From assembly GCA_013202205.1 (NCBI GenBank), contig JABMSB010000032.1, forward strand, positions 1 through 44,053: a DNA stretch of 44,053 nucleotides. The letters are read 5' to 3'. The translations under genes were made by a program, and so were the position numbers. Below are positions 1 through 44,053 of the stretch, piece after piece. Below the pieces are notes generated by a model. That model was not told the origin of the DNA and searched no databases. It saw only the letters and a list, made by a program, of their open reading frames with translations. Every line of letters starts with the position of its first letter. Position 1 is the first letter of the stretch. This stretch comes from Candidatus Omnitrophota bacterium. GTDB taxonomy: Bacteria > Omnitrophota > Gorgyraeia > JABMSB01.

Positions 1-512
1 AGGGTTCGAGTGCGATGCCGGACAAGAAGAACCCCATCATCTGCGAACGCGTAACAGGCCTGGCAAGGGTTTTGCGGGGCAACGCCATGGCTGCGATGGA
101 GAACGTCGCGTTGTGGCACGAGAGGGACATTTCACACTCCTCAGTTGAGCGTGTTATAGTGCCGGATTCGACGATACTCTTAGACTATATGCTGGAGAAG
201 ATGGTGGGGGTGGTAGACGGGCTTGTAGTGAAGACCGATAACATGATGGATAATATTAATAAGAATCGGGGCATAATATTCTCACAGAGGGTCTTGCTTG
301 AGCTTATAAATAAGGGGCTCGATCGCTTTAAGGCCTATGACCTGGTTCAGCAGTGCGCGCACACCATGGAAGGCGGGTTCCATTTTAAGGAGGCCCTTAT
401 GAGCAACAATCAGATATGCCGCATATTGACCAAAGAGGAGATAGAGGCTTGTTTCGATATGAAGTATCATACGAAACACGTGGATAGGATATTCAAAAAA
501 GTCGGCATATAG
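1..512 (+). CDS. purB: Adenylosuccinate lyase, C-terminal part (5' end outside window)
   Basis: The reading frame is open from base 3 and already contains the fumarase/aspartase superfamily signature GSSAMPDKKNP at its first residues, so only about the last 170 residues are present. The enzyme removes fumarate from SAICAR and from adenylosuccinate in purine synthesis and acts as a cytosolic homotetramer. The remaining sequence is the end of the long helical bundle and the small C-terminal domain, including an RVTGLARVLRG stretch and a WHERDISHSS stretch typical of PurB. purC follows 28 bases later on the same strand and then purM, so it belongs to a pur operon. The start is cut by the window edge, not by mutation. 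Confidence 0.95.
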   Translation, partial: GSSAMPDKKNPIICERVTGLARVLRGNAMAAMENVALWHERDISHSSVERVIVPDSTILLDYMLEKMVGVVDGLVVKTDNMMDNINKNRGIIFSQRVLLELINKGLDRFKAYDLVQQCAHTMEGGFHFKEALMSNNQICRILTKEEIEACFDMKYHTKHVDRIFKKVGI

Positions 513-540
513 CCGGCAAAGAAAAGGGGAGGGTTAGGGA

Positions 541-1293
541 ATGATGTCACAAAAAAAGTGTGAATCGACTATTCAGAAAGGCGGGGAGATGAAAAAAGGT
601 GAAAAGATATACGAAGGAAAAGCAAAGATAGTCTATAAGACCGATGACCCGGACCTCTTTATCCAGTATTTTAAGGATGATGCCACTGCCTTCGATGCAA
701 CGAAGCGCGGCACGATAATAGGCAAGGGCGTAGTCAATAATAAGGTTTCAGCCAAGCTATTCGAATTGTTGGAATCGAAAGGCATCCCAACACATTTTGT
801 AAAGCTCCTGAGTGATCGAGAGATGCTTATGAAGAGATTAAAGATTATGCCTATAGAGGTGACGGTACGCAACATAACGGCAGGCGGTATGTCCAAAATG
901 CTTGCCATAGAAGAGGGGATAGTCTTAAAAGAGCCTGTGCTTGAGTATCACTATAAAAGGGATGACCTGCATGATCCGCTCTTCAACGAGTACCATATAA
1001 AGGCCTTAGGGTTGGCCACAGATGAAGAGCTTGATAGAGTTGATACGCTATCTTTCGAGATAAATGAGATTTTGAAAGCGTTCTTCTCCGAGCGTAATCT
1101 CGACCTGGTCGATTTCAAGCTGGAATTCGGCAAACATAAAGAGAGGATATTGCTGGGAGACGAAATATCTCCTGATACATGCAGGCTTTGGGAGAAGGGG
1201 ACACGCAAGAAGCTCGATAAGGACCGTTTTCGCAGGGATCTCGGCGGCATAGAAGAGGCGTATCAGGAAGTTTATAAACGGGTTATGGGGTAG
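541..1293 (+). CDS. purC: Phosphoribosylaminoimidazole-succinocarboxamide (SAICAR) synthase
   Basis: PurC joins aspartate to CAIR using ATP. The protein shows the usual N-terminal motif IYEGKAK (about residues 23-29), the RNITAGGM block near residue 110 and the late LVDFKLEFG signature, and its length of about 235-250 residues fits the family. Two starts are possible. ATG at 541 has an excellent Shine-Dalgarno (GGAGGG at 528-533, 7-base spacing) and gives a 16-residue extension. ATG at 589 matches the normal PurC N-terminus (MKKGEKIYEGK) but its purine-rich GGGGAG abuts the start codon with no spacer. I keep the longer form because of its ribosome binding site. The stop is immediately followed by the purM start. 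Confidence 0.95.
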   Translation: MMSQKKCESTIQKGGEMKKGEKIYEGKAKIVYKTDDPDLFIQYFKDDATAFDATKRGTIIGKGVVNNKVSAKLFELLESKGIPTHFVKLLSDREMLMKRLKIMPIEVTVRNITAGGMSKMLAIEEGIVLKEPVLEYHYKRDDLHDPLFNEYHIKALGLATDEELDRVDTLSFEINEILKAFFSERNLDLVDFKLEFGKHKERILLGDEISPDTCRLWEKGTRKKLDKDRFRRDLGGIEEAYQEVYKRVMG

Positions 1294-2298
1294 GTGATGA
1301 AGTCAGGCCTGACATACAAAAAGGCGGGTGTGAACATAGATGAGGCAAACCTCTTTGTGAAGAGGATAATGCCTTTAATTGCCACAACAAAGAGGCGTGG
1401 CGTGCTCGGGAAGATAGGTGGTTTTGGGGGTCTCTTCGACGGCAGATTTGAGGGAATAAGAAATCCGATCCTTGTATCCGGTACCGATGGCGTTGGCACA
1501 AAACTCCTTGTAGCCAAGGAGCTCGGCAAATATGATACGGTAGGCATAGATCTGGTTGCGATGTGCGCTAATGACATTCTTACCTGTGGAGCAGAGCCGC
1601 TCTTCTTTCTCGATTACTTTGCAACAGGCAAGCTCAAAAGATCTATGGCAATAGATGTCGTAAAAGGTATAGCCAGGGGTTGCCGCCAGGCCGGATGTGC
1701 GTTAATAGGAGGTGAGACGGCTGAACTGCCGGGGATGTACAAGGCAGGAGATTTTGATCTGGCCGGTTTCTGCGTTGGGGTAGTAGATAAGAAGAAGGCA
1801 ATAGATGGCAGCGGTATCAAGGTCGGTGATCGCGTAATAGGAATCGCCTCAAGCGGTCTCCACTCAAACGGATTTTCATTAATAAGAAAGGTATTCCGAC
1901 AGAGCGAATTAAAGACAAAATACGCTGCATCCATTCTGAAGCCTACTCAAATATATGTGCGTCCTATCCTCTCGTTAGTCAAAAAATTCAACATAAAAGG
2001 CATATCTCATATTACCGGAGGAGGATTTTACGACAACATACCTCGAGTCCTCCCCAAGGGTAAATCGGTCGCTATCTGCAAAAATAGCTGGCCCGTACCG
2101 TCCATCTTTACCCAGATACAACATCGCGCGAATATCGATGCGCTCGAGATGTTTCGCACTTTCAACATGGGCATAGGTATGGCCCTCATCGTTCGGCAAA
2201 AGGATGCCGGTAAGATAGGACGTCTCCTGCGGCGCTTTAAATTGAAATCCTGGGTAATAGGTGAAGTGGTAAGAGGCAAAGGCGAAGTGATCATATAG
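1294..2298 (+). CDS. purM: Phosphoribosylformylglycinamidine cyclo-ligase (AIR synthase)
   Basis: PurM closes the imidazole ring by converting FGAM to AIR with ATP. The sequence shows GTDGVGTK (residues 63-70), the ATP-binding block around DLVAMCANDILTCGAEPLFF (86-105), GGETAELPGMY and GLHSNGFSL, all standard for AIR synthase. The length of 333-334 residues is normal. It begins directly after the purC stop at a GTG followed at once by ATG (1294 or 1297), so translational coupling with purC is likely. Unusually, the next purine gene (purD) is about 31 kb downstream, beyond a block of glycan genes. Confidence 0.96.
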   Translation: MMKSGLTYKKAGVNIDEANLFVKRIMPLIATTKRRGVLGKIGGFGGLFDGRFEGIRNPILVSGTDGVGTKLLVAKELGKYDTVGIDLVAMCANDILTCGAEPLFFLDYFATGKLKRSMAIDVVKGIARGCRQAGCALIGGETAELPGMYKAGDFDLAGFCVGVVDKKKAIDGSGIKVGDRVIGIASSGLHSNGFSLIRKVFRQSELKTKYAASILKPTQIYVRPILSLVKKFNIKGISHITGGGFYDNIPRVLPKGKSVAICKNSWPVPSIFTQIQHRANIDALEMFRTFNMGIGMALIVRQKDAGKIGRLLRRFKLKSWVIGEVVRGKGEVII

Positions 2299-2324
2299 AT
2301 AATAATGTGGAGGGTCTTTAAGAT

Positions 2325-3257
2325 ATGAAGATATTGGTTACAGGAGCTGCCGGATATATAGGTTCGGTATTAGTACCTGAACTTCTAAGAGAGGGCCACG
2401 AAGTTATTGCGATCGACAACTTTATGTATAACCAAACCTCTTTGCTCGATAGCTGCCATTACGATCAACTGACTCTCCTCCGGGCAGATGCGCGCGATAG
2501 AGAATTGATGTCGAAATATATTAAGGGAGCTGATGCGATCTTTCCTTTAGCCTGTTTAACAGGCGCGCCACTCTGCTCCAAAGATCCCCATGAAGCAAGG
2601 ACGGTCAATCTCGATGCGATCAAGATGGTCGCGGATTTGCGCAGCAAGGGCCAGAAGATAATATTTCCCACCACCAACAGCGGTTATGGTGTTGGGCAAA
2701 AAGGGATTCACTGCACTGAGGAGACCCCGCTTAACCCCATATCCCTTTACGGGAAGTTAAAGCTGGAGGCAGAGAAGATCCTTCTCGATACAGGGGATTG
2801 CATTACACTGAGGCTTGCCACCGTCTTTGGAGTAAGCCCGCGCATGCGCATCGATCTCTTAGTCAATGATTTTGTTTACCGCGCCGTAACGGACAGATAT
2901 CTTGTTCTCTTCCAGGCTCACTTCAAGAGAAACTATATCCACATACGGGATGTTGCCGGGGTATTTATGCATTGTTTGAAACATTATGACGAGATGAAGG
3001 GCGGGCCATATAATGTTGGATTGAGCGATGCAAATCTGAATAAGCGGGAATTGTGCGAAGAGATAAAGAAGCAGATTCCGGACTTCTATTTTGTTGAGTC
3101 AGAAATAGGGGAGGATCCGGATAAAAGAGATTACATTGTTAGCAACGAAAAGATAGAACGCTCAGGTTTTAAACCGAGAGTCTCGCTCAGCGCAGGGATC
3201 TCCGAGCTGATAAAAGGATACCAGTCCATTAGGAAAAACCAGTTTTCCAATATTTGA
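2325..3257 (+). CDS. NAD-dependent epimerase/dehydratase (extended SDR), first gene of the glycan island
   Basis: This is an extended short-chain dehydrogenase acting on a nucleotide sugar. Visible features are the Rossmann glycine motif GAAGYIG (residues 7-13), a Ser in TTNSGYG (116-122), and the active-site Tyr142/Lys146 in SLYGKLK. The length of 310 residues is normal. A GGAGG lies about 11 bases upstream of the ATG. It is followed by a heptose-7-phosphate-kinase-like gene and a nucleotidyltransferase, so a role in making or modifying a GDP-heptose-type sugar is plausible, but the substrate cannot be read from sequence. It marks the left boundary of the glycan genes after purM. Confidence 0.85.
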   Translation: MKILVTGAAGYIGSVLVPELLREGHEVIAIDNFMYNQTSLLDSCHYDQLTLLRADARDRELMSKYIKGADAIFPLACLTGAPLCSKDPHEARTVNLDAIKMVADLRSKGQKIIFPTTNSGYGVGQKGIHCTEETPLNPISLYGKLKLEAEKILLDTGDCITLRLATVFGVSPRMRIDLLVNDFVYRAVTDRYLVLFQAHFKRNYIHIRDVAGVFMHCLKHYDEMKGGPYNVGLSDANLNKRELCEEIKKQIPDFYFVESEIGEDPDKRDYIVSNEKIERSGFKPRVSLSAGISELIKGYQSIRKNQFSNI

Positions 3258-3266
3258 GGTGACAAG

Positions 3267-4271
3267 ATGATCATAAGCAGAACCCCTTTCCGCATCTCCT
3301 TCTTCGGGGGCGGCACAGACTATCCTGTCTGGTACAAGGAGAATGGCGGAGCGGTATTGGCTACGACTATAAATAAATATTGCTATATAAGCTGTCGTTA
3401 TCTGCCGCCGTTCTTCGAGTATAAGTCCCGTATCATATGGTCCAAGATGGAAAAGATAAACCAGGTAGAAGATATCCAACATCCTTCTGTGCGGGAATGC
3501 CTGCGATTTATGAATATAGACAACGGGATAGAGGTCCATCATGACGGGGATCTTCCTGCCCGAACGGGCATGGGTTCAAGCTCAGCCTTCACAGTAGGCC
3601 TATTGCACGCGCTACATGCATTAAAAAGCAATATGCCCACAAAGAGACAACTGGCCCTTGATGCGATACACCTTGAGCAGAATGTGATGAAAGAGAATGT
3701 CGGTTCTCAGGACCAGGCGCAAGCAGCTTTTGGAGGGTTTAACTTGATAGAATTTGGAGGATCGGACCATATTCATGTCAGGCCCGTGATCCTGGAAAAG
3801 GAGAGGTTAAAGAGTTTTCAGGACCATCTCCTGCTCTTCTTTACCGGCTTTACGCGGACGGCCTCCGAAATCGCCGCAGAACAGGTAAAAGCGACTCCCC
3901 ACAAGAAGAAAGAGTTAGGCCAGATGCACGAAATGGTCTATAGGGGTTTAGATATTCTAAATAGCAAAGCAGACTTATGCGACTTTGGAAAATTGTTGCA
4001 TGAGAACTGGTTGATTAAACGCAGCTTATCAGAGAAGATATCGACGGGTATAATCGATGCGATATATTCTGCGGCAAGGGAAGAAGGCGCATTGGGCGGC
4101 AAGCTCCTTGGGGCCGGAGGCGGTGGTTTTATGATCATCTTCGCCCGCCCGGAAGATCACCCTAAAATAAAGAAGAGGTTGGACAATCTTTTGTGCGTAC
4201 CATTTCAATTCGAAACCCTCGGTAGCCAGATTATATTTTACAGTCCCGCTGATTCTTTAGTCAACATATGA
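3267..4271 (+). CDS. hddA: GHMP-family sugar kinase, D-glycero-D-manno-heptose 7-phosphate kinase-like
   Basis: The protein has the GHMP kinase N-terminus RTPFRISFFGGGTDYP (residues 5-20), the phosphate-binding motif PARTGMGSSSA (97-107) and the late GAGGGGF motif near residue 290. The opening 'RISFFGGGTDYP' block is typical of HddA and closely related fucokinase-like enzymes. HddA phosphorylates heptose 7-phosphate at C1 on the route to GDP-D-glycero-alpha-D-manno-heptose. The next gene is a matching sugar-1-phosphate nucleotidyltransferase, overlapping by four bases (ATGA). The isomerase GmhA and phosphatase GmhB that complete this pathway are not in the window. A kinase for another sugar 1-phosphate is the main alternative. 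Confidence 0.8.
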   Translation: MIISRTPFRISFFGGGTDYPVWYKENGGAVLATTINKYCYISCRYLPPFFEYKSRIIWSKMEKINQVEDIQHPSVRECLRFMNIDNGIEVHHDGDLPARTGMGSSSAFTVGLLHALHALKSNMPTKRQLALDAIHLEQNVMKENVGSQDQAQAAFGGFNLIEFGGSDHIHVRPVILEKERLKSFQDHLLLFFTGFTRTASEIAAEQVKATPHKKKELGQMHEMVYRGLDILNSKADLCDFGKLLHENWLIKRSLSEKISTGIIDAIYSAAREEGALGGKLLGAGGGGFMIIFARPEDHPKIKKRLDNLLCVPFQFETLGSQIIFYSPADSLVNI

Positions 4272-4996
4272 GGCCTCCCCTAAAAGATATAGATCTATTC
4301 ATTCTTTGCGGAGGCAAGGGCGAAAGACTTAAATCTGTAGTGGCTGACAGGCCAAAGCCAATGGCCGAAATAGAGGGAGAGCCCTTTCTCAATATCCTGA
4401 TCGATTATGCCGCGGGTTTTGGTTTTAGACGTTTCATACTGGGCATAGGCCATAAAAAAGATTTTATAAAGAATTATTATAGGGAGAATAAGACAAATCT
4501 CGATATACTCTTTTCGGAAGAGGACGAGCCCCTGGGTACGGCAGGGGCTGTAAAGAATGCCGAGAGCATTATAAAGAGTGAGCCTTTTATAGTTATGAAC
4601 GGTGATTCGTTCTGCAAGATAGACTTTAACAGGTTTATCGATTTTTATTTTGAAAGAGAAGCCTCGGTTTGTATCGCGGCCTCTTCTATGGAAGGCGGAG
4701 GCGAATTTGGGGAGATGGTTTTAGACCATGAAGAGAGAATCGTAAGCTTCAATGAGAAAGAGGAACCGAAACGCCTGCCGAGGCACCTTATAAATACAGG
4801 CATATATATCATGGACAGGGCCATCTTTGGCGATATACCTGAGGAAAAAAATATCTCTATGGAGAAGGAGATATTTCCAAATATTCTGCAAAGGGGAGTC
4901 TATGGTTTTTGTATCAGTAAAGAGTTTATAGATATAGGCACTCCCGAACGCCTGAAAAAGGCAAGGGATATAAAGAATACAAAAGGAAACTTATGA
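4268..4996 (+). CDS. hddC: Sugar-1-phosphate nucleotidyltransferase, HddC-like (D-glycero-D-manno-heptose 1-phosphate guanylyltransferase)
   Basis: This is a GT-A-like nucleotidyltransferase. It carries the LCGGKGERL nucleotide-binding motif (residues 13-21), the RPKPMAEI block and a metal-binding MNGDSF near residue 115. A length of 242 residues suits a single-domain enzyme of the HddC/RmlA-like group. It overlaps the GHMP kinase gene by four bases, and that pairing favours HddC, which activates heptose 1-phosphate with GTP. The base used (GTP, CTP or UTP) cannot be told from motifs alone. It also overlaps the next SDR gene by four bases, indicating tight translational coupling of the three. 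Confidence 0.78.
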   Translation: MRPPLKDIDLFILCGGKGERLKSVVADRPKPMAEIEGEPFLNILIDYAAGFGFRRFILGIGHKKDFIKNYYRENKTNLDILFSEEDEPLGTAGAVKNAESIIKSEPFIVMNGDSFCKIDFNRFIDFYFEREASVCIAASSMEGGGEFGEMVLDHEERIVSFNEKEEPKRLPRHLINTGIYIMDRAIFGDIPEEKNISMEKEIFPNILQRGVYGFCISKEFIDIGTPERLKKARDIKNTKGNL

Positions 4997-6012
4997 GCCA
5001 AAAATCGGATAGAGGAAAAATAAGACGGGTCTTCATCACCGGCATTGCAGGTTCGGGCGCAAGTTATCTGGCAGAGTATATATTAAAAGAGCACCCGGGG
5101 GTGGAAGTGCACGGCATATCGAGATGGCACAGCACTTCCAAGAGCGAAAATATAAAAGATATACTCGACAAAATAAGGGTGTATGAGGCCGATCTTATGG
5201 ATTTTGGATCGACCTTCGCTGTTATCAAAAAAGTCAGGCCTGATGCGGTCTTCCATTTAGCTGCGCATGCAAATGTAAGGGCATCTTTTATAACACCTGA
5301 TGTGGTCCTGAAAAATAATATCATCGGAACCTCCAACCTCTTTGAGGCGATAAGGCTTGCAGAGATCGATCCAATAATACAACTATGCAGCACTTCAGAG
5401 GTATATGGACAGGTAGATCCCAAAGATGTTCCCATCAAGGAAGATTGCCCTATGCGGCCGGTAAGTCCATATGCGGTATCAAAGACGGCACAAGACCTGC
5501 TCGGTTTTAGTTATTTTACCAGCTACCAAATGCGTATTATCCGCACACGTATGTTTACATATATCAACCCCAGGCGAGTTGATCTTTTTGCAACCTCCTT
5601 TGCAAGACAGATCGCGCTTATTGAAAGAGGTCTTCAGAAAGAGCTGGTCCATGGGAATCTGGATTCTGTACGTACGATTATAGATGTTAGAGACGCAATG
5701 AGCGCTTACTGGGAGGCGATAGTTCATTGTAAATATGGCGAAGTTTATAATATAGGGGGCACCGTCAGCTTAAAAGTCGGGGATCTCCTCAAGAAGTTAA
5801 TATCTATGAGCAGAAGCAAGATACCCACCAGATGTGACCCGGCATTGCTAAGGCCTGCGGATGTTACATTGCAGATACCATGCGTAGATAAGTTTATTAA
5901 AGAGACGGGATGGAAATCTAAGTATACCGTGGAGGAGAGTTTAGATTTTTTACTTTCTTATTGGCGGAAGAGAACTGAAAAGGAAGCAAGCCTACTCATG
6001 CAGGCAGAATAG
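4993..6012 (+). CDS. GDP-mannose 4,6-dehydratase-like SDR (possible GDP-heptose 4,6-dehydratase)
   Basis: The N-terminal glycine motif GIAGSGASYLAE (residues 17-28) follows the pattern of GDP-mannose 4,6-dehydratase (GITGQDGSYLAE in the family). The catalytic set is present as CSTSEVYG (132-139; Ser/Thr, Glu136) with Tyr160 and Lys164 in SPYAVSK. The reaction would be removal of water across C5-C6 with oxidation at C4 to give a 4-keto-6-deoxy sugar. Directly after hddA/hddC-like genes, a DmhA-type dehydratase acting on GDP-D-glycero-D-manno-heptose is an attractive reading. Ordinary GDP-mannose is the alternative and would feed the SDR and dehydratase genes at 8705-13963. Confidence 0.78.
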   Translation: MSQKSDRGKIRRVFITGIAGSGASYLAEYILKEHPGVEVHGISRWHSTSKSENIKDILDKIRVYEADLMDFGSTFAVIKKVRPDAVFHLAAHANVRASFITPDVVLKNNIIGTSNLFEAIRLAEIDPIIQLCSTSEVYGQVDPKDVPIKEDCPMRPVSPYAVSKTAQDLLGFSYFTSYQMRIIRTRMFTYINPRRVDLFATSFARQIALIERGLQKELVHGNLDSVRTIIDVRDAMSAYWEAIVHCKYGEVYNIGGTVSLKVGDLLKKLISMSRSKIPTRCDPALLRPADVTLQIPCVDKFIKETGWKSKYTVEESLDFLLSYWRKRTEKEASLLMQAE

Positions 6013-6018
6013 GAAGAT

Positions 6019-6723
6019 ATGAAAACAGCACTGCTTATACCGACGTTGGATGAGATAGGCGGCATGAGAGATATAATGCCGCGCATAAAAAGAGAGTGGT
6101 GTGATGAGATCATCATAGTTGACGGGGGGTCGACAGACGGCACCATAGAATACGCCAGAGAGAATGGGTACCATCTTATAAGCCAGAAAAAAAAGGGATT
6201 GAGATGTGCATATACCGAGGCGATAGACCACATAGATTCCGATGTCATTATTACCTTTAGCCCGGACGGAAATTCCATACCGGAGCTTATTCCTCCCCTG
6301 GTAGATAAGATGAAAGAGGGATATGATATGGTCGTGGTCTCACGCTATGCAGATGGGGCCAAGAGTTACGATGATGATATGATCACAGCTTTTGGAAACT
6401 GGATGTTTACCAGGCTCATAAACGTCTTGTTCAGGGCGAAATATACAGACACGTTAGTCATCTTCAGGGCCTATAAGAAGAGCCTTTTAAAGACACTGGA
6501 GCTGGATCGGGACTGCAACTATTCATTGGAAGAGAAGCTCCTGCGCACAAAGATAGGCTTAGAGCCGCTGTTGTCATTACGGTGCGCCAAAAGAAAATTA
6601 AAAGTTGCGGAGATCCCGGGAGACGAGCCCCCCAGGACCAAAGGAAGCAGAAAATTACGCGTCTTCCGTTACGGCGCTGCCCATCTTATTCAGATTTTAA
6701 GAGAATTGTTTTATTGGCGCTGA
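6019..6723 (+). CDS. Glycosyltransferase family 2 (polyprenyl/dolichyl-phosphate sugar synthase-like)
   Basis: This is a single GT-A domain of 234 residues with no membrane segment. It opens with LLIPTLDEIGG and has the nucleotide-binding IIIVDGGSTDGT motif (about residues 31-42), followed by a FSPDGNSIP stretch where DPM1-like enzymes carry their metal-binding Asp residues. The compact size and DPM1-like layout suggest transfer to a lipid carrier or a growing glycan at the inner membrane. It lies six bases after the GMD-like gene and is followed by a radical SAM gene on the same strand. The donor and acceptor are unknown. Confidence 0.82.
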   Translation: MKTALLIPTLDEIGGMRDIMPRIKREWCDEIIIVDGGSTDGTIEYARENGYHLISQKKKGLRCAYTEAIDHIDSDVIITFSPDGNSIPELIPPLVDKMKEGYDMVVVSRYADGAKSYDDDMITAFGNWMFTRLINVLFRAKYTDTLVIFRAYKKSLLKTLELDRDCNYSLEEKLLRTKIGLEPLLSLRCAKRKLKVAEIPGDEPPRTKGSRKLRVFRYGAAHLIQILRELFYWR

Positions 6724-6742
6724 TCCTGGATATATACATGTT

Positions 6743-8692
6743 ATGCATCTAAAAAAGAAAATAAAAGTAGGTACCGTCCAGATAAATAATAGTTTTTCCA
6801 GGCAGAGCTATTTTCCCTATTCTGTTGGGCTTCTTCAGGCTGTTGCCAGAAAATATTTAAAAGAACCGGATAGATTTGAGTTTCTCTTGCCGATCTATTC
6901 AAGGATTTCTGTCGGGAGCGCCCTTGAAAGGCTTTCGGATGCTGATATCGTAGTTTTTAGTCTATATGTATGGAATAAAGAGATCTCCCTGAGGATAGCA
7001 GAAGGGTTAAAACGAAAGAGAAAAGACCTTATCATAGTTTTTGGCGGGCCGCAGGTGCCGGAAAGGGATACCGAGTCCTTTCTGCGCTGCAATCCATTTA
7101 TTGATATAGCCTGCCATGGCGAGGGCGAAACAGTATTTACTGTTTTATTGGAGAAGTCCCTGGGGCGCAACTGGGCGGATGTCCCTTCGATAAGCTATAT
7201 CGACAAAGCAGGAAGATTTCTTCAGACTCCGCCTGGAGAAAGGATAGAGGATCTTAATAAGATCCCTTCTCCATACTTAGATGGGATCTTCGACCCCTTA
7301 ATGGATGCAAATCCTCAGGAAGGATGGGTTGCATTGTGGGAGACCAATAGAGGCTGCCCTTTTTCATGTACCTATTGCGATTGGGGTTCTGCTACAAAGG
7401 ACAAAATATATGCTTACGACATGGAAAGGCTTTTTAGGGAGATAGATTGGTTTAGCAGGAAAAGAATAGAATTTATTTTCTGCTGCGACGCTAACTTTGG
7501 CATCCTGGAGAGAGACAGTGATATTGTCAGGTATATTGTAGAACAAAAAAAACGGTTTGGTTATCCTAAGGCCTTTTCTATTCAGAATACCAAGAATTTT
7601 AAAGAATCTTTATATGAAATGTATAGCCTTCTCTCAGAAAATGGGTTAAATAAAGGCATCTCGCTCTCGTTCCAGTCTCTTAATGAGGATACACTGAGAG
7701 GTATCGGCCGTAAAAACGTATCTATCAGCAACTTTAAAGAGGTTCAGCAAAGATTGACATCTTCCAATACAGAGACCTTTACGGATATCATCCTTGGGCT
7801 GCCAAGTGAGACATATAATAGCTTTGCCGGCGGTGTCTCCTCCCTCATAGAGAACGGCCAGCACAACAGGATACAGTTCAACAATCTATCTATTCTGCCT
7901 AATACTGAAATGGGGGATGTCGAATATCAAAAAAGATTTGGTTTCGACATAGTAGAGGCAAAACTTATAAATATACACGGCAGCCTCACAGCCGATTCGG
8001 TGGAAGAGAAACAGCAATTGGTAGTCGGTACTGATACCATGCCCAAAAATGACTGGATAAGGGCAAGGGCCTTTGGATGGGCAACGGCACTTTTGCACTT
8101 TGATAAAGTTCTGCAGGTAGTTTTTGTCATTTTGAACAAACGCTATTCGATAGAATTCCGTAAGCTGATCGAGATTTTTATGGATATCGATAAGAGATAC
8201 CCTATTTTGAAATCTATCAATTCGTTTTTTATCGACAAAGCCGCTGATATCCAAAACGGCGGGTCTGAATTTTGCGAGTCAAAAGAATGGCTTAATATCT
8301 GGTGGCCTGCCGATGAATTGATATTAATAAAACTTTGCACAGAAGGTATGCTGGACGAGTTTTATAAAGAGGCCGGGTCTTTAATCGAGGATTATCTGAA
8401 AAAGAGCCATCTTTCTGAATACGAAGGCCTTCTTCACGAATCTATCCTTTTGAATAGAGAGTTGATAAAGCTGCCATTTCAGGAAGATGATAGAGATATA
8501 CATTTATCTTATAATATATGGGATGTCTATCGAGCGTTCTTAAAGGGGGCGGACACCCCGCTAAAAGAAGGTGATTATTCTTATAAAATAGACCGCACAA
8601 GCAGCAAGTGGTCCTCATGGGAAGAGTGGTGCAGAGAGGTTATATGGTATGGCAATAAGAGAGGGGTATATCTTTACAACGTAAAAAAGTAA
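6743..8692 (+). CDS. Cobalamin-binding radical SAM protein, long C-terminal extension
   Basis: This 649-residue protein has an N-terminal B12-binding-like alpha/beta domain (roughly residues 8-170, with VVFSLYVWN and IIVFGGPQVPE), then a radical SAM core with Cys205/Cys209/Cys212 in RGCPFSCTYCDWG binding the 4Fe-4S cluster. About 200 residues after the barrel form a largely helical tail I do not recognise. Class B radical SAM enzymes of this layout typically methylate unactivated carbons, though other outcomes exist. The start ATG at 6743 has only a weak ribosome binding site. Sitting among sugar genes, it may modify a glycan or lipid carrier; this is inference. It is one of three such proteins in the island. 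Confidence 0.85.
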   Translation: MHLKKKIKVGTVQINNSFSRQSYFPYSVGLLQAVARKYLKEPDRFEFLLPIYSRISVGSALERLSDADIVVFSLYVWNKEISLRIAEGLKRKRKDLIIVFGGPQVPERDTESFLRCNPFIDIACHGEGETVFTVLLEKSLGRNWADVPSISYIDKAGRFLQTPPGERIEDLNKIPSPYLDGIFDPLMDANPQEGWVALWETNRGCPFSCTYCDWGSATKDKIYAYDMERLFREIDWFSRKRIEFIFCCDANFGILERDSDIVRYIVEQKKRFGYPKAFSIQNTKNFKESLYEMYSLLSENGLNKGISLSFQSLNEDTLRGIGRKNVSISNFKEVQQRLTSSNTETFTDIILGLPSETYNSFAGGVSSLIENGQHNRIQFNNLSILPNTEMGDVEYQKRFGFDIVEAKLINIHGSLTADSVEEKQQLVVGTDTMPKNDWIRARAFGWATALLHFDKVLQVVFVILNKRYSIEFRKLIEIFMDIDKRYPILKSINSFFIDKAADIQNGGSEFCESKEWLNIWWPADELILIKLCTEGMLDEFYKEAGSLIEDYLKKSHLSEYEGLLHESILLNRELIKLPFQEDDRDIHLSYNIWDVYRAFLKGADTPLKEGDYSYKIDRTSSKWSSWEEWCREVIWYGNKRGVYLYNVKK

Positions 8693-8704
8693 AAGGCGAA
8701 CGCA

Positions 8705-9661
8705 ATGTTTTATAATAACAAAGTTGTATTGGTTACCGGCGGCACCGGATTTATAGGAGCGCATATTGTAGAGGAGCTTTTGAAGCAGGGCGCAAAGGTC
8801 CGCATCCCTGTACATAAGAGACCGATGCCTGTAGAGAATAAGAATATCGAAGTCGTTGATGCGAATCTGGCAGATAAGAGAGATTGTATGGTTGCGGCCG
8901 AAGGGGTTGATTATGTTTTTCACGCAGCCGGTTATGTGGGTGCTGCAGGCGTAACTTCAGGCCAGGTTATACTAGAGTCTATCGCAGGTAATTTCATGCT
9001 CTTATCGAATATGTTGGGAGCTGCATGGGAGAAGGGGGTTGAGAGGTTTCTTCTATTTAGCAGCAGCACCGTCTATCCCGATTTTAGGCACCCCGTCAAA
9101 GAAGAGGAGGCATGGGCCGATGCAGTCCACCCGTCCTATTTTGGCTACGGCTGGTCAAAGAGATACATCGAAAGGTTCGCTGAGTTTGTGGCATCAAAGT
9201 CAGATATGAAGATCTCTATCGTGAGGCCCACTGCTGTTTACGGCAGACTGGACAATTTTGATTTAAAGAGCTGCCATGTCATACCGGCATTAATACGAAA
9301 GGCAATAGAGAGGCAGGATCCTTATGAGGTATGGGGCAGCGGCGAAGAGGTACGTGATTTCGTTCATGTCGGCGATTTGGCGCGAGGTTCTTTATTGATG
9401 CTGGAAAAATACGCAAAGGCAGATCCCGTTAATATCGGATACGGCAAGAGCGCTACTATAAAAGAAGTTGTAGAAATAATCCTAAAGGCAGCGGATTATA
9501 AAGATGCCAGTCTTATTTTTGATACATCCAAACCTTCAACTATACCGTTTAGGGCAGTCGATACGTCAAAGGCAAAGAGGGTGTTGGGTTTTGAGCCTAT
9601 CGTCTCTTTGGAAGAAGGTTTAAGAGATACCGTTAAGTGGTATAAAGAAAGAGCTATATGA
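8705..9661 (+). CDS. GDP-L-fucose synthase-like SDR (NAD(P)-dependent epimerase/reductase)
   Basis: The protein has an N-terminal GGTGFIG motif (residues 12-18), catalytic Ser in FSSSTVY (118-124) and Tyr148/Lys152 in FGYGWSKRYIE. The block SCHVIPALIRKA followed later by VWGSGEEVRDFVHVGDLA matches the substrate-binding half of GDP-fucose synthase/GDP-4-keto-6-deoxymannose reductase. A GDP-linked 4-keto sugar is therefore the likely substrate. It overlaps the next SDR gene by four bases, and that second protein is similar overall, so the two may form a heterodimer or act in sequence. They lead directly into the E1 alpha/beta and dehydratase genes. Confidence 0.84.
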   Translation: MFYNNKVVLVTGGTGFIGAHIVEELLKQGAKVRIPVHKRPMPVENKNIEVVDANLADKRDCMVAAEGVDYVFHAAGYVGAAGVTSGQVILESIAGNFMLLSNMLGAAWEKGVERFLLFSSSTVYPDFRHPVKEEEAWADAVHPSYFGYGWSKRYIERFAEFVASKSDMKISIVRPTAVYGRLDNFDLKSCHVIPALIRKAIERQDPYEVWGSGEEVRDFVHVGDLARGSLLMLEKYAKADPVNIGYGKSATIKEVVEIILKAADYKDASLIFDTSKPSTIPFRAVDTSKAKRVLGFEPIVSLEEGLRDTVKWYKERAI

Positions 9662-10674
9662 TAAAGGAAGACGTTTTAAAAGTTTTTAGAAAAAAGAATA
9701 TTTTAGTAACAGGCGGAACAGGTCTTATCGGAAGACAGGCGGTGGATATATTATGCACCGCAGATGCTCATGTCAAGGTTGTTTCTTTGGATAATATAAG
9801 ACTCAATAAAAAAGCAGAATACAAAGTGGCAGACCTTGCGGATTTCGGTCTTTGCAAAGAAGTGACAAAAGATATGGATTTTGTTTTCCATCTGGCAGGA
9901 GTAGGCGCTTCTGTCAAGGCGGCCGAAGAAAAGATGGCCACGCATCTAGTGCCGATGTTGATGGTAAATACAAATGTATTGGAGGCATGTAGGGTGAACA
10001 GGGTCCCGAAAGTTGTCTTTACAAGCAGTGTCGGAGCCTATAGCAAAGGAGAGGTTTTTAGGGAGTCGGAGTACAGGATGGAGAGCGAGCCCCTCGATTT
10101 TGCCAGCTGGGCCAAGAGGATGGCAGAGGCTCAGATTTATGCTTATAAAGTCGAGCATGGACTTGAAAATTTTTCTATTGTCAGGCCTTCCAATGTCTAT
10201 GGGCCAGGAGACAATTTCGGAGAGGAAGGCTCTCTTGTCATCCCTTCTTTAATTTACCGTATCTGCAATAAAGAGAGACCCCTTATAGTCTGGGGGGATG
10301 GTTCAGCTATAAGGGATTTTGTCTATAGCAGGGATGTCGCAGAGGGCATCATACTCGCTCTGCATTACGGCACAAGGTCCGGATTTGTAAATCTGGGAAG
10401 CGGAAGGCCTTATTCTATCAAGGAGTTAGTGGAGACCTTGCGTACTTTTCTGGATTTTGAATATCTATTTGATGCCTCAAAGCCCACCGGCGCCAAACGC
10501 AGGGTGATGGATATTTCTCTGGCCAAAGAGTTAATACACTATAACCCTACCACGGATTTACTGGAAGGCCTTAAGAAGACATGGCAGTGGTATGAAAAAC
10601 ATCCGGATGAACATCTAAAAAAGATGAATTACTTTTCTAAGCAGAATGAGAGAGCCCATGCCCATAGATTTTGA
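9658..10674 (+). CDS. GDP-fucose synthase-like SDR lacking the catalytic Tyr
   Basis: This is a second SDR related to its upstream neighbour. It shows GGTGLIG (residues 19-25), FTSSVGAY (121-128) with the active-site Ser, and the same late pattern VIPSLIYRI...VWGDGSAIRDFVYSRDVAEG. The YxxxK motif is broken: the Lys is kept (K153) but the position four residues before it is Ala149 (context DFASWAKRMAE), where the neighbour has Tyr148. The codons are unambiguous. It may therefore be a non-reducing partner, an epimerase working by proton transfer with another residue, or a sugar-binding paralogue. It overlaps the upstream gene by four bases and the downstream E1 alpha gene by 29. Confidence 0.82.
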   Translation: MIKEDVLKVFRKKNILVTGGTGLIGRQAVDILCTADAHVKVVSLDNIRLNKKAEYKVADLADFGLCKEVTKDMDFVFHLAGVGASVKAAEEKMATHLVPMLMVNTNVLEACRVNRVPKVVFTSSVGAYSKGEVFRESEYRMESEPLDFASWAKRMAEAQIYAYKVEHGLENFSIVRPSNVYGPGDNFGEEGSLVIPSLIYRICNKERPLIVWGDGSAIRDFVYSRDVAEGIILALHYGTRSGFVNLGSGRPYSIKELVETLRTFLDFEYLFDASKPTGAKRRVMDISLAKELIHYNPTTDLLEGLKKTWQWYEKHPDEHLKKMNYFSKQNERAHAHRF

Positions 10675-11656
10675 ATCGAGCTCAAGGGACCTAGCTCCGG
10701 AATTGTCGATAGGCCTCTACAAGACGATGTTGAGGATAAGGCTTCTGCAGTCCAGGATCCGGGAGGAATACCCAAAGGATGAGATAAAGACCCCGGTACA
10801 CCTCTGCGTAGGGCAGGAGGCGATACCAGCGGGTGTGTGCGCCAACCTCAATAAAGAAGATTATGTTCTCAGTAACTACAGAGGCCATGGCCACTATCTG
10901 GCAAAAGGGGGAGACCTCAAGTCTCTGCTTGCCGAGTTATACGGCAAAAAGGCAGGTTGTTCCCGCGGAAAGGGCGGTTCAATGCACTTGGTCGATGTGG
11001 ATGCCGGGCTGCTCGGCTCCTCTTCGATAGTAGGCGGAGGGATTCCTGTCGCCACAGGCGCGGCGCTTAGCGCATCACTGCAAGAGACCGGCCGGGTAGC
11101 AGTCACTTTTTTTGGAGACGGCGCTGTAGACGAAGGAGTCTTGTATGAAAGTATCAATTTTGCCACTCTGAAAAAACTGCCTGTTATCTATATCTGCGAA
11201 AACAATTTCTACGCGGTCTGTTCTCCGCAGCGCGACAGACAGCCGTTGAATAATATATACGAGCGTTTCCAGGGGTGCGGCATACCCGGCTATAAGGCTG
11301 ATGGCAACAATGTGGCGGAGGTTTATTGCCTCTCAAAAAAGGTCATAGAAGAGGCGCGAAACGGCGCAGGCCCTTCATTTGTAGAGTTTCAGACATACAG
11401 ATGGTACGGCCACTCCGGAGGGGAGACTGACGCAGAATTGGGGTATAGGAGCAAGGAGGAATTGGAGGATTGGATCGAGAAGTGCCCCGTCAAAAATTTC
11501 GAACAATTTTTGCTGGGCAAGGGGTTAATTTCCAACGAGGATATCGCGCGCATAAGGGCAGGTTTTATGGGTGAGATAGAAGAGGCGGTCGATTTTGCCA
11601 AGGCCAGCCCGTTCCCGGACGAAAAAGAGCTATTAGACCACCTATATTACGAATAA
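10646..11656 (+). CDS. Thiamine-diphosphate-dependent dehydrogenase E1 component, alpha subunit
   Basis: This is an E1 alpha subunit of the pyruvate/acetoin/2-oxoacid dehydrogenase type. Features are SNYRGHGHYLAKG (76-88), the GKGGSMHL block (108-115), and the ThDP/Mg motif GDGAVDEG (157-164) ending in ENN (185-187). The length of 336 residues is normal for the heterotetrameric form. ATG at 10658 (MPIDFES) is an alternative start. The beta subunit follows 34 bases on, but no E2 acyltransferase or E3 is present, and the neighbours are sugar enzymes. E1 pairs freed from the complex are known to add a two-carbon unit from pyruvate to keto-sugars (aldgarose- and eurekanate-type pathways), a role that fits here by inference. 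Confidence 0.88.
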   Translation: MREPMPIDFESSSRDLAPELSIGLYKTMLRIRLLQSRIREEYPKDEIKTPVHLCVGQEAIPAGVCANLNKEDYVLSNYRGHGHYLAKGGDLKSLLAELYGKKAGCSRGKGGSMHLVDVDAGLLGSSSIVGGGIPVATGAALSASLQETGRVAVTFFGDGAVDEGVLYESINFATLKKLPVIYICENNFYAVCSPQRDRQPLNNIYERFQGCGIPGYKADGNNVAEVYCLSKKVIEEARNGAGPSFVEFQTYRWYGHSGGETDAELGYRSKEELEDWIEKCPVKNFEQFLLGKGLISNEDIARIRAGFMGEIEEAVDFAKASPFPDEKELLDHLYYE

Positions 11657-11690
11657 CCGCATCTATTATAAAAGATCAGAGAAAAAGCAT

Positions 11691-12743
11691 ATGAAGATCA
11701 GTTTTGATTGGGATAAAAAGAGTGTAGAAAAGGAAGAGCCGGGGTTTGAGCACAAGTCAAAGCCGGGCGCCAGAAAGATCAGCTATGCCTCGGCTTTATA
11801 TGAAACCTTTGACCAGCTGCTCTCACTGAACGATAAGATCTTTATCATGGGGCAGGGGGTTGATGATCCATTCGGCATGTTCGGAACGACCTTGAATTTG
11901 CATAAAAAATACGGCGCCAGGAGAGTATTCGATACCCCGCTCTCAGAAGAGGGCATGATGGGGGTTGCGTTAGGGGCTGCCCTTACAGGCATGCGTCCGA
12001 TCTATATGCATAACCGCCCGGATTTTCTACTGGTAGCCATGAATCAAATCGTGAATCACGTTTCAAAATGGAGCTATATGTTTGGGGGCGCTGTGGGTGC
12101 CCCGCTCGTTATCTGGGCCGCCATAGGCCGCGGGTGGGGTTCGGCTGCCCAACATTCCCAGAACCTTCATGGTCTATTTATGCATGTACCGGGTTTGAAA
12201 CTTGTAATGCCAAGCACGCCTTATGATGCCAAGGGGCTGCTCGTTTCCAGCGTCTTAGATCCCAATCCGGTTATGATCCTGGAACATAGATGGTTATTGA
12301 AACACAGCGGAGATGTTCCCGAAAAATTATATCAGATACCTTTGGGTAAGGGTGTTGTTAGAAAGAGCGGAAAAGACCTGACAATAGTAAGCGCCTCGTA
12401 TGCCGCCATAGAATCGATGAGGGCAGCGGAGGAGCTGAGCAAAGATGGTATCGAGGCCGAGGTTATAGACCTGAGGACGCTTCAACCTCTTGACGAGGAG
12501 ATCATTCTCGATTCCGTTAAGAAGACAGGCAGGTTGTTAGTGGTAGATACAGGCTGGAGGAGGGCTGGCGCAGCATCCGAGATATCAGCGATTGTCGCCG
12601 AGAAGGGATTCCCTTATTTAAAGAAGCCGATAAGGCGGGTCACTTCAGCGGATGTACCTACGCCGGCATGCCATACCCTGGAGAAGAGCTTCTATTTTGG
12701 CGTGAATGAAATTATCGACGCGGTAAAGGAGATGGTCAGATGA
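11691..12743 (+). CDS. Thiamine-diphosphate-dependent dehydrogenase E1 component, beta subunit
   Basis: This is the transketolase-like pyrimidine-binding half plus C-terminal domain that completes the E1 with the preceding gene. It has DTPLSEEGMMGVALGAA (81-97), in which the Glu contacts the thiamine aminopyrimidine, and the C-terminal transketolase fold with EVIDLRTLQPLDEE. The 350 residues include an N-terminal charged extension of about 28 residues relative to ordinary E1 beta proteins. Together with the alpha subunit it can decarboxylate a 2-oxoacid such as pyruvate to a ThDP-bound acyl carbanion. Without E2 in the cluster, the acceptor may be a keto-sugar. The gene overlaps the DegT-fold dehydratase gene by four bases, tying the functions together. 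Confidence 0.88.
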   Translation: MKISFDWDKKSVEKEEPGFEHKSKPGARKISYASALYETFDQLLSLNDKIFIMGQGVDDPFGMFGTTLNLHKKYGARRVFDTPLSEEGMMGVALGAALTGMRPIYMHNRPDFLLVAMNQIVNHVSKWSYMFGGAVGAPLVIWAAIGRGWGSAAQHSQNLHGLFMHVPGLKLVMPSTPYDAKGLLVSSVLDPNPVMILEHRWLLKHSGDVPEKLYQIPLGKGVVRKSGKDLTIVSASYAAIESMRAAEELSKDGIEAEVIDLRTLQPLDEEIILDSVKKTGRLLVVDTGWRRAGAASEISAIVAEKGFPYLKKPIRRVTSADVPTPACHTLEKSFYFGVNEIIDAVKEMVR

Positions 12744-13963
12744 TAGTTAAAAGAAACGGAGTGAAAAGAATCCCCTTCGGGACTATCGCCATAAACGATA
12801 CCTCCAAGAAACTCATAGAAGAAGTGCTCGATTCAAAGAGGGTTTCATGCGGCAAGTATGTAAGAGAGCTCGAAAGAAAGTTTGCCGAACTCGTCGGTAC
12901 GACTGAAGCGGTTGCAGTCAGTTCCGGGACAGACGCAGATGCCTTGGCGCTGGCAGTCCTTTACGATTTTGGCGCGAAGAGAGGCGATGAGATTATCGTT
13001 CCCGCCCTATCTTTTGTGGCTACGGGTAATGCGGTCTTGCAGGCAGGATTTACTCCGGTCTTTGTAGACATAGAGAAGGAGACGCTGAATATAAACCCCT
13101 CGATGATAGAAGGGGCTATAACAAAAAAGACCAAGGCCATAATGCCCGTCCATCTGATGGGTAAACCGGCAGATATGGATGCGATTAATGAGATCGCGAA
13201 AAGAAATAACCTCTTTGTTATCGAGGATGCCGCAGAAGCCTACGGCGCTGTATATAAAGGCAGGAATGTGGGCACATTGGGCGACATGGCTGCTTTTAGC
13301 CTATACGTGGCACATATTATAACTACGGTTGAAGGAGGGATGGTTGTTGCGGGGAGGCCGGATTTTGCAGAGGTGCTGAGGTCCCTGCGGGCTCATGGGA
13401 GGGCCTGTAAGTGCGAGACCTGCATTTTAAACGTCGGCTCGGGTTCTTGTGACAGAAGATTTAAATACGGCGATAACAGGGATATAAGATTTGTATTTGA
13501 ACGCGTAGGTTTTTCAAGCAAGATGAATGAATTAGAAGCGGCGGTCGGGCTGGGGAATATCGAAAGATACTCGCAGGTTATTAAGAGAAGACGGGAAAAT
13601 CTTTTGTATATGATAGACCGCTTTAAAGAATTCGAGCCCCACCTTTATACCATAGAAGAAGGCCCCGACGAAGAGATCGGGCCCCATGCCTTCGCAATTA
13701 TTCTAAGAGAAGGGGCCAAATTCACCAGAAACGAACTTGTATATTTTTTGGAGGAGAAGGGTATCGATAGCCGCAGCCTCTTTTCATCGATGCCTACCCA
13801 ATGCCCGGGCTTCGAATTTCTTGGGTATAATTTGGGGGATTTCCCCGGCGCGGAATATATAGGGGACAATGGATTGCATATCGGTATCCATCAGGATTTA
13901 GGAAAAGATGAACTCGATTATATTCTTGAACATGTGAAAGGGGTTATATCAAAATATGCCTAG
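12740..13963 (+). CDS. DegT-fold PLP sugar 3-dehydratase candidate (active-site Lys replaced by His)
   Basis: The fold is DegT/DnrJ/EryC1: SSGTDADALALA near 61-72, the PLP-anchoring Asp163 in IEDAAEAYG, and the block FSLYVAHIITTVEGGM (186-201). In aminotransferases this block carries the Schiff-base Lys; here that position is His192. A His at this site is the hallmark of sugar 3-dehydratases (ColD acting on GDP-4-keto-6-deoxymannose; DdhC/RfbH acting on the CDP sugar). A Cys-rich insert follows, Cys223-x-Cys225-x2-Cys228-x8-Cys237, at the place where the DdhC/RfbH group carries Fe-S ligands, though the spacing differs. I infer removal of the C3 hydroxyl of a 4-keto sugar. Simple transamination is unlikely without the Lys. 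Confidence 0.82.
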   Translation: MIVKRNGVKRIPFGTIAINDTSKKLIEEVLDSKRVSCGKYVRELERKFAELVGTTEAVAVSSGTDADALALAVLYDFGAKRGDEIIVPALSFVATGNAVLQAGFTPVFVDIEKETLNINPSMIEGAITKKTKAIMPVHLMGKPADMDAINEIAKRNNLFVIEDAAEAYGAVYKGRNVGTLGDMAAFSLYVAHIITTVEGGMVVAGRPDFAEVLRSLRAHGRACKCETCILNVGSGSCDRRFKYGDNRDIRFVFERVGFSSKMNELEAAVGLGNIERYSQVIKRRRENLLYMIDRFKEFEPHLYTIEEGPDEEIGPHAFAIILREGAKFTRNELVYFLEEKGIDSRSLFSSMPTQCPGFEFLGYNLGDFPGAEYIGDNGLHIGIHQDLGKDELDYILEHVKGVISKYA

Positions 13964-16259
13964 AAAATTTATTTATATACCTGTTTCTGTACTTATATCT
14001 GCGCTATTTCTGAAACTGCTTCATGCCCAAATAGTGGGCACCACTTTTGAGGTGGATCTTCTATGGTTCATTCCCACGGTATTTCGGGAGATAGAAGGGT
14101 TATCCTGGGTAAAATTGATCGCCTATATATTTAGGTTGTCCAATACTTGGGTCGATGTGCTAATGCTAAAGGCTTACGCGGTATTTACACTGTTACTATT
14201 TGGCCCATTGGCCAAAGATTTTGTCTTCGTTTCGATATTCTTCCATTTTTGCTGCTCCGTACTTATATCTCTTATATCCAAGAAGCTGGGCCTCGGTTCC
14301 CGCGTCAGTTTTCTATCCGGCATGATGTATTTAACACTTTTTACACATTTTGCCAGCTATACGTGGCCCATGGACTTTCAGCATCTCATACTCGTCTTTT
14401 TTATCCTGCTCGGCTTTGACTTTTATCTAAGAGTAAATCGGCGTATCGATGATGGCGGCAATTACCGCCTGCTCTTTGCCTCATTTCTATTGGTCAACCT
14501 GATCGCCTCTTTTTGCAGGGCCACGATCCTGATCTTACCAGCTATGATACTTACACATATATTGATTTGCGCAAAGGATAACAGGGAAAGGATAAGGCGA
14601 TACAATATCTTTATACCCCTCTTCATGGTCTATATGATCTATCCGGTGATTACGCTCGTCGCCGGCGATCTAAGATTTAAGAACATATTCAATATGTATG
14701 GCTCACTCTTTGTCAATAGCGGGACATCCCCCACATCTTTTTACGACTTAAGCACACTTACGAAATTCTCAATCGCCTTTTCCTTGGGAGTTTTATCCCT
14801 CTTCATCTTCAGGGCGGTATTGGTCATGCGTGATAAGCACAATTTTGGGAAGGCGTTGAAATGGATATCGATAATTGGGGCGGCATTCCTTGCGGTGATC
14901 TTAATAAAATCGGGCGGTTTCAGGAGGTTATTAATTCCGTACAACCTGCTCGTGCCTTTTGCGGGCATTCTCGCATCTTTCCTGCAGCCAATTAAAAACG
15001 CCTTATTAATTAATCCCGCAAGGCCATACCACTTTGTCCCTCTGCAGATCAGTCCTCTCACCCTTTTACTGAGCGTTCTAGTGATAGGCATATTCATAAT
15101 GAATTTTGGACGCAAAAATAAGGCATTGGCAGTGCTGGCCACTTTTTATATGATCGACCTGATCTATCTCTATTTATGGAATCCGATCAGGTCGCGGTAT
15201 TTCATCTATCTATCACCGATCTTCTGTATCGCATTTTGTACTGTATTTGATTACGCATATACTTATATGACCAGGCATATGAGGCTCAAAGTAGTGGCCA
15301 AAGAACTGATATTGGTTCTAATATTTTTGAGCTTGTGTATCCCTAATGTATTGGCAATAAAACTCGCCCTCGTTAGAGGCAGGATGGCGAATAATTTTGT
15401 AACATACAATTATCTGAGAGCGGCGGATATCATAAAGAAAGACTTGACCAAAATTGAGGGTGTCCGGGCAATAGAGAAAAAAGAACTCTATATCAATAAG
15501 TTTATGCCGCTGACCTTTACTCATGCACACACTTTCGCCAATTCCGATTCCTATAATGACAATATCCGTTTTGTCTTCATGCAGGCCTTCGACAATGCCT
15601 CCCTTGAAGTGAAATTAAATCAAACTCAGCAGGAGGGAAGAGGAGATAAGGAGGGTTATCTTTTAGACGGTTACATGGTCAAGAATGCCGATGGGGAAGA
15701 TATAAGCGAATTTTCTCAAATTTTTAAAAGGGCTCAAAAAAAGCTAAGAGCTAACCGCTACCAGGAGGCCGCTATTTTGTTCGAAGAGGCAATAGATGAG
15801 AGCCCCTTTTTGTTCGATTATGCACTGTCCGGTCTGAGGCTCGAGGATTTAGAGTGGATTACAAATGGCCAGGATATGCGCAGCTGGATCGATGAGATCG
15901 AATGCCATTATGCCATAGATTACGCAAAGAAGGAGGCTGATAGAGTCAGGCATATCTCCGCTATAATGAAAAGAGAGATCGATGAATATATTCAATGCCT
16001 CTTCTTTACCTCATTTTTGGAGTACACTTCCGGGCGTCTTGATGAGAGCAGATATCGCTTTTTCCAGATCCGATTCCTGGAAGATGATTATGATAAATTA
16101 TATCCCTGGCTGGGTGATCTGCCTCTGGTGAAATCTGACAGAAAGATCTCAGCCTTTTTAGATGGTATCGATAGCTGCTCGTTATACGACAAGCCGCATA
16201 ATTACAGAGATAGATACAAATTCGGAAAATTTCTCACTAGGCTAATATCGACGAAATGA
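13956..16259 (+). CDS. Large polytopic membrane protein with C-terminal soluble repeat-like domain
   Basis: This 767-residue protein has roughly a dozen hydrophobic segments in its first 480 residues, alternating with short basic loops, followed by about 280 soluble residues. The tail contains a helix-pair stretch (KKLRANRYQEAAILFEEAID) that looks like a tetratricopeptide-type motif. There is no clear family signature that I recognise. The membrane part resembles GT-C glycosyltransferases and glycan polymerases in general layout, and an acidic TTFEVDLLWF stretch in the first external loop would suit a catalytic Asp. It overlaps the dehydratase gene by eight bases and precedes spsF by one, so it belongs to the glycan operon. 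Polymerase or lipid-linked sugar transferase is a guess. Confidence 0.7.
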   Translation: MPRKFIYIPVSVLISALFLKLLHAQIVGTTFEVDLLWFIPTVFREIEGLSWVKLIAYIFRLSNTWVDVLMLKAYAVFTLLLFGPLAKDFVFVSIFFHFCCSVLISLISKKLGLGSRVSFLSGMMYLTLFTHFASYTWPMDFQHLILVFFILLGFDFYLRVNRRIDDGGNYRLLFASFLLVNLIASFCRATILILPAMILTHILICAKDNRERIRRYNIFIPLFMVYMIYPVITLVAGDLRFKNIFNMYGSLFVNSGTSPTSFYDLSTLTKFSIAFSLGVLSLFIFRAVLVMRDKHNFGKALKWISIIGAAFLAVILIKSGGFRRLLIPYNLLVPFAGILASFLQPIKNALLINPARPYHFVPLQISPLTLLLSVLVIGIFIMNFGRKNKALAVLATFYMIDLIYLYLWNPIRSRYFIYLSPIFCIAFCTVFDYAYTYMTRHMRLKVVAKELILVLIFLSLCIPNVLAIKLALVRGRMANNFVTYNYLRAADIIKKDLTKIEGVRAIEKKELYINKFMPLTFTHAHTFANSDSYNDNIRFVFMQAFDNASLEVKLNQTQQEGRGDKEGYLLDGYMVKNADGEDISEFSQIFKRAQKKLRANRYQEAAILFEEAIDESPFLFDYALSGLRLEDLEWITNGQDMRSWIDEIECHYAIDYAKKEADRVRHISAIMKREIDEYIQCLFFTSFLEYTSGRLDESRYRFFQIRFLEDDYDKLYPWLGDLPLVKSDRKISAFLDGIDSCSLYDKPHNYRDRYKFGKFLTRLISTK

Positions 16260-16260
16260 G

Positions 16261-17037
16261 ATGAAGCTAAAGGCTATTATACAAGCTAGGGTGGGGTCGA
16301 GGAGATTGCCGGGCAAGGCATTGTTAAAAGTCCTGGATAAGACTATTTTGGAATACGTAATAGAAAGGGTGAAGAAGGCCAAGACGATAAAAGAGATAAT
16401 AATAGCAACGACGACGAAAGAAGAGGATCTGCAAATAGCCGATTTGGCAAAGAGATTGGATGTTGATCTCTTTCGTGGCTCGGAAGACGATCTTTTGGAT
16501 AGATACTATCAGGCGGCGCAGTTATTCAAAATAAAGCACGTCGTAAGAATTTGTGCTGACTGTCCTTTAATCGATCCCGATGTGATAGATGCCGCGGTAG
16601 CCCATTATTTTGAATCCGGGGCAGACTATTCTTCTAATACCGTGGAGAGGAGTTTTCCCGATGGGTTGGATGTGGAGGTATTCAGCTTCGATGCCTTAAA
16701 ATGCGCATGGGAAGAAGCAAAACTCTTATCCGAAAGGGAGCACGTTACGCCCTATATATGGAAAAATCCTGATAGGTTTAAAGTAGTCGGCCTAAAGAAT
16801 GAAAAAGATTATAGCGCTAAAAGATGGACATTAGATGAAAAAGAGGATTTCGAATTAATCAGGACTATTTTAGAGTCATTATATCCGGCCAATCCTGACT
16901 TTCGCATGAAAGATATATTGCAATTTTTACAGGCGCATCCAAAGCTGGAGGATATTAATAGCCACATTATTGTTAATGAGGGATATTTGAAGTCATTAAA
17001 AGAAGATAAAAAAGTCGAGGAAAGGGGAAGAGTATGA
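16261..17037 (+). CDS. spsF: SpsF-like cytidylyltransferase (acylneuraminate cytidylyltransferase family)
   Basis: The protein begins KAIIQARVGSRRLPGKAL, the nucleotide-binding signature of the SpsF/KdsB/NeuA cytidylyltransferase group, and has RICADCPLIDPDVID near residue 95, typical of SpsF. The length of 258 residues is normal. Enzymes of this kind activate nonulosonic acids or related sugars as CMP derivatives in spore-coat and surface-glycan clusters. The next gene, a DegT aminotransferase, overlaps by four bases, and a NeuB-fold synthase lies 2.7 kb downstream, supporting a nonulosonate-like product. The exact sugar is unknown. Confidence 0.85.
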   Translation: MKLKAIIQARVGSRRLPGKALLKVLDKTILEYVIERVKKAKTIKEIIIATTTKEEDLQIADLAKRLDVDLFRGSEDDLLDRYYQAAQLFKIKHVVRICADCPLIDPDVIDAAVAHYFESGADYSSNTVERSFPDGLDVEVFSFDALKCAWEEAKLLSEREHVTPYIWKNPDRFKVVGLKNEKDYSAKRWTLDEKEDFELIRTILESLYPANPDFRMKDILQFLQAHPKLEDINSHIIVNEGYLKSLKEDKKVEERGRV

Positions 17038-18008
17038 AGTTTACCATCGGATTCGAAAAAGAAGATAAGGGCAAAGTGCACGAATGCTGGGATGATATTA
17101 TTGCTACACAGAAGTGGTCTGAAGGAAAATATACGGAGATCTTTGAACAAAAGTGGGCCGGATATAATCAGCTGGATGCAGCCGCTTTCTCAAGCTGGGG
17201 AGGGGCAGCCTTAGCTGCTTTAGAATTCTTTAATATAAAGGGAAAGACTCTTCTTTGCCCTTCCAATACCTTTATGGCTACTCCCCTGTCTGTTATGAAA
17301 GCCGGAGGGAATGTTGAGTTTGTAGATTGCAATAAAGACGACCTCTGCTTATCTCTTGAGGATTTAAAAATTAAAATTGAAAAATATAAACCAGCTTGTG
17401 TCTGGGTGGTGCATATCGGAGGACATATCGCTTTTCAGATCAAAGAGATAGCGTTGCTATGTAAAGAGAAGGGAATTATCCTCCTGGAGGATTGTGCCCA
17501 TGCGCATGGCGCTTCCTGGGGCGGAAGAAAACCCGGCAGCTGGGGGGATGCAGGTATCTATTCTTTTTATGCCACAAAGACCATCACAACCGGAGAAGGG
17601 GGCATGTTAGTTACGCGGAATAAAGATTTGGTGGAATTTGCCAAGCAATATAGGAACTACGGAAAATTTGAATATAAGGTAGAGGGGCTCAATTACAGGA
17701 TAAATGAATTTGCCGCGGCCATTGGTTCTGTTCAGGTAGATAGATTAGATGAGATTGTGGCCTGGAAAAACAGATATGCCGAAAAGGAGCTGGACCCGGC
17801 CTTCAAAAATCGAGTCAAATTTCCCGAAGGGATGACTTCGGGTTACTATAAGTATATAGTTTTTGACAAAATCGAAAAATCGACAGGTAAAGTATATGAC
17901 CAGCCTTGCCATAAGATAATGGACAAGGATTATGAATTACCAAATACTGAATGGATAGCTCAGAATCATTGGTGCGCTCCACTCTATTACAAAGGAAAGG
18001 AGAAATAA
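17034..18008 (+). CDS. DegT/DnrJ/EryC1-family PLP aminotransferase, short C-terminus
   Basis: This sugar aminotransferase has the PLP Asp153 in LLEDCAHAHGA and an intact Schiff-base Lys182 in SFYATKTITTGEGGM, in contrast to the His-bearing homologue at 12740. It transfers an amino group, usually from glutamate, to a keto-sugar nucleotide. At 324 residues it is shorter than the usual 370-400 and ends soon after NHWCAPLYY, so the final helix found in most relatives is missing; whether this is natural or a truncation is unclear. The gene overlaps spsF by four bases and is followed after three bases by an epimerase, fitting amino-sugar synthesis. Confidence 0.86.
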   Translation: MKFTIGFEKEDKGKVHECWDDIIATQKWSEGKYTEIFEQKWAGYNQLDAAAFSSWGGAALAALEFFNIKGKTLLCPSNTFMATPLSVMKAGGNVEFVDCNKDDLCLSLEDLKIKIEKYKPACVWVVHIGGHIAFQIKEIALLCKEKGIILLEDCAHAHGASWGGRKPGSWGDAGIYSFYATKTITTGEGGMLVTRNKDLVEFAKQYRNYGKFEYKVEGLNYRINEFAAAIGSVQVDRLDEIVAWKNRYAEKELDPAFKNRVKFPEGMTSGYYKYIVFDKIEKSTGKVYDQPCHKIMDKDYELPNTEWIAQNHWCAPLYYKGKEK

Positions 18009-18011
18009 AAA

Positions 18012-18956
18012 ATGAAAGTACTGGTTACCGGCGGTTCAGGTTTTATCGGTTCGCACATTACGGATAAGCTCAAGGATAAGGGGGTCGAGGTTCGTGTCTA
18101 TGATGGAGTGATGCCCAGCCATAGAAAAGATATTGAGTTCTACCAGGGCAGCATCTTGGATATAACAGCCCTAAATTTTGCTATGAACGGGGTAGATGCG
18201 GTATTTCATTTGGCCGCAGTTGCCGATGTGAAGGATGTCTATAATGACCCGTATTATTCAGAGTCAATTAATGTGAGAGGAACAATTAATGTGCTGCAGG
18301 CAGCAAGGAGAGCCAATGTAAAAAGGATAATCTACGGGAGTACAACCTGGGTTTATAGCGATGCCGAGGCAGATAAAGTTGATGAGTCCACTCCCCTGCA
18401 TGCGCCGTCGCATTTTTACACAGCAACAAAACTGGCCGGTGAGTACTACTGCCAATCGTATAGTAAGCTATATGAGATGGAAGTAACTATTTTAAGGTAT
18501 GGGATACCATACGGTCCAAGGGCAAGAGACGGAGCGGTCATCCCTATATTTGTCAGAAAGGCCTTGAACGGCGAGCCCCTGACAATTGCCGGAGACGGCG
18601 CGCAATTCAGGAAATTTGTCTATGTAGAAGATTTGGCTGAAGGAAATGTCCTGGCCCTTAATAGTATAGCCAAGAATAAGATCTATAATCTTGACGGTAA
18701 GGAGAAGGTAACTATAAAACAAATAGCCGAAACAATCCAAAAGATTTTGGGCGATGTAAAAATTGAATATATTCCCGGCCGCCCGGGGGACTTTTCCGGT
18801 AAAGAAATTTCGAGCGAACTTACACAAAGAGAACTGGACTGGGAGCCGAAAGTCAGTTTTGAAGAGGGTGTAAGGAGGTATATAAACTGGTATAAGCAAA
18901 GGGAAGAGAAACGAGAAACAGAATGGGCAAGATTGGACGAGAAGTTAAAAGTATAA
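18012..18956 (+). CDS. NAD-dependent epimerase/dehydratase (UDP-glucose 4-epimerase-like SDR)
   Basis: This is an extended SDR with GGSGFIG (residues 7-13), Ser in YGSTTWVY (108-115) and Tyr136/Lys140 in HFYTATK. The substrate half includes LRYGIPYGPRARDGAVIP and GDGAQFRKFVYVEDLAEG, common in UDP-hexose 4-epimerases. The length is 314 residues. It lies in the spsF / aminotransferase / epimerase / GT2 / neuB-like run, so it probably prepares the precursor sugar nucleotide for that module. The stereochemical outcome cannot be inferred. Confidence 0.85.
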   Translation: MKVLVTGGSGFIGSHITDKLKDKGVEVRVYDGVMPSHRKDIEFYQGSILDITALNFAMNGVDAVFHLAAVADVKDVYNDPYYSESINVRGTINVLQAARRANVKRIIYGSTTWVYSDAEADKVDESTPLHAPSHFYTATKLAGEYYCQSYSKLYEMEVTILRYGIPYGPRARDGAVIPIFVRKALNGEPLTIAGDGAQFRKFVYVEDLAEGNVLALNSIAKNKIYNLDGKEKVTIKQIAETIQKILGDVKIEYIPGRPGDFSGKEISSELTQRELDWEPKVSFEEGVRRYINWYKQREEKRETEWARLDEKLKV

Positions 18957-18960
18957 TATT

Positions 18961-19686
18961 ATGGAAATAGATAAAGACATTCTGACTGTAGTCATACCTT
19001 GTTATAATGCAGGAGAATTTATTGAAGATTGCCTTGGTTCTTTACTGCGCCAAAAGGTCAAATCTCTTTATAAGATATTGTTTATCAACGATGCCTCAAC
19101 GGACGATTCTTTAGAAAGGGCAAAGAGGAAGACTGGGGCCCTGGCCAATGTCACCTTTTTAGAGCATGAGACAACCCAAGGCCTTGTAAAATGCTGTAAC
19201 AAAGCCCTGTCTTTAATAGATACCCCTTATTTTGTCCGCTTAGATGCAGATGATTATTTTTCACCCGATGCCATAGAAAAGATCTTCGAAGAGATAAATT
19301 CTCCCATCAAGAACGATTTTGTAATCTTTAAAAGATGGGATATCTTGAACGATGGAATAAAAGAAATCGAATCGGACAGTGACATATATGCCTGGATTGC
19401 CGCAGGCACCCTATTTAGCACTGATGCCGTCAAATCGGTCAAGGGATATAGCAAGCAGTACTGGGAGGAATTCGACCTTTATCTAAAGCTTCTTGAAACA
19501 AAGCATAGCTTTGGCAGCTCTCCCTATCGCATCTATTATTATCGCCGCAACTCAGGGAGCATGACAAAGAATCTTGAAGAAAATAGAGCGGGATTTAAGA
19601 GGTTATTGGAAAAATGGGGCGGGGATACCTTAAAAAAATACGGTGATTTTAAGAAAGCGGCAGACTATTATGGGGTTAAAAGTTAG
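18961..19686 (+). CDS. Glycosyltransferase family 2
   Basis: This is a GT-A domain of 241 residues with the opening VVIPCYNAGEFIEDCL, nucleotide-binding FINDASTDDS and the DxD motif in RLDADDYF (about residue 85). It ends soon after the catalytic domain with no membrane segment, so it is a cytosolic, membrane-peripheral transferase. It begins four bases after the epimerase stop and is followed by a NeuB-fold synthase, so it may transfer the sugar made by that module. The gene has no strong Shine-Dalgarno and probably depends on coupling. Confidence 0.84.
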   Translation: MEIDKDILTVVIPCYNAGEFIEDCLGSLLRQKVKSLYKILFINDASTDDSLERAKRKTGALANVTFLEHETTQGLVKCCNKALSLIDTPYFVRLDADDYFSPDAIEKIFEEINSPIKNDFVIFKRWDILNDGIKEIESDSDIYAWIAAGTLFSTDAVKSVKGYSKQYWEEFDLYLKLLETKHSFGSSPYRIYYYRRNSGSMTKNLEENRAGFKRLLEKWGGDTLKKYGDFKKAADYYGVKS

Positions 19687-19695
19687 GAGTCGGAT

Positions 19696-20502
19696 ATGCC
19701 TCGGGTAAAGATAATAGCGGAGATAGGCGAGAATCACATCGGGGATATGGATATAGCGAAAAGACTAATCCGGGAGGCAGCAGAGGCAGGGGCTGATTAT
19801 GTAAAATTTCAGTCTTATAGACCTGAGAACTTCAGCACAGATGACCCCGAATATGAATGGTTTAAAAAGGTCTCCCTTTCCGATGGGGCGCATTCTATGC
19901 TTAAAAGATATGCAGAAGAATGCGGGATCGAGTTTACCAGTTCTCCTTTTAGCGTAGAACGGGCCGAATTTCTTTGCGGCGAATTGGGCTTAAAAGAGAT
20001 CAAGATCGCCTCCGGTGTAATGCTCAACTTTCCTATTCTGAACTATATAAATAGCCGCGTTGACACGGTCTTTCTTTCTACGGGCATGGCCACTCTAGAT
20101 GAGATCAGAGATGCCCTGGCGCATATAAAAGATGTACCGAATGTTTATCTTTTGCATTGTGTCGCCCAATATCCCTGCGAAGACAAAGAGGCCAATTTAA
20201 AGGCGATATCGATCCTGAAGAATAGATTTCCTGCTTGCGGGATAGGATATTCAGATCATACAATCGGAACTGACGCATGTTTGATGGCCGCGGCATTGGG
20301 TGCGCAGGTCATAGAGAAGCATTTTACATTTGACAAGAATGCCAAAGAGGGCACAGATCATATTCTTTCCTTAGAGCCCGCCGAACTTAAGGCCTTGGTC
20401 AAAAGCGTCAGGAGGGCAGAATCGCTTCTGGGCAAAGATGCGAAAGAGCCTACGCCCGGTGAAGAAAGAATAAAGGAATTTGTACGCAGTAGATTTCTAT
20501 GA
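19696..20502 (+). CDS. NeuB-family nonulosonate synthase, TIM barrel only (no SAF domain)
   Basis: The protein has the NeuB signatures IIAEIGENHIGD (6-17), VKFQSYRPENF, EFTSSPFS, KIASGVMLNFP, LSTGMAT, GYSDHTIGTD and EKHFTFD...GTDHILSLEP. It would condense phosphoenolpyruvate with a six-carbon amino sugar to form a nine-carbon acid. At 268 residues it stops where the barrel ends. Ordinary NeuB/SpsE proteins of about 340-350 residues continue with a SAF (antifreeze-like) domain that helps close the active site of the partner subunit. The gene terminates cleanly and overlaps the next by four bases, so this looks natural rather than broken. A relative with altered substrate is possible. Confidence 0.85.
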   Translation: MPRVKIIAEIGENHIGDMDIAKRLIREAAEAGADYVKFQSYRPENFSTDDPEYEWFKKVSLSDGAHSMLKRYAEECGIEFTSSPFSVERAEFLCGELGLKEIKIASGVMLNFPILNYINSRVDTVFLSTGMATLDEIRDALAHIKDVPNVYLLHCVAQYPCEDKEANLKAISILKNRFPACGIGYSDHTIGTDACLMAAALGAQVIEKHFTFDKNAKEGTDHILSLEPAELKALVKSVRRAESLLGKDAKEPTPGEERIKEFVRSRFL

Positions 20503-22088
20503 AGATACTATTTGTCCGGCCCAATAAAGACACGTTTGGATTTAAGCCTATCGGCCTCTCCCTGCTTTCTGGTATCGCCCGTGATTGCGGGTTCGATGCC
20601 CAACTTTTTGATACCACGGAGATAGATTTTGGTTTTGTCGATAATACCAGCTCAGGGGAGTCGGCAAAGCTTTTTAGACCTGTAGATTTAGCTTCTCGTG
20701 GATTAGTAAAGAAAAAAATAGATTTGCGTTCAAGTTTCAAAAAGGCCCTATCTGACCATAGCCCTGATTTATTGGTTTTTAGCGTCTTAAGCGATGAATT
20801 TTTAATAGCAACGGAGATCTCAAAGATTGCCAAGGAAGCTATTCCCTCACTCCCTATTATATGGGGCGGCAAGTATCCGACATTAAATCCGGAAAAGACG
20901 CTCAAGCAATGCTATGCCGATTTTGTCTGTTTAGGAGAAGGCCTTGATGCATTCAGAGAATTTATAGAGGCATTAAAAAAGGGAGATAATTTATATAAGA
21001 TACCGAATATTTGGGGCAAGAAGGGCGAGGAGATAATAAAGAACGCGGTCCGTCCCTTGAGAAAAGATCTGGATAGCCTGCCTTTCGTTGATTGGAAGAT
21101 ATTTGACAAGAAAAGTTTTTTAAAGCCGCTTGACGGCAAGATTTATCTTTCCGGCGATCATATGCTCAACTGGGGATGTCCATACCACTGCACTTATTGC
21201 ATAAACCATTTTTATCATAATATGTATAAGAATAAATATTTTATGAGACGGTATGGCATAAGACGGATTATCGACGAGCTAAAATCTTTGAAAAAAGAAT
21301 ATAACCTTGAGCTCTTTAAGTTTCATGATGAAGACTTCTTGATGAGGCCGCTGGAAAATTTGAGGGAATTAAGCGATACATACAGAGATGAGGTAAATCT
21401 TCCTTTTGTTATTGAAACAAACTCAAGATCGGTTACCAAGGAAAAGGTCGAGTTGCTTAAAAATATGAATTGTGTCAGCGCCTCGCTTGCGATTGAGACC
21501 GGCGACTCCAAGTTGCGAAAAATCCTTCTTAATAGACCCGATTCAGAATCGGATATTATCAGAGCTTTCTCGTTATTAAAAGATGCCGGCATCAGGGCTG
21601 TCTCATTCAGTATGTTTGGGATACCTTTTGAATCAAGAGAAACTTATAGCGCAACAGTTGAGATTAACAGAAAAGCGAATGTGCAATATCCCGATATTGG
21701 ATTTTTCTATCCCTTTGAAGGAACAGAGTTGAGGGAGATATCGATAAAGGAAGGGTTCTTTGATCCGGAGGAGAAAGAAAAAGCCGTATATCAAAGAAAT
21801 AGGCCCGCCCTTCATTTTGCTGACCTGAGTGAGGGAGAATTGATTGAGATGCGCAATGTCTTTGTCTTGTATGTGAAACTCCCTAAGTGCTATTGGCTTT
21901 TTATCAGACGGTCTGAAAATCAGGATAGCTTAGGAGTGCGGCTGCGAAAGAAGCTTTTGGAAATCTATGATAAGACTATCTGGAAGAACGATGGCTGGTA
22001 TAAAGATGATGGTCTAAAAGATGATTACCTTAACGAGTTGGAAGAGATAATGGCTGCAGAAACTCCTGCAGCAGCTAAGAAGCTTTAG
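20499..22088 (+). CDS. Cobalamin-binding radical SAM protein
   Basis: This is the second B12-type radical SAM protein of the island (529 residues). The N-terminal Rossmann-like domain runs to about residue 190 (MKILFVRPNKDTFGFKPIGL; DLLVFSVLSDE; LPIIWGGKYPT; CLGEG). The radical SAM core carries Cys227/Cys231/Cys234 in NWGCPYHCTYC, followed by a SLAIETGD barrel stretch. It overlaps the neuB-like gene by four bases, which ties it to that module. Such proteins often transfer methyl groups from methylcobalamin, but neither the substrate nor cobalamin binding can be proved from motifs here. Confidence 0.84.
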   Translation: MKILFVRPNKDTFGFKPIGLSLLSGIARDCGFDAQLFDTTEIDFGFVDNTSSGESAKLFRPVDLASRGLVKKKIDLRSSFKKALSDHSPDLLVFSVLSDEFLIATEISKIAKEAIPSLPIIWGGKYPTLNPEKTLKQCYADFVCLGEGLDAFREFIEALKKGDNLYKIPNIWGKKGEEIIKNAVRPLRKDLDSLPFVDWKIFDKKSFLKPLDGKIYLSGDHMLNWGCPYHCTYCINHFYHNMYKNKYFMRRYGIRRIIDELKSLKKEYNLELFKFHDEDFLMRPLENLRELSDTYRDEVNLPFVIETNSRSVTKEKVELLKNMNCVSASLAIETGDSKLRKILLNRPDSESDIIRAFSLLKDAGIRAVSFSMFGIPFESRETYSATVEINRKANVQYPDIGFFYPFEGTELREISIKEGFFDPEEKEKAVYQRNRPALHFADLSEGELIEMRNVFVLYVKLPKCYWLFIRRSENQDSLGVRLRKKLLEIYDKTIWKNDGWYKDDGLKDDYLNELEEIMAAETPAAAKKL

Positions 22089-22101
22089 ATAAGGGTATTC
22101 G

Positions 22102-23970
22102 ATGAGCAGGCCAACGGTAATATTTTTGGATTATATTGAAGATATGGAAAGGGCCGCGCCTTTTATAAAGAAGGTATGCGATAAGCCAAGAAAGAGCCCT
22201 TTGATCATAGTCTCCTCAAATTTTGATACCCGCCCGTTAGCCGAATGTCCGGCTTCAGAAGTGGTTTACTTCGATGAGCTTTTAACCAGAGAAGATTATG
22301 AATTTATGGATAAAGAAGCCTTTAGTTTAACTCGAAATTGGTATACAAAACTAAAGGCCCAGGAAGGAATTACTGAATATCAGGGAATCCAATTCGGCCC
22401 ATTAGCAGAAGACAAAGCACAACGTCTTTTCTCTTTTGTTATAAAGAGAGCGGAAATCGTTCTTAAGATCATCAAAAAATATCACCCTCAGGAAATTATT
22501 CTAATAGGCCAAAATAATAAATTGAGGGGCCTACCTGTTTGGATAGCAAATGAATTGAAGGTTTCGTCCCGCTTCCTCAGGTATAGACAAAAAGATGGTT
22601 TCGCAATCGAAGCAGCAAAGAAGCTGTGCCGCTGTATCTTGGATATGACCTGCGACATTATTGACTATTGGGCAAGGAAAGCCGCAGTCATAAGAAAACC
22701 GCAGAAGACCATTTTAATAGACAGCCGGCTTTATGACGAATTAAAAGACCTAAGCGGTGATTTCTCGTCTCTGAATGGCGTATCTTTTATACAATTTATC
22801 AAGGGAAAGAATGCACGAATTCGCCAAAGGCTTATTAAAACTACAAAGTTTTTATTTGTTCCCATTCTGTCAGATAATTCTTTTCGTCTGCCTCAGATAT
22901 CAGGGATTTTCCTTAGCTATTGGCGAAGGTTGAAAAGGGATAGGCAATTTCAGAAGAATTTCATCTATAGAAACTCGGCCGGTTGGGAGATTTTCAAAGA
23001 TATTATTGGAGAACTAATTATTTATAATTTCTCCAGGATAAATAAGAACACGAGATTTTTACTAAAATTATTCAAGAATACCAAGCCTAAATTAATTGTC
23101 GTAAGAGAGTCGTTAAGAGAAGAGGAAAGAACCATCGTTTTTGCTGCCAGGCAGAAAGGTATAACCTCGCTGGTTATCCAGCACGGACTTTTATCTGAAG
23201 GGACTCTATTTTATACAAAGCGCTATCCGGATAAAATTGCGCTCTGGGGTAAGGCTGGCATGGATTGGCTTAAAAGACATGGAAATAGCGAAACGGAGTT
23301 TATAATCACGGGCAAACCACTGCACGATTTACACTATTTTAGGAAAGATTATAAAAAAAGAAGAGAAGATCTTCTCTCAAAAATAGGAGCGGACACCGGT
23401 AAAGATACAATTCTATATCTCGCAGCCTGTTTTAAATGGGGGGGAGATAACCTATTTTATGATGTCTATGATTCTCCCAACGCGGAATACATAGCTCTAA
23501 AACCGATTTTAGATATTGCCAGAGATTTTCCCGATAAGCAATTGGTAATCAAAATGCATCCTTCCGACCAGATCGACCCCGAAGCATTAAGGCAGTCTTT
23601 GAACGACTATTCCAATATCTTTGTGGCTAGAGATGATGACATAGGCACGCTGATCGACAATAGTAGCCTAGTCATCACTTCTTGTTTTTCATCTGCTGCC
23701 TTGGATGCCGTGATTCTTGATAAACCTTTGATTGCTTTGAACTTATATAAAAGAAAAAACCTGATTCCTTTTGCTGAGAATGGAGTAGCCTTAACAGTTA
23801 CGCGAGCCGCAGATTTACCACAAGCTGTGAAAGAGATAGTTAACGATAAGGAAATAGAGAAGAGTTTTGCCTCTAACCGGCAGAGATTTATCGAAGATTA
23901 TGCCTATAGAGTAGATGGCCAGGCAACAGAGAGAGTGTTGAAATTAATTAAGGAAGAGATAGCAAAGTAA
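22102..23970 (+). CDS. GT-B-fold surface carbohydrate glycosyltransferase (CDP-glycerol transferase/Kdo transferase-like)
   Basis: The 622-residue protein has a poorly conserved N-terminal half and a recognisable C-terminal GT-B-like half: SLVIQHGLLSEG (about 371-382), LVIKMHPSDQ, and VITSCFSSAALDAV near the end. The HG, KxHPxD and SS..D pattern is shared by capsule Kdo transferases, CDP-glycerol glycerophosphotransferases and related surface glycan proteins that use CMP- or CDP-activated donors. A CMP-linked donor would suit the SpsF/NeuB-like genes just upstream. It precedes the flippase gene by eight bases. Assignment to an exact GT family is not possible by eye. Confidence 0.72.
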   Translation: MSRPTVIFLDYIEDMERAAPFIKKVCDKPRKSPLIIVSSNFDTRPLAECPASEVVYFDELLTREDYEFMDKEAFSLTRNWYTKLKAQEGITEYQGIQFGPLAEDKAQRLFSFVIKRAEIVLKIIKKYHPQEIILIGQNNKLRGLPVWIANELKVSSRFLRYRQKDGFAIEAAKKLCRCILDMTCDIIDYWARKAAVIRKPQKTILIDSRLYDELKDLSGDFSSLNGVSFIQFIKGKNARIRQRLIKTTKFLFVPILSDNSFRLPQISGIFLSYWRRLKRDRQFQKNFIYRNSAGWEIFKDIIGELIIYNFSRINKNTRFLLKLFKNTKPKLIVVRESLREEERTIVFAARQKGITSLVIQHGLLSEGTLFYTKRYPDKIALWGKAGMDWLKRHGNSETEFIITGKPLHDLHYFRKDYKKRREDLLSKIGADTGKDTILYLAACFKWGGDNLFYDVYDSPNAEYIALKPILDIARDFPDKQLVIKMHPSDQIDPEALRQSLNDYSNIFVARDDDIGTLIDNSSLVITSCFSSAALDAVILDKPLIALNLYKRKNLIPFAENGVALTVTRAADLPQAVKEIVNDKEIEKSFASNRQRFIEDYAYRVDGQATERVLKLIKEEIAK

Positions 23971-23978
23971 ACGGATTT

Positions 23979-24488
23979 ATGGATAAAACAAAAAAGTTTT
24001 TTAATGATGTAGCTTCTTATTCTGGCAGCGCCTTTTTCGCAAACATCCTGAATTTTATTACGGGAGTGGTGGTGCGCAAAATATTTCAACCTGCCATGAT
24101 GGGTCTTTTTAGTGAAGTTATGTTAATCTTTGATTATGCGCGATATTCCCAATTGGGAATGATAGAATCACTTGATAAAGAATTACCCTATCACTACGGA
24201 AAGAAAGACCACAAGAAGATAGAAGAGATTAAGAATATTGGTTTTACATTCTGCCTGGCCACTACTCTATGCATCAGCATAGCTATTTTAATTGCGTCTC
24301 TGTTTTTCAAGATAACTACTGATAGATTATTGATAAATGGTATTCGCATCATTTCGCTGATGATCGTCTTTAGGGTAATTAACGGCCTCTATATTGTTTT
24401 AAACAGGTCACGCCATAACTTTTCGGTAATTTCTAAATATACAGCCTTAACCGCGGTTTTGGATATTGGTTTAAAGATATTTTGGTGA
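23979..24488 (+). pseudogene. Wzx-type oligosaccharide flippase, N-terminal fragment (frameshifted)
   Basis: This 169-residue reading frame has the start of a polysaccharide flippase of the MOP superfamily: YSGSAFFANILNFITGVVVRK, then several membrane helices and an amphipathic loop (YGKKDHKKIEEIKN). It ends at TGA 24486-24488 after ...GLKIFW. The flippase continues without a break in the next frame from about 24482. Adding one T to the run at 24480-24483 would restore a single protein of about 498 residues (...GLKIFLVIKFGFYG). The two pieces would export lipid-linked glycan units across the inner membrane. A real inactivation, a -1 ribosomal slip or a base-calling error are all possible. Confidence 0.82.
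24480..24483 (+). other. Frameshift site in the flippase gene
   Basis: A run of four T (codons AAG ATA TTT TGG TGA) marks the place where the flippase frame is lost. One extra T would give AAG ATA TTT TTG GTG ATA, in frame with the rest of the protein. No classical X-XXY-YYZ slippery heptamer with a downstream pseudoknot is obvious, so a deletion or a read error is more likely than programmed frameshifting. Confidence 0.75.
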
Positions 24489-25474
24489 TAAAATTTGGGT
24501 TCTATGGGATTCTTTGGGCTTCTATTCTCACCTGGTCCATCGGTTTCTTATATTTTTATAAAGCGAGCGGAAGAAAATTTAAGATTATTTTTAATTTCTC
24601 TCTTGCCGAAGTAGCCCGCTTGCTTAAGATAGGATTTCCGATATTTATTATGGGCTTTGTCTATATGACGTTACGCAATATCGATAGGATTATGATCATC
24701 AGGCTCTTAGATAGAGAAAGCCTCGGATTCTATACAATAGCGCTGATGGTAAGTGTTTATATGGCGCAAGTGCCCAATTTAGTATATGCCGTAATCTTCC
24801 CCCGCTTTTACCAGGCCTACGGAGAGACACAAGATATCTTTGCCATAAAGGATCTTTTTGTCAGGCCAACACTCGTTTTTGCCTATTTCTTCCCGATCTT
24901 GATCGGAATAGTTATACTTGGCCTACCTTTATTATTAAAATATATATTACCGGCTTATATGCCCGGCCTCTTTCCCGCCTACATCTTACTTCTGGGCTGT
25001 TCATTTGTAGCACTGATAAATATGCCGGGGTATCTATTGATAGCATTAAATAAACAGATCTATATGGTGGCGATCGGAATATTTTCTATCATCGTAGGGG
25101 TAGTGCTCATCTACATATTTGTCGATAGATTCCAATTTGGCCTTGCAGGTGTCGCCATCGGGACATCTATAGCACATTTTCTCTATTCAACTATTTTGAT
25201 CTCAGTCGCTTTCAGGAATTATACAAAGAGTTTTTTCTCCCATTTTAAATTTTTTCTGGAGCTTTACTTTCCCTTCTTTTGGGCTTTAACGGCATTATTG
25301 ATATTGCGGGGTTTTGTTTTCGAAAGTTCCGGTAACTTTTTTGGAGATTTTTCCGTTATCTTTTATAAGGGCCTAATATTTTTAGTAAGCTGCGTGCCTT
25401 TAATTCTATATGGCAATAAAAGAACCGCTATTTTAACCCTGCTCAAGAATAAATATATTTTAAAGAGAAGATAA
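24482..25474 (+). pseudogene. Wzx-type oligosaccharide flippase, C-terminal fragment (frameshifted)
   Basis: This is the downstream part of the same flippase, 330 residues in a different frame from the 23979 piece. The apparent TTG start at 24482 is only the point where the frame opens and has no ribosome binding site. It shows about eight to nine hydrophobic segments and the conserved flippase stretch LLKIGFPIFIMGFVYMTLRNIDRIMI. Because both halves look intact apart from the junction, with no other stops, the lesion is either recent or not real. It is followed one base later by a glycosyltransferase gene. Confidence 0.82.
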
Positions 25475-25475
25475 A

Positions 25476-26513
25476 ATGAAAGTATTATTTCTTACTTTAG
25501 GGGATAAGAGGATAGCCTCAAGCCGGGTGAGGGTCTATCAATATCTAAAATTTTTGCGGGAAGCCGGTATCGGCTGCAGGGTTCTCTTTTATACGCACCC
25601 TGCCCAGGCAGACGCTATTATACATGCAAGAAAAATCGGTCTATTCGAAAAACTTCGCTGGAAGGTTTTTAGTGTGGGCAGGTTAATCGGAATTTTGTCT
25701 CTCTCGCTATTTTACGATGTGGTCTTCATCCAGAAGGTTGTCCCTTCAAGATTATTCCTGTCGCTTTTAAAAGCGATGAATAAGAGGATAGTATTTGACT
25801 TTGATGATGCGGTCTATTTACGTAAAGACTTAACGCATGTACTGAAGACGGCAAGTACAGTAATAGCGGGCAATGCCACCTTGCATGAGCGGGCATCGAA
25901 GTCCAGCTCAAATGTGCATACATTGCCGAGTCCGATCTCAGTTCCGTCAGGAGATCTTAGGGGGCGATGTAAGAACAATGGGATTGTAATTGGCTGGATC
26001 GGCAGCCCCGGGACATCAATCTTTTTGGAGCCGCTGAAGGAAGTCCTGCTTAAGCTAAAAGAGAGAATATCTGATTTACATGTTCAATTTATCGGCGCAG
26101 ATAGATCGCTTGAAAAACCGGGTTTTGAGGTCATAGGCTGGGATAGTATTTCAGAATCTGAGCAGATTGGCAATTTTGATATAGGCATTATGCCTTTACC
26201 CGACACTGAACTGAGCAGTGGAAAATGCGGTTATAAGATTTTGCAGTATATGGCAGCAGGGATTCCTGCTGTAGCTTCACCGGTTGGCGTAAACCGTGAA
26301 TTTATTCATGACGGTGTTAATGGTTTTTTGGCCAGCTCCAGCGAAGAATGGTCAGATAGATTGAGCGCCTTACTCGAAGATAAGGACCTGCGCGCGAAGA
26401 TGGGAGAGGCGGGCAGAAGGATGGCGCAGGACTATTCGTATGGCGCTATTGCGCCTAAATTGATAGCATTGCTTAAGGCTTGTGCCGCAGGAGAAGAGAA
26501 GAGATATGTTTAA
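25476..26513 (+). CDS. Glycosyltransferase family 4-like (GT-B)
   Basis: This 345-residue GT-B protein has an N-terminal acceptor domain (LTLGDKRIASSRVRVYQYLK) and a C-terminal donor domain with VIGWIGSPGTS, FDIGIMPLPD and the block GYKILQYMAAGIPAVASPVGV, followed by FIHDGVNGFLA, which is the usual nucleotide-sugar-binding region of GT1/GT4 enzymes. The acidic residue of the common EX7E motif is not clearly present (SSGKCGYKILQYMA). It would add a sugar to a lipid-linked intermediate on the cytosolic face. It starts one base after the flippase frame ends and overlaps the next gene slightly. Confidence 0.86.
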   Translation: MKVLFLTLGDKRIASSRVRVYQYLKFLREAGIGCRVLFYTHPAQADAIIHARKIGLFEKLRWKVFSVGRLIGILSLSLFYDVVFIQKVVPSRLFLSLLKAMNKRIVFDFDDAVYLRKDLTHVLKTASTVIAGNATLHERASKSSSNVHTLPSPISVPSGDLRGRCKNNGIVIGWIGSPGTSIFLEPLKEVLLKLKERISDLHVQFIGADRSLEKPGFEVIGWDSISESEQIGNFDIGIMPLPDTELSSGKCGYKILQYMAAGIPAVASPVGVNREFIHDGVNGFLASSSEEWSDRLSALLEDKDLRAKMGEAGRRMAQDYSYGAIAPKLIALLKACAAGEEKRYV

Positions 26514-27807
26514 GGGGAAGAAGGTCTTAATTGTAATTTTTCTTTTGGCCGTATTTATTCGCCTATTTTTTGCCATGACGAATCAAGAGCTGATCTATGG
26601 CGATGAGGGTGTTTATAATAATATAGCTTTATCATTATTACACGAACATGAGTTTGCAGAGATTAAGGGACAGCCAACCGCTTACATAACACCCCTTTAT
26701 CCAATCTTTCTATCTATCGTCTATAGTATCTTTGGGTATAGCCTTCTTGCCGCTAAACTGGTGCAGGCGTTGATAGGGTCAGTTACCTGTTTGATAATAT
26801 ATCTTATTGCAAAAGAGGTAGTTGGAAGATCAGCGGCCTTATTAAGCTTTCTCTTTATGGCTACCCATCACTTCTTCATAAGTTACGGAAGGCTGCTCCT
26901 TTCGGAAAATCTATTTATATTTTTAGTGGCACTGAGCGTCTTGTACATGGTCAGGTTCTGTAAAAACCCCACCCATCTAAATGCTTGTTTTTTCGGCCTC
27001 TTCTGCAGCCTGGCCACACTTACAAGATCAGCATATTTTTTATTCCTCCCGCTTTGCATCCCCTTTTTGCTCTTTGTGATACGGCGCATGGGCCTTAACA
27101 AGAGATCAATAGCCAAACTGTTCGTATCGATCTGCCTATGTTTTATTCTACCCATAAGCGTATGGACCGTCAGAAATTTTCGTGTCTTCGGCAAAGTCAT
27201 ACCGCTTGGTACAGAGGCCGGCATAGTCTTATACGCCGCTTATAATCCGCCGGAAGGGAAGCTTCTCGACATGTCAGTGCATAATGACATAACACTCGAG
27301 GCGTCAAAAAAGCCGGAGGTGGAATATTGCGCATTTTTATTAAAGCATGCCATTTTAGCGATTAAGAACGAACCTTCGAAACTTTACAAGTATATACCTT
27401 TGAAACTGATGTATTTTTTTAGTGTCTTTGACTGGATCGCCTTCGATGGTGATGGTGTATATAATTTTTCCACAGCATTTATTTTACCTCTGTCGCTGAT
27501 GGGGATCTTCCTCGGATTTCGCAGGCGTTTTTCATATATGTATTTTGCGGTCCTGTCGCCGGTGATATATTTTTTACTGATAACGGTAGGTATTATGGGT
27601 GTCCCCAGGACGAGGCTGCCCGTCGAGCCGTATCTAATAATATTTGCCGCATTTTTTGTCGTTGAGTTTTATAAAAAAATGCGCTTTAAAAAGGGTGTCG
27701 TGTGCGGGCTTTCTTTATGGTATGGATTGAACTGGTCTTTTTATATCAATTCTTACAGGGTGAAGGAGATCGCCCGAGGTCTTTTTGAAGCCCTCGGACT
27801 ATGGTAA
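26506..27807 (+). CDS. GT39/ArnT-like integral membrane glycosyltransferase
   Basis: This is a polytopic membrane protein with about eleven hydrophobic stretches. The first helix ends in FAMTNQELIYGDEGVYNNIA, where the DE pair in the first periplasmic loop matches the catalytic Asp region of PMT/ArnT-type (GT-C) enzymes that use polyprenyl-phosphate sugars. I choose the ATG at 26506 (MFKGKK), 13 bases after an AGGAG; a GTG at 26482 would add eight residues. It overlaps the previous gene by eight bases. It may decorate a glycan or lipid after export. The length of 433 residues is shorter than full ArnT (about 550), so the periplasmic tail is reduced. Confidence 0.78.
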   Translation: MFKGKKVLIVIFLLAVFIRLFFAMTNQELIYGDEGVYNNIALSLLHEHEFAEIKGQPTAYITPLYPIFLSIVYSIFGYSLLAAKLVQALIGSVTCLIIYLIAKEVVGRSAALLSFLFMATHHFFISYGRLLLSENLFIFLVALSVLYMVRFCKNPTHLNACFFGLFCSLATLTRSAYFLFLPLCIPFLLFVIRRMGLNKRSIAKLFVSICLCFILPISVWTVRNFRVFGKVIPLGTEAGIVLYAAYNPPEGKLLDMSVHNDITLEASKKPEVEYCAFLLKHAILAIKNEPSKLYKYIPLKLMYFFSVFDWIAFDGDGVYNFSTAFILPLSLMGIFLGFRRRFSYMYFAVLSPVIYFLLITVGIMGVPRTRLPVEPYLIIFAAFFVVEFYKKMRFKKGVVCGLSLWYGLNWSFYINSYRVKEIARGLFEALGLW

Positions 27808-27831
27808 CATTTTGAAAAGAGAGGTTCAAAA

Positions 27832-28821
27832 ATGCGATTAAAAGAGAAGACGGTCTTAGTAACGGGGGCGGGCGGTTTTATAGGGAGCCATCTGGTCGAA
27901 TCCCTTGCCAGGAAGACAAAAAGAGTAAAGGCGCTTGTAAAATATAATTCTTCCAGAAAGTGCGGGAACCTTGAGTTTCTGGATAAGAAGGTAAAAAGCG
28001 GTATAGATATATATTTCGGGGATATACGGGAAGAGGCGCTTTTAAATAAGATCATGAAAGGGGTTGACGTAGTCTTTAATCTGGCTGCCCTTGTAGGCAT
28101 ACCCTATTCTTATATCAACCCGCACGAAGTCGCCATGGTCAATACTATAGGGACCCTGAACTTGTTGACTGCAGCAAGGGATAACGGGGTTAAGAAATTT
28201 GTCCAGACATCGACCAGTGAAGTCTACGGGTCTCCTGACAGGGTGCCGATCAAAGAGACAGATCTTCCCAAACCTCAATCTCCATATTCGGCAACCAAGA
28301 TCGGCTCAGACGCGATCGCCTTGAGTTTCTTTTATGCATTTGGTATGCCGGTATCGGTAATAAGGCCGTTTAATACTTACGGGCCCAGGCAATCTGCCAG
28401 GGCAGTCATACCCGCCATCATTACGCAGGCACTGAATGGAGATGAGGTAGAATTGGGGTCGCTTAAGCCGCGCAGGGATTTTACCTTTGTAAAAGATACT
28501 GTAAGCGGGTTTATAAAAATAGCCGAGGCCGATAAGTCCATAAAGGAGGTAATTAATATAGGTACCGGCAAGGATGTTTCTGTCGGCGATCTGGTCGGGT
28601 TAATAGGCGATATATTGGGTAAGAAGCTTGTTGTTACAAAGGGAAAGAAGCGTATCAGGCCTGCCAAGAGCGAGGTAACAAGGTTAATGGCAGATAACTC
28701 AAAGGCAAAAAGGCTCCTAAAATGGAATCCCGAATTTAGTATCGAAGAAGGCCTGGAGGCTACAATAGAGTTTATTTCCGAGAATCCGGAACTTTATGAC
28801 CCAAGGATTTATGCGGTATAA
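27832..28821 (+). CDS. legB: NAD-dependent nucleotide-sugar 4,6-dehydratase, LegB-like
   Basis: The protein has GAGGFIG (residues 12-18), TSTSEVYG (126-133) and Tyr152/Lys156 in SPYSATKIG. The blocks AALVGIPYSYINP, IRPFNTYGPRQSARAVIP and VINIGTGKDVSVGDL are very close to the LegB group, which performs the first dehydration in legionaminic acid synthesis on a GlcNAc nucleotide. The length is 329 residues. With a NeuB-fold synthase, an SpsF cytidylyltransferase and an aminotransferase in the same island, a nonulosonic acid is a reasonable product. The acetyltransferase (LegH) and hydrolysing epimerase (LegG) expected for legionaminate are not seen here. Confidence 0.83.
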   Translation: MRLKEKTVLVTGAGGFIGSHLVESLARKTKRVKALVKYNSSRKCGNLEFLDKKVKSGIDIYFGDIREEALLNKIMKGVDVVFNLAALVGIPYSYINPHEVAMVNTIGTLNLLTAARDNGVKKFVQTSTSEVYGSPDRVPIKETDLPKPQSPYSATKIGSDAIALSFFYAFGMPVSVIRPFNTYGPRQSARAVIPAIITQALNGDEVELGSLKPRRDFTFVKDTVSGFIKIAEADKSIKEVINIGTGKDVSVGDLVGLIGDILGKKLVVTKGKKRIRPAKSEVTRLMADNSKAKRLLKWNPEFSIEEGLEATIEFISENPELYDPRIYAV

Positions 28822-28822
28822 A

Positions 28823-29635
28823 ATGAAGAACGCGCTATCTGTAGATGTTGAAGATTGGTATCAGGGTATATTGCAGATAGGCTATAATCAATGGAGCCAG
28901 TACGAAGAGAGGCTTTCGAAGGGTTTAAATAAAGTTTTAGATCTCTTCGCAAAGTATAATGCGCGCGCTACATTCTTTGTGCTGGGCTATATCGCAGATA
29001 AGTTTCCTGAGGCGGTGGAAAGAATAGCCCGGGGCGGGCATGAAGTGGCAAGCCATGGATATTATCATAGGCCGATCTTTGAGCAGACACCGCAGGAGTT
29101 CGAAGAGGATGTCTCGCGTTCTAAAAAGATAATAGAGTCCATAACCAATACCAAGGTGAAAGGTTACCGGGCGCCGTTTTTTTCCGTCAGAAAAGATACG
29201 CTATGGGCATTGGATATATTAGAGGAATTGGGATTTGAGTATGACTCCAGCATATTTCCGACTAAGAACTTCTTATACGGCATACCGGATTCAGCACATA
29301 CTGCTTATAAGGCAGGCAAGGGCAAATTGGTCGAATTTCCCTTATCGGTAATTGGAAGAGGGCGATTCACTATCCCTGTTTGCGGGGGTTTTTATATGAG
29401 GGTTATGCCTTACAAATTAATCAAGCACGGCATAAGACATTTTAATCGCTCAAAGGGGCCTGCGGTTATATATATGCATCCCTGGGAACTGGATAAGGAA
29501 AAACCGAAGCTGCCCATGCCTTTAAAATGGAGGATTATATACGACTATAACATAAAGACGATGGGCAGTAAGATAGAAAGGCTTATCAACGATTTTAGTT
29601 TTACAACTATCGGTGAGGTGCTTTTTGGTGGATGA
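28823..29635 (+). CDS. Polysaccharide deacetylase, XrtA/PEP-CTERM-associated type
   Basis: This is an NodB-fold deacetylase of about 270 residues. It begins MKNALSVDVEDWYQG, where the Asp pair includes catalytic and metal-binding residues, and has ATFFVLGYIAD, GHEVASHGYYH (metal-binding His pair) and GYRAPFFSV. The NALSVDVED opening and FEEDVSRSKKIIE block are characteristic of deacetylases that accompany exosortase A loci. ATG codons at 28796 and 28811 would lengthen it; I chose 28823 because it matches the family N-terminus. It would remove acetyl groups from a polysaccharide. No exosortase or PEP-CTERM target is visible in the window. Confidence 0.86.
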   Translation: MKNALSVDVEDWYQGILQIGYNQWSQYEERLSKGLNKVLDLFAKYNARATFFVLGYIADKFPEAVERIARGGHEVASHGYYHRPIFEQTPQEFEEDVSRSKKIIESITNTKVKGYRAPFFSVRKDTLWALDILEELGFEYDSSIFPTKNFLYGIPDSAHTAYKAGKGKLVEFPLSVIGRGRFTIPVCGGFYMRVMPYKLIKHGIRHFNRSKGPAVIYMHPWELDKEKPKLPMPLKWRIIYDYNIKTMGSKIERLINDFSFTTIGEVLFGG

Positions 29636-30296
29636 TAGCACAAAGGTCCATGATCACTTTCAAAAGGTTTCCGGTGCCTTCGATAGCATATATTCAGGCG
29701 AACAGAGATCTTTTATATACAGGATGGTAGACATATTATTTCGCAGGAGGATACTGGAGGGCAGGCGCAACGCCATATTAGAGTTTGCCAGTCCGGTAAA
29801 GGATAAGGATATCCTGGATATTGGTTGCGGTCCCGGGAGATATGTTGTTATGCTGGCAAAGGATGAACCGAGTTCCATATTAGGCCTGGATATGTCTGAT
29901 TCAATGATAGAATTAGCCAAGAGATTGGCAGCCGAGAGGGGCATAACGGACATCTGCAAGTTTGAAAAGGGCGGATTTTTAAAAAAAGAGTTCGATAAAA
30001 AATTCGACATTATTATAGCAGCGGGCGTCGCTGATTACACATCGGACCCAAAGGTCTTTCTCTCGAAGATAAAAGATATACTTAACGAAAGGGCGATAAT
30101 TTCATTCCCTGTCAAGTGGACGATATTTACACCGATTCGGATGTTGTGGTTATTTAAAAGAAAATGTCCAAACTACTATTATTCCAATTCAGACATAAAA
30201 AGGCTGGTCAAAGAATGCGGCCTTAAAATAAAGAGCAGTAAAAAAATAGGTTCGTTTCTGGTGCCCGGGAATTACATAGTAGTTTGCGAAAATTAA
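29628..30296 (+). CDS. Class I SAM-dependent methyltransferase
   Basis: The protein has SAM-binding motif I ILDIGCGPGRYVVML, an acidic GLDMSDSM after strand 2 and FDIIIAAGVADYTSD at motif IV, as in Methyltransf_11/25-type enzymes. The length is about 222 residues. I choose GTG 29628, preceded by GAGGTG at 29615-29620 with 7-base spacing; GTG 29613 is an alternative. It overlaps the deacetylase gene by eight bases. In this setting it may methylate a sugar, amine or lipid-carrier intermediate. The substrate is unknown. Confidence 0.82.
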   Translation: MDDSTKVHDHFQKVSGAFDSIYSGEQRSFIYRMVDILFRRRILEGRRNAILEFASPVKDKDILDIGCGPGRYVVMLAKDEPSSILGLDMSDSMIELAKRLAAERGITDICKFEKGGFLKKEFDKKFDIIIAAGVADYTSDPKVFLSKIKDILNERAIISFPVKWTIFTPIRMLWLFKRKCPNYYYSNSDIKRLVKECGLKIKSSKKIGSFLVPGNYIVVCEN

Positions 30297-30324
30297 ATTT
30301 CGGTTCCATTACAGGAGGAAATCC

Positions 30325-31047
30325 ATGAAAGCAATTATACTAGCCGGAGGCATAGGTGTCAGGTTAAGGCCTTTTACTTTTTCCATGCCGAAACCTTTAT
30401 TGCCTATAGGAGAAAAACCCATACTTGAGAGTATCATAAAACGGCTTAAAAAATTTGGGTTCCGGGAATTCATATTAGCCATAGGCTACAAGTCAAAGAT
30501 GGTAGAGGCCTATTTCCGCGACGGATCCGAGTTCGGGGTTTCTATAGATTATTTAGTTGAAAAGAAACCTTCCGGTACGGCAGGGCCTTTGGCACAGCTT
30601 AAGGAAAAGTTTGAGATAGGCGAGGATGAATCCATGCTCCTGATGAATGGAGATATAGTGACAAAATTAAACTTTTCGAAGTTTGTAGCTTATCACGAGA
30701 AAAATGATTTTGATATCACTGTAGGTGTCAAAAAGATAGAGGAAAAAGGGTCATATGGTTTTGTAGAAGTAAGAAGAGGGGTGGTTAAAAAGATAGTGGA
30801 AAAACCCAGCCTCGAACGTACGGTTAATACCGGAATATATCTTATAAAATCGAGGGTTATCAAAGATATCCCGAACGGTAAATTTTTTACCATGCCCGAA
30901 CTGGTAAATAGGCTTATTGCGAAAAAACGGCCTGTTGGAGCGTATAATATAAAGGAATACTGGATGGGGCTGGAAAGCCTGCAGCATTTTGAAGAGGTTC
31001 ATAATAATAAGCATATCCTGCAGGCAATAACAAAGGATCGAGAATAA
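30325..31047 (+). CDS. Sugar-1-phosphate nucleotidyltransferase (mannose-1-P guanylyltransferase/PtmE-like)
   Basis: This is a single-domain nucleotidyltransferase of 240 residues. It starts KAIILAGGIGVRLRPFT, with the PKPLLPIGEKP block and LLMNGDIVTKL (metal-binding Asp). A strong AGGAGG lies 7 bases upstream of the ATG. The family makes NDP-sugars from sugar 1-phosphates. In legionaminate pathways a guanylyltransferase of this type (PtmE) supplies GDP-glucosamine, the eventual substrate route of LegB, and a LegB-like gene lies 2.5 kb upstream. A mannose- or glucose-1-phosphate substrate is equally possible from sequence alone. Confidence 0.82.
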   Translation: MKAIILAGGIGVRLRPFTFSMPKPLLPIGEKPILESIIKRLKKFGFREFILAIGYKSKMVEAYFRDGSEFGVSIDYLVEKKPSGTAGPLAQLKEKFEIGEDESMLLMNGDIVTKLNFSKFVAYHEKNDFDITVGVKKIEEKGSYGFVEVRRGVVKKIVEKPSLERTVNTGIYLIKSRVIKDIPNGKFFTMPELVNRLIAKKRPVGAYNIKEYWMGLESLQHFEEVHNNKHILQAITKDRE

Positions 31048-31052
31048 TTATC

Positions 31053-31736
31053 ATGAAACTTTCCATAGTTATGGCTGTATATAATGAAAAAGATAGCATA
31101 GCGGAGGTGATCCGCAGGATACAAAAAGTAGAGATACCGCTCAAGAAGGAGATCATAATAATAGACGGTTGTTCCGATGATGGCACAAGAGAACTATTGA
31201 GGGAGGTTAAGGCTGATAATATCAAAGTGATATTCGAAGAATCGAAGAGCGGTAAGGGTTCAGCGCTCCAGCTTGGGTTTAAGTATGCGACAGGGGATAT
31301 TATACTGATACAGGATGCTGATCTGGAGATAGATCCTTTCGAATACCCGGCCTTGGTTAAGCCGATATTGGATGGAAGGACAAAGATCGTATACGGATCT
31401 CGCTTCATAAATGGAAGAGGAAAGACCGGCATTATAAATTACATGGGCAACAGGCTTATGACAACTACTGCCAATATCTTGTTCGGATCGAATCTCACCG
31501 ACATAGAGACGTGTTATAAAGTTTTCAGGCGTGAGGTGTTAGATGGCCTTGAATTTTCATGTAAGGGGTTTGATTTTGATGCGGAACTGACATCCTCTTT
31601 CCTTAAGAAAGGGGAAAGAATTATAGAGGTCCCTATAAGCTATGATCCGCGCGATAAAAAAGCAGGTAAAAAACTTCACTGGATTACCGGTTTTACATCA
31701 TTAAGAGCCATATTAAAGACGAAATTTTCCCTATGA
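31053..31736 (+). CDS. Glycosyltransferase family 2 (DPM1-like)
   Basis: This 227-residue GT-A protein opens LSIVMAVYNEKDS, has IIIIDGCSDDGT (about 35-46) and ILIQDADLEIDP with the DxD motif, then YGSRFINGRGK, TDIETCYKVFRRE and FDFDAELT, all usual for polyprenyl-phosphate sugar synthases. No membrane helix follows, so it is the soluble, single-domain type. It may charge undecaprenyl phosphate with a sugar, supplying a GT-C enzyme such as the one at 26506. The next gene overlaps it by four bases. Confidence 0.87.
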   Translation: MKLSIVMAVYNEKDSIAEVIRRIQKVEIPLKKEIIIIDGCSDDGTRELLREVKADNIKVIFEESKSGKGSALQLGFKYATGDIILIQDADLEIDPFEYPALVKPILDGRTKIVYGSRFINGRGKTGIINYMGNRLMTTTANILFGSNLTDIETCYKVFRREVLDGLEFSCKGFDFDAELTSSFLKKGERIIEVPISYDPRDKKAGKKLHWITGFTSLRAILKTKFSL

Positions 31737-33163
31737 AAGTACTGCTTATAAAAGCACCTTATATGGATGTATATGGGCCGATAAAACTTGCGGCCGGGAA
31801 CTATTTTCTGTTAGGATTGGGATATATCGCGTCTTATTTGAGGAAATATGGACATGAAGTCTTTATGCTCGATCCGGAAGCAGAAAGACTCGGTTTCGAA
31901 GAATACGAACTTAGGATTAGGGATATTAAACCTGACCTGGTAGGTATCAGCGCCACCACCCCGGATTTTGATAGCGCGCTAAAGATTGCAGAATTGGTCA
32001 GAAGTAAGACCGATGCATTTGTTCTTTTAGGCGGCATACATGCTTCGAGTTTACCTGAATACATAATTACAAAATACAACGAGACATTTGATGCGGTTTG
32101 TATCGGAGAAGGAGAGGAGACGACGCTCGAAATATGTAAGTTTATAAACGGTGAAATCAAGTCTCTCAGTGAGATAAAAGGCATCTCTTTTAATGATAAC
32201 GGTAAAATAGTCAAGACAGAACCCAGGCCTTTTATGCAGGACTTAGACAGCCTGCCTTTTCCTGCGCGCGATCTTATAAATATGGATCTATATCAACCTC
32301 ATGCCTTTAATACCAGGAAGGGCAGGACCGCTACACTGATCACGAGCAGGGGGTGTCCTTTTAGATGTACGTTTTGCGCTTCAAAGTTAACCCTTGGCGG
32401 TAAATTTCGCGCCAGAGGGGCGGAGAATGTCGTAGCTGAGATTGAGCGATTAGTGAAGGACCACGGAGTGAACCATATATTGATACAGGATGATACATTT
32501 ACTTATGATTTAGACAGGGCAAGGGAAGTATGCAGAAGGATTATCAAAAAGAAACTCAATATAGAATGGTTCTGTTTTTCACAGGTTACCAAAGTAGATG
32601 ATGAACTCTTGGGCCTAATGAAGAGGGCAGGGTGCTACAGCATAGGGTACGGCATAGAATCGGTGGATAAAGATGTCCTCAAGCTATTGCGTAAACCCAT
32701 AAATGCGGAGATTTCCGAAAAAGCTATAAAATTGGCTAAGAAACACAAGATAAAGACTCAGGCCTTTTTTATATTCGGGAATAACGGCGATACCAAAGAG
32801 ACCATTAAAGAGACTATAGACTTTGCATGCAGGACCTCTCCGACGCTCGCGTTTTTTAATAAACTTGTTGCGTATCCGGGTACAGAGATATTTACGAAGC
32901 GGTTCGGAACCGATTATGAAAATATAGAATGGAAAAATTTTGTGCCTATGGGAGTGGGCGCTACTGTTTCAGATAGCAACACATTAACCAAAGAGGAGTT
33001 GCATTGCTTGGCATATAAGGCAAATCTGCGTTTTTATGCCAGGCCTTCCCAGTGGTGGGAGATAATCAAATCTATCAAAAGCCTCCATGAATTAAAAGCG
33101 TATTCGAAGGCAGGCATAGGCCTGCTTCTACAGATGATAGAGTGGCACAAGAAGAAGAAATAA
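31733..33163 (+). CDS. Cobalamin-binding radical SAM protein (third copy)
   Basis: This 476-residue protein has an N-terminal B12-binding-like domain (MKVLLIKAPYMDVYGP; DLVGISATTPDF; FVLLGGIHASSLPE; CIGEGEE) and a radical SAM core with Cys208/Cys212/Cys215 in RGCPFRCTFCAS, followed by the barrel motifs ILIQDDTFTYD and YSIGYGIESVD. The architecture matches the large anaerobic-bacterial group next to BchE and class B methylases. It closes the glycan island; purD starts 43 bases later with its own ribosome binding site. Its actual reaction is unknown. Confidence 0.87.
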   Translation: MKVLLIKAPYMDVYGPIKLAAGNYFLLGLGYIASYLRKYGHEVFMLDPEAERLGFEEYELRIRDIKPDLVGISATTPDFDSALKIAELVRSKTDAFVLLGGIHASSLPEYIITKYNETFDAVCIGEGEETTLEICKFINGEIKSLSEIKGISFNDNGKIVKTEPRPFMQDLDSLPFPARDLINMDLYQPHAFNTRKGRTATLITSRGCPFRCTFCASKLTLGGKFRARGAENVVAEIERLVKDHGVNHILIQDDTFTYDLDRAREVCRRIIKKKLNIEWFCFSQVTKVDDELLGLMKRAGCYSIGYGIESVDKDVLKLLRKPINAEISEKAIKLAKKHKIKTQAFFIFGNNGDTKETIKETIDFACRTSPTLAFFNKLVAYPGTEIFTKRFGTDYENIEWKNFVPMGVGATVSDSNTLTKEELHCLAYKANLRFYARPSQWWEIIKSIKSLHELKAYSKAGIGLLLQMIEWHKKKK

Positions 33164-33206
33164 GAACTGATACATAAGAACCCTTTATTTAAGGAGATCC
33201 GGCACA

Positions 33207-34487
33207 ATGAAAGTCCTGGTCATAGGTTCCGGCGGACGTGAGCATGCTCTCTGTTGGAAGATCGCGCAATCCGTTAAAGTAAAAAAGTTATATTGTGCCC
33301 CGGGTAATGGCGGCATAGCTCAAAGTGCGCAGATCATTGACATAAAGGCAGATGATGTCAATAGGCTGGTTGACTTTGCTTCACAGGAAAGAATAGACCT
33401 CACCATAGTAGGGCCGGAGGTGCCTCTTGTAGCGGGCATAGTAGATAGATTTTTAGATAAGGGGCTTAAGGTATTCGGGCCATCTAAGGATATGGCGCGC
33501 CTTGAAGGATCGAAGGTATTTGCCAAAGAAGCGATGAGACGTTTAGGTGTACCGACAGCCGATTTTAAAATGTTTTTGGATGCAAAAGAGGCACATAATT
33601 ATATAGAGGAGAGATCAACGCCTCTGGTCATAAAGGCGGACGGTCTCGCTGCCGGCAAAGGGGTTATTGTGTGCAAGGCAAAGGAAGAGGCACACGACGC
33701 CATAAAGCGGATAATGGAAGACAATGAATTCGGGCTTGCAGGAGATAAGGTTGTGATAGAAGATTGTTTGATAGGAGAAGAGGCTTCTATTATGGTAGTC
33801 TCCGATGGAAAAAATTTCATCCCGCTCGTCTCAAGCCAGGATCACAAGCGGATCTTCGATGGCGATAAGGGCCCCAATACAGGAGGCATGGGCGCTTATT
33901 CGCCTGCTCCGGTTGTGGAGGGGGAGAATTTCAAGCGAAGCATAAATGAGATAATAAAACCGATGATACTCGGCCTGGCCAAAGAAGGTACCCCTTTTAA
34001 AGGCATTCTCTACGCAGGGATTATGATAACCGAGGATGGGCCCAAGACCCTGGAGTTTAACGTTCGCTTTGGAGACCCTGAGACACAAGCGGTCTTGCCG
34101 CGAATGAAGACAGATTTAGTAGAATTGACTGAAGCCTCAATAGATGGTACACTAGATAAAATAAAGATGTCTTGGGATGATCGCCCATGTGCATGCGTTG
34201 TCGTTGCCTCAGGAGGTTACCCGGGCCCATATCGGAAGGGTAAGGAGATAGAAGGCCTAAAGGGAGCATCCGGCATAAAAGACGCAGTGGTATTTCATGC
34301 AGGCACGAGGGTTTCAGAAGACGGGAAGATAGTTACCAGCGGAGGCCGGGTGTTGGGTGTCACAGCGCTTGGAGAGACCTTAGAGGAAGCGGTAAAACGC
34401 TCATACGAAGCCGTTTCGAAGATAAAGTTCGACAAGATGTATTACCGCAAGGATATAGCTCAGAAGGCGTTTGCAAAAAAAGTGTAG
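33207..34487 (+). CDS. purD: Phosphoribosylamine-glycine ligase (GAR synthetase)
   Basis: PurD ligates glycine to phosphoribosylamine with ATP. The N-terminus KVLVIGSGGREHALCWK, the ATP-grasp region with VIKADGLAAGKGV, SSQDHKRIFDGDKGPNTGGM and the metal-binding TLEFNVRFGDPETQAVLP are all diagnostic. The length of 426 residues is normal. An AAGGAG precedes the ATG by ten bases. It resumes the purine genes after the glycan island that separates it from purM. Confidence 0.96.
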   Translation: MKVLVIGSGGREHALCWKIAQSVKVKKLYCAPGNGGIAQSAQIIDIKADDVNRLVDFASQERIDLTIVGPEVPLVAGIVDRFLDKGLKVFGPSKDMARLEGSKVFAKEAMRRLGVPTADFKMFLDAKEAHNYIEERSTPLVIKADGLAAGKGVIVCKAKEEAHDAIKRIMEDNEFGLAGDKVVIEDCLIGEEASIMVVSDGKNFIPLVSSQDHKRIFDGDKGPNTGGMGAYSPAPVVEGENFKRSINEIIKPMILGLAKEGTPFKGILYAGIMITEDGPKTLEFNVRFGDPETQAVLPRMKTDLVELTEASIDGTLDKIKMSWDDRPCACVVVASGGYPGPYRKGKEIEGLKGASGIKDAVVFHAGTRVSEDGKIVTSGGRVLGVTALGETLEEAVKRSYEAVSKIKFDKMYYRKDIAQKAFAKKV

Positions 34488-34531
34488 CGCATGTGTCAGC
34501 GTGCGCGACGACGAACGGAAAGGATAACGAT

Positions 34532-35029
34532 ATGAAGAAACCCGTAGTTTCAGTTATTATGGGGAGTGATTCAGACCTTCCGGTCATGAAGAAGACGATA
34601 GATATTTTAAAAGATTTCGGAATTTCCCATGATGTGCGCATACTTTCCGCACACAGGTCGCCGGAGGATACAGCGCACTTTGCAGCCATGGCTGCCAGAA
34701 GAGGTATAAAGGTCATAATAGCCGCAGCCGGATGCGCAGCGCACTTGGCAGGGGTTATTGCGGCCGGCACTACACTGCCTGTTATCGGTGTCCCAATGGA
34801 GTCAAAGCACCTTAAGGGAATCGATTCATTATTTTCCACCGTACAGATGCCGGGTGGCATACCTGTGGCCACTATGGCGATAGGCGAGGCCGGTGCAAAG
34901 AATGCGGGCATTATGGCAGCGGAGATCTTGGGTATTGAGGATGCTCGGATCCAGAAAAAATTAGTTCAATTTAAGAAGTCCTTAGCTCGTTCCGTAAAAG
35001 AGAAGAACAAAAAGCTAAAGAAGAGGTAG
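34532..35029 (+). CDS. purE: 5-(carboxyamino)imidazole ribonucleotide mutase
   Basis: The protein shows PVVSVIMGSDSDLPVMKK at the N-terminus, ILSAHRSPE, and AGCAAHLAGVIAAGTTLPVIGVPM, the CAIR/NCAIR-binding loops of PurE. I choose ATG 34532 (MKKPVVSV), preceded by an AAAGGA with 7-base spacing; an upstream GTG at 34493 would add 13 residues with no family support. The 165-residue length is typical. The usual AGGAAHLPG loop reads AGCAAHLAG here, a small variation. No purK is adjacent. The gene follows purD by 44 bases. Confidence 0.94.
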   Translation: MKKPVVSVIMGSDSDLPVMKKTIDILKDFGISHDVRILSAHRSPEDTAHFAAMAARRGIKVIIAAAGCAAHLAGVIAAGTTLPVIGVPMESKHLKGIDSLFSTVQMPGGIPVATMAIGEAGAKNAGIMAAEILGIEDARIQKKLVQFKKSLARSVKEKNKKLKKR

Positions 35030-35035
35030 CCTGTT

Positions 35036-35644
35036 ATGCGTACGAAGACAATAAAGATAGATCCCAAAAATCCGGACCTCGCCTTAATAGCGAAGGCGGC
35101 CAAGATAATAAAAGACGGGGGTTTAGTCGCGTTTCCTACAGAGACCGTGTATGGCCTGGGGGCGAGCTACTTTGACAAGAAAGCGGTGGAGCGAATCTAT
35201 AAGATAAAGAAGCGCCCAAAGAACAAACCGCTCAGCCTTCATGTAGACGACTTTGGGGTTCTCAATGAGCTGAATTGCGACGTTACCCCGCAGGCGGGGC
35301 AGGTTATAAGCCGTTTTTGGCCGGGCCCGCTTACAATTATTCTCAAATCAAAAGATAATCAAAAAGGGGTAGGTTTTCGTATGCCGCGAAATAGGATAGC
35401 CCGCTTGTTGATAAAAAGAAGTGGTGTGCCGATTGTAGCGCCCAGCGCGAACCTCTCCGGTAATAAGCCGCCGCGTAACGCAGGGGATGTCAAGCGCGAT
35501 CTCGACGGAAAAATAGATATGATAATAGACGCAGGTGAGGTAGAGCTTGGCGTTGAGTCGACAGTATTGGATCTAAGCGGCGCCAAATCCAAGATATTGC
35601 GGGAAGGCGCGATAGCTGACGCGGTGCGTCAGTTTTTGAAATAA
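35036..35644 (+). CDS. tsaC: Threonylcarbamoyl-AMP synthase (Sua5/YrdC/YwlC)
   Basis: This makes threonylcarbamoyl-AMP from threonine, bicarbonate and ATP for the t6A37 modification of ANN-decoding tRNAs. Motifs are LVAFPTETVYGLGA, the KIKKRPKNKPLSLHV basic patch, FWPGPLTIIL, VGFRMPRN and PIVAPSANLSGN. The 202-residue length indicates the short TsaC/YrdC form without the Sua5 C-terminal domain. It opens a run of genes (phosphatase, rpiB, glyA) in the same order seen around ywlC-glyA in Bacillus. Confidence 0.94.
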   Translation: MRTKTIKIDPKNPDLALIAKAAKIIKDGGLVAFPTETVYGLGASYFDKKAVERIYKIKKRPKNKPLSLHVDDFGVLNELNCDVTPQAGQVISRFWPGPLTIILKSKDNQKGVGFRMPRNRIARLLIKRSGVPIVAPSANLSGNKPPRNAGDVKRDLDGKIDMIIDAGEVELGVESTVLDLSGAKSKILREGAIADAVRQFLK

Positions 35645-35654
35645 GGGTGTGTAG

Positions 35655-36125
35655 TTGGCTGATACGAAAACCATTCTGATAGTCTGTACAGGTAATAGCT
35701 GCCGGAGTCCGATGGCGGAGGGTTTGTTGAAAAAGGCCCTTCAAGATGCGGGGCGCCTCAATACCGAGGTGATTTCAGCGGGCGTGATCGCCGTTGACGG
35801 GAGCGTGGTATCAGAGCACTCAATCGAGGCGATGAGCGAGATAGGCATAGATATCTCCGGCTATCGCACAAGCGCTTTGACCGCGGACCTGATAAGAAAA
35901 GCAGACATTATCCTGGTTATGGAGAAGATACACCTCTTTAGCGTGACAGATATGGTGCCCGAGGCCAAGGAGAAGACCTTCTTATTAAGAGAGTTTGCTG
36001 CCGATGAAGCTAACCCTGCCGCGGATCCTGCTGTGCCGGACCCGATAGGCAGGCCTCCGGAATATTATAAGCGCTGTCGTGACCTTTTGCAGAAAGCAAC
36101 GGAAGAGATATTTAAAAAGTTATAA
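35655..36125 (+). CDS. Low-molecular-weight phosphatase, YwlE-like
   Basis: This carries the LMW-PTP signature CTGNSCRS (Cys11, Arg17), a Cx5R active site, and a late Asp in DPIGRPPE as general acid. The length is 156 residues. The gene order with tsaC upstream and rpiB/glyA downstream matches the position of ywlE in Bacillus, where the enzyme is a protein-arginine phosphatase with Thr at the loop position that is Ser here (GNTC versus GNSC). Phospho-Arg, phospho-Tyr or another substrate cannot be decided. The start is TTG at 35655. Confidence 0.88.
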   Translation: MADTKTILIVCTGNSCRSPMAEGLLKKALQDAGRLNTEVISAGVIAVDGSVVSEHSIEAMSEIGIDISGYRTSALTADLIRKADIILVMEKIHLFSVTDMVPEAKEKTFLLREFAADEANPAADPAVPDPIGRPPEYYKRCRDLLQKATEEIFKKL

Positions 36126-36158
36126 TCGTATAATACGTTTTTTAAGGAGAAGAAGGAT

Positions 36159-36611
36159 ATGAAGATTGCCATTGGGGCTGATCATGGTGGTTTTGAGCTA
36201 AAGAACAAGCTGGTACAATTTTTAGGAAGTTTGGGCCACGAGGTCTCCGATTTCGGTACAGACAGCAAGGAACCGTGTGACTATCCCTTGATAGGTTATG
36301 AAGTGGCAAAGCGCGTCGCATCAGGCGAATGTGACCGGGGAATACTTATATGCAAGACCTCAATAGGCATGACGATGGTAGCCAATAAATTATCCGGCGT
36401 GCGCGCCGCATCGTGCCGCTCGACGGAAGAGGCACGCTCAAGCCGCGAGCATAATGACAGCAATATCCTGTCATTAGGGAGTCGTTTTGTAGATGAGAAA
36501 GCCGCGGAAGAGATCTTGAAGGTTTGGCTTGTGACAGAGCATGCCGGCGGCAGGCACAAAAGGCGTGTTGATCAAATCTCAGATATAGAAAAAAATGTAA
36601 GGGGAAGATAA
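36159..36611 (+). CDS. rpiB: Ribose 5-phosphate isomerase B
   Basis: RpiB interconverts ribose 5-phosphate and ribulose 5-phosphate. The opening KIAIGADHGGFELKNKL and the SREHNDSNILSLGSR block are characteristic. The loop that holds the catalytic Cys usually reads CGTGIG; here it is CKTSIG (Cys65), keeping the Cys and the last Ile-Gly but replacing two residues, so a related aldose-ketose isomerase is conceivable. The length of 150 residues is normal and an AAGGAG precedes the start. The stop is directly followed by the glyA start. Confidence 0.92.
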   Translation: MKIAIGADHGGFELKNKLVQFLGSLGHEVSDFGTDSKEPCDYPLIGYEVAKRVASGECDRGILICKTSIGMTMVANKLSGVRAASCRSTEEARSSREHNDSNILSLGSRFVDEKAAEEILKVWLVTEHAGGRHKRRVDQISDIEKNVRGR

Positions 36612-37880
36612 ATGGCAAACGGCAAACTAAAAAAGATCGACCCGGAAATATTCGATATCATCTTAAAAGAGACAAGACGCCAGAATGATAAGATAGAATT
36701 GATCGCCAGCGAAAATTTTGCGAGTGAAGCGGTCCTGGAGGCCCAGGGTTCTGTCTTGACCAATAAGTATGCGGAAGGCTATCCGGGAAAGCGCTGGTAC
36801 GGCGGCTGTGAATTTGTAGATATGGCGGAATCTCTGGCTATAGAACGCGCCAAAAAACTTTTCGGCGCGGAACACGCCAACGTCCAACCACATTGCGGTT
36901 CAAGCGCTAATATGGCCGTCTATTATGCCCTACTAAGGAGAGGCGGCAAGATGATGACGATGGACCTCTCCTGCGGTGGCCACCTGACACACGGCCATTC
37001 CAACAACTTTTCAGGGAAATTCTTTAAGGTCATCCCTTATGGGGTGAACAAAAAAGATGAGAGACTCGATTACAACGAGATACGGCACCTTGCTAAACGG
37101 CACAAGCCGAAGTTGATATTGGCCGGTTTTACCGCATATCCGCGCACAATCGATTTTGAGAAATTCCGCGAGATCGCCGATGAGGTTAAGGCCTACATGG
37201 TTGTTGATATGGCCCACTTTGCAGGGCTCGTTGCTGCCGGGGTGCATCCAAACCCTGTGCCTATAGCGGATGTAGTAACTACCACTACACATAAGACCTT
37301 GCGCGGGCCGCGTGCGGGCATGATATTATGCAAGAAACGCCTGGCAAAATTGATAGACACCGCCGTCTTCCCCGGTTTGCAGGGAGGGCCTCTTATGCAT
37401 GTCATCGCGGCTAAAGCGGTAGCCCTGAAGGAGGCATTTAGCCCGGAGTTCAAAACTTACCAGGTCCAGATAGTCAAGAACGCAAGGACCTTGGCAGAGG
37501 CGCTTAAAGGTTTGGGCTACAGAATCGTATCCGGAGGGACCGATACGCATATCGTGCTTGTGGACCTCTCTTCCAAGGGTGTCACGGGCAAAGATGCCGC
37601 TTCCGTAATGGATAGAGTAGGGATAACAGCGAATAAGAACCTCATACCATTCGATACGCAGCCGCCGAGCATAACAAGCGGCGTTAGGTTAGGTACTCCC
37701 GCGGTTACTACACGCGGCATGAAAGAGCCGGAGATGAAAGAGATCGCTTCTTTTGTAGATGAAGCCATTGCAAGCAAAGGCCAAAAGGCAGCGATGGATA
37801 AGGTGGCATCTAAGGTTAAGACGTTCGTCGAAAAATTCCCTATATACGCGGATATCCTTAAAGGCATGGAGGCGAGATGA
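36612..37880 (+). CDS. glyA: Serine hydroxymethyltransferase
   Basis: GlyA converts serine and tetrahydrofolate to glycine and methylene-THF, supplying glycine and one-carbon units for purine synthesis. Motifs include [26 protein letters not shown], the PLP region VVDMAHFAG and the Schiff-base Lys228 in [12 protein letters not shown]. The length of 422 residues is normal. The usual VQPHSGAQAN reads [10 protein letters not shown] here, a modest change near the PLP phosphate. It starts at the base after the rpiB stop and overlaps the next gene by four bases. Confidence 0.97.
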
Positions 37881-38356
37881 CCACCATTGCAAAGACCGAA
37901 AAAGAGCCTAAGCTCAAGAGGCCCTCGTGGGATGAATATTTTCTCTCGATCGCAGAGCTCGTATCGAAACGTTCCACATGTTTAAGGCGTCATGTGGGCG
38001 CTGTCATCGTAAAGAATAAACGTATACTGGCCACAGGGTATAATGGCGCACCCTCGGACATACGCCATTGTGAAGTTACAGGTTGCCTCAGAGAAGAGAT
38101 GAAGGTGCCGAGCGGAGAACGCCACGAATTGTGCCGCGGGTTGCATGGAGAACAGAATGCCATTGTACAGGCTTCATACCATGGTGTCAGCATAAATGGC
38201 GCAAGCCTTTATTGCACAACCCTGCCGTGTATAATCTGTGCCAAGATGCTTATCAATGCCGGTATTACCGAGATTGTCATAGCAAAGGGGTATCCCGACA
38301 AGATGACCGCTGATTTCTTAAAGGAAGCAGACATAAAGGTAAGGACGGTAAAATGA
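37877..38356 (+). CDS. comEB: dCMP deaminase (ComEB family)
   Basis: This is a zinc-dependent deaminase of 159 residues with TGYNGAP, the catalytic HGE in GLHGEQNA and the zinc-binding PCIIC. It converts dCMP to dUMP for thymidylate synthesis, and the C/H-rich insert between the two (HCEVTGC...HELC) is typical of this group. It overlaps glyA by four bases, fitting a nucleotide and one-carbon metabolism operon, and overlaps nrdR by four. Confidence 0.93.
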
Positions 38357-38802
38357 GGTGTCCTTTTTGCCACAAAGAGGATGATAAGGTAGTCGATTCA
38401 CGAGCCAGCTCTGACGGTATGTCGGTACGCCGCCGCAGGGAGTGCCTTAAATGCGGCAAGCGTTTTACGACGTATGAGTATATAGAGGAGACACCTCTTA
38501 TGGTCATAAAGAAAGACAATGGGCGCGAGCCTTTTGACCGAAAGAAGGTCCTCGCAGGGCTCATAAAAGCGTGCGAGAAGCGTCCTATCCCCGTCGAGAA
38601 ATTGGAGGCGATTGTCGAAAGGGTAGAGAGGGAGCTTCAGCGCAAATTCGAGCAGGAAGTCCATGCCAAGGATATAGGAGAGGCGGTCATGAAGGAGCTT
38701 GAGAAGTTAGACGAAGTCGCCTATGTCCGCTTTGCCTCAGTCTACAGGCAATTTAAAGACATAAACCACTTCATGAAAGAATTAAAAAGACTGCTCTCGT
38801 GA
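38353..38802 (+). CDS. nrdR: Transcriptional repressor NrdR
   Basis: NrdR is a nucleotide-sensing repressor of ribonucleotide reductase genes. The zinc ribbon (CPFC at 3-6, CLKC at 31-34, RRRREC) is followed by the ATP-cone domain ([19 protein letters not shown]...). The 149-residue length is typical. It overlaps comEB by four bases and the next gene by four, so it is co-transcribed with other nucleotide genes. No NrdR boxes were identified in the window. Confidence 0.96.
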
Positions 38803-39650
38803 AAGAGGCCTCTTATTACGAGAAGACCGGTGCGGTCAAGAAGGTACGCTGCCATCTCTGTCCTAATGAATGCTTGATAGCGGACGGAAAGGCCGGCTCC
38901 TGCCGCGTCAGGATCAATAGAAAAGGCGTGTTGTACTCTGAAATCTACGGCCGCGTCAGTTCCATAGCGCTCGACCCGATAGAGAAGAAACCCCTCTACC
39001 ATTACCATCCGGGGGAGATGATACTCTCACTCGGCACCAAAAGGTGCAACCTCCGCTGCGACTTTTGCCAGAATTGGCAGATATCCCAAAGCGACCCCCC
39101 TTTAAAAAATCTCACTTCAGAAGACGCCGTTTCTAAAGCAAAAGAGGCGGGGTCATTTGCTCTTTGCTATACCTATAATGAGCCTTTTATTTGGTACGAA
39201 TATGTATTGGATACAGCAAGGTTGGCCAAAGAGGAGGGCCTGGACAATGTGTTGGTCACAAACGGCTATATCAATCAAGCGCCCCTGGAGGAAATTCTTC
39301 CCTTTATAGATGCCATGAACATAGATATAAAATCGATGGAAGAGGACTTTTATGAGAAGATCTGCAGGGGAAGATTAAAGCCGGTGCTCGATACAGCGAA
39401 ACGCGCGGCAAGGGAAAGTCACGTCGAGATAACGAACCTAATTATACCTACCTTAAATGACGGGGATCTCCATTTCCAAAAACTCGTTAATTGGGTGGCA
39501 GATAATTTAGGGAGTCATACGCCCCTGCACTTCTCTCGCTATTTCCCTTGCTATAAACGGGAAATACCGTCTACACCGATAGAGACAATGCGCCGTGCCG
39601 AGCAGATCGCCAAAAAGCGCCTCAAAAACGTCTACCTGGGGAATGTATAG
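38799..39650 (+). CDS. AmrS-like radical SAM protein (AmmeMemoRadiSam system / PFL-activase-like)
   Basis: The 283-residue protein has an N-terminal Cys-rich stretch ([19 protein letters not shown]), radical SAM cysteines Cys83/Cys87/Cys90 in [15 protein letters not shown] and [12 protein letters not shown]. This layout is that of the AmmeMemoRadiSam radical SAM protein, related to pyruvate-formate-lyase activases. Its companions AMMECR1 and Memo are not in the window. Translation starts at GTG 38799, overlapping nrdR by four bases (GTGA). It ends 7 bases from the convergent next gene, with no obvious terminator between. The reaction is unknown. Confidence 0.88.
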
Positions 39651-39657
39651 ATCCGTA

Positions 39658-41121
39658 TTATTTTGATAGGCCGAAGAGGTCTACTTTTAATTCGGTCTTC
39701 TCGGATATTTTCTTAAACCACGTATCGAGAAGTTCGGCCTCTTTTCTCTGAAGGACCTTACCTTTATATTCGTCCATGTATTTTAAGAATTCATCATTAT
39801 CTATAGGTATCAATTTAGCCACTTTTAATATCGCGAATCCACCCGATATCGGCAAAAGAGCACTTACGTCACCCTCTTTAAGCCCAAACGCTGCATCGGC
39901 AAAACCCTCCGAAGCGCCTATGCCGGGGATATATCCAAAACGGGTAATCTCTGCGGTAGTCTCCGTTTTAAGGCCGAGCCCTTTAGCCGCCTCCTCGAAT
40001 GATACCCCTTCGGTCGCAATCAGCTCTTTTATCTTCGTGAGATCTTCCGCCATCTTCAGGCGTGCCAACTCTTTTGCCTTCTCATTCAACAAATCTTCTT
40101 TTACATTCTCTTTGACCGCTTCAAAGGCCTCTATATGAGAATCCTTCTTCTCCTTGACGGTGATCGCATAGTAGAACTTTTGTTCTTCCATATATACAAG
40201 CTCTTTGTGTGCTGATTCCACCTTAAGCTTTGGCACTATACTCGATATCTCATGAGAAAATCCAATACCGGGTATAAGTCCCTTAAGGTCGAAGAGAGGC
40301 GTCTCCTCTAACTTGAGCGAATTCTTCTCCGATATCTTCTCAAGCTTCAAACCGCGGAATAACCCGTCGGCTACTATCCCCAGCGTATCGTAATCCTCCT
40401 CGCCTATCTTTATATAGCCGAGCGCATACTGGACGGGGATTCTATAATTCTCAAGGTTCTCTTTGTAAAACGGGAGGAGCTCACTCTCTGAGACAGTCAC
40501 TCGATCTAAAAAGGTGTCCGACCCAGTTATCACATATGTCACGACCGTCTTCTCATTCTCTTTCTTGTATAGCTCTCTTATCTCATCCTCGGATACGCTT
40601 AAATCCCCCAAGACGCTTTTTTTAAGTTTTTCGATCTTCAAATTGTCCCGCGTCTCCTCTTCGTATTGACGGGGTTCAACACGCAGGTTATATTGCAGGA
40701 TATGTTCATAAAGTTTTGTGTCGAAGGCCTTCCCGCGCGTGAAGAACGGGAATGTCTGTATGAAGCGGATAACCTCCTCATCACTTACCTTAATCGATTT
40801 CCGTTTTGCTTCCTCCAGGATTACAAGCCGGTCCCATCCCAACTTATTTATGACGCCGCTCTCGAGGAACTTTTTTAGCTCATCGGGGTTATTGCCGTAC
40901 CTGAAGAAGAGGTTGTGGTATACAATCTTGGCGCTCTCACCAAGTTCCTGTAATTTGATCTTGCGGCCGTCTATCTTGCCGACAACAGATGGTACGCCGG
41001 ACTTCCTGTCACGTACGGCAGAACCCGCACCCCAGAGTATGAAGGCAGGCACAATTATTATGAGAAGTGCCCACATTATTCGTTTTACATTCTTTTTCTT
41101 CCGCAGATATTTCAGTGGCAT
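39658..41121 (-). CDS. PpiD/SurA-like membrane-anchored periplasmic chaperone (peptidyl-prolyl isomerase family)
   Basis: The protein starts with basic residues then one membrane helix (RIMWALLIIIVPAFILWGAG, about residues 15-34), so the remainder faces the periplasm. A SurA_N-like region follows (DGRKIKLQELGE... VSDEEVIRFIQTFP), then long charged stretches and a C-terminal PPIase-like segment (FADAAFGLKEGDVSALLPISGGFAILKVAKL). Start: ATG at 41121 is preceded by a textbook GGAGGAG; an upstream ATG would add 13 residues. It likely aids folding of exported or outer-membrane proteins, indicating a diderm envelope. Whether the isomerase site is active is unclear. It is the only gene on the - strand. 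Confidence 0.86.
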   Translation of the reverse strand: MPLKYLRKKKNVKRIMWALLIIIVPAFILWGAGSAVRDRKSGVPSVVGKIDGRKIKLQELGESAKIVYHNLFFRYGNNPDELKKFLESGVINKLGWDRLVILEEAKRKSIKVSDEEVIRFIQTFPFFTRGKAFDTKLYEHILQYNLRVEPRQYEEETRDNLKIEKLKKSVLGDLSVSEDEIRELYKKENEKTVVTYVITGSDTFLDRVTVSESELLPFYKENLENYRIPVQYALGYIKIGEEDYDTLGIVADGLFRGLKLEKISEKNSLKLEETPLFDLKGLIPGIGFSHEISSIVPKLKVESAHKELVYMEEQKFYYAITVKEKKDSHIEAFEAVKENVKEDLLNEKAKELARLKMAEDLTKIKELIATEGVSFEEAAKGLGLKTETTAEITRFGYIPGIGASEGFADAAFGLKEGDVSALLPISGGFAILKVAKLIPIDNDEFLKYMDEYKGKVLQRKEAELLDTWFKKISEKTELKVDLFGLSK

Positions 41122-41186
41122 AACATCTCCTCCTTTAGATAATGCGACCATTATAATCATATCTCACTCCCTTTACAAGCAAAATC

Positions 41187-41360
41187 TTATCCACACCCCA
41201 AGACGTTTCTCAACTCAATCGGAGATCTGCCCCAAACTCAATCGGAGAAGTGCCCCTCGACCATGTGATCAAAATGGCGTTTTAGGCTAGGGGGCAGATC
41301 TCCGATTGAAAACAGGGCAGATCTCCGATTGGAAACAGAAACGTCTTGTCTTGTGGATAA
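41187..41360. repeat. 174-bp inverted-repeat element (MITE/IS-end-like) with internal direct repeats and two DnaA-box-like ends
   Basis: Two 70-base arms (41187-41256 and 41291-41360) are inverted copies aligning without gaps, 55 of 70 bases identical by my count. Each arm holds, from the outside, TTATCCACA, AAGACGTTTCT, and two copies of CAATCGGAGATCTGCCC spaced 23 bases apart (starts 41216 and 41239; mirrored at 41291 and 41315). A 34-base spacer separates the arms. The conserved blocks are separated by diverged linkers. This resembles multi-repeat ends of an IS21-like element or a MITE. The outer 9-mers equal the E. coli DnaA-box consensus. It fills the region between the ppiD-like and PilZ genes; no transposase is present. 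Confidence 0.75.
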
Positions 41361-41417
41361 CTTTGGAGTAGAAGAAAAGCGCATTTATTAGGGTATAAAA
41401 AAGGTAGATTATGCATA

Positions 41418-41445
41418 TTGATTTTTCTCTAAGATGTGATATAAT
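41418..41445 (+). promoter_or_regulatory. Sigma-70-type promoter upstream of the PilZ gene
   Basis: TTGATT (41418-41423) and TATAAT (41440-41445) are separated by 16 bases, with an extended -10 (TGA just before TATAAT). It shares the string ATGTGATATAAT and an upstream AAAAAAGGTAG with the promoter at 42005. A leader of about 75 bases with a G-rich stretch precedes the PilZ start. Confidence 0.65.
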
Positions 41446-41528
41446 TTGTGTGCAAAAGGTAAATTTGTGAAAAGATACTTATTTCGTTAAAAATTGGGGC
41501 GGGATAGGTCTAGCCGGAGGGGACCGCG

Positions 41529-41876
41529 ATGGACAATTTCTATGCTGAAAAACGCACTCACAAGAGATTAGAATTTGCTAACTCATTGCAATACATAAAG
41601 TTAGATGCAAATACTCGAGAACGGGTTGAGGCCATGATAAAGGATATATCGCGCGAAGGCATATCCTTCTTTACTAATGAGTTCATCTCCCTGGCTACTC
41701 GTCTTGTCCTTACAATAAGGCTGCCTCGCTATCCAAGGCCGATAAAGGTCATCTCTAAGGTGATATGGATCAGGAAGGACTCCAAGACGGATAGGTTTGA
41801 GCTGGGTAATCAATTTGTGGAGATGATTAAGGAAGACCAGAAGCTATTTGAGCAGTATTTAGGCGAGGCTGTATAG
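41529..41876 (+). CDS. PilZ domain protein (c-di-GMP receptor candidate)
   Basis: This small 115-residue protein has the two PilZ c-di-GMP-binding signatures: RTHKR (R9-x3-R13) and DISREG (D39-x-S-x2-G44). The rest is the PilZ beta-barrel, with RPIKVISKVIWIRKD and ELGNQFVEMIKED near the end. A GGAGGGG (41516-41522) lies 6 bases before the ATG. It is a single-domain protein and so probably acts by binding a partner when c-di-GMP rises, for example to adjust motility or polysaccharide export. It has its own strong promoter and a probable terminator downstream. Confidence 0.88.
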   Translation: MDNFYAEKRTHKRLEFANSLQYIKLDANTRERVEAMIKDISREGISFFTNEFISLATRLVLTIRLPRYPRPIKVISKVIWIRKDSKTDRFELGNQFVEMIKEDQKLFEQYLGEAV

Positions 41877-41910
41877 GAAAATCTACAATAGATGTATGTT
41901 TTTAAGTTGC

Positions 41911-41945
41911 CCGCAGGGAACCAATCTTGCGGATATTTTTTCTCT
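41911..41945 (+). terminator. Possible Rho-independent terminator after the PilZ gene
   Basis: CCGCAG (41911-41916) can pair with TTGCGG (41927-41932) around a 10-base loop and is followed by an AT-rich stretch with a T run (ATATTTTTTCT). The stem is short (five pairs plus a G-U), so efficiency is uncertain. Confidence 0.45.
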
Positions 41946-42004
41946 TCTCTCAAGATAGCGATAAGATAGAAAAAGGGCTGCGGTTAAGGGTTAAAAAAGG
42001 TAGC

Positions 42005-42032
42005 TTGACTTTCTGTTATTATGTGATATAAT
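42005..42032 (+). promoter_or_regulatory. Strong sigma-70-type promoter before the tandem leader units
   Basis: TTGACT (42005-42010) and TATAAT (42027-42032) with a 16-base spacer and an extended -10 (TGA next to TATAAT). The -10 context ATGTGATATAAT and an upstream AAAAAAGGTAG repeat those of the 41418 promoter. Transcription would begin near 42039 and run through two leader hairpins before the exported-protein gene at 42361. Confidence 0.75.
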
Positions 42033-42066
42033 GTAAGTGGGGAATTTAACAAGCGGGGATCGGAAA

Positions 42067-42129
42067 ATGACTAACCAAAGTCAAATTTTTTTGGTATTTT
42101 ATGTAACCTATTTAAAAACATTATGTTAA
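42067..42129 (+). CDS. Possible 20-residue hydrophobic leader peptide
   Basis: An ATG at 42067 preceded by GCGGGGA opens a 20-codon frame ending at TAA 42127-42129 (MTNQSQIFLV then FYVTYLKTLC). It lies right after the strong promoter and before the first terminator hairpin, the position of an attenuation leader peptide or a type I toxin-like peptide. Short frames like this can occur by chance, so this is a weak call. Confidence 0.3.
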   Translation: MTNQSQIFLVFYVTYLKTLC

Positions 42130-42139
42130 GTTATATATA

Positions 42140-42165
42140 GACAGCCTAATAGGGTTGTCTTTTTT
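42140..42165 (+). terminator. Leader terminator hairpin 1
   Basis: GACAGCC (42140-42146) pairs with GGGTTGTC (42152-42159), including one G-U, around a short loop, and is followed by six T. The near-identical hairpin at 42274 makes a tandem arrangement. It lies between the strong promoter and the downstream gene, so it could act as a conditional terminator. Confidence 0.7.
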
Positions 42166-42191
42166 ATTTACATTCTTAGCGGGGGCCGGGA

Positions 42192-42311
42192 ATGAATCTA
42201 TATGGGCGTACTATAAATCGAATTTTTTTACCGCATTATTTAATCCTTTTACTAAGCTTTAGTCAAGGAGTGAGGGACAGCCTTAATATGGGTTGTCCTT
42301 TTTGTATATAA
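42192..42311 (+). CDS. Possible 39-residue hydrophobic peptide in leader unit 2
   Basis: ATG 42192 follows the G-rich GCGGGGGCCGGG and opens a 39-codon frame to TAA 42309-42311. The start (MNLYGRTINRIFLPHYLILL) is hydrophobic and loosely like the peptide of unit 1 (shared IFL...Y), partly because both contain a long T run. The frame crosses the second terminator hairpin, which argues against it being an independent gene. Very tentative. Confidence 0.2.
   Translation: MNLYGRTINRIFLPHYLILLLSFSQGVRDSLNMGCPFCI
42274..42303 (+). terminator. Leader terminator hairpin 2
   Basis: GGGACAGCC (42274-42282) pairs with GGGTTGTCC (42290-42298) around a TTAATAT loop and is followed by five T (42299-42303). 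The stem is nearly the same sequence as hairpin 1, about 135 bases upstream. It ends 57 bases before the start of the exported-protein gene. Confidence 0.7.
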
Positions 42312-42360
42312 GCATAATGATATTGTTTAACTGCTAATTCTAAAAAAGGAGATAGGTTCT

Positions 42361-44053
42361 ATGAAAAAGATCACTAAAAGATTTTGTGCTGTTTTGCTGG
42401 CGGTATCTATTCTTTTCTTTGGTATACCACCGGGGTGGAATGATACAAGCGCCGAGCCGGATTTAGAAGATACAATAGAAGCAGAGATAAGCTCTGTGCA
42501 GGATCTACTCAATAGGTCTACCATTTCCCAATCCGAATACCTGGAATTGACCAACGTCTTCTCGTTCATACAGGAAAGCTTTGATGCCTGTTACCCGGAT
42601 GGTTACGACCAGTTTCAGCAGGATGCGATTACGCAAAAACAGGTAGAGGTTTTGACAGACCTGATAAGCCTGGGTGTAGGTGCAGATGCGGATAGAATGA
42701 CAAGACTTCTGGATTCTATAGAGCACGTCATCTTCCTGCCCAAGGTTGTTCACGGGCCTCCGGATGGATGGGAGGGTTACGGTTGGGCAGGTACATCAAC
42801 AATCGTTCTGTGCATAGATTTTGATCTATGTCCTATTACCGATGAGAATATTAACTATTTCTTCAATTCATTTATACACGAAATAGCGCATGTTTATGGA
42901 TTCAACGTAGATAATGTGCCCCATTATCCTTTTGCCGTCTCCGAAGAGTATGCCAGGGTGGAATCGATCTACTGGATGGAGTTGCTGGAATTTCCTCAAT
43001 CCATGATTAACCAGGAGCAGTATATAGTAGATAGGATACCGGATAATAACTATGACGGTACGATGGCGGATTATGTGACAGGAGGAATTAATCTGAGAGG
43101 AGAAGCCCTTCGTCCTTTCATGGCGGCAAGTCTCGGCATAGCAAATGTGGTGGCACCGTCGTTTGCGGGTCAGCAGCTGGACTTCGAAGATACCATTTAC
43201 GCGGGCAGTACCGAGCTGGGCGATGATATGGAATTCTCTTTCGATATCGAATCTCAAAGCAAGACATATAAAGTAATAATCGGTGGGCACGGACTCAATG
43301 CAGCCGTTATCGATCCTTCAACCGGAGAATGTCTAAGCGAAGCCTATTATGAGGCTACGGAGGATTGGGTATTGGTACGGCCAAAGACGATCCGCTCGGT
43401 TCCTTTAGGATGCGAAATAGAATATCTTTATGACGGAGATCAGTGGCAAGGCATGAACATTTATAGTCTCGATTCAGGGGATCTATATTGTGATGTAACA
43501 TTGCACTGGCAAGACGGAATCGGAATGTTTGATACAGCTGTAATCAATTCAATATACACCGTAACCTACGACGCGTATGGTAACCAACCAGGACAGATAC
43601 GCACCAGGGATATCGAAGATAACAACGGAGAAATCCTGGCCCACTTTTTCTATGACCTCGACGCCCAAGGTGATGTCATCTATACCCATGTACATGGTAC
43701 CCCCGGCAACGAATTTCCAAACGAGGTGACGAGAGAGGGTTATGAGGGTGGAATGGATAATGTAATAAAATATATCATAGGAAAGCTTACTAATCAGCCT
43801 CCACAAATAGACACAATACCTGATCAGGTTGTGGATGGGCCGCCGGCAAATGAACTTCCTGCGGATGATTCGTCTGTTGATGGCCCGGACACCTGCCCTG
43901 TTTGTGGCGGAATCTTAGACAGTTCAACCTTAGATATTGATAGCTACTACTGCGATTGTCCAAATGAACCGGATCCGGAACCAGAACCTGAACCGGAACC
44001 TGAACCAGAACCTGATCCAGATCCGGAGCCTGAACCTGAGCCGGAGCCAGAGC
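42361..44053 (+). CDS. Exported putative zinc metallopeptidase-like protein with Pro-Glu repeat (3' end outside window)
   Basis: The frame is open from ATG 42361 (AAAGGAG about 9 bases upstream) to the window edge, 564 residues. It begins with a signal peptide (MKKITKRFCAVLLAVSILFF). An HExxH motif follows, His173-Glu174-x2-His177 in FIHEIAHVYGF, with SEEYARVES (194-202) about 18 residues later as a possible third metal ligand, as in gluzincins. The middle region (about 270-480) is unrecognised. Near the end is a zinc-ribbon-like C512-x2-C515-x15-C531-x-C533, then a Pro-Glu/Pro-Asp repeat starting at residue 536, as in wall- or envelope-spanning linkers. It is preceded by two leader hairpins. 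I do not recognise a specific family. Confidence 0.8.
   Translation, partial: MKKITKRFCAVLLAVSILFFGIPPGWNDTSAEPDLEDTIEAEISSVQDLLNRSTISQSEYLELTNVFSFIQESFDACYPDGYDQFQQDAITQKQVEVLTDLISLGVGADADRMTRLLDSIEHVIFLPKVVHGPPDGWEGYGWAGTSTIVLCIDFDLCPITDENINYFFNSFIHEIAHVYGFNVDNVPHYPFAVSEEYARVESIYWMELLEFPQSMINQEQYIVDRIPDNNYDGTMADYVTGGINLRGEALRPFMAASLGIANVVAPSFAGQQLDFEDTIYAGSTELGDDMEFSFDIESQSKTYKVIIGGHGLNAAVIDPSTGECLSEAYYEATEDWVLVRPKTIRSVPLGCEIEYLYDGDQWQGMNIYSLDSGDLYCDVTLHWQDGIGMFDTAVINSIYTVTYDAYGNQPGQIRTRDIEDNNGEILAHFFYDLDAQGDVIYTHVHGTPGNEFPNEVTREGYEGGMDNVIKYIIGKLTNQPPQIDTIPDQVVDGPPANELPADDSSVDGPDTCPVCGGILDSSTLDIDSYYCDCPNEPDPEPEPEPEPEPEPDPDPEPEPEPEPE
43966..44053 (+). repeat. Hexanucleotide repeat encoding (Pro-Glu/Asp)n
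   Basis: A degenerate CC(N)GA(N) hexamer repeats to the end of the window and encodes alternating Pro and Glu/Asp. Third bases vary, so it is an old or selected repeat rather than a freshly expanded one. Such tracts form extended acidic spacers in envelope proteins. It is not a PEP-CTERM sorting signal, since no membrane segment or basic tail is seen in the visible part. Confidence 0.85.

Follow-up and report, generated by a model that had tools for sequence, protein, structure and literature searches.

The window, that is the whole 44,053-nucleotide stretch of contig JABMSB010000032.1 from a Candidatus Omnitrophota bacterium, carries the genes listed in Table 1. The five ORFs of the core lie on one strand, with successive gaps of -4, -29, +34 and -4 bases, and their products are a pair of divergent SDRs, both subunits (alpha and beta) of a complete E1 and a DegT-fold protein in which His stands where the PLP lysine would be, in agreement with the gene content given in a preliminary description of this DNA. 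The best NCBIfam model for both SDR1 and SDR2 is GDP-fucose synthase (GDPFucSynFcl; 166 and 130 bits, respectively, against a cut-off of 500). The Cys109/His179 epimerase dyad, which along with a Ser-Tyr-Lys triad marks GDP-L-fucose synthase, is however gone in both, being replaced by Thr/His in SDR1 and by Gly/Leu in SDR2, and the latter carries FAsWAKRM in place of YxxxK, so that the SDR catalytic Tyr is missing; on these active-site residues, GDP-fucose-synthase activity was rejected for the two proteins. The Thr/His dyad of SDR1 recurs in DdahC of C. jejuni, which acts as a C4-reductase on heptose and shows no epimerase activity (PMC7949155).

Table 1. Genes of the cassette and their positions in the window
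Feature	Position	Strand	Reference or diagnostic feature
SDR0, Cj1427-like GDP-heptose C4-dehydrogenase	2325..3257	+	PDB 6vo6
HddA-like heptose-kinase homologue	3267..4271	+	best PDB matches 3k85, 4usm/4usk, 4n3o; NF049969
HddC-like sugar-1-phosphate (guanylyl)transferase	4268..4996	+	NF049965
GDP-heptose 4,6-dehydratase (DdahA-like) homologue	4993..6012	+	PDB 7us5
GT2 glycosyltransferase of the cassette	6019..6723	+	PF00535
B12-dependent radical SAM protein, KedN5-like	6743..8692	+	NF033712
SDR1	8705..9661	+	candidate reductase, DdahC-type Thr/His dyad
SDR2	9658..10674	+	GDP-fucose-synthase-like SDR; catalytic Tyr and epimerase dyad both missing
E1 alpha-type ThDP subunit, putative sugar carboligase	10646..11656	+	PF00676, 238 bits
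E1 beta-type ThDP subunit	11691..12743	+	Transket_pyr + Transketolase_C
His-type DegT, putative GDP-4-keto-heptose C3-dehydratase	12740..13963	+	His192

The DegT-type protein belongs by its His192 to the ColD/RfbH class of His-type C3-dehydratases, and His is present at this position in all of its close homologues (75/75). Among solved structures of the His type it is closest to RfbH/E1 (270 bits), followed by ColD (255 bits). Its AlphaFold model (pLDDT 83) shows the same fold, which a structure search with the model found to be common to aminotransferases, RfbH and ColD, with no separation among them. The C3-deoxygenation predicted for this enzyme in the preliminary description is supported. 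The [2Fe-2S] pattern of RfbH is C-X57-C-X1-C-X7-C; the loop aligned with it in the DegT protein reads CxCx2Cx8C, with Ala at the position of the distant Cys, and is missing in 19 of the 75 relatives, and on these grounds an RfbH-type Fe-S enzyme was rejected.

Among the genes upstream of the core, SDR0 matches Cj1427 (6vo6) over its full length with 395.6 bits (E=1.3e-117), far above other SDRs (next unrelated match, 95 bits), and is thus Cj1427-like. This gene was passed over in the preliminary description and represents the best-supported route to the 4-ketone. The top-scoring NCBIfam models for the HddA-like and HddC-like proteins are NF049969 (136 bits, cut-off 600) and NF049965 HddC (158 bits, cut-off 300), yet the equivalog cut-offs are not reached, a point against the pathway proposed below; two of the best PDB matches of the HddA-like protein are named heptose kinases. 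The 4993 gene product scores 182 bits against 7us5, a GDP-D-glycero-D-manno-heptose 4,6-dehydratase, and 189 bits against the reductase 2pk3. It has the stretches S(S/T)SEVYG, PRRxD(V/L)F and KQIALIExG in common with 7us5, and PRRxD(V/L)F is missing from 2pk3; a role as 4-keto reductase, to which the slightly higher 2pk3 score might point, was tentatively set aside as the motifs were judged closer to the heptose 4,6-dehydratase. The enzyme, called GMD-like in the preliminary description, is read here as a GDP-heptose 4,6-dehydratase homologue. Homologues of GmhA and GmhB are encoded in the host genome outside the cassette.

The neighbourhood of the core points to GDP-D-glycero-D-manno-heptose as the most likely activated sugar, since the core is flanked by the Cj1427-like C4-dehydrogenase, the HddA and HddC homologues and the 4,6-dehydratase homologue. 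The GDP linkage suggested previously is retained, while the hexose substrate gives way to a very probable GDP-heptose. A hexose pathway, in which GDP-mannose would undergo GMD-type dehydration, ColD-fashion deoxygenation and branching as a GDP version of yersiniose synthesis, finds support in the resemblance of the DegT protein to ColD and RfbH, both acting on hexoses, and in the mannose-1-phosphate guanylyltransferase genes present at 9 of the related loci, but we regard it as unlikely in view of the Cj1427 match of SDR0, the PRRxD(V/L)F and KQIALIExG stretches shared by the 4993 gene product and the heptose 4,6-dehydratase, and the recurrence of HddA/HddC-type kinase and guanylyltransferase genes, including an HddC-GmhB fusion in Azospirillum lipoferum.

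As to the other upstream genes, relatives of the GT2 gene with 49-65% identity occur at several of the cassette loci. The radical SAM protein (NF033712, 267 bits against a cut-off of 700) has relatives in four other cassettes (L047, L054, L075 and L096), and C-methylation is a possible function; the radical SAM proteins have no place explained in the pathway proposed below, which counts against it. A gene for L-2-hydroxyglutarate oxidase adjoins the HddA gene in L054 and, on the plasmid of Solidesulfovibrio magneticus RS-1, is separated from the cassette by a few kb. As a sign of the alpha-ketoglutarate-dependent ping-pong oxidation of GDP-heptose by Cj1427-type enzymes this is no more than suggestive, because only two cassettes are concerned and SDR0 was detected in just one of these.

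Members of the His-DegT family (n=75) come from about a dozen phyla and are again accompanied by these heptose genes, HddA being present at 57, HddC at 59 and SDR0 at 41 of the 75 loci. When only the loci with at least 7.5 kb of known flank on both sides were considered (n=37), a two-subunit ThDP enzyme was present at 29, in the form of an E1 pair at 20 (one of which holds a split transketolase as well), a split transketolase at 6 and a truncated E1 at 3, and no ThDP gene was found near the remaining 8, which speaks against the pathway proposed below. The control set comprised 20 distant DegT loci from the same class, 12 of them likewise His-type, and such an enzyme was found at none of these (0/20; Fisher p=2.6e-9). 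The gene association is far above chance, because it recurs in dozens of genomes. The five-gene unit of the preliminary description belongs to a cassette of about ten genes with an exchangeable ThDP pair: the ThDP types interchange at one and the same place, as in L042 (HddA-HddC-rSAM-(rSAM)-E1a-E1b-DegT-SDR5) versus L122 (HddA-HddC-rSAM-miniE1-DegT-SDR5). SDR5, kept in many cassettes, is a possible C4-reductase, which would be pointless if C4 were a tertiary alcohol and so speaks against the branched product considered below. Two cultured hosts were identified, S. magneticus RS-1, which carries a compact version of the cassette on a plasmid, and A. lipoferum 4B (E1 genes AZOLI_RS29255/29260), in which the same functions are assembled with a different, ColD-like His-DegT and the HddC-GmhB fusion.

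The E1 alpha (E1_dh) and E1 beta proteins retain the catalytic residues of the ThDP/active site. No match to E2 (PF00198) was detected anywhere in the host genome (92% complete), with the same search being positive in 10 of 14 control genomes, and E2 is absent from 60 of the 68 genomes of the class that carry E1 alpha. In the E1 alpha tree, the protein falls in a clade (support 100/99) of 17 rows, 15 of them labelled His-DegT cassettes, separate from the E2-linked E1s. The earlier view that the pair stands outside any 2-oxoacid dehydrogenase complex is supported. The lack of E2 stated in the preliminary description extends to the 92%-complete genome, whereas the lack of E3 is confined to the window, because one lipoamide-dehydrogenase homologue above the TIGR01350 cut-off is encoded at C59, next to an ORF that we take to be lipB. 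Six E1 beta residues (D59, H107, R109, W149, R200 and Y335) are near-invariant in 50 E2-independent proteins but not in 8 E2-linked ones. Five E1 beta residues of the glycan clusters are also present in two Streptomyces plasmid proteins, and for the annotated one (S. griseofuscus) no sugar genes are shown, which counts against the proposed pathway. With both subunits, intact active-site residues and no E2, the pair resembles the alphaKADH2 (alpha-keto-acid-dehydrogenase-type) sugar-branching pairs.

Related E1 pairs are also found in Omnitrophota glycan clusters without His-DegT, and the E1 subfamily is therefore not specific to 3-deoxy sugars. The two-carbon unit might have a different acceptor, either another keto position of the sugar or a side chain or lipid that has nothing to do with the 3-deoxy sugar, given that related pairs stand with radical SAM and GT9 genes or with HldE-like genes in other glycan contexts and with condensation-domain and ACP genes in a Streptomyces cluster, and that published E1-pair branching takes place at C3 and in C4-branched octoses (PMC12247030, PMC4753412). 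We hold this to be rather improbable, as the clade of the E1 alpha in the window is tied almost wholly to His-DegT cassettes and the enzymes present would yield a C4 ketone. The ThDP enzyme could instead act upstream, supplying sedoheptulose-7-phosphate for GDP-heptose, so that the end sugar would be an unbranched 3-deoxyheptose. Transketolase forms sedoheptulose-7-phosphate in ordinary metabolism, and split transketolases stand in for the E1 pair at several loci, but we know of no E1 pair that makes ketose phosphates, and a split transketolase of the host itself is encoded at C13. Furthermore, the ThDP pair tracks the C3-dehydratase, and the Campylobacter heptose pathway requires no dedicated ThDP gene (PMC10680097), all of which leaves little room for an upstream role. 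An ordinary pyruvate, acetoin or branched-chain dehydrogenase E1 with its E2 in the unassembled 8% of the genome, to which the lpdA homologue and the adjoining lipB-like ORF could be attached, is already largely refuted and scarcely credible, considering the E2 searches, the E1 alpha tree, the differing subfamily residues and the lack of an E2 gene in the S. magneticus and A. lipoferum clusters.

Taken together, we consider it somewhat probable that the locus is a cassette of surface-glycan genes for a heptose that is GDP-linked, deoxygenated at C3 and branched by two carbons, the product being most likely a 3-deoxy (or 3,6-dideoxy) 4-C-branched GDP-heptose. In the proposed pathway, C4 would be oxidised by SDR0, and/or a 6-deoxy-4-keto form would arise through the 4,6-dehydratase homologue, and the His-type DegT would take off the C3 hydroxyl by PMP dehydration to give GDP-3-deoxy- or 3,6-dideoxy-4-keto-heptose. 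In the new step, which we infer, the E1 pair would decarboxylate pyruvate (or a close 2-oxo acid) and attach the two-carbon unit carried on ThDP to the ketone at C4, generating a tertiary alcohol with an acetyl branch, of which SDR1 may reduce the ketone. Methylation by the radical SAM protein is possible, and the glycosyltransferases would then use the product. To our knowledge, ThDP branching of GDP-3-deoxy-4-keto-heptoses is undescribed, and nothing relevant on a branched GDP-heptose or on branched sugars of Azospirillum was found in the open-access literature searched. The 3-deoxy- and 3,6-dideoxy-4-keto-heptoses themselves have already been made as GDP derivatives in vitro with the Campylobacter enzymes (PMC10680097, PMC10440746), and sugar branching has been reported for E1 pairs and, with enzymes that are uncharacterised, for split transketolases (PMC12247030). 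In mass spectrometry, GDP-heptose has a published [M-H]- value of 634.08 and its 3-deoxy-4-keto form one of 616.08. More tentatively, the cassettes may direct undescribed nine-carbon surface sugars, 3-deoxy-4-C-(two-carbon)-heptoses as GDP derivatives, in about a dozen bacterial and archaeal phyla by three interchangeable ThDP modules, the branch being acetyl-derived where the module is an E1 pair and glycolyl-derived where it is a split transketolase, and the third module being a truncated E1 pair that lacks the C-terminal domain.

Two known chemistries would herewith be newly joined, the Campylobacter GDP-heptose modification and the ThDP two-carbon branching of keto sugars, and a branched heptose would be expected to be common in the envelopes of many lineages, most of them uncultured, including Omnitrophota, Elusimicrobiota and Planctomycetota. 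If true, branching by E1 pairs and split transketolases extends from antibiotic clusters to surface glycans, and the enzymes would offer a new catalytic access to chiral tertiary alcohols. The pathway is directly testable because two cultured hosts are at hand and the in vitro substrate is already in use.

Among the known systems, the GDP-heptose pathways of C. jejuni likewise use GDP-D-glycero-D-manno-heptose, with the C4 ketone formed by a Cj1427-type enzyme or a 4,6-dehydratase and the C3 oxygen removed by a ColD-kind PLP-dependent dehydratase, in HS:5 together with a C4,6-dehydratase (PMC10680097, PMC10440746), but their last step is C4-reduction, no ThDP gene is reported for them, and the C. 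jejuni dehydratases are 62-67% identical to ColD-type enzymes as compared with about 31-32% for the DegT protein of the window. ColD and RfbH (E1) share with the latter the DegT fold and the His for Lys exchange, and RfbH a similar Cys loop, but at 30-34% identity, with a different Cys spacing and with the loop lacking in the 19 family members mentioned above. Yersiniose A synthesis also proceeds by 3-deoxygenation and then ThDP two-carbon addition at C4 of a 4-keto-3,6-dideoxy sugar, but on a CDP-hexose and by YerE, a single-chain decarboxylase of the acetolactate-synthase-type flavoproteins, a group to which the E1 alpha/beta pair of the cassette does not belong. The split-gene transketolases from the miharamycin and amipurimycin pathways, which are uncharacterised and have been reported from streptomycetes alone (PMC12247030), resemble the present case in that a split ThDP enzyme adjoins keto-sugar genes, and this type replaces the E1 pair in several cassettes. 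The analogy to E1-pair sugar branching drawn in the preliminary description has a real counterpart in alphaKADH2 branching (PMC12247030): although the E1 pairs of aldgamycin, kosinostatin, kibdelomycin and avilamycin are reported from antibiotic pathways and not from cell-surface heptose pathways, they are, as is probably the case here, heteromers outside a dehydrogenase complex, and their two-carbon branch comes from pyruvate.

The five genes predicted in the preliminary description were indeed found at the positions assigned to them, on a single strand with overlaps or gaps of at most 34 bases (see table). The E1 alpha and E1 beta genes form a complete pair with the catalytic residues retained, and the DegT protein carries His192 in place of the PLP lysine, as had been described. 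E2 and E3 had both been claimed to be missing: no E2 was found in the host genome, and E3 is absent locally, with a lipoamide dehydrogenase homologue adjoining an ORF read as lipB elsewhere in the genome. SDR2, with FAsWAKRM instead of YxxxK, has no SDR catalytic Tyr; the closest relatives in other cassettes also lack this Tyr, and SDR2 is possibly not an ordinary redox SDR.

Features of the window and of compared loci (L numbers)
Location	Position	Feature
Window	2325-3257	SDR0, Cj1427-like
Window	3267-4271	HddA, heptose-kinase-like
Window	4268-4996	HddC, guanylyltransferase-like
Window	4993-6012	4,6-dehydratase homologue
Window	6743-8692	B12-binding radical SAM protein
Window	8705-9661	SDR1
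Window	9658-10674	SDR2
Window	10646-11656	E1 alpha
Window	11691-12743	E1 beta
Window	12740-13963	DegT with His192
Window	13956-16259	767 residues, membrane-protein-like by sequence, no Pfam match; relative close to the L042 cassette, 49% identical
Window	16261-20502	Separate module: CMP-Kdo-synthetase-like protein, Lys-type DegT, SDR, GT2, NeuB-family protein; suggests a nonulosonic-acid-like sugar
Window	20499-22088	B12-binding radical SAM protein
Window	31733-33163	B12-binding radical SAM protein
Host contig C51 (G000, L128)	7374-9341	Second E1 alpha/beta pair, E2-linked phylogenetic type
L054	966-2186	L-2-hydroxyglutarate oxidase homologue
L130	21388-22590	L-2-hydroxyglutarate oxidase homologue
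L122	8987-10125	Truncated E1 pair
L236, Streptomyces griseofuscus pSGRIFU1	8986-11032	E1 pair with most glycan-type E1 beta residues; neighbours: condensation-domain protein, gamma-butyrolactone regulators; no sugar genes seen

The activated sugar of this pathway is probably a heptose. SDR0 aligns full-length with PDB 6vo6 (395.6 bits, E=1.3e-117), an entry labelled 'putative sugar-nucleotide epimerase' which we take to be Cj1427 from the Huddleston and Holden work. The reference list of PMC10680097 backs this identity. The genes that follow encode a heptose-kinase homologue, an HddC-like nucleotidyltransferase and a homologue of the GDP-heptose 4,6-dehydratase 7us5 with motifs in common, and the host genome carries homologues of GmhA (contig C68) and GmhB (C39). 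In C. jejuni, GDP-3-deoxy- or 3,6-dideoxy-4-keto-heptose arises by the action of Cj1427 or a 4,6-dehydratase and then of a PLP C3-dehydratase; homologues of every one of these activities are present in the window.

A single scan of the window DegT against 84,980 species genomes identified 75 close relatives (45-76% identity by ORF comparison), all 75 with His at position 192. The hosts belong to Omnitrophota, Elusimicrobiota, Planctomycetota, Nitrospirota, Myxococcota, Thermodesulfobacteriota, Chloroflexota, Auribacterota, candidate-phyla-radiation bins, a Woesearchaeota bin and others, the genomes being mostly MAGs in which isolated odd assignments are possibly mis-binning. Beside these His-DegT genes were found HddC (59/75), HddA (57/75), SDR0 (41/75), a B12 radical SAM protein (41/75) and the GDP-fucose-synthase-like SDR5 (35/75). 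Of two recurrent layouts, one combines the 4,6-dehydratase homologue, SDR1/2-like genes and a KedN5-like radical SAM protein (the window, L043, L047, L054 and L096, with related layouts in L063, L075 and L086); the other has SDR5 and a different B12 radical SAM protein. The L-2-hydroxyglutarate oxidase homologues seen in two cassettes could recycle 2-hydroxyglutarate from a Cj1427-type dehydrogenase.

Of the 37 His-DegT loci flanked on each side by 7.5 kb or more, 29 carry a ThDP enzyme of two subunits. This is an E1 pair at 20 loci (one with a split transketolase too), a split transketolase without an E1 pair at 6, and at 3 a truncated E1 pair, which matches E1_dh and Transket_pyr and lacks the C-terminal transketolase domain. 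Truncated pairs were seen in L122, L126, L088 and L093, with an E1 alpha-like protein of about 200 residues and a Transket_pyr protein of 178 residues. As controls we used 20 other DegT loci of the same class, with His (some, RfbH-like) or Lys (the rest, aminotransferases) aligned to His192; none had an E1 pair or complete split transketolase, and one had a lone transketolase N-domain gene. The difference in ThDP presence gives a Fisher p of 2.6e-9, which overstates independence because the loci have common ancestry; the three kinds of ThDP enzyme are nevertheless distinct from one another and are found at one shared syntenic position (L042 versus L122).

The window E1 pair is outside any dehydrogenase complex, in agreement with the preliminary description, since no E2 was found in the host genome and the E1 alpha falls in a clade apart from E2-linked E1s. 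In the 292 genomes of the host's class, E1 alpha occurs in 68, E2 in 26 and both in 8. Plasmid E2-linked E1 alpha proteins group in one clade (100/99) with the second E1 of the host, for which no E2 partner was found in the host genome; the window protein belongs to a different one (100/99), 15 of whose 17 rows are labelled as His-DegT cassettes, including L157 with its DegT gene about 24 kb distant. D59, H107, R109, W149, R200 and Y335 are each common to 49 or 50 of 50 E2-independent E1 beta proteins, and the last five occur in none of 8 E2-linked ones, a pattern that points to a functional subfamily. These residues do not prove that the acceptor is a sugar, since the first five are also present in two Streptomyces plasmid E1 beta proteins, and the cluster around the annotated one shows no evident sugar genes. 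A conserved extension at the C-terminus, with F(K/R)GPF as its last residues, marks one branch of E2-independent E1 beta (L043, L047, L054, L063, L096 and Azospirillum L239); another branch is instead extended at the N-terminus, with (M)PW(T/S).

Related E1 pairs were also observed without His-DegT in a second type of glycan cluster of Omnitrophota (L164-L168, L171, L172, L174, L178, L179), flanked on both sides by a radical-SAM-like family, with putative GT9-like and GT2 genes. In L170 and L177 (also L164 and L183), an acetolactate-synthase-like protein of about 600 residues lies close to E1 pairs and to HldE-like, SIS and SDR genes, and is possibly a second ThDP branching enzyme of these clusters.

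Two cultured hosts were identified. Plasmid pDMC1 of Solidesulfovibrio magneticus RS-1 carries the row rSAM, NUDIX, HddA, E1 alpha, E1 beta, SDR5, DegT, SDR0 and HddC, with L-2-hydroxyglutarate oxidase and a SIS-domain protein a few kb beyond. Plasmid AZO_p6 of Azospirillum lipoferum 4B encodes a GmhA-like SIS protein, an HddC-GmhB fusion, a Cj1427-like SDR (59% to SDR0), an E1 pair and a ColD-like His-DegT that shares just 32% identity with the window DegT. The pathway finds its strongest support in this second enzyme set, which was assembled independently and has identical predicted functions.

Gene content, residue conservation, co-occurrence and E2 absence were observed in the sequences themselves; C4-oxidation, 4,6-dehydration and C3-dehydration of GDP-heptose are predicted from the literature on homologues. 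E1 pairs are known to perform two-carbon branching of keto-sugars with pyruvate as donor (PMC12247030, PMC4753412). The window pair would use pyruvate and act at C4, and SDR1, with a Thr/His dyad like DdahC, would reduce the branch. The combination of GDP-heptose acceptor, surface-glycan setting, three exchangeable ThDP modules and wide phylum range was absent from the open-access literature searched; every chemical step has a known relative. In the review PMC12247030, LPS branching is described for YerE-like enzymes only, E1 pairs and transketolases for secondary metabolites only, and split transketolases from streptomycetes only.

Follow-up and report, generated by a model that had tools for sequence, protein, structure and literature searches.

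Dispersed inverted-repeat dimers of probable REP-type transposase ends, some bordered by DnaA boxes, in an Omnitrophota genome

Two inverted arms, each ending outwardly in a DnaA-box 9-mer, lie between a surA-like gene and a PilZ gene in the 44-kb window, our term for the whole stretch of DNA analyzed here. Are they the ends of a mobile element, as the original prediction considered, or a regulatory operator array or a site at which DnaA binds, as it also proposed? The window corresponds to contig C14 of a 1.5-Mb metagenome-assembled genome in 94 contigs (G000, ~92% complete, with collapsed repeats; hereafter the host genome). The coordinates of all features are collected in the table.

We examined the architecture of the 174-bp element. 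Its inverted arms (41187-41256 and 41291-41360) matched at 55 of 70 positions (79%; binomial P = 8e-21) without a gap, and its self-complementarity of 67 compared with a maximum of 22 among 500 shuffles, which bore out the symmetric, gap-free 70-bp arms that had been proposed. As a single strand, the element was predicted to fold into one long hairpin (-58 kcal/mol, z = -12.3). Each arm alone formed a weak hairpin, and single-arm stability was left out of the evidence. A scan of positions 40900-41700 against Rfam gave no match. From the outside inward, each arm consists of TTATCCACA, a diverged 3-nt gap, CAAGACGTTTCT, a diverged 5-nt linker, CAATCGGAGATCTGCCC, a second diverged 5-nt linker, and CAATCGGAGA(TC/AG)TGCCC, with the two B blocks starting 23 bp apart. 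The outer 9-mer is indeed a DnaA box on both sides, in opposite orientation. The alternation of conserved blocks with diverged linkers was likewise as described, and so were the two block copies at 23-bp spacing, except that the inner B block of the left arm is CAATCGGAGAAGTGCCC, with two mismatches to the other B blocks. The innermost ends of the arms, GGGGCAC and GGGGGCAG, do not fit the motif GGGGWSAS exactly.

Features of the element in the window and of related loci. Positions without a contig or locus prefix are those of the window; C numbers are contigs of the host genome (G000) and L numbers are other loci examined.
Feature	Location	Strand	Remark
Left outer 9-mer TTATCCACA (DnaA-box consensus)	41187..41195	+	3 nt outside left arm
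Left arm (terminal inverted repeat)	41199..41256	+	arm profile 64.9 bits
Left arm sub-blocks	CAAGACGTTTCT 41199-41210; B 41216-41232; second B 41239-41255	+	
Spacer between arms, 34 nt	41257..41290	.	varies among paired copies
Right arm (terminal inverted repeat)	41291..41348	-	arm profile 61.6 bits
Right arm sub-blocks	B 41292-41308; B 41315-41331; AGAAACGTCTTG 41337-41348	-	
Right outer 9-mer TTATCCACA (TGTGGATAA on plus)	41352..41360	-	3 nt outside right arm
Left neighbour: SurA-N/rotamase peptidyl-prolyl isomerase	39658..41160	-	outside element; divergently transcribed
Right neighbour: PilZ-domain protein	41529..41876	+	outside element
Pilin-adjacent arm loci (G000)	C78:13026-13856 (L091); C76:30309 (L099); C84:51282 (L100); C17:15876 (L089)		
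Second-family copies (G000)	C8:24924; C27:50; C62:15048; C62:23580; C78:13100; C84:52043; C92:23890		
Compact REPtrons	L244 1470-2130; L246 1470-2130; L247 1150-1830		RAYT ORF between DnaA boxes and GTAG palindromes
TGTGGATAA with TTGACA-like site	window 41155-41195; L090 4722; L100 3585; L177 58; L185 159	- (window)	

A genome-wide search with a 186-bp query from the window returned 49 raw matches on many contigs of the host genome, from which we delimited 30 arms; the same query gave zero matches in 58 relatives of the same class at DNA-level sensitivity. The element is thus multi-copy, with its arms solo or paired. All 30 arms begin C|AAGACGTTTC(T/C), that is, with CAAGACG, and none has a GTAG tag at its hairpin foot. 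This start is followed by a linker of ~5 nt and by (T/C)CAATCGG.GA..TG(C/T)CC or a diverged version of this sequence, with a second B block 23 bp further on in most arms. Many arms end in TGTCCCC (= GGGGACA), and those with a preceding G or C fit GGGGWSAS. The pattern of conserved blocks and diverged linkers held across all copies in the host genome. Seven close inverted pairs were present (on C14, C62, C78, C34, C21, C79, and C66), with spacers that vary between near zero and ~700 bp; all other arms stood alone or were truncated. Two pairs of 118 bp, one on C79 and one on C34 at unrelated loci, were identical at 107 of 118 positions, the common centre included, and the window element matched the C62 pair at 126 of 150. 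Neither direct repeats nor target duplications were found abutting the seven close pairs, an absence that fits the Y1/HUH REP-type group (IS200/IS605 superfamily).

Arms of the same build were found around transposase genes in related genomes. The Omnitrophota MAG nzgw296 (G060) contains seven strict matches to the arm pattern, and its arms (GGGACGTTTCT..AATCGGAGAAGTGTCCCC) occur as solos, as a minimal back-to-back pair, and as one pair bracketing a transposase. At this last locus (L116), an inverted arm pair identical at 39 of 39 positions surrounds a 160-aa Y1_Tnp gene (Pfam E=3e-16), whose product has the HUH motif as HIH in MPHHIHLIV and the catalytic Y---NP motif as YVELNP; its score against NF047646 was 68.6 bits, under the cut-off of 80. 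When used as a query, this protein found matches in 292 of the 384 genomes of the class. We examined 32 REP-type transposase loci, namely those with a delimitable gene, and at 27 of them the flanking inverted repeats were well above shuffled controls. Nearly all 27 follow one plan for the terminal inverted repeats (TIRs): an outer G(G/A)GACGTTTCT or GACGGTTCT-like block, AATCGG or AAAGC in the middle, and GTGTCCC inside. Several of these TIRs, such as those of L151, L156, and L164, contain tandem 23-bp modules (AATCGG..GTGTCCCC), and those of L151 (ACAGACGCTTGCCAAGCCAATCGGGAAGCTGTCTTGATTCCAATCGGGAAAGTGTACT) and L164 have the A-B-B order of the window arms.

A profile built from 25 arms of the host genome matched the TIRs of relatives with a best E of 1e-7, and at E<=0.01 it detected nine short-transposase loci. 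It found none among 40 loci with long transposases at that threshold; these carry other TIRs, such as GGGGTCAGACC. A search of public genome contigs with CAATCGGAGAWSTGCCC gave chiefly chance matches, with real arms only in two contigs (L074 and L084), both from Omnitrophota; these matches are biased as a control for the arm profile and were excluded from that role. In several elements, for example those at L155, L163, and L164, the upstream TIR has AAAGC where the downstream TIR has AATCGG, possibly a left-end/right-end distinction for the transposase.

Because the arms share the build of the TIRs of ~160-aa Y1/HUH genes (RAYT/TIRYT) in the class, we read the element as a dimer of REP-type transposase ends. 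Its 150-bp core (41199-41348) is very probably a non-autonomous, REPIN- or MITE-like dimer of two inverted TIRs of a TIRYT-kind Y1/HUH transposon. What was observed directly is dispersal in the element's own genome, the dimer form, the lack of target duplications, and, in relatives, the association of the arm plan with Y1 genes; that the element has been mobile is indicated by its dispersed copies rather than by empty sites. The suggestion of multi-repeat transposon ends left as a MITE was therefore right in kind, given the dispersed copies and the transposases flanked by the same ends in relatives, and wrong as to the IS21 type. The divergence of linkers beside conserved blocks does point to constraint, and the protein binding that had been invoked for it is most likely that of transposase-recognized ends. 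By analogy with IS200/IS605 and TnpAREP biology, the transposase would recognize each end by its imperfect hairpin in single-stranded form and would move or copy the dimer in trans, without target duplication. The solo arms may be decayed dimers.

No arm-flanked transposase gene was found in the host genome at its ~92% completeness and with its repeats collapsed. The only Y1 gene detected there (C86:234-812; NF047646 81.6 bits) is related to TnpArep 4er8 (E=7e-10), and its product shares only 28% identity with a RAYT from a related GTAG element. An arm is present ~750 bp from the gene, but since no arms surround it as inverted repeats, we rejected it as the mobilizer. The arm-bracketed transposase of the host may be lost, missing, or contained in unbinned or unassembled repeats. 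That no autonomous copy was found lowers our confidence in a mobilizer in this genome, not in the kind of repeat.

We then compared the element with known systems. The TIRYT class comprises RAYT-like genes with long TIRs and a GGGGWSAS motif, and TIR repeat families derived from it are moderately abundant and occur in dimers (PMC3733652; Di Nocera et al. 2013). This TIRYT/TIRtron counterpart is probably TnpAREP subclass 2.1 of PMC6006769. The likeness lies in a Y1/HUH REP-type gene between long, partly self-complementary TIRs that end inward in GGGGACA(C/G), and in TIRs that also occur elsewhere in the genome as moderately abundant repeat families, single and dimeric. However, the transposases that match here are short, at ~160 aa, and most of the long ones sampled (>220 aa) carry other TIRs; the TIRs are composites of 23-bp tandem modules; and some arms have a DnaA box at a fixed gap, whereas the flank consensus of TIRYTs does not look like a DnaA box (PMC6006769). 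With the REPs and REPINs mobilized by RAYTs, the element shares a dispersed, non-autonomous existence as inverted hairpin dimers and solos, the lack of target duplication, and insertion of an IS into the repeats. In contrast to these, the window arms have no GTAG tag and resemble long TIRs, and ~30 copies is low for REPs.

The DnaA boxes set this element apart; without them, the window would hold a routine dispersed repeat. Five of the 30 arms, at four loci, have TTATCCACA outside the arm at a gap of 3 (counted from the first C), and at every other gap from 0 to 11 the count was 0 of 30. Near matches (at least 6 of 9 positions) also peaked at gap 3, with 10 as against 0-2 at the other gaps. 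The remaining 25 arms lack an exact box. TTATCCACA occurs 42 times in the 1.5-Mb genome, compared with 11 for the reversed control, and the window contains no exact copy besides the two that bound the element. The boxes beside arms are thus non-random, standing at a fixed 3-bp gap. At ~70 other transposase loci, TTWTNCACA was absent from the span between the TIRs plus 60 bp, so a link to DnaA is not general for TIRYT elements. Some TIRYTs have a DnaA_C-like C-terminal HTH, yet their flank consensus is unlike a DnaA box (PMC6006769). We found no report of a coupling between DnaA boxes and REP-type transposases in openly licensed papers.

Many of the other TTATCCACA occurrences in the host genome belong to a second repeat family, in which TTATCCACA, N3, a 26-nt palindrome (GTxG..TTAA..CxAC), N3, and TGTGGATAA follow one another. 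Units of this kind, TTATCCACA-N(2-3)-GTAG..TTAA..CTAC-N(2-3)-TGTGGATAA, with copies at L239-L244, L246, and L247 as well as in the host genome, are present in no fewer than 10 genomes of the class. The pair TTATCCACA-N20-44-TGTGGATAA was present in 12 of the 384 genomes, compared with one genome for the reversed control, and 10 of these 12 carry a GTAG-type core, mostly at gap 2. As it required the boxes, this search was blind to box-free palindromes; box-free GTAG palindromes also occur in the host genome. In three genomes (G367, G383, and G270), two GTAG/DnaA-box units stand on either side of a RAYT gene, whose ATG lies 2-4 nt after TGTGGATAA and whose stop codon abuts the next TTATCCACA or lies within 1-2 nt of it. 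In these compact REPtrons, the DnaA box belongs to the structure of the unit. The GTAG units resemble the window element in their presence in the same genome, their 3-bp DnaA-box offset, and their link to a REP-type transposase in relatives, but their core (GTAG...TTAA...CTAC) is unrelated and their RAYTs are of a different lineage (NF047646 111-115 bits, two proteins scanned).

Because the offset is the same 3 bp as in this GTAG-tagged, RAYT-type repeat of the host genome, the boxes beside the window arms might, with less certainty than the preceding steps, be a positional feature of the insertion chemistry, either a target or a retained flank. Either the window element follows the same box-targeting logic as the second family, or a dimer was substituted for the core of a GTAG unit. 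The latter reading, a sub-hypothesis within the explanation given above that concerns the boxes only, holds that the window contains a dimer of the first family nested into a DnaA-box-bordered REP unit, with the GTAG core replaced and the boxes belonging to the second family only. It would account for the identical 3-nt gaps on both sides, since the second family has N3 gaps; however, an exact, flush replacement needs the same cut positions, and at other loci three more arms have one box each, also at gap 3. We consider this nesting rather unlikely. More broadly, it is conceivable, though we put it forward only tentatively, that the REP-type elements of this class (probably of Omnitrophota) have DnaA boxes built in or targeted, in two unrelated hairpin families and at a fixed 2-3 bp. 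If so, DnaA would mark insertion sites, or would couple the initiation of replication to RAYT expression and the movement of REPs. How REPs spread and which host signals guide HUH transposases are poorly understood. With DnaA boxes at a fixed offset in two unrelated families, one of which surrounds a RAYT gene, a connection of REP transposition with the initiator of replication becomes concrete and testable. The window holds what is very probably a miniature non-autonomous REP-transposase element whose oddity is an unexplained, testable coupling to DnaA boxes.

An alternative for the arms themselves is that they terminate a DDE transposon, of the IS21 family or another such as an rve-type IS, and that the element is its MITE. 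The several repeated blocks per end are like those of IS21 in outline, and a DDE-type IS with TGT... ends adjoins arms at several places. Five contigs (C39, C17, C40, C79, and C64) end inside what is apparently one collapsed IS with termini TGTTGTAG.. and TGTACTAG.., and a C-terminal 29-aa fragment of it matched rve_3 weakly (E=5e-4), leaving its family unsettled. At four of the five contig ends (C39, C17, C40, and C64), the IS flank is an arm interrupted within a B block, and at the ends of C79 and C64 the shared IS sequence stops exactly at its termini. Since this IS has termini of its own, it was inserted into the arms, and since it is also present at the C79 end, where there is no arm, it is not their owner. 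Arms make up ~0.1% of the genome, so its presence in them at four of five ends suggests REP-targeted insertion; REP sequences are known IS targets (PMC1525189). No istA or istB was found between the arm pairs read, and the lack of target duplications at the pairs and the different, Y1 class of the transposases bracketed by arms of the same build in relatives also argue against IS21. We rejected an IS21 or DDE origin as highly improbable.

Were the element an array of regulatory operators for the divergent surA-like and PilZ genes, its intergenic position and the alternation of conserved blocks with diverged linkers would fit, but against this stand ~30 copies beside unrelated genes, solo or paired and with variable spacers, and a regulon cannot account for homologous arms around transposase genes elsewhere; this reading has very little to recommend it and was rejected. 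Equally implausible, and likewise rejected, is a chromosomal DnaA-binding locus (an origin, or a datA/DARS-like site) with the palindrome serving DnaA: it would explain the two exact inverted boxes at the ends, the sole exact ones in the window, and the recurrence of inverted box pairs, but dnaA lies on contig C89 with TGTGGATAA ~400 bp upstream, DnaA boxes are missing from most arms, the core is found again as transposon ends, and the GC skew, positive throughout the window and weaker only near the minus-strand gene at 39.7-41.2 kb, shows no sustained change at 41.2 kb, where an inflection had been proposed as a check.

Some further observations concern the surroundings of arms and boxes. At four of the arm loci, genes for type IV pilin-like proteins (FTLIELLIVV) are immediate neighbours of arms or stand between them, and on C78 an inverted arm pair (812 bp) encloses the pilin gene. 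A solo arm variant at C86:4695-4734, GACGTTTCCC-TTTCCAATC-GGGAAACGTC, is a perfect hairpin and adjoins a DnaA box and a promoter-like TTGACA..TATATT. TGTGGATAA is often followed by a TTGACA-like -35 element within about 8-20 bp, and these pairs suggest that DnaA boxes lie upstream of promoters in the host genome.
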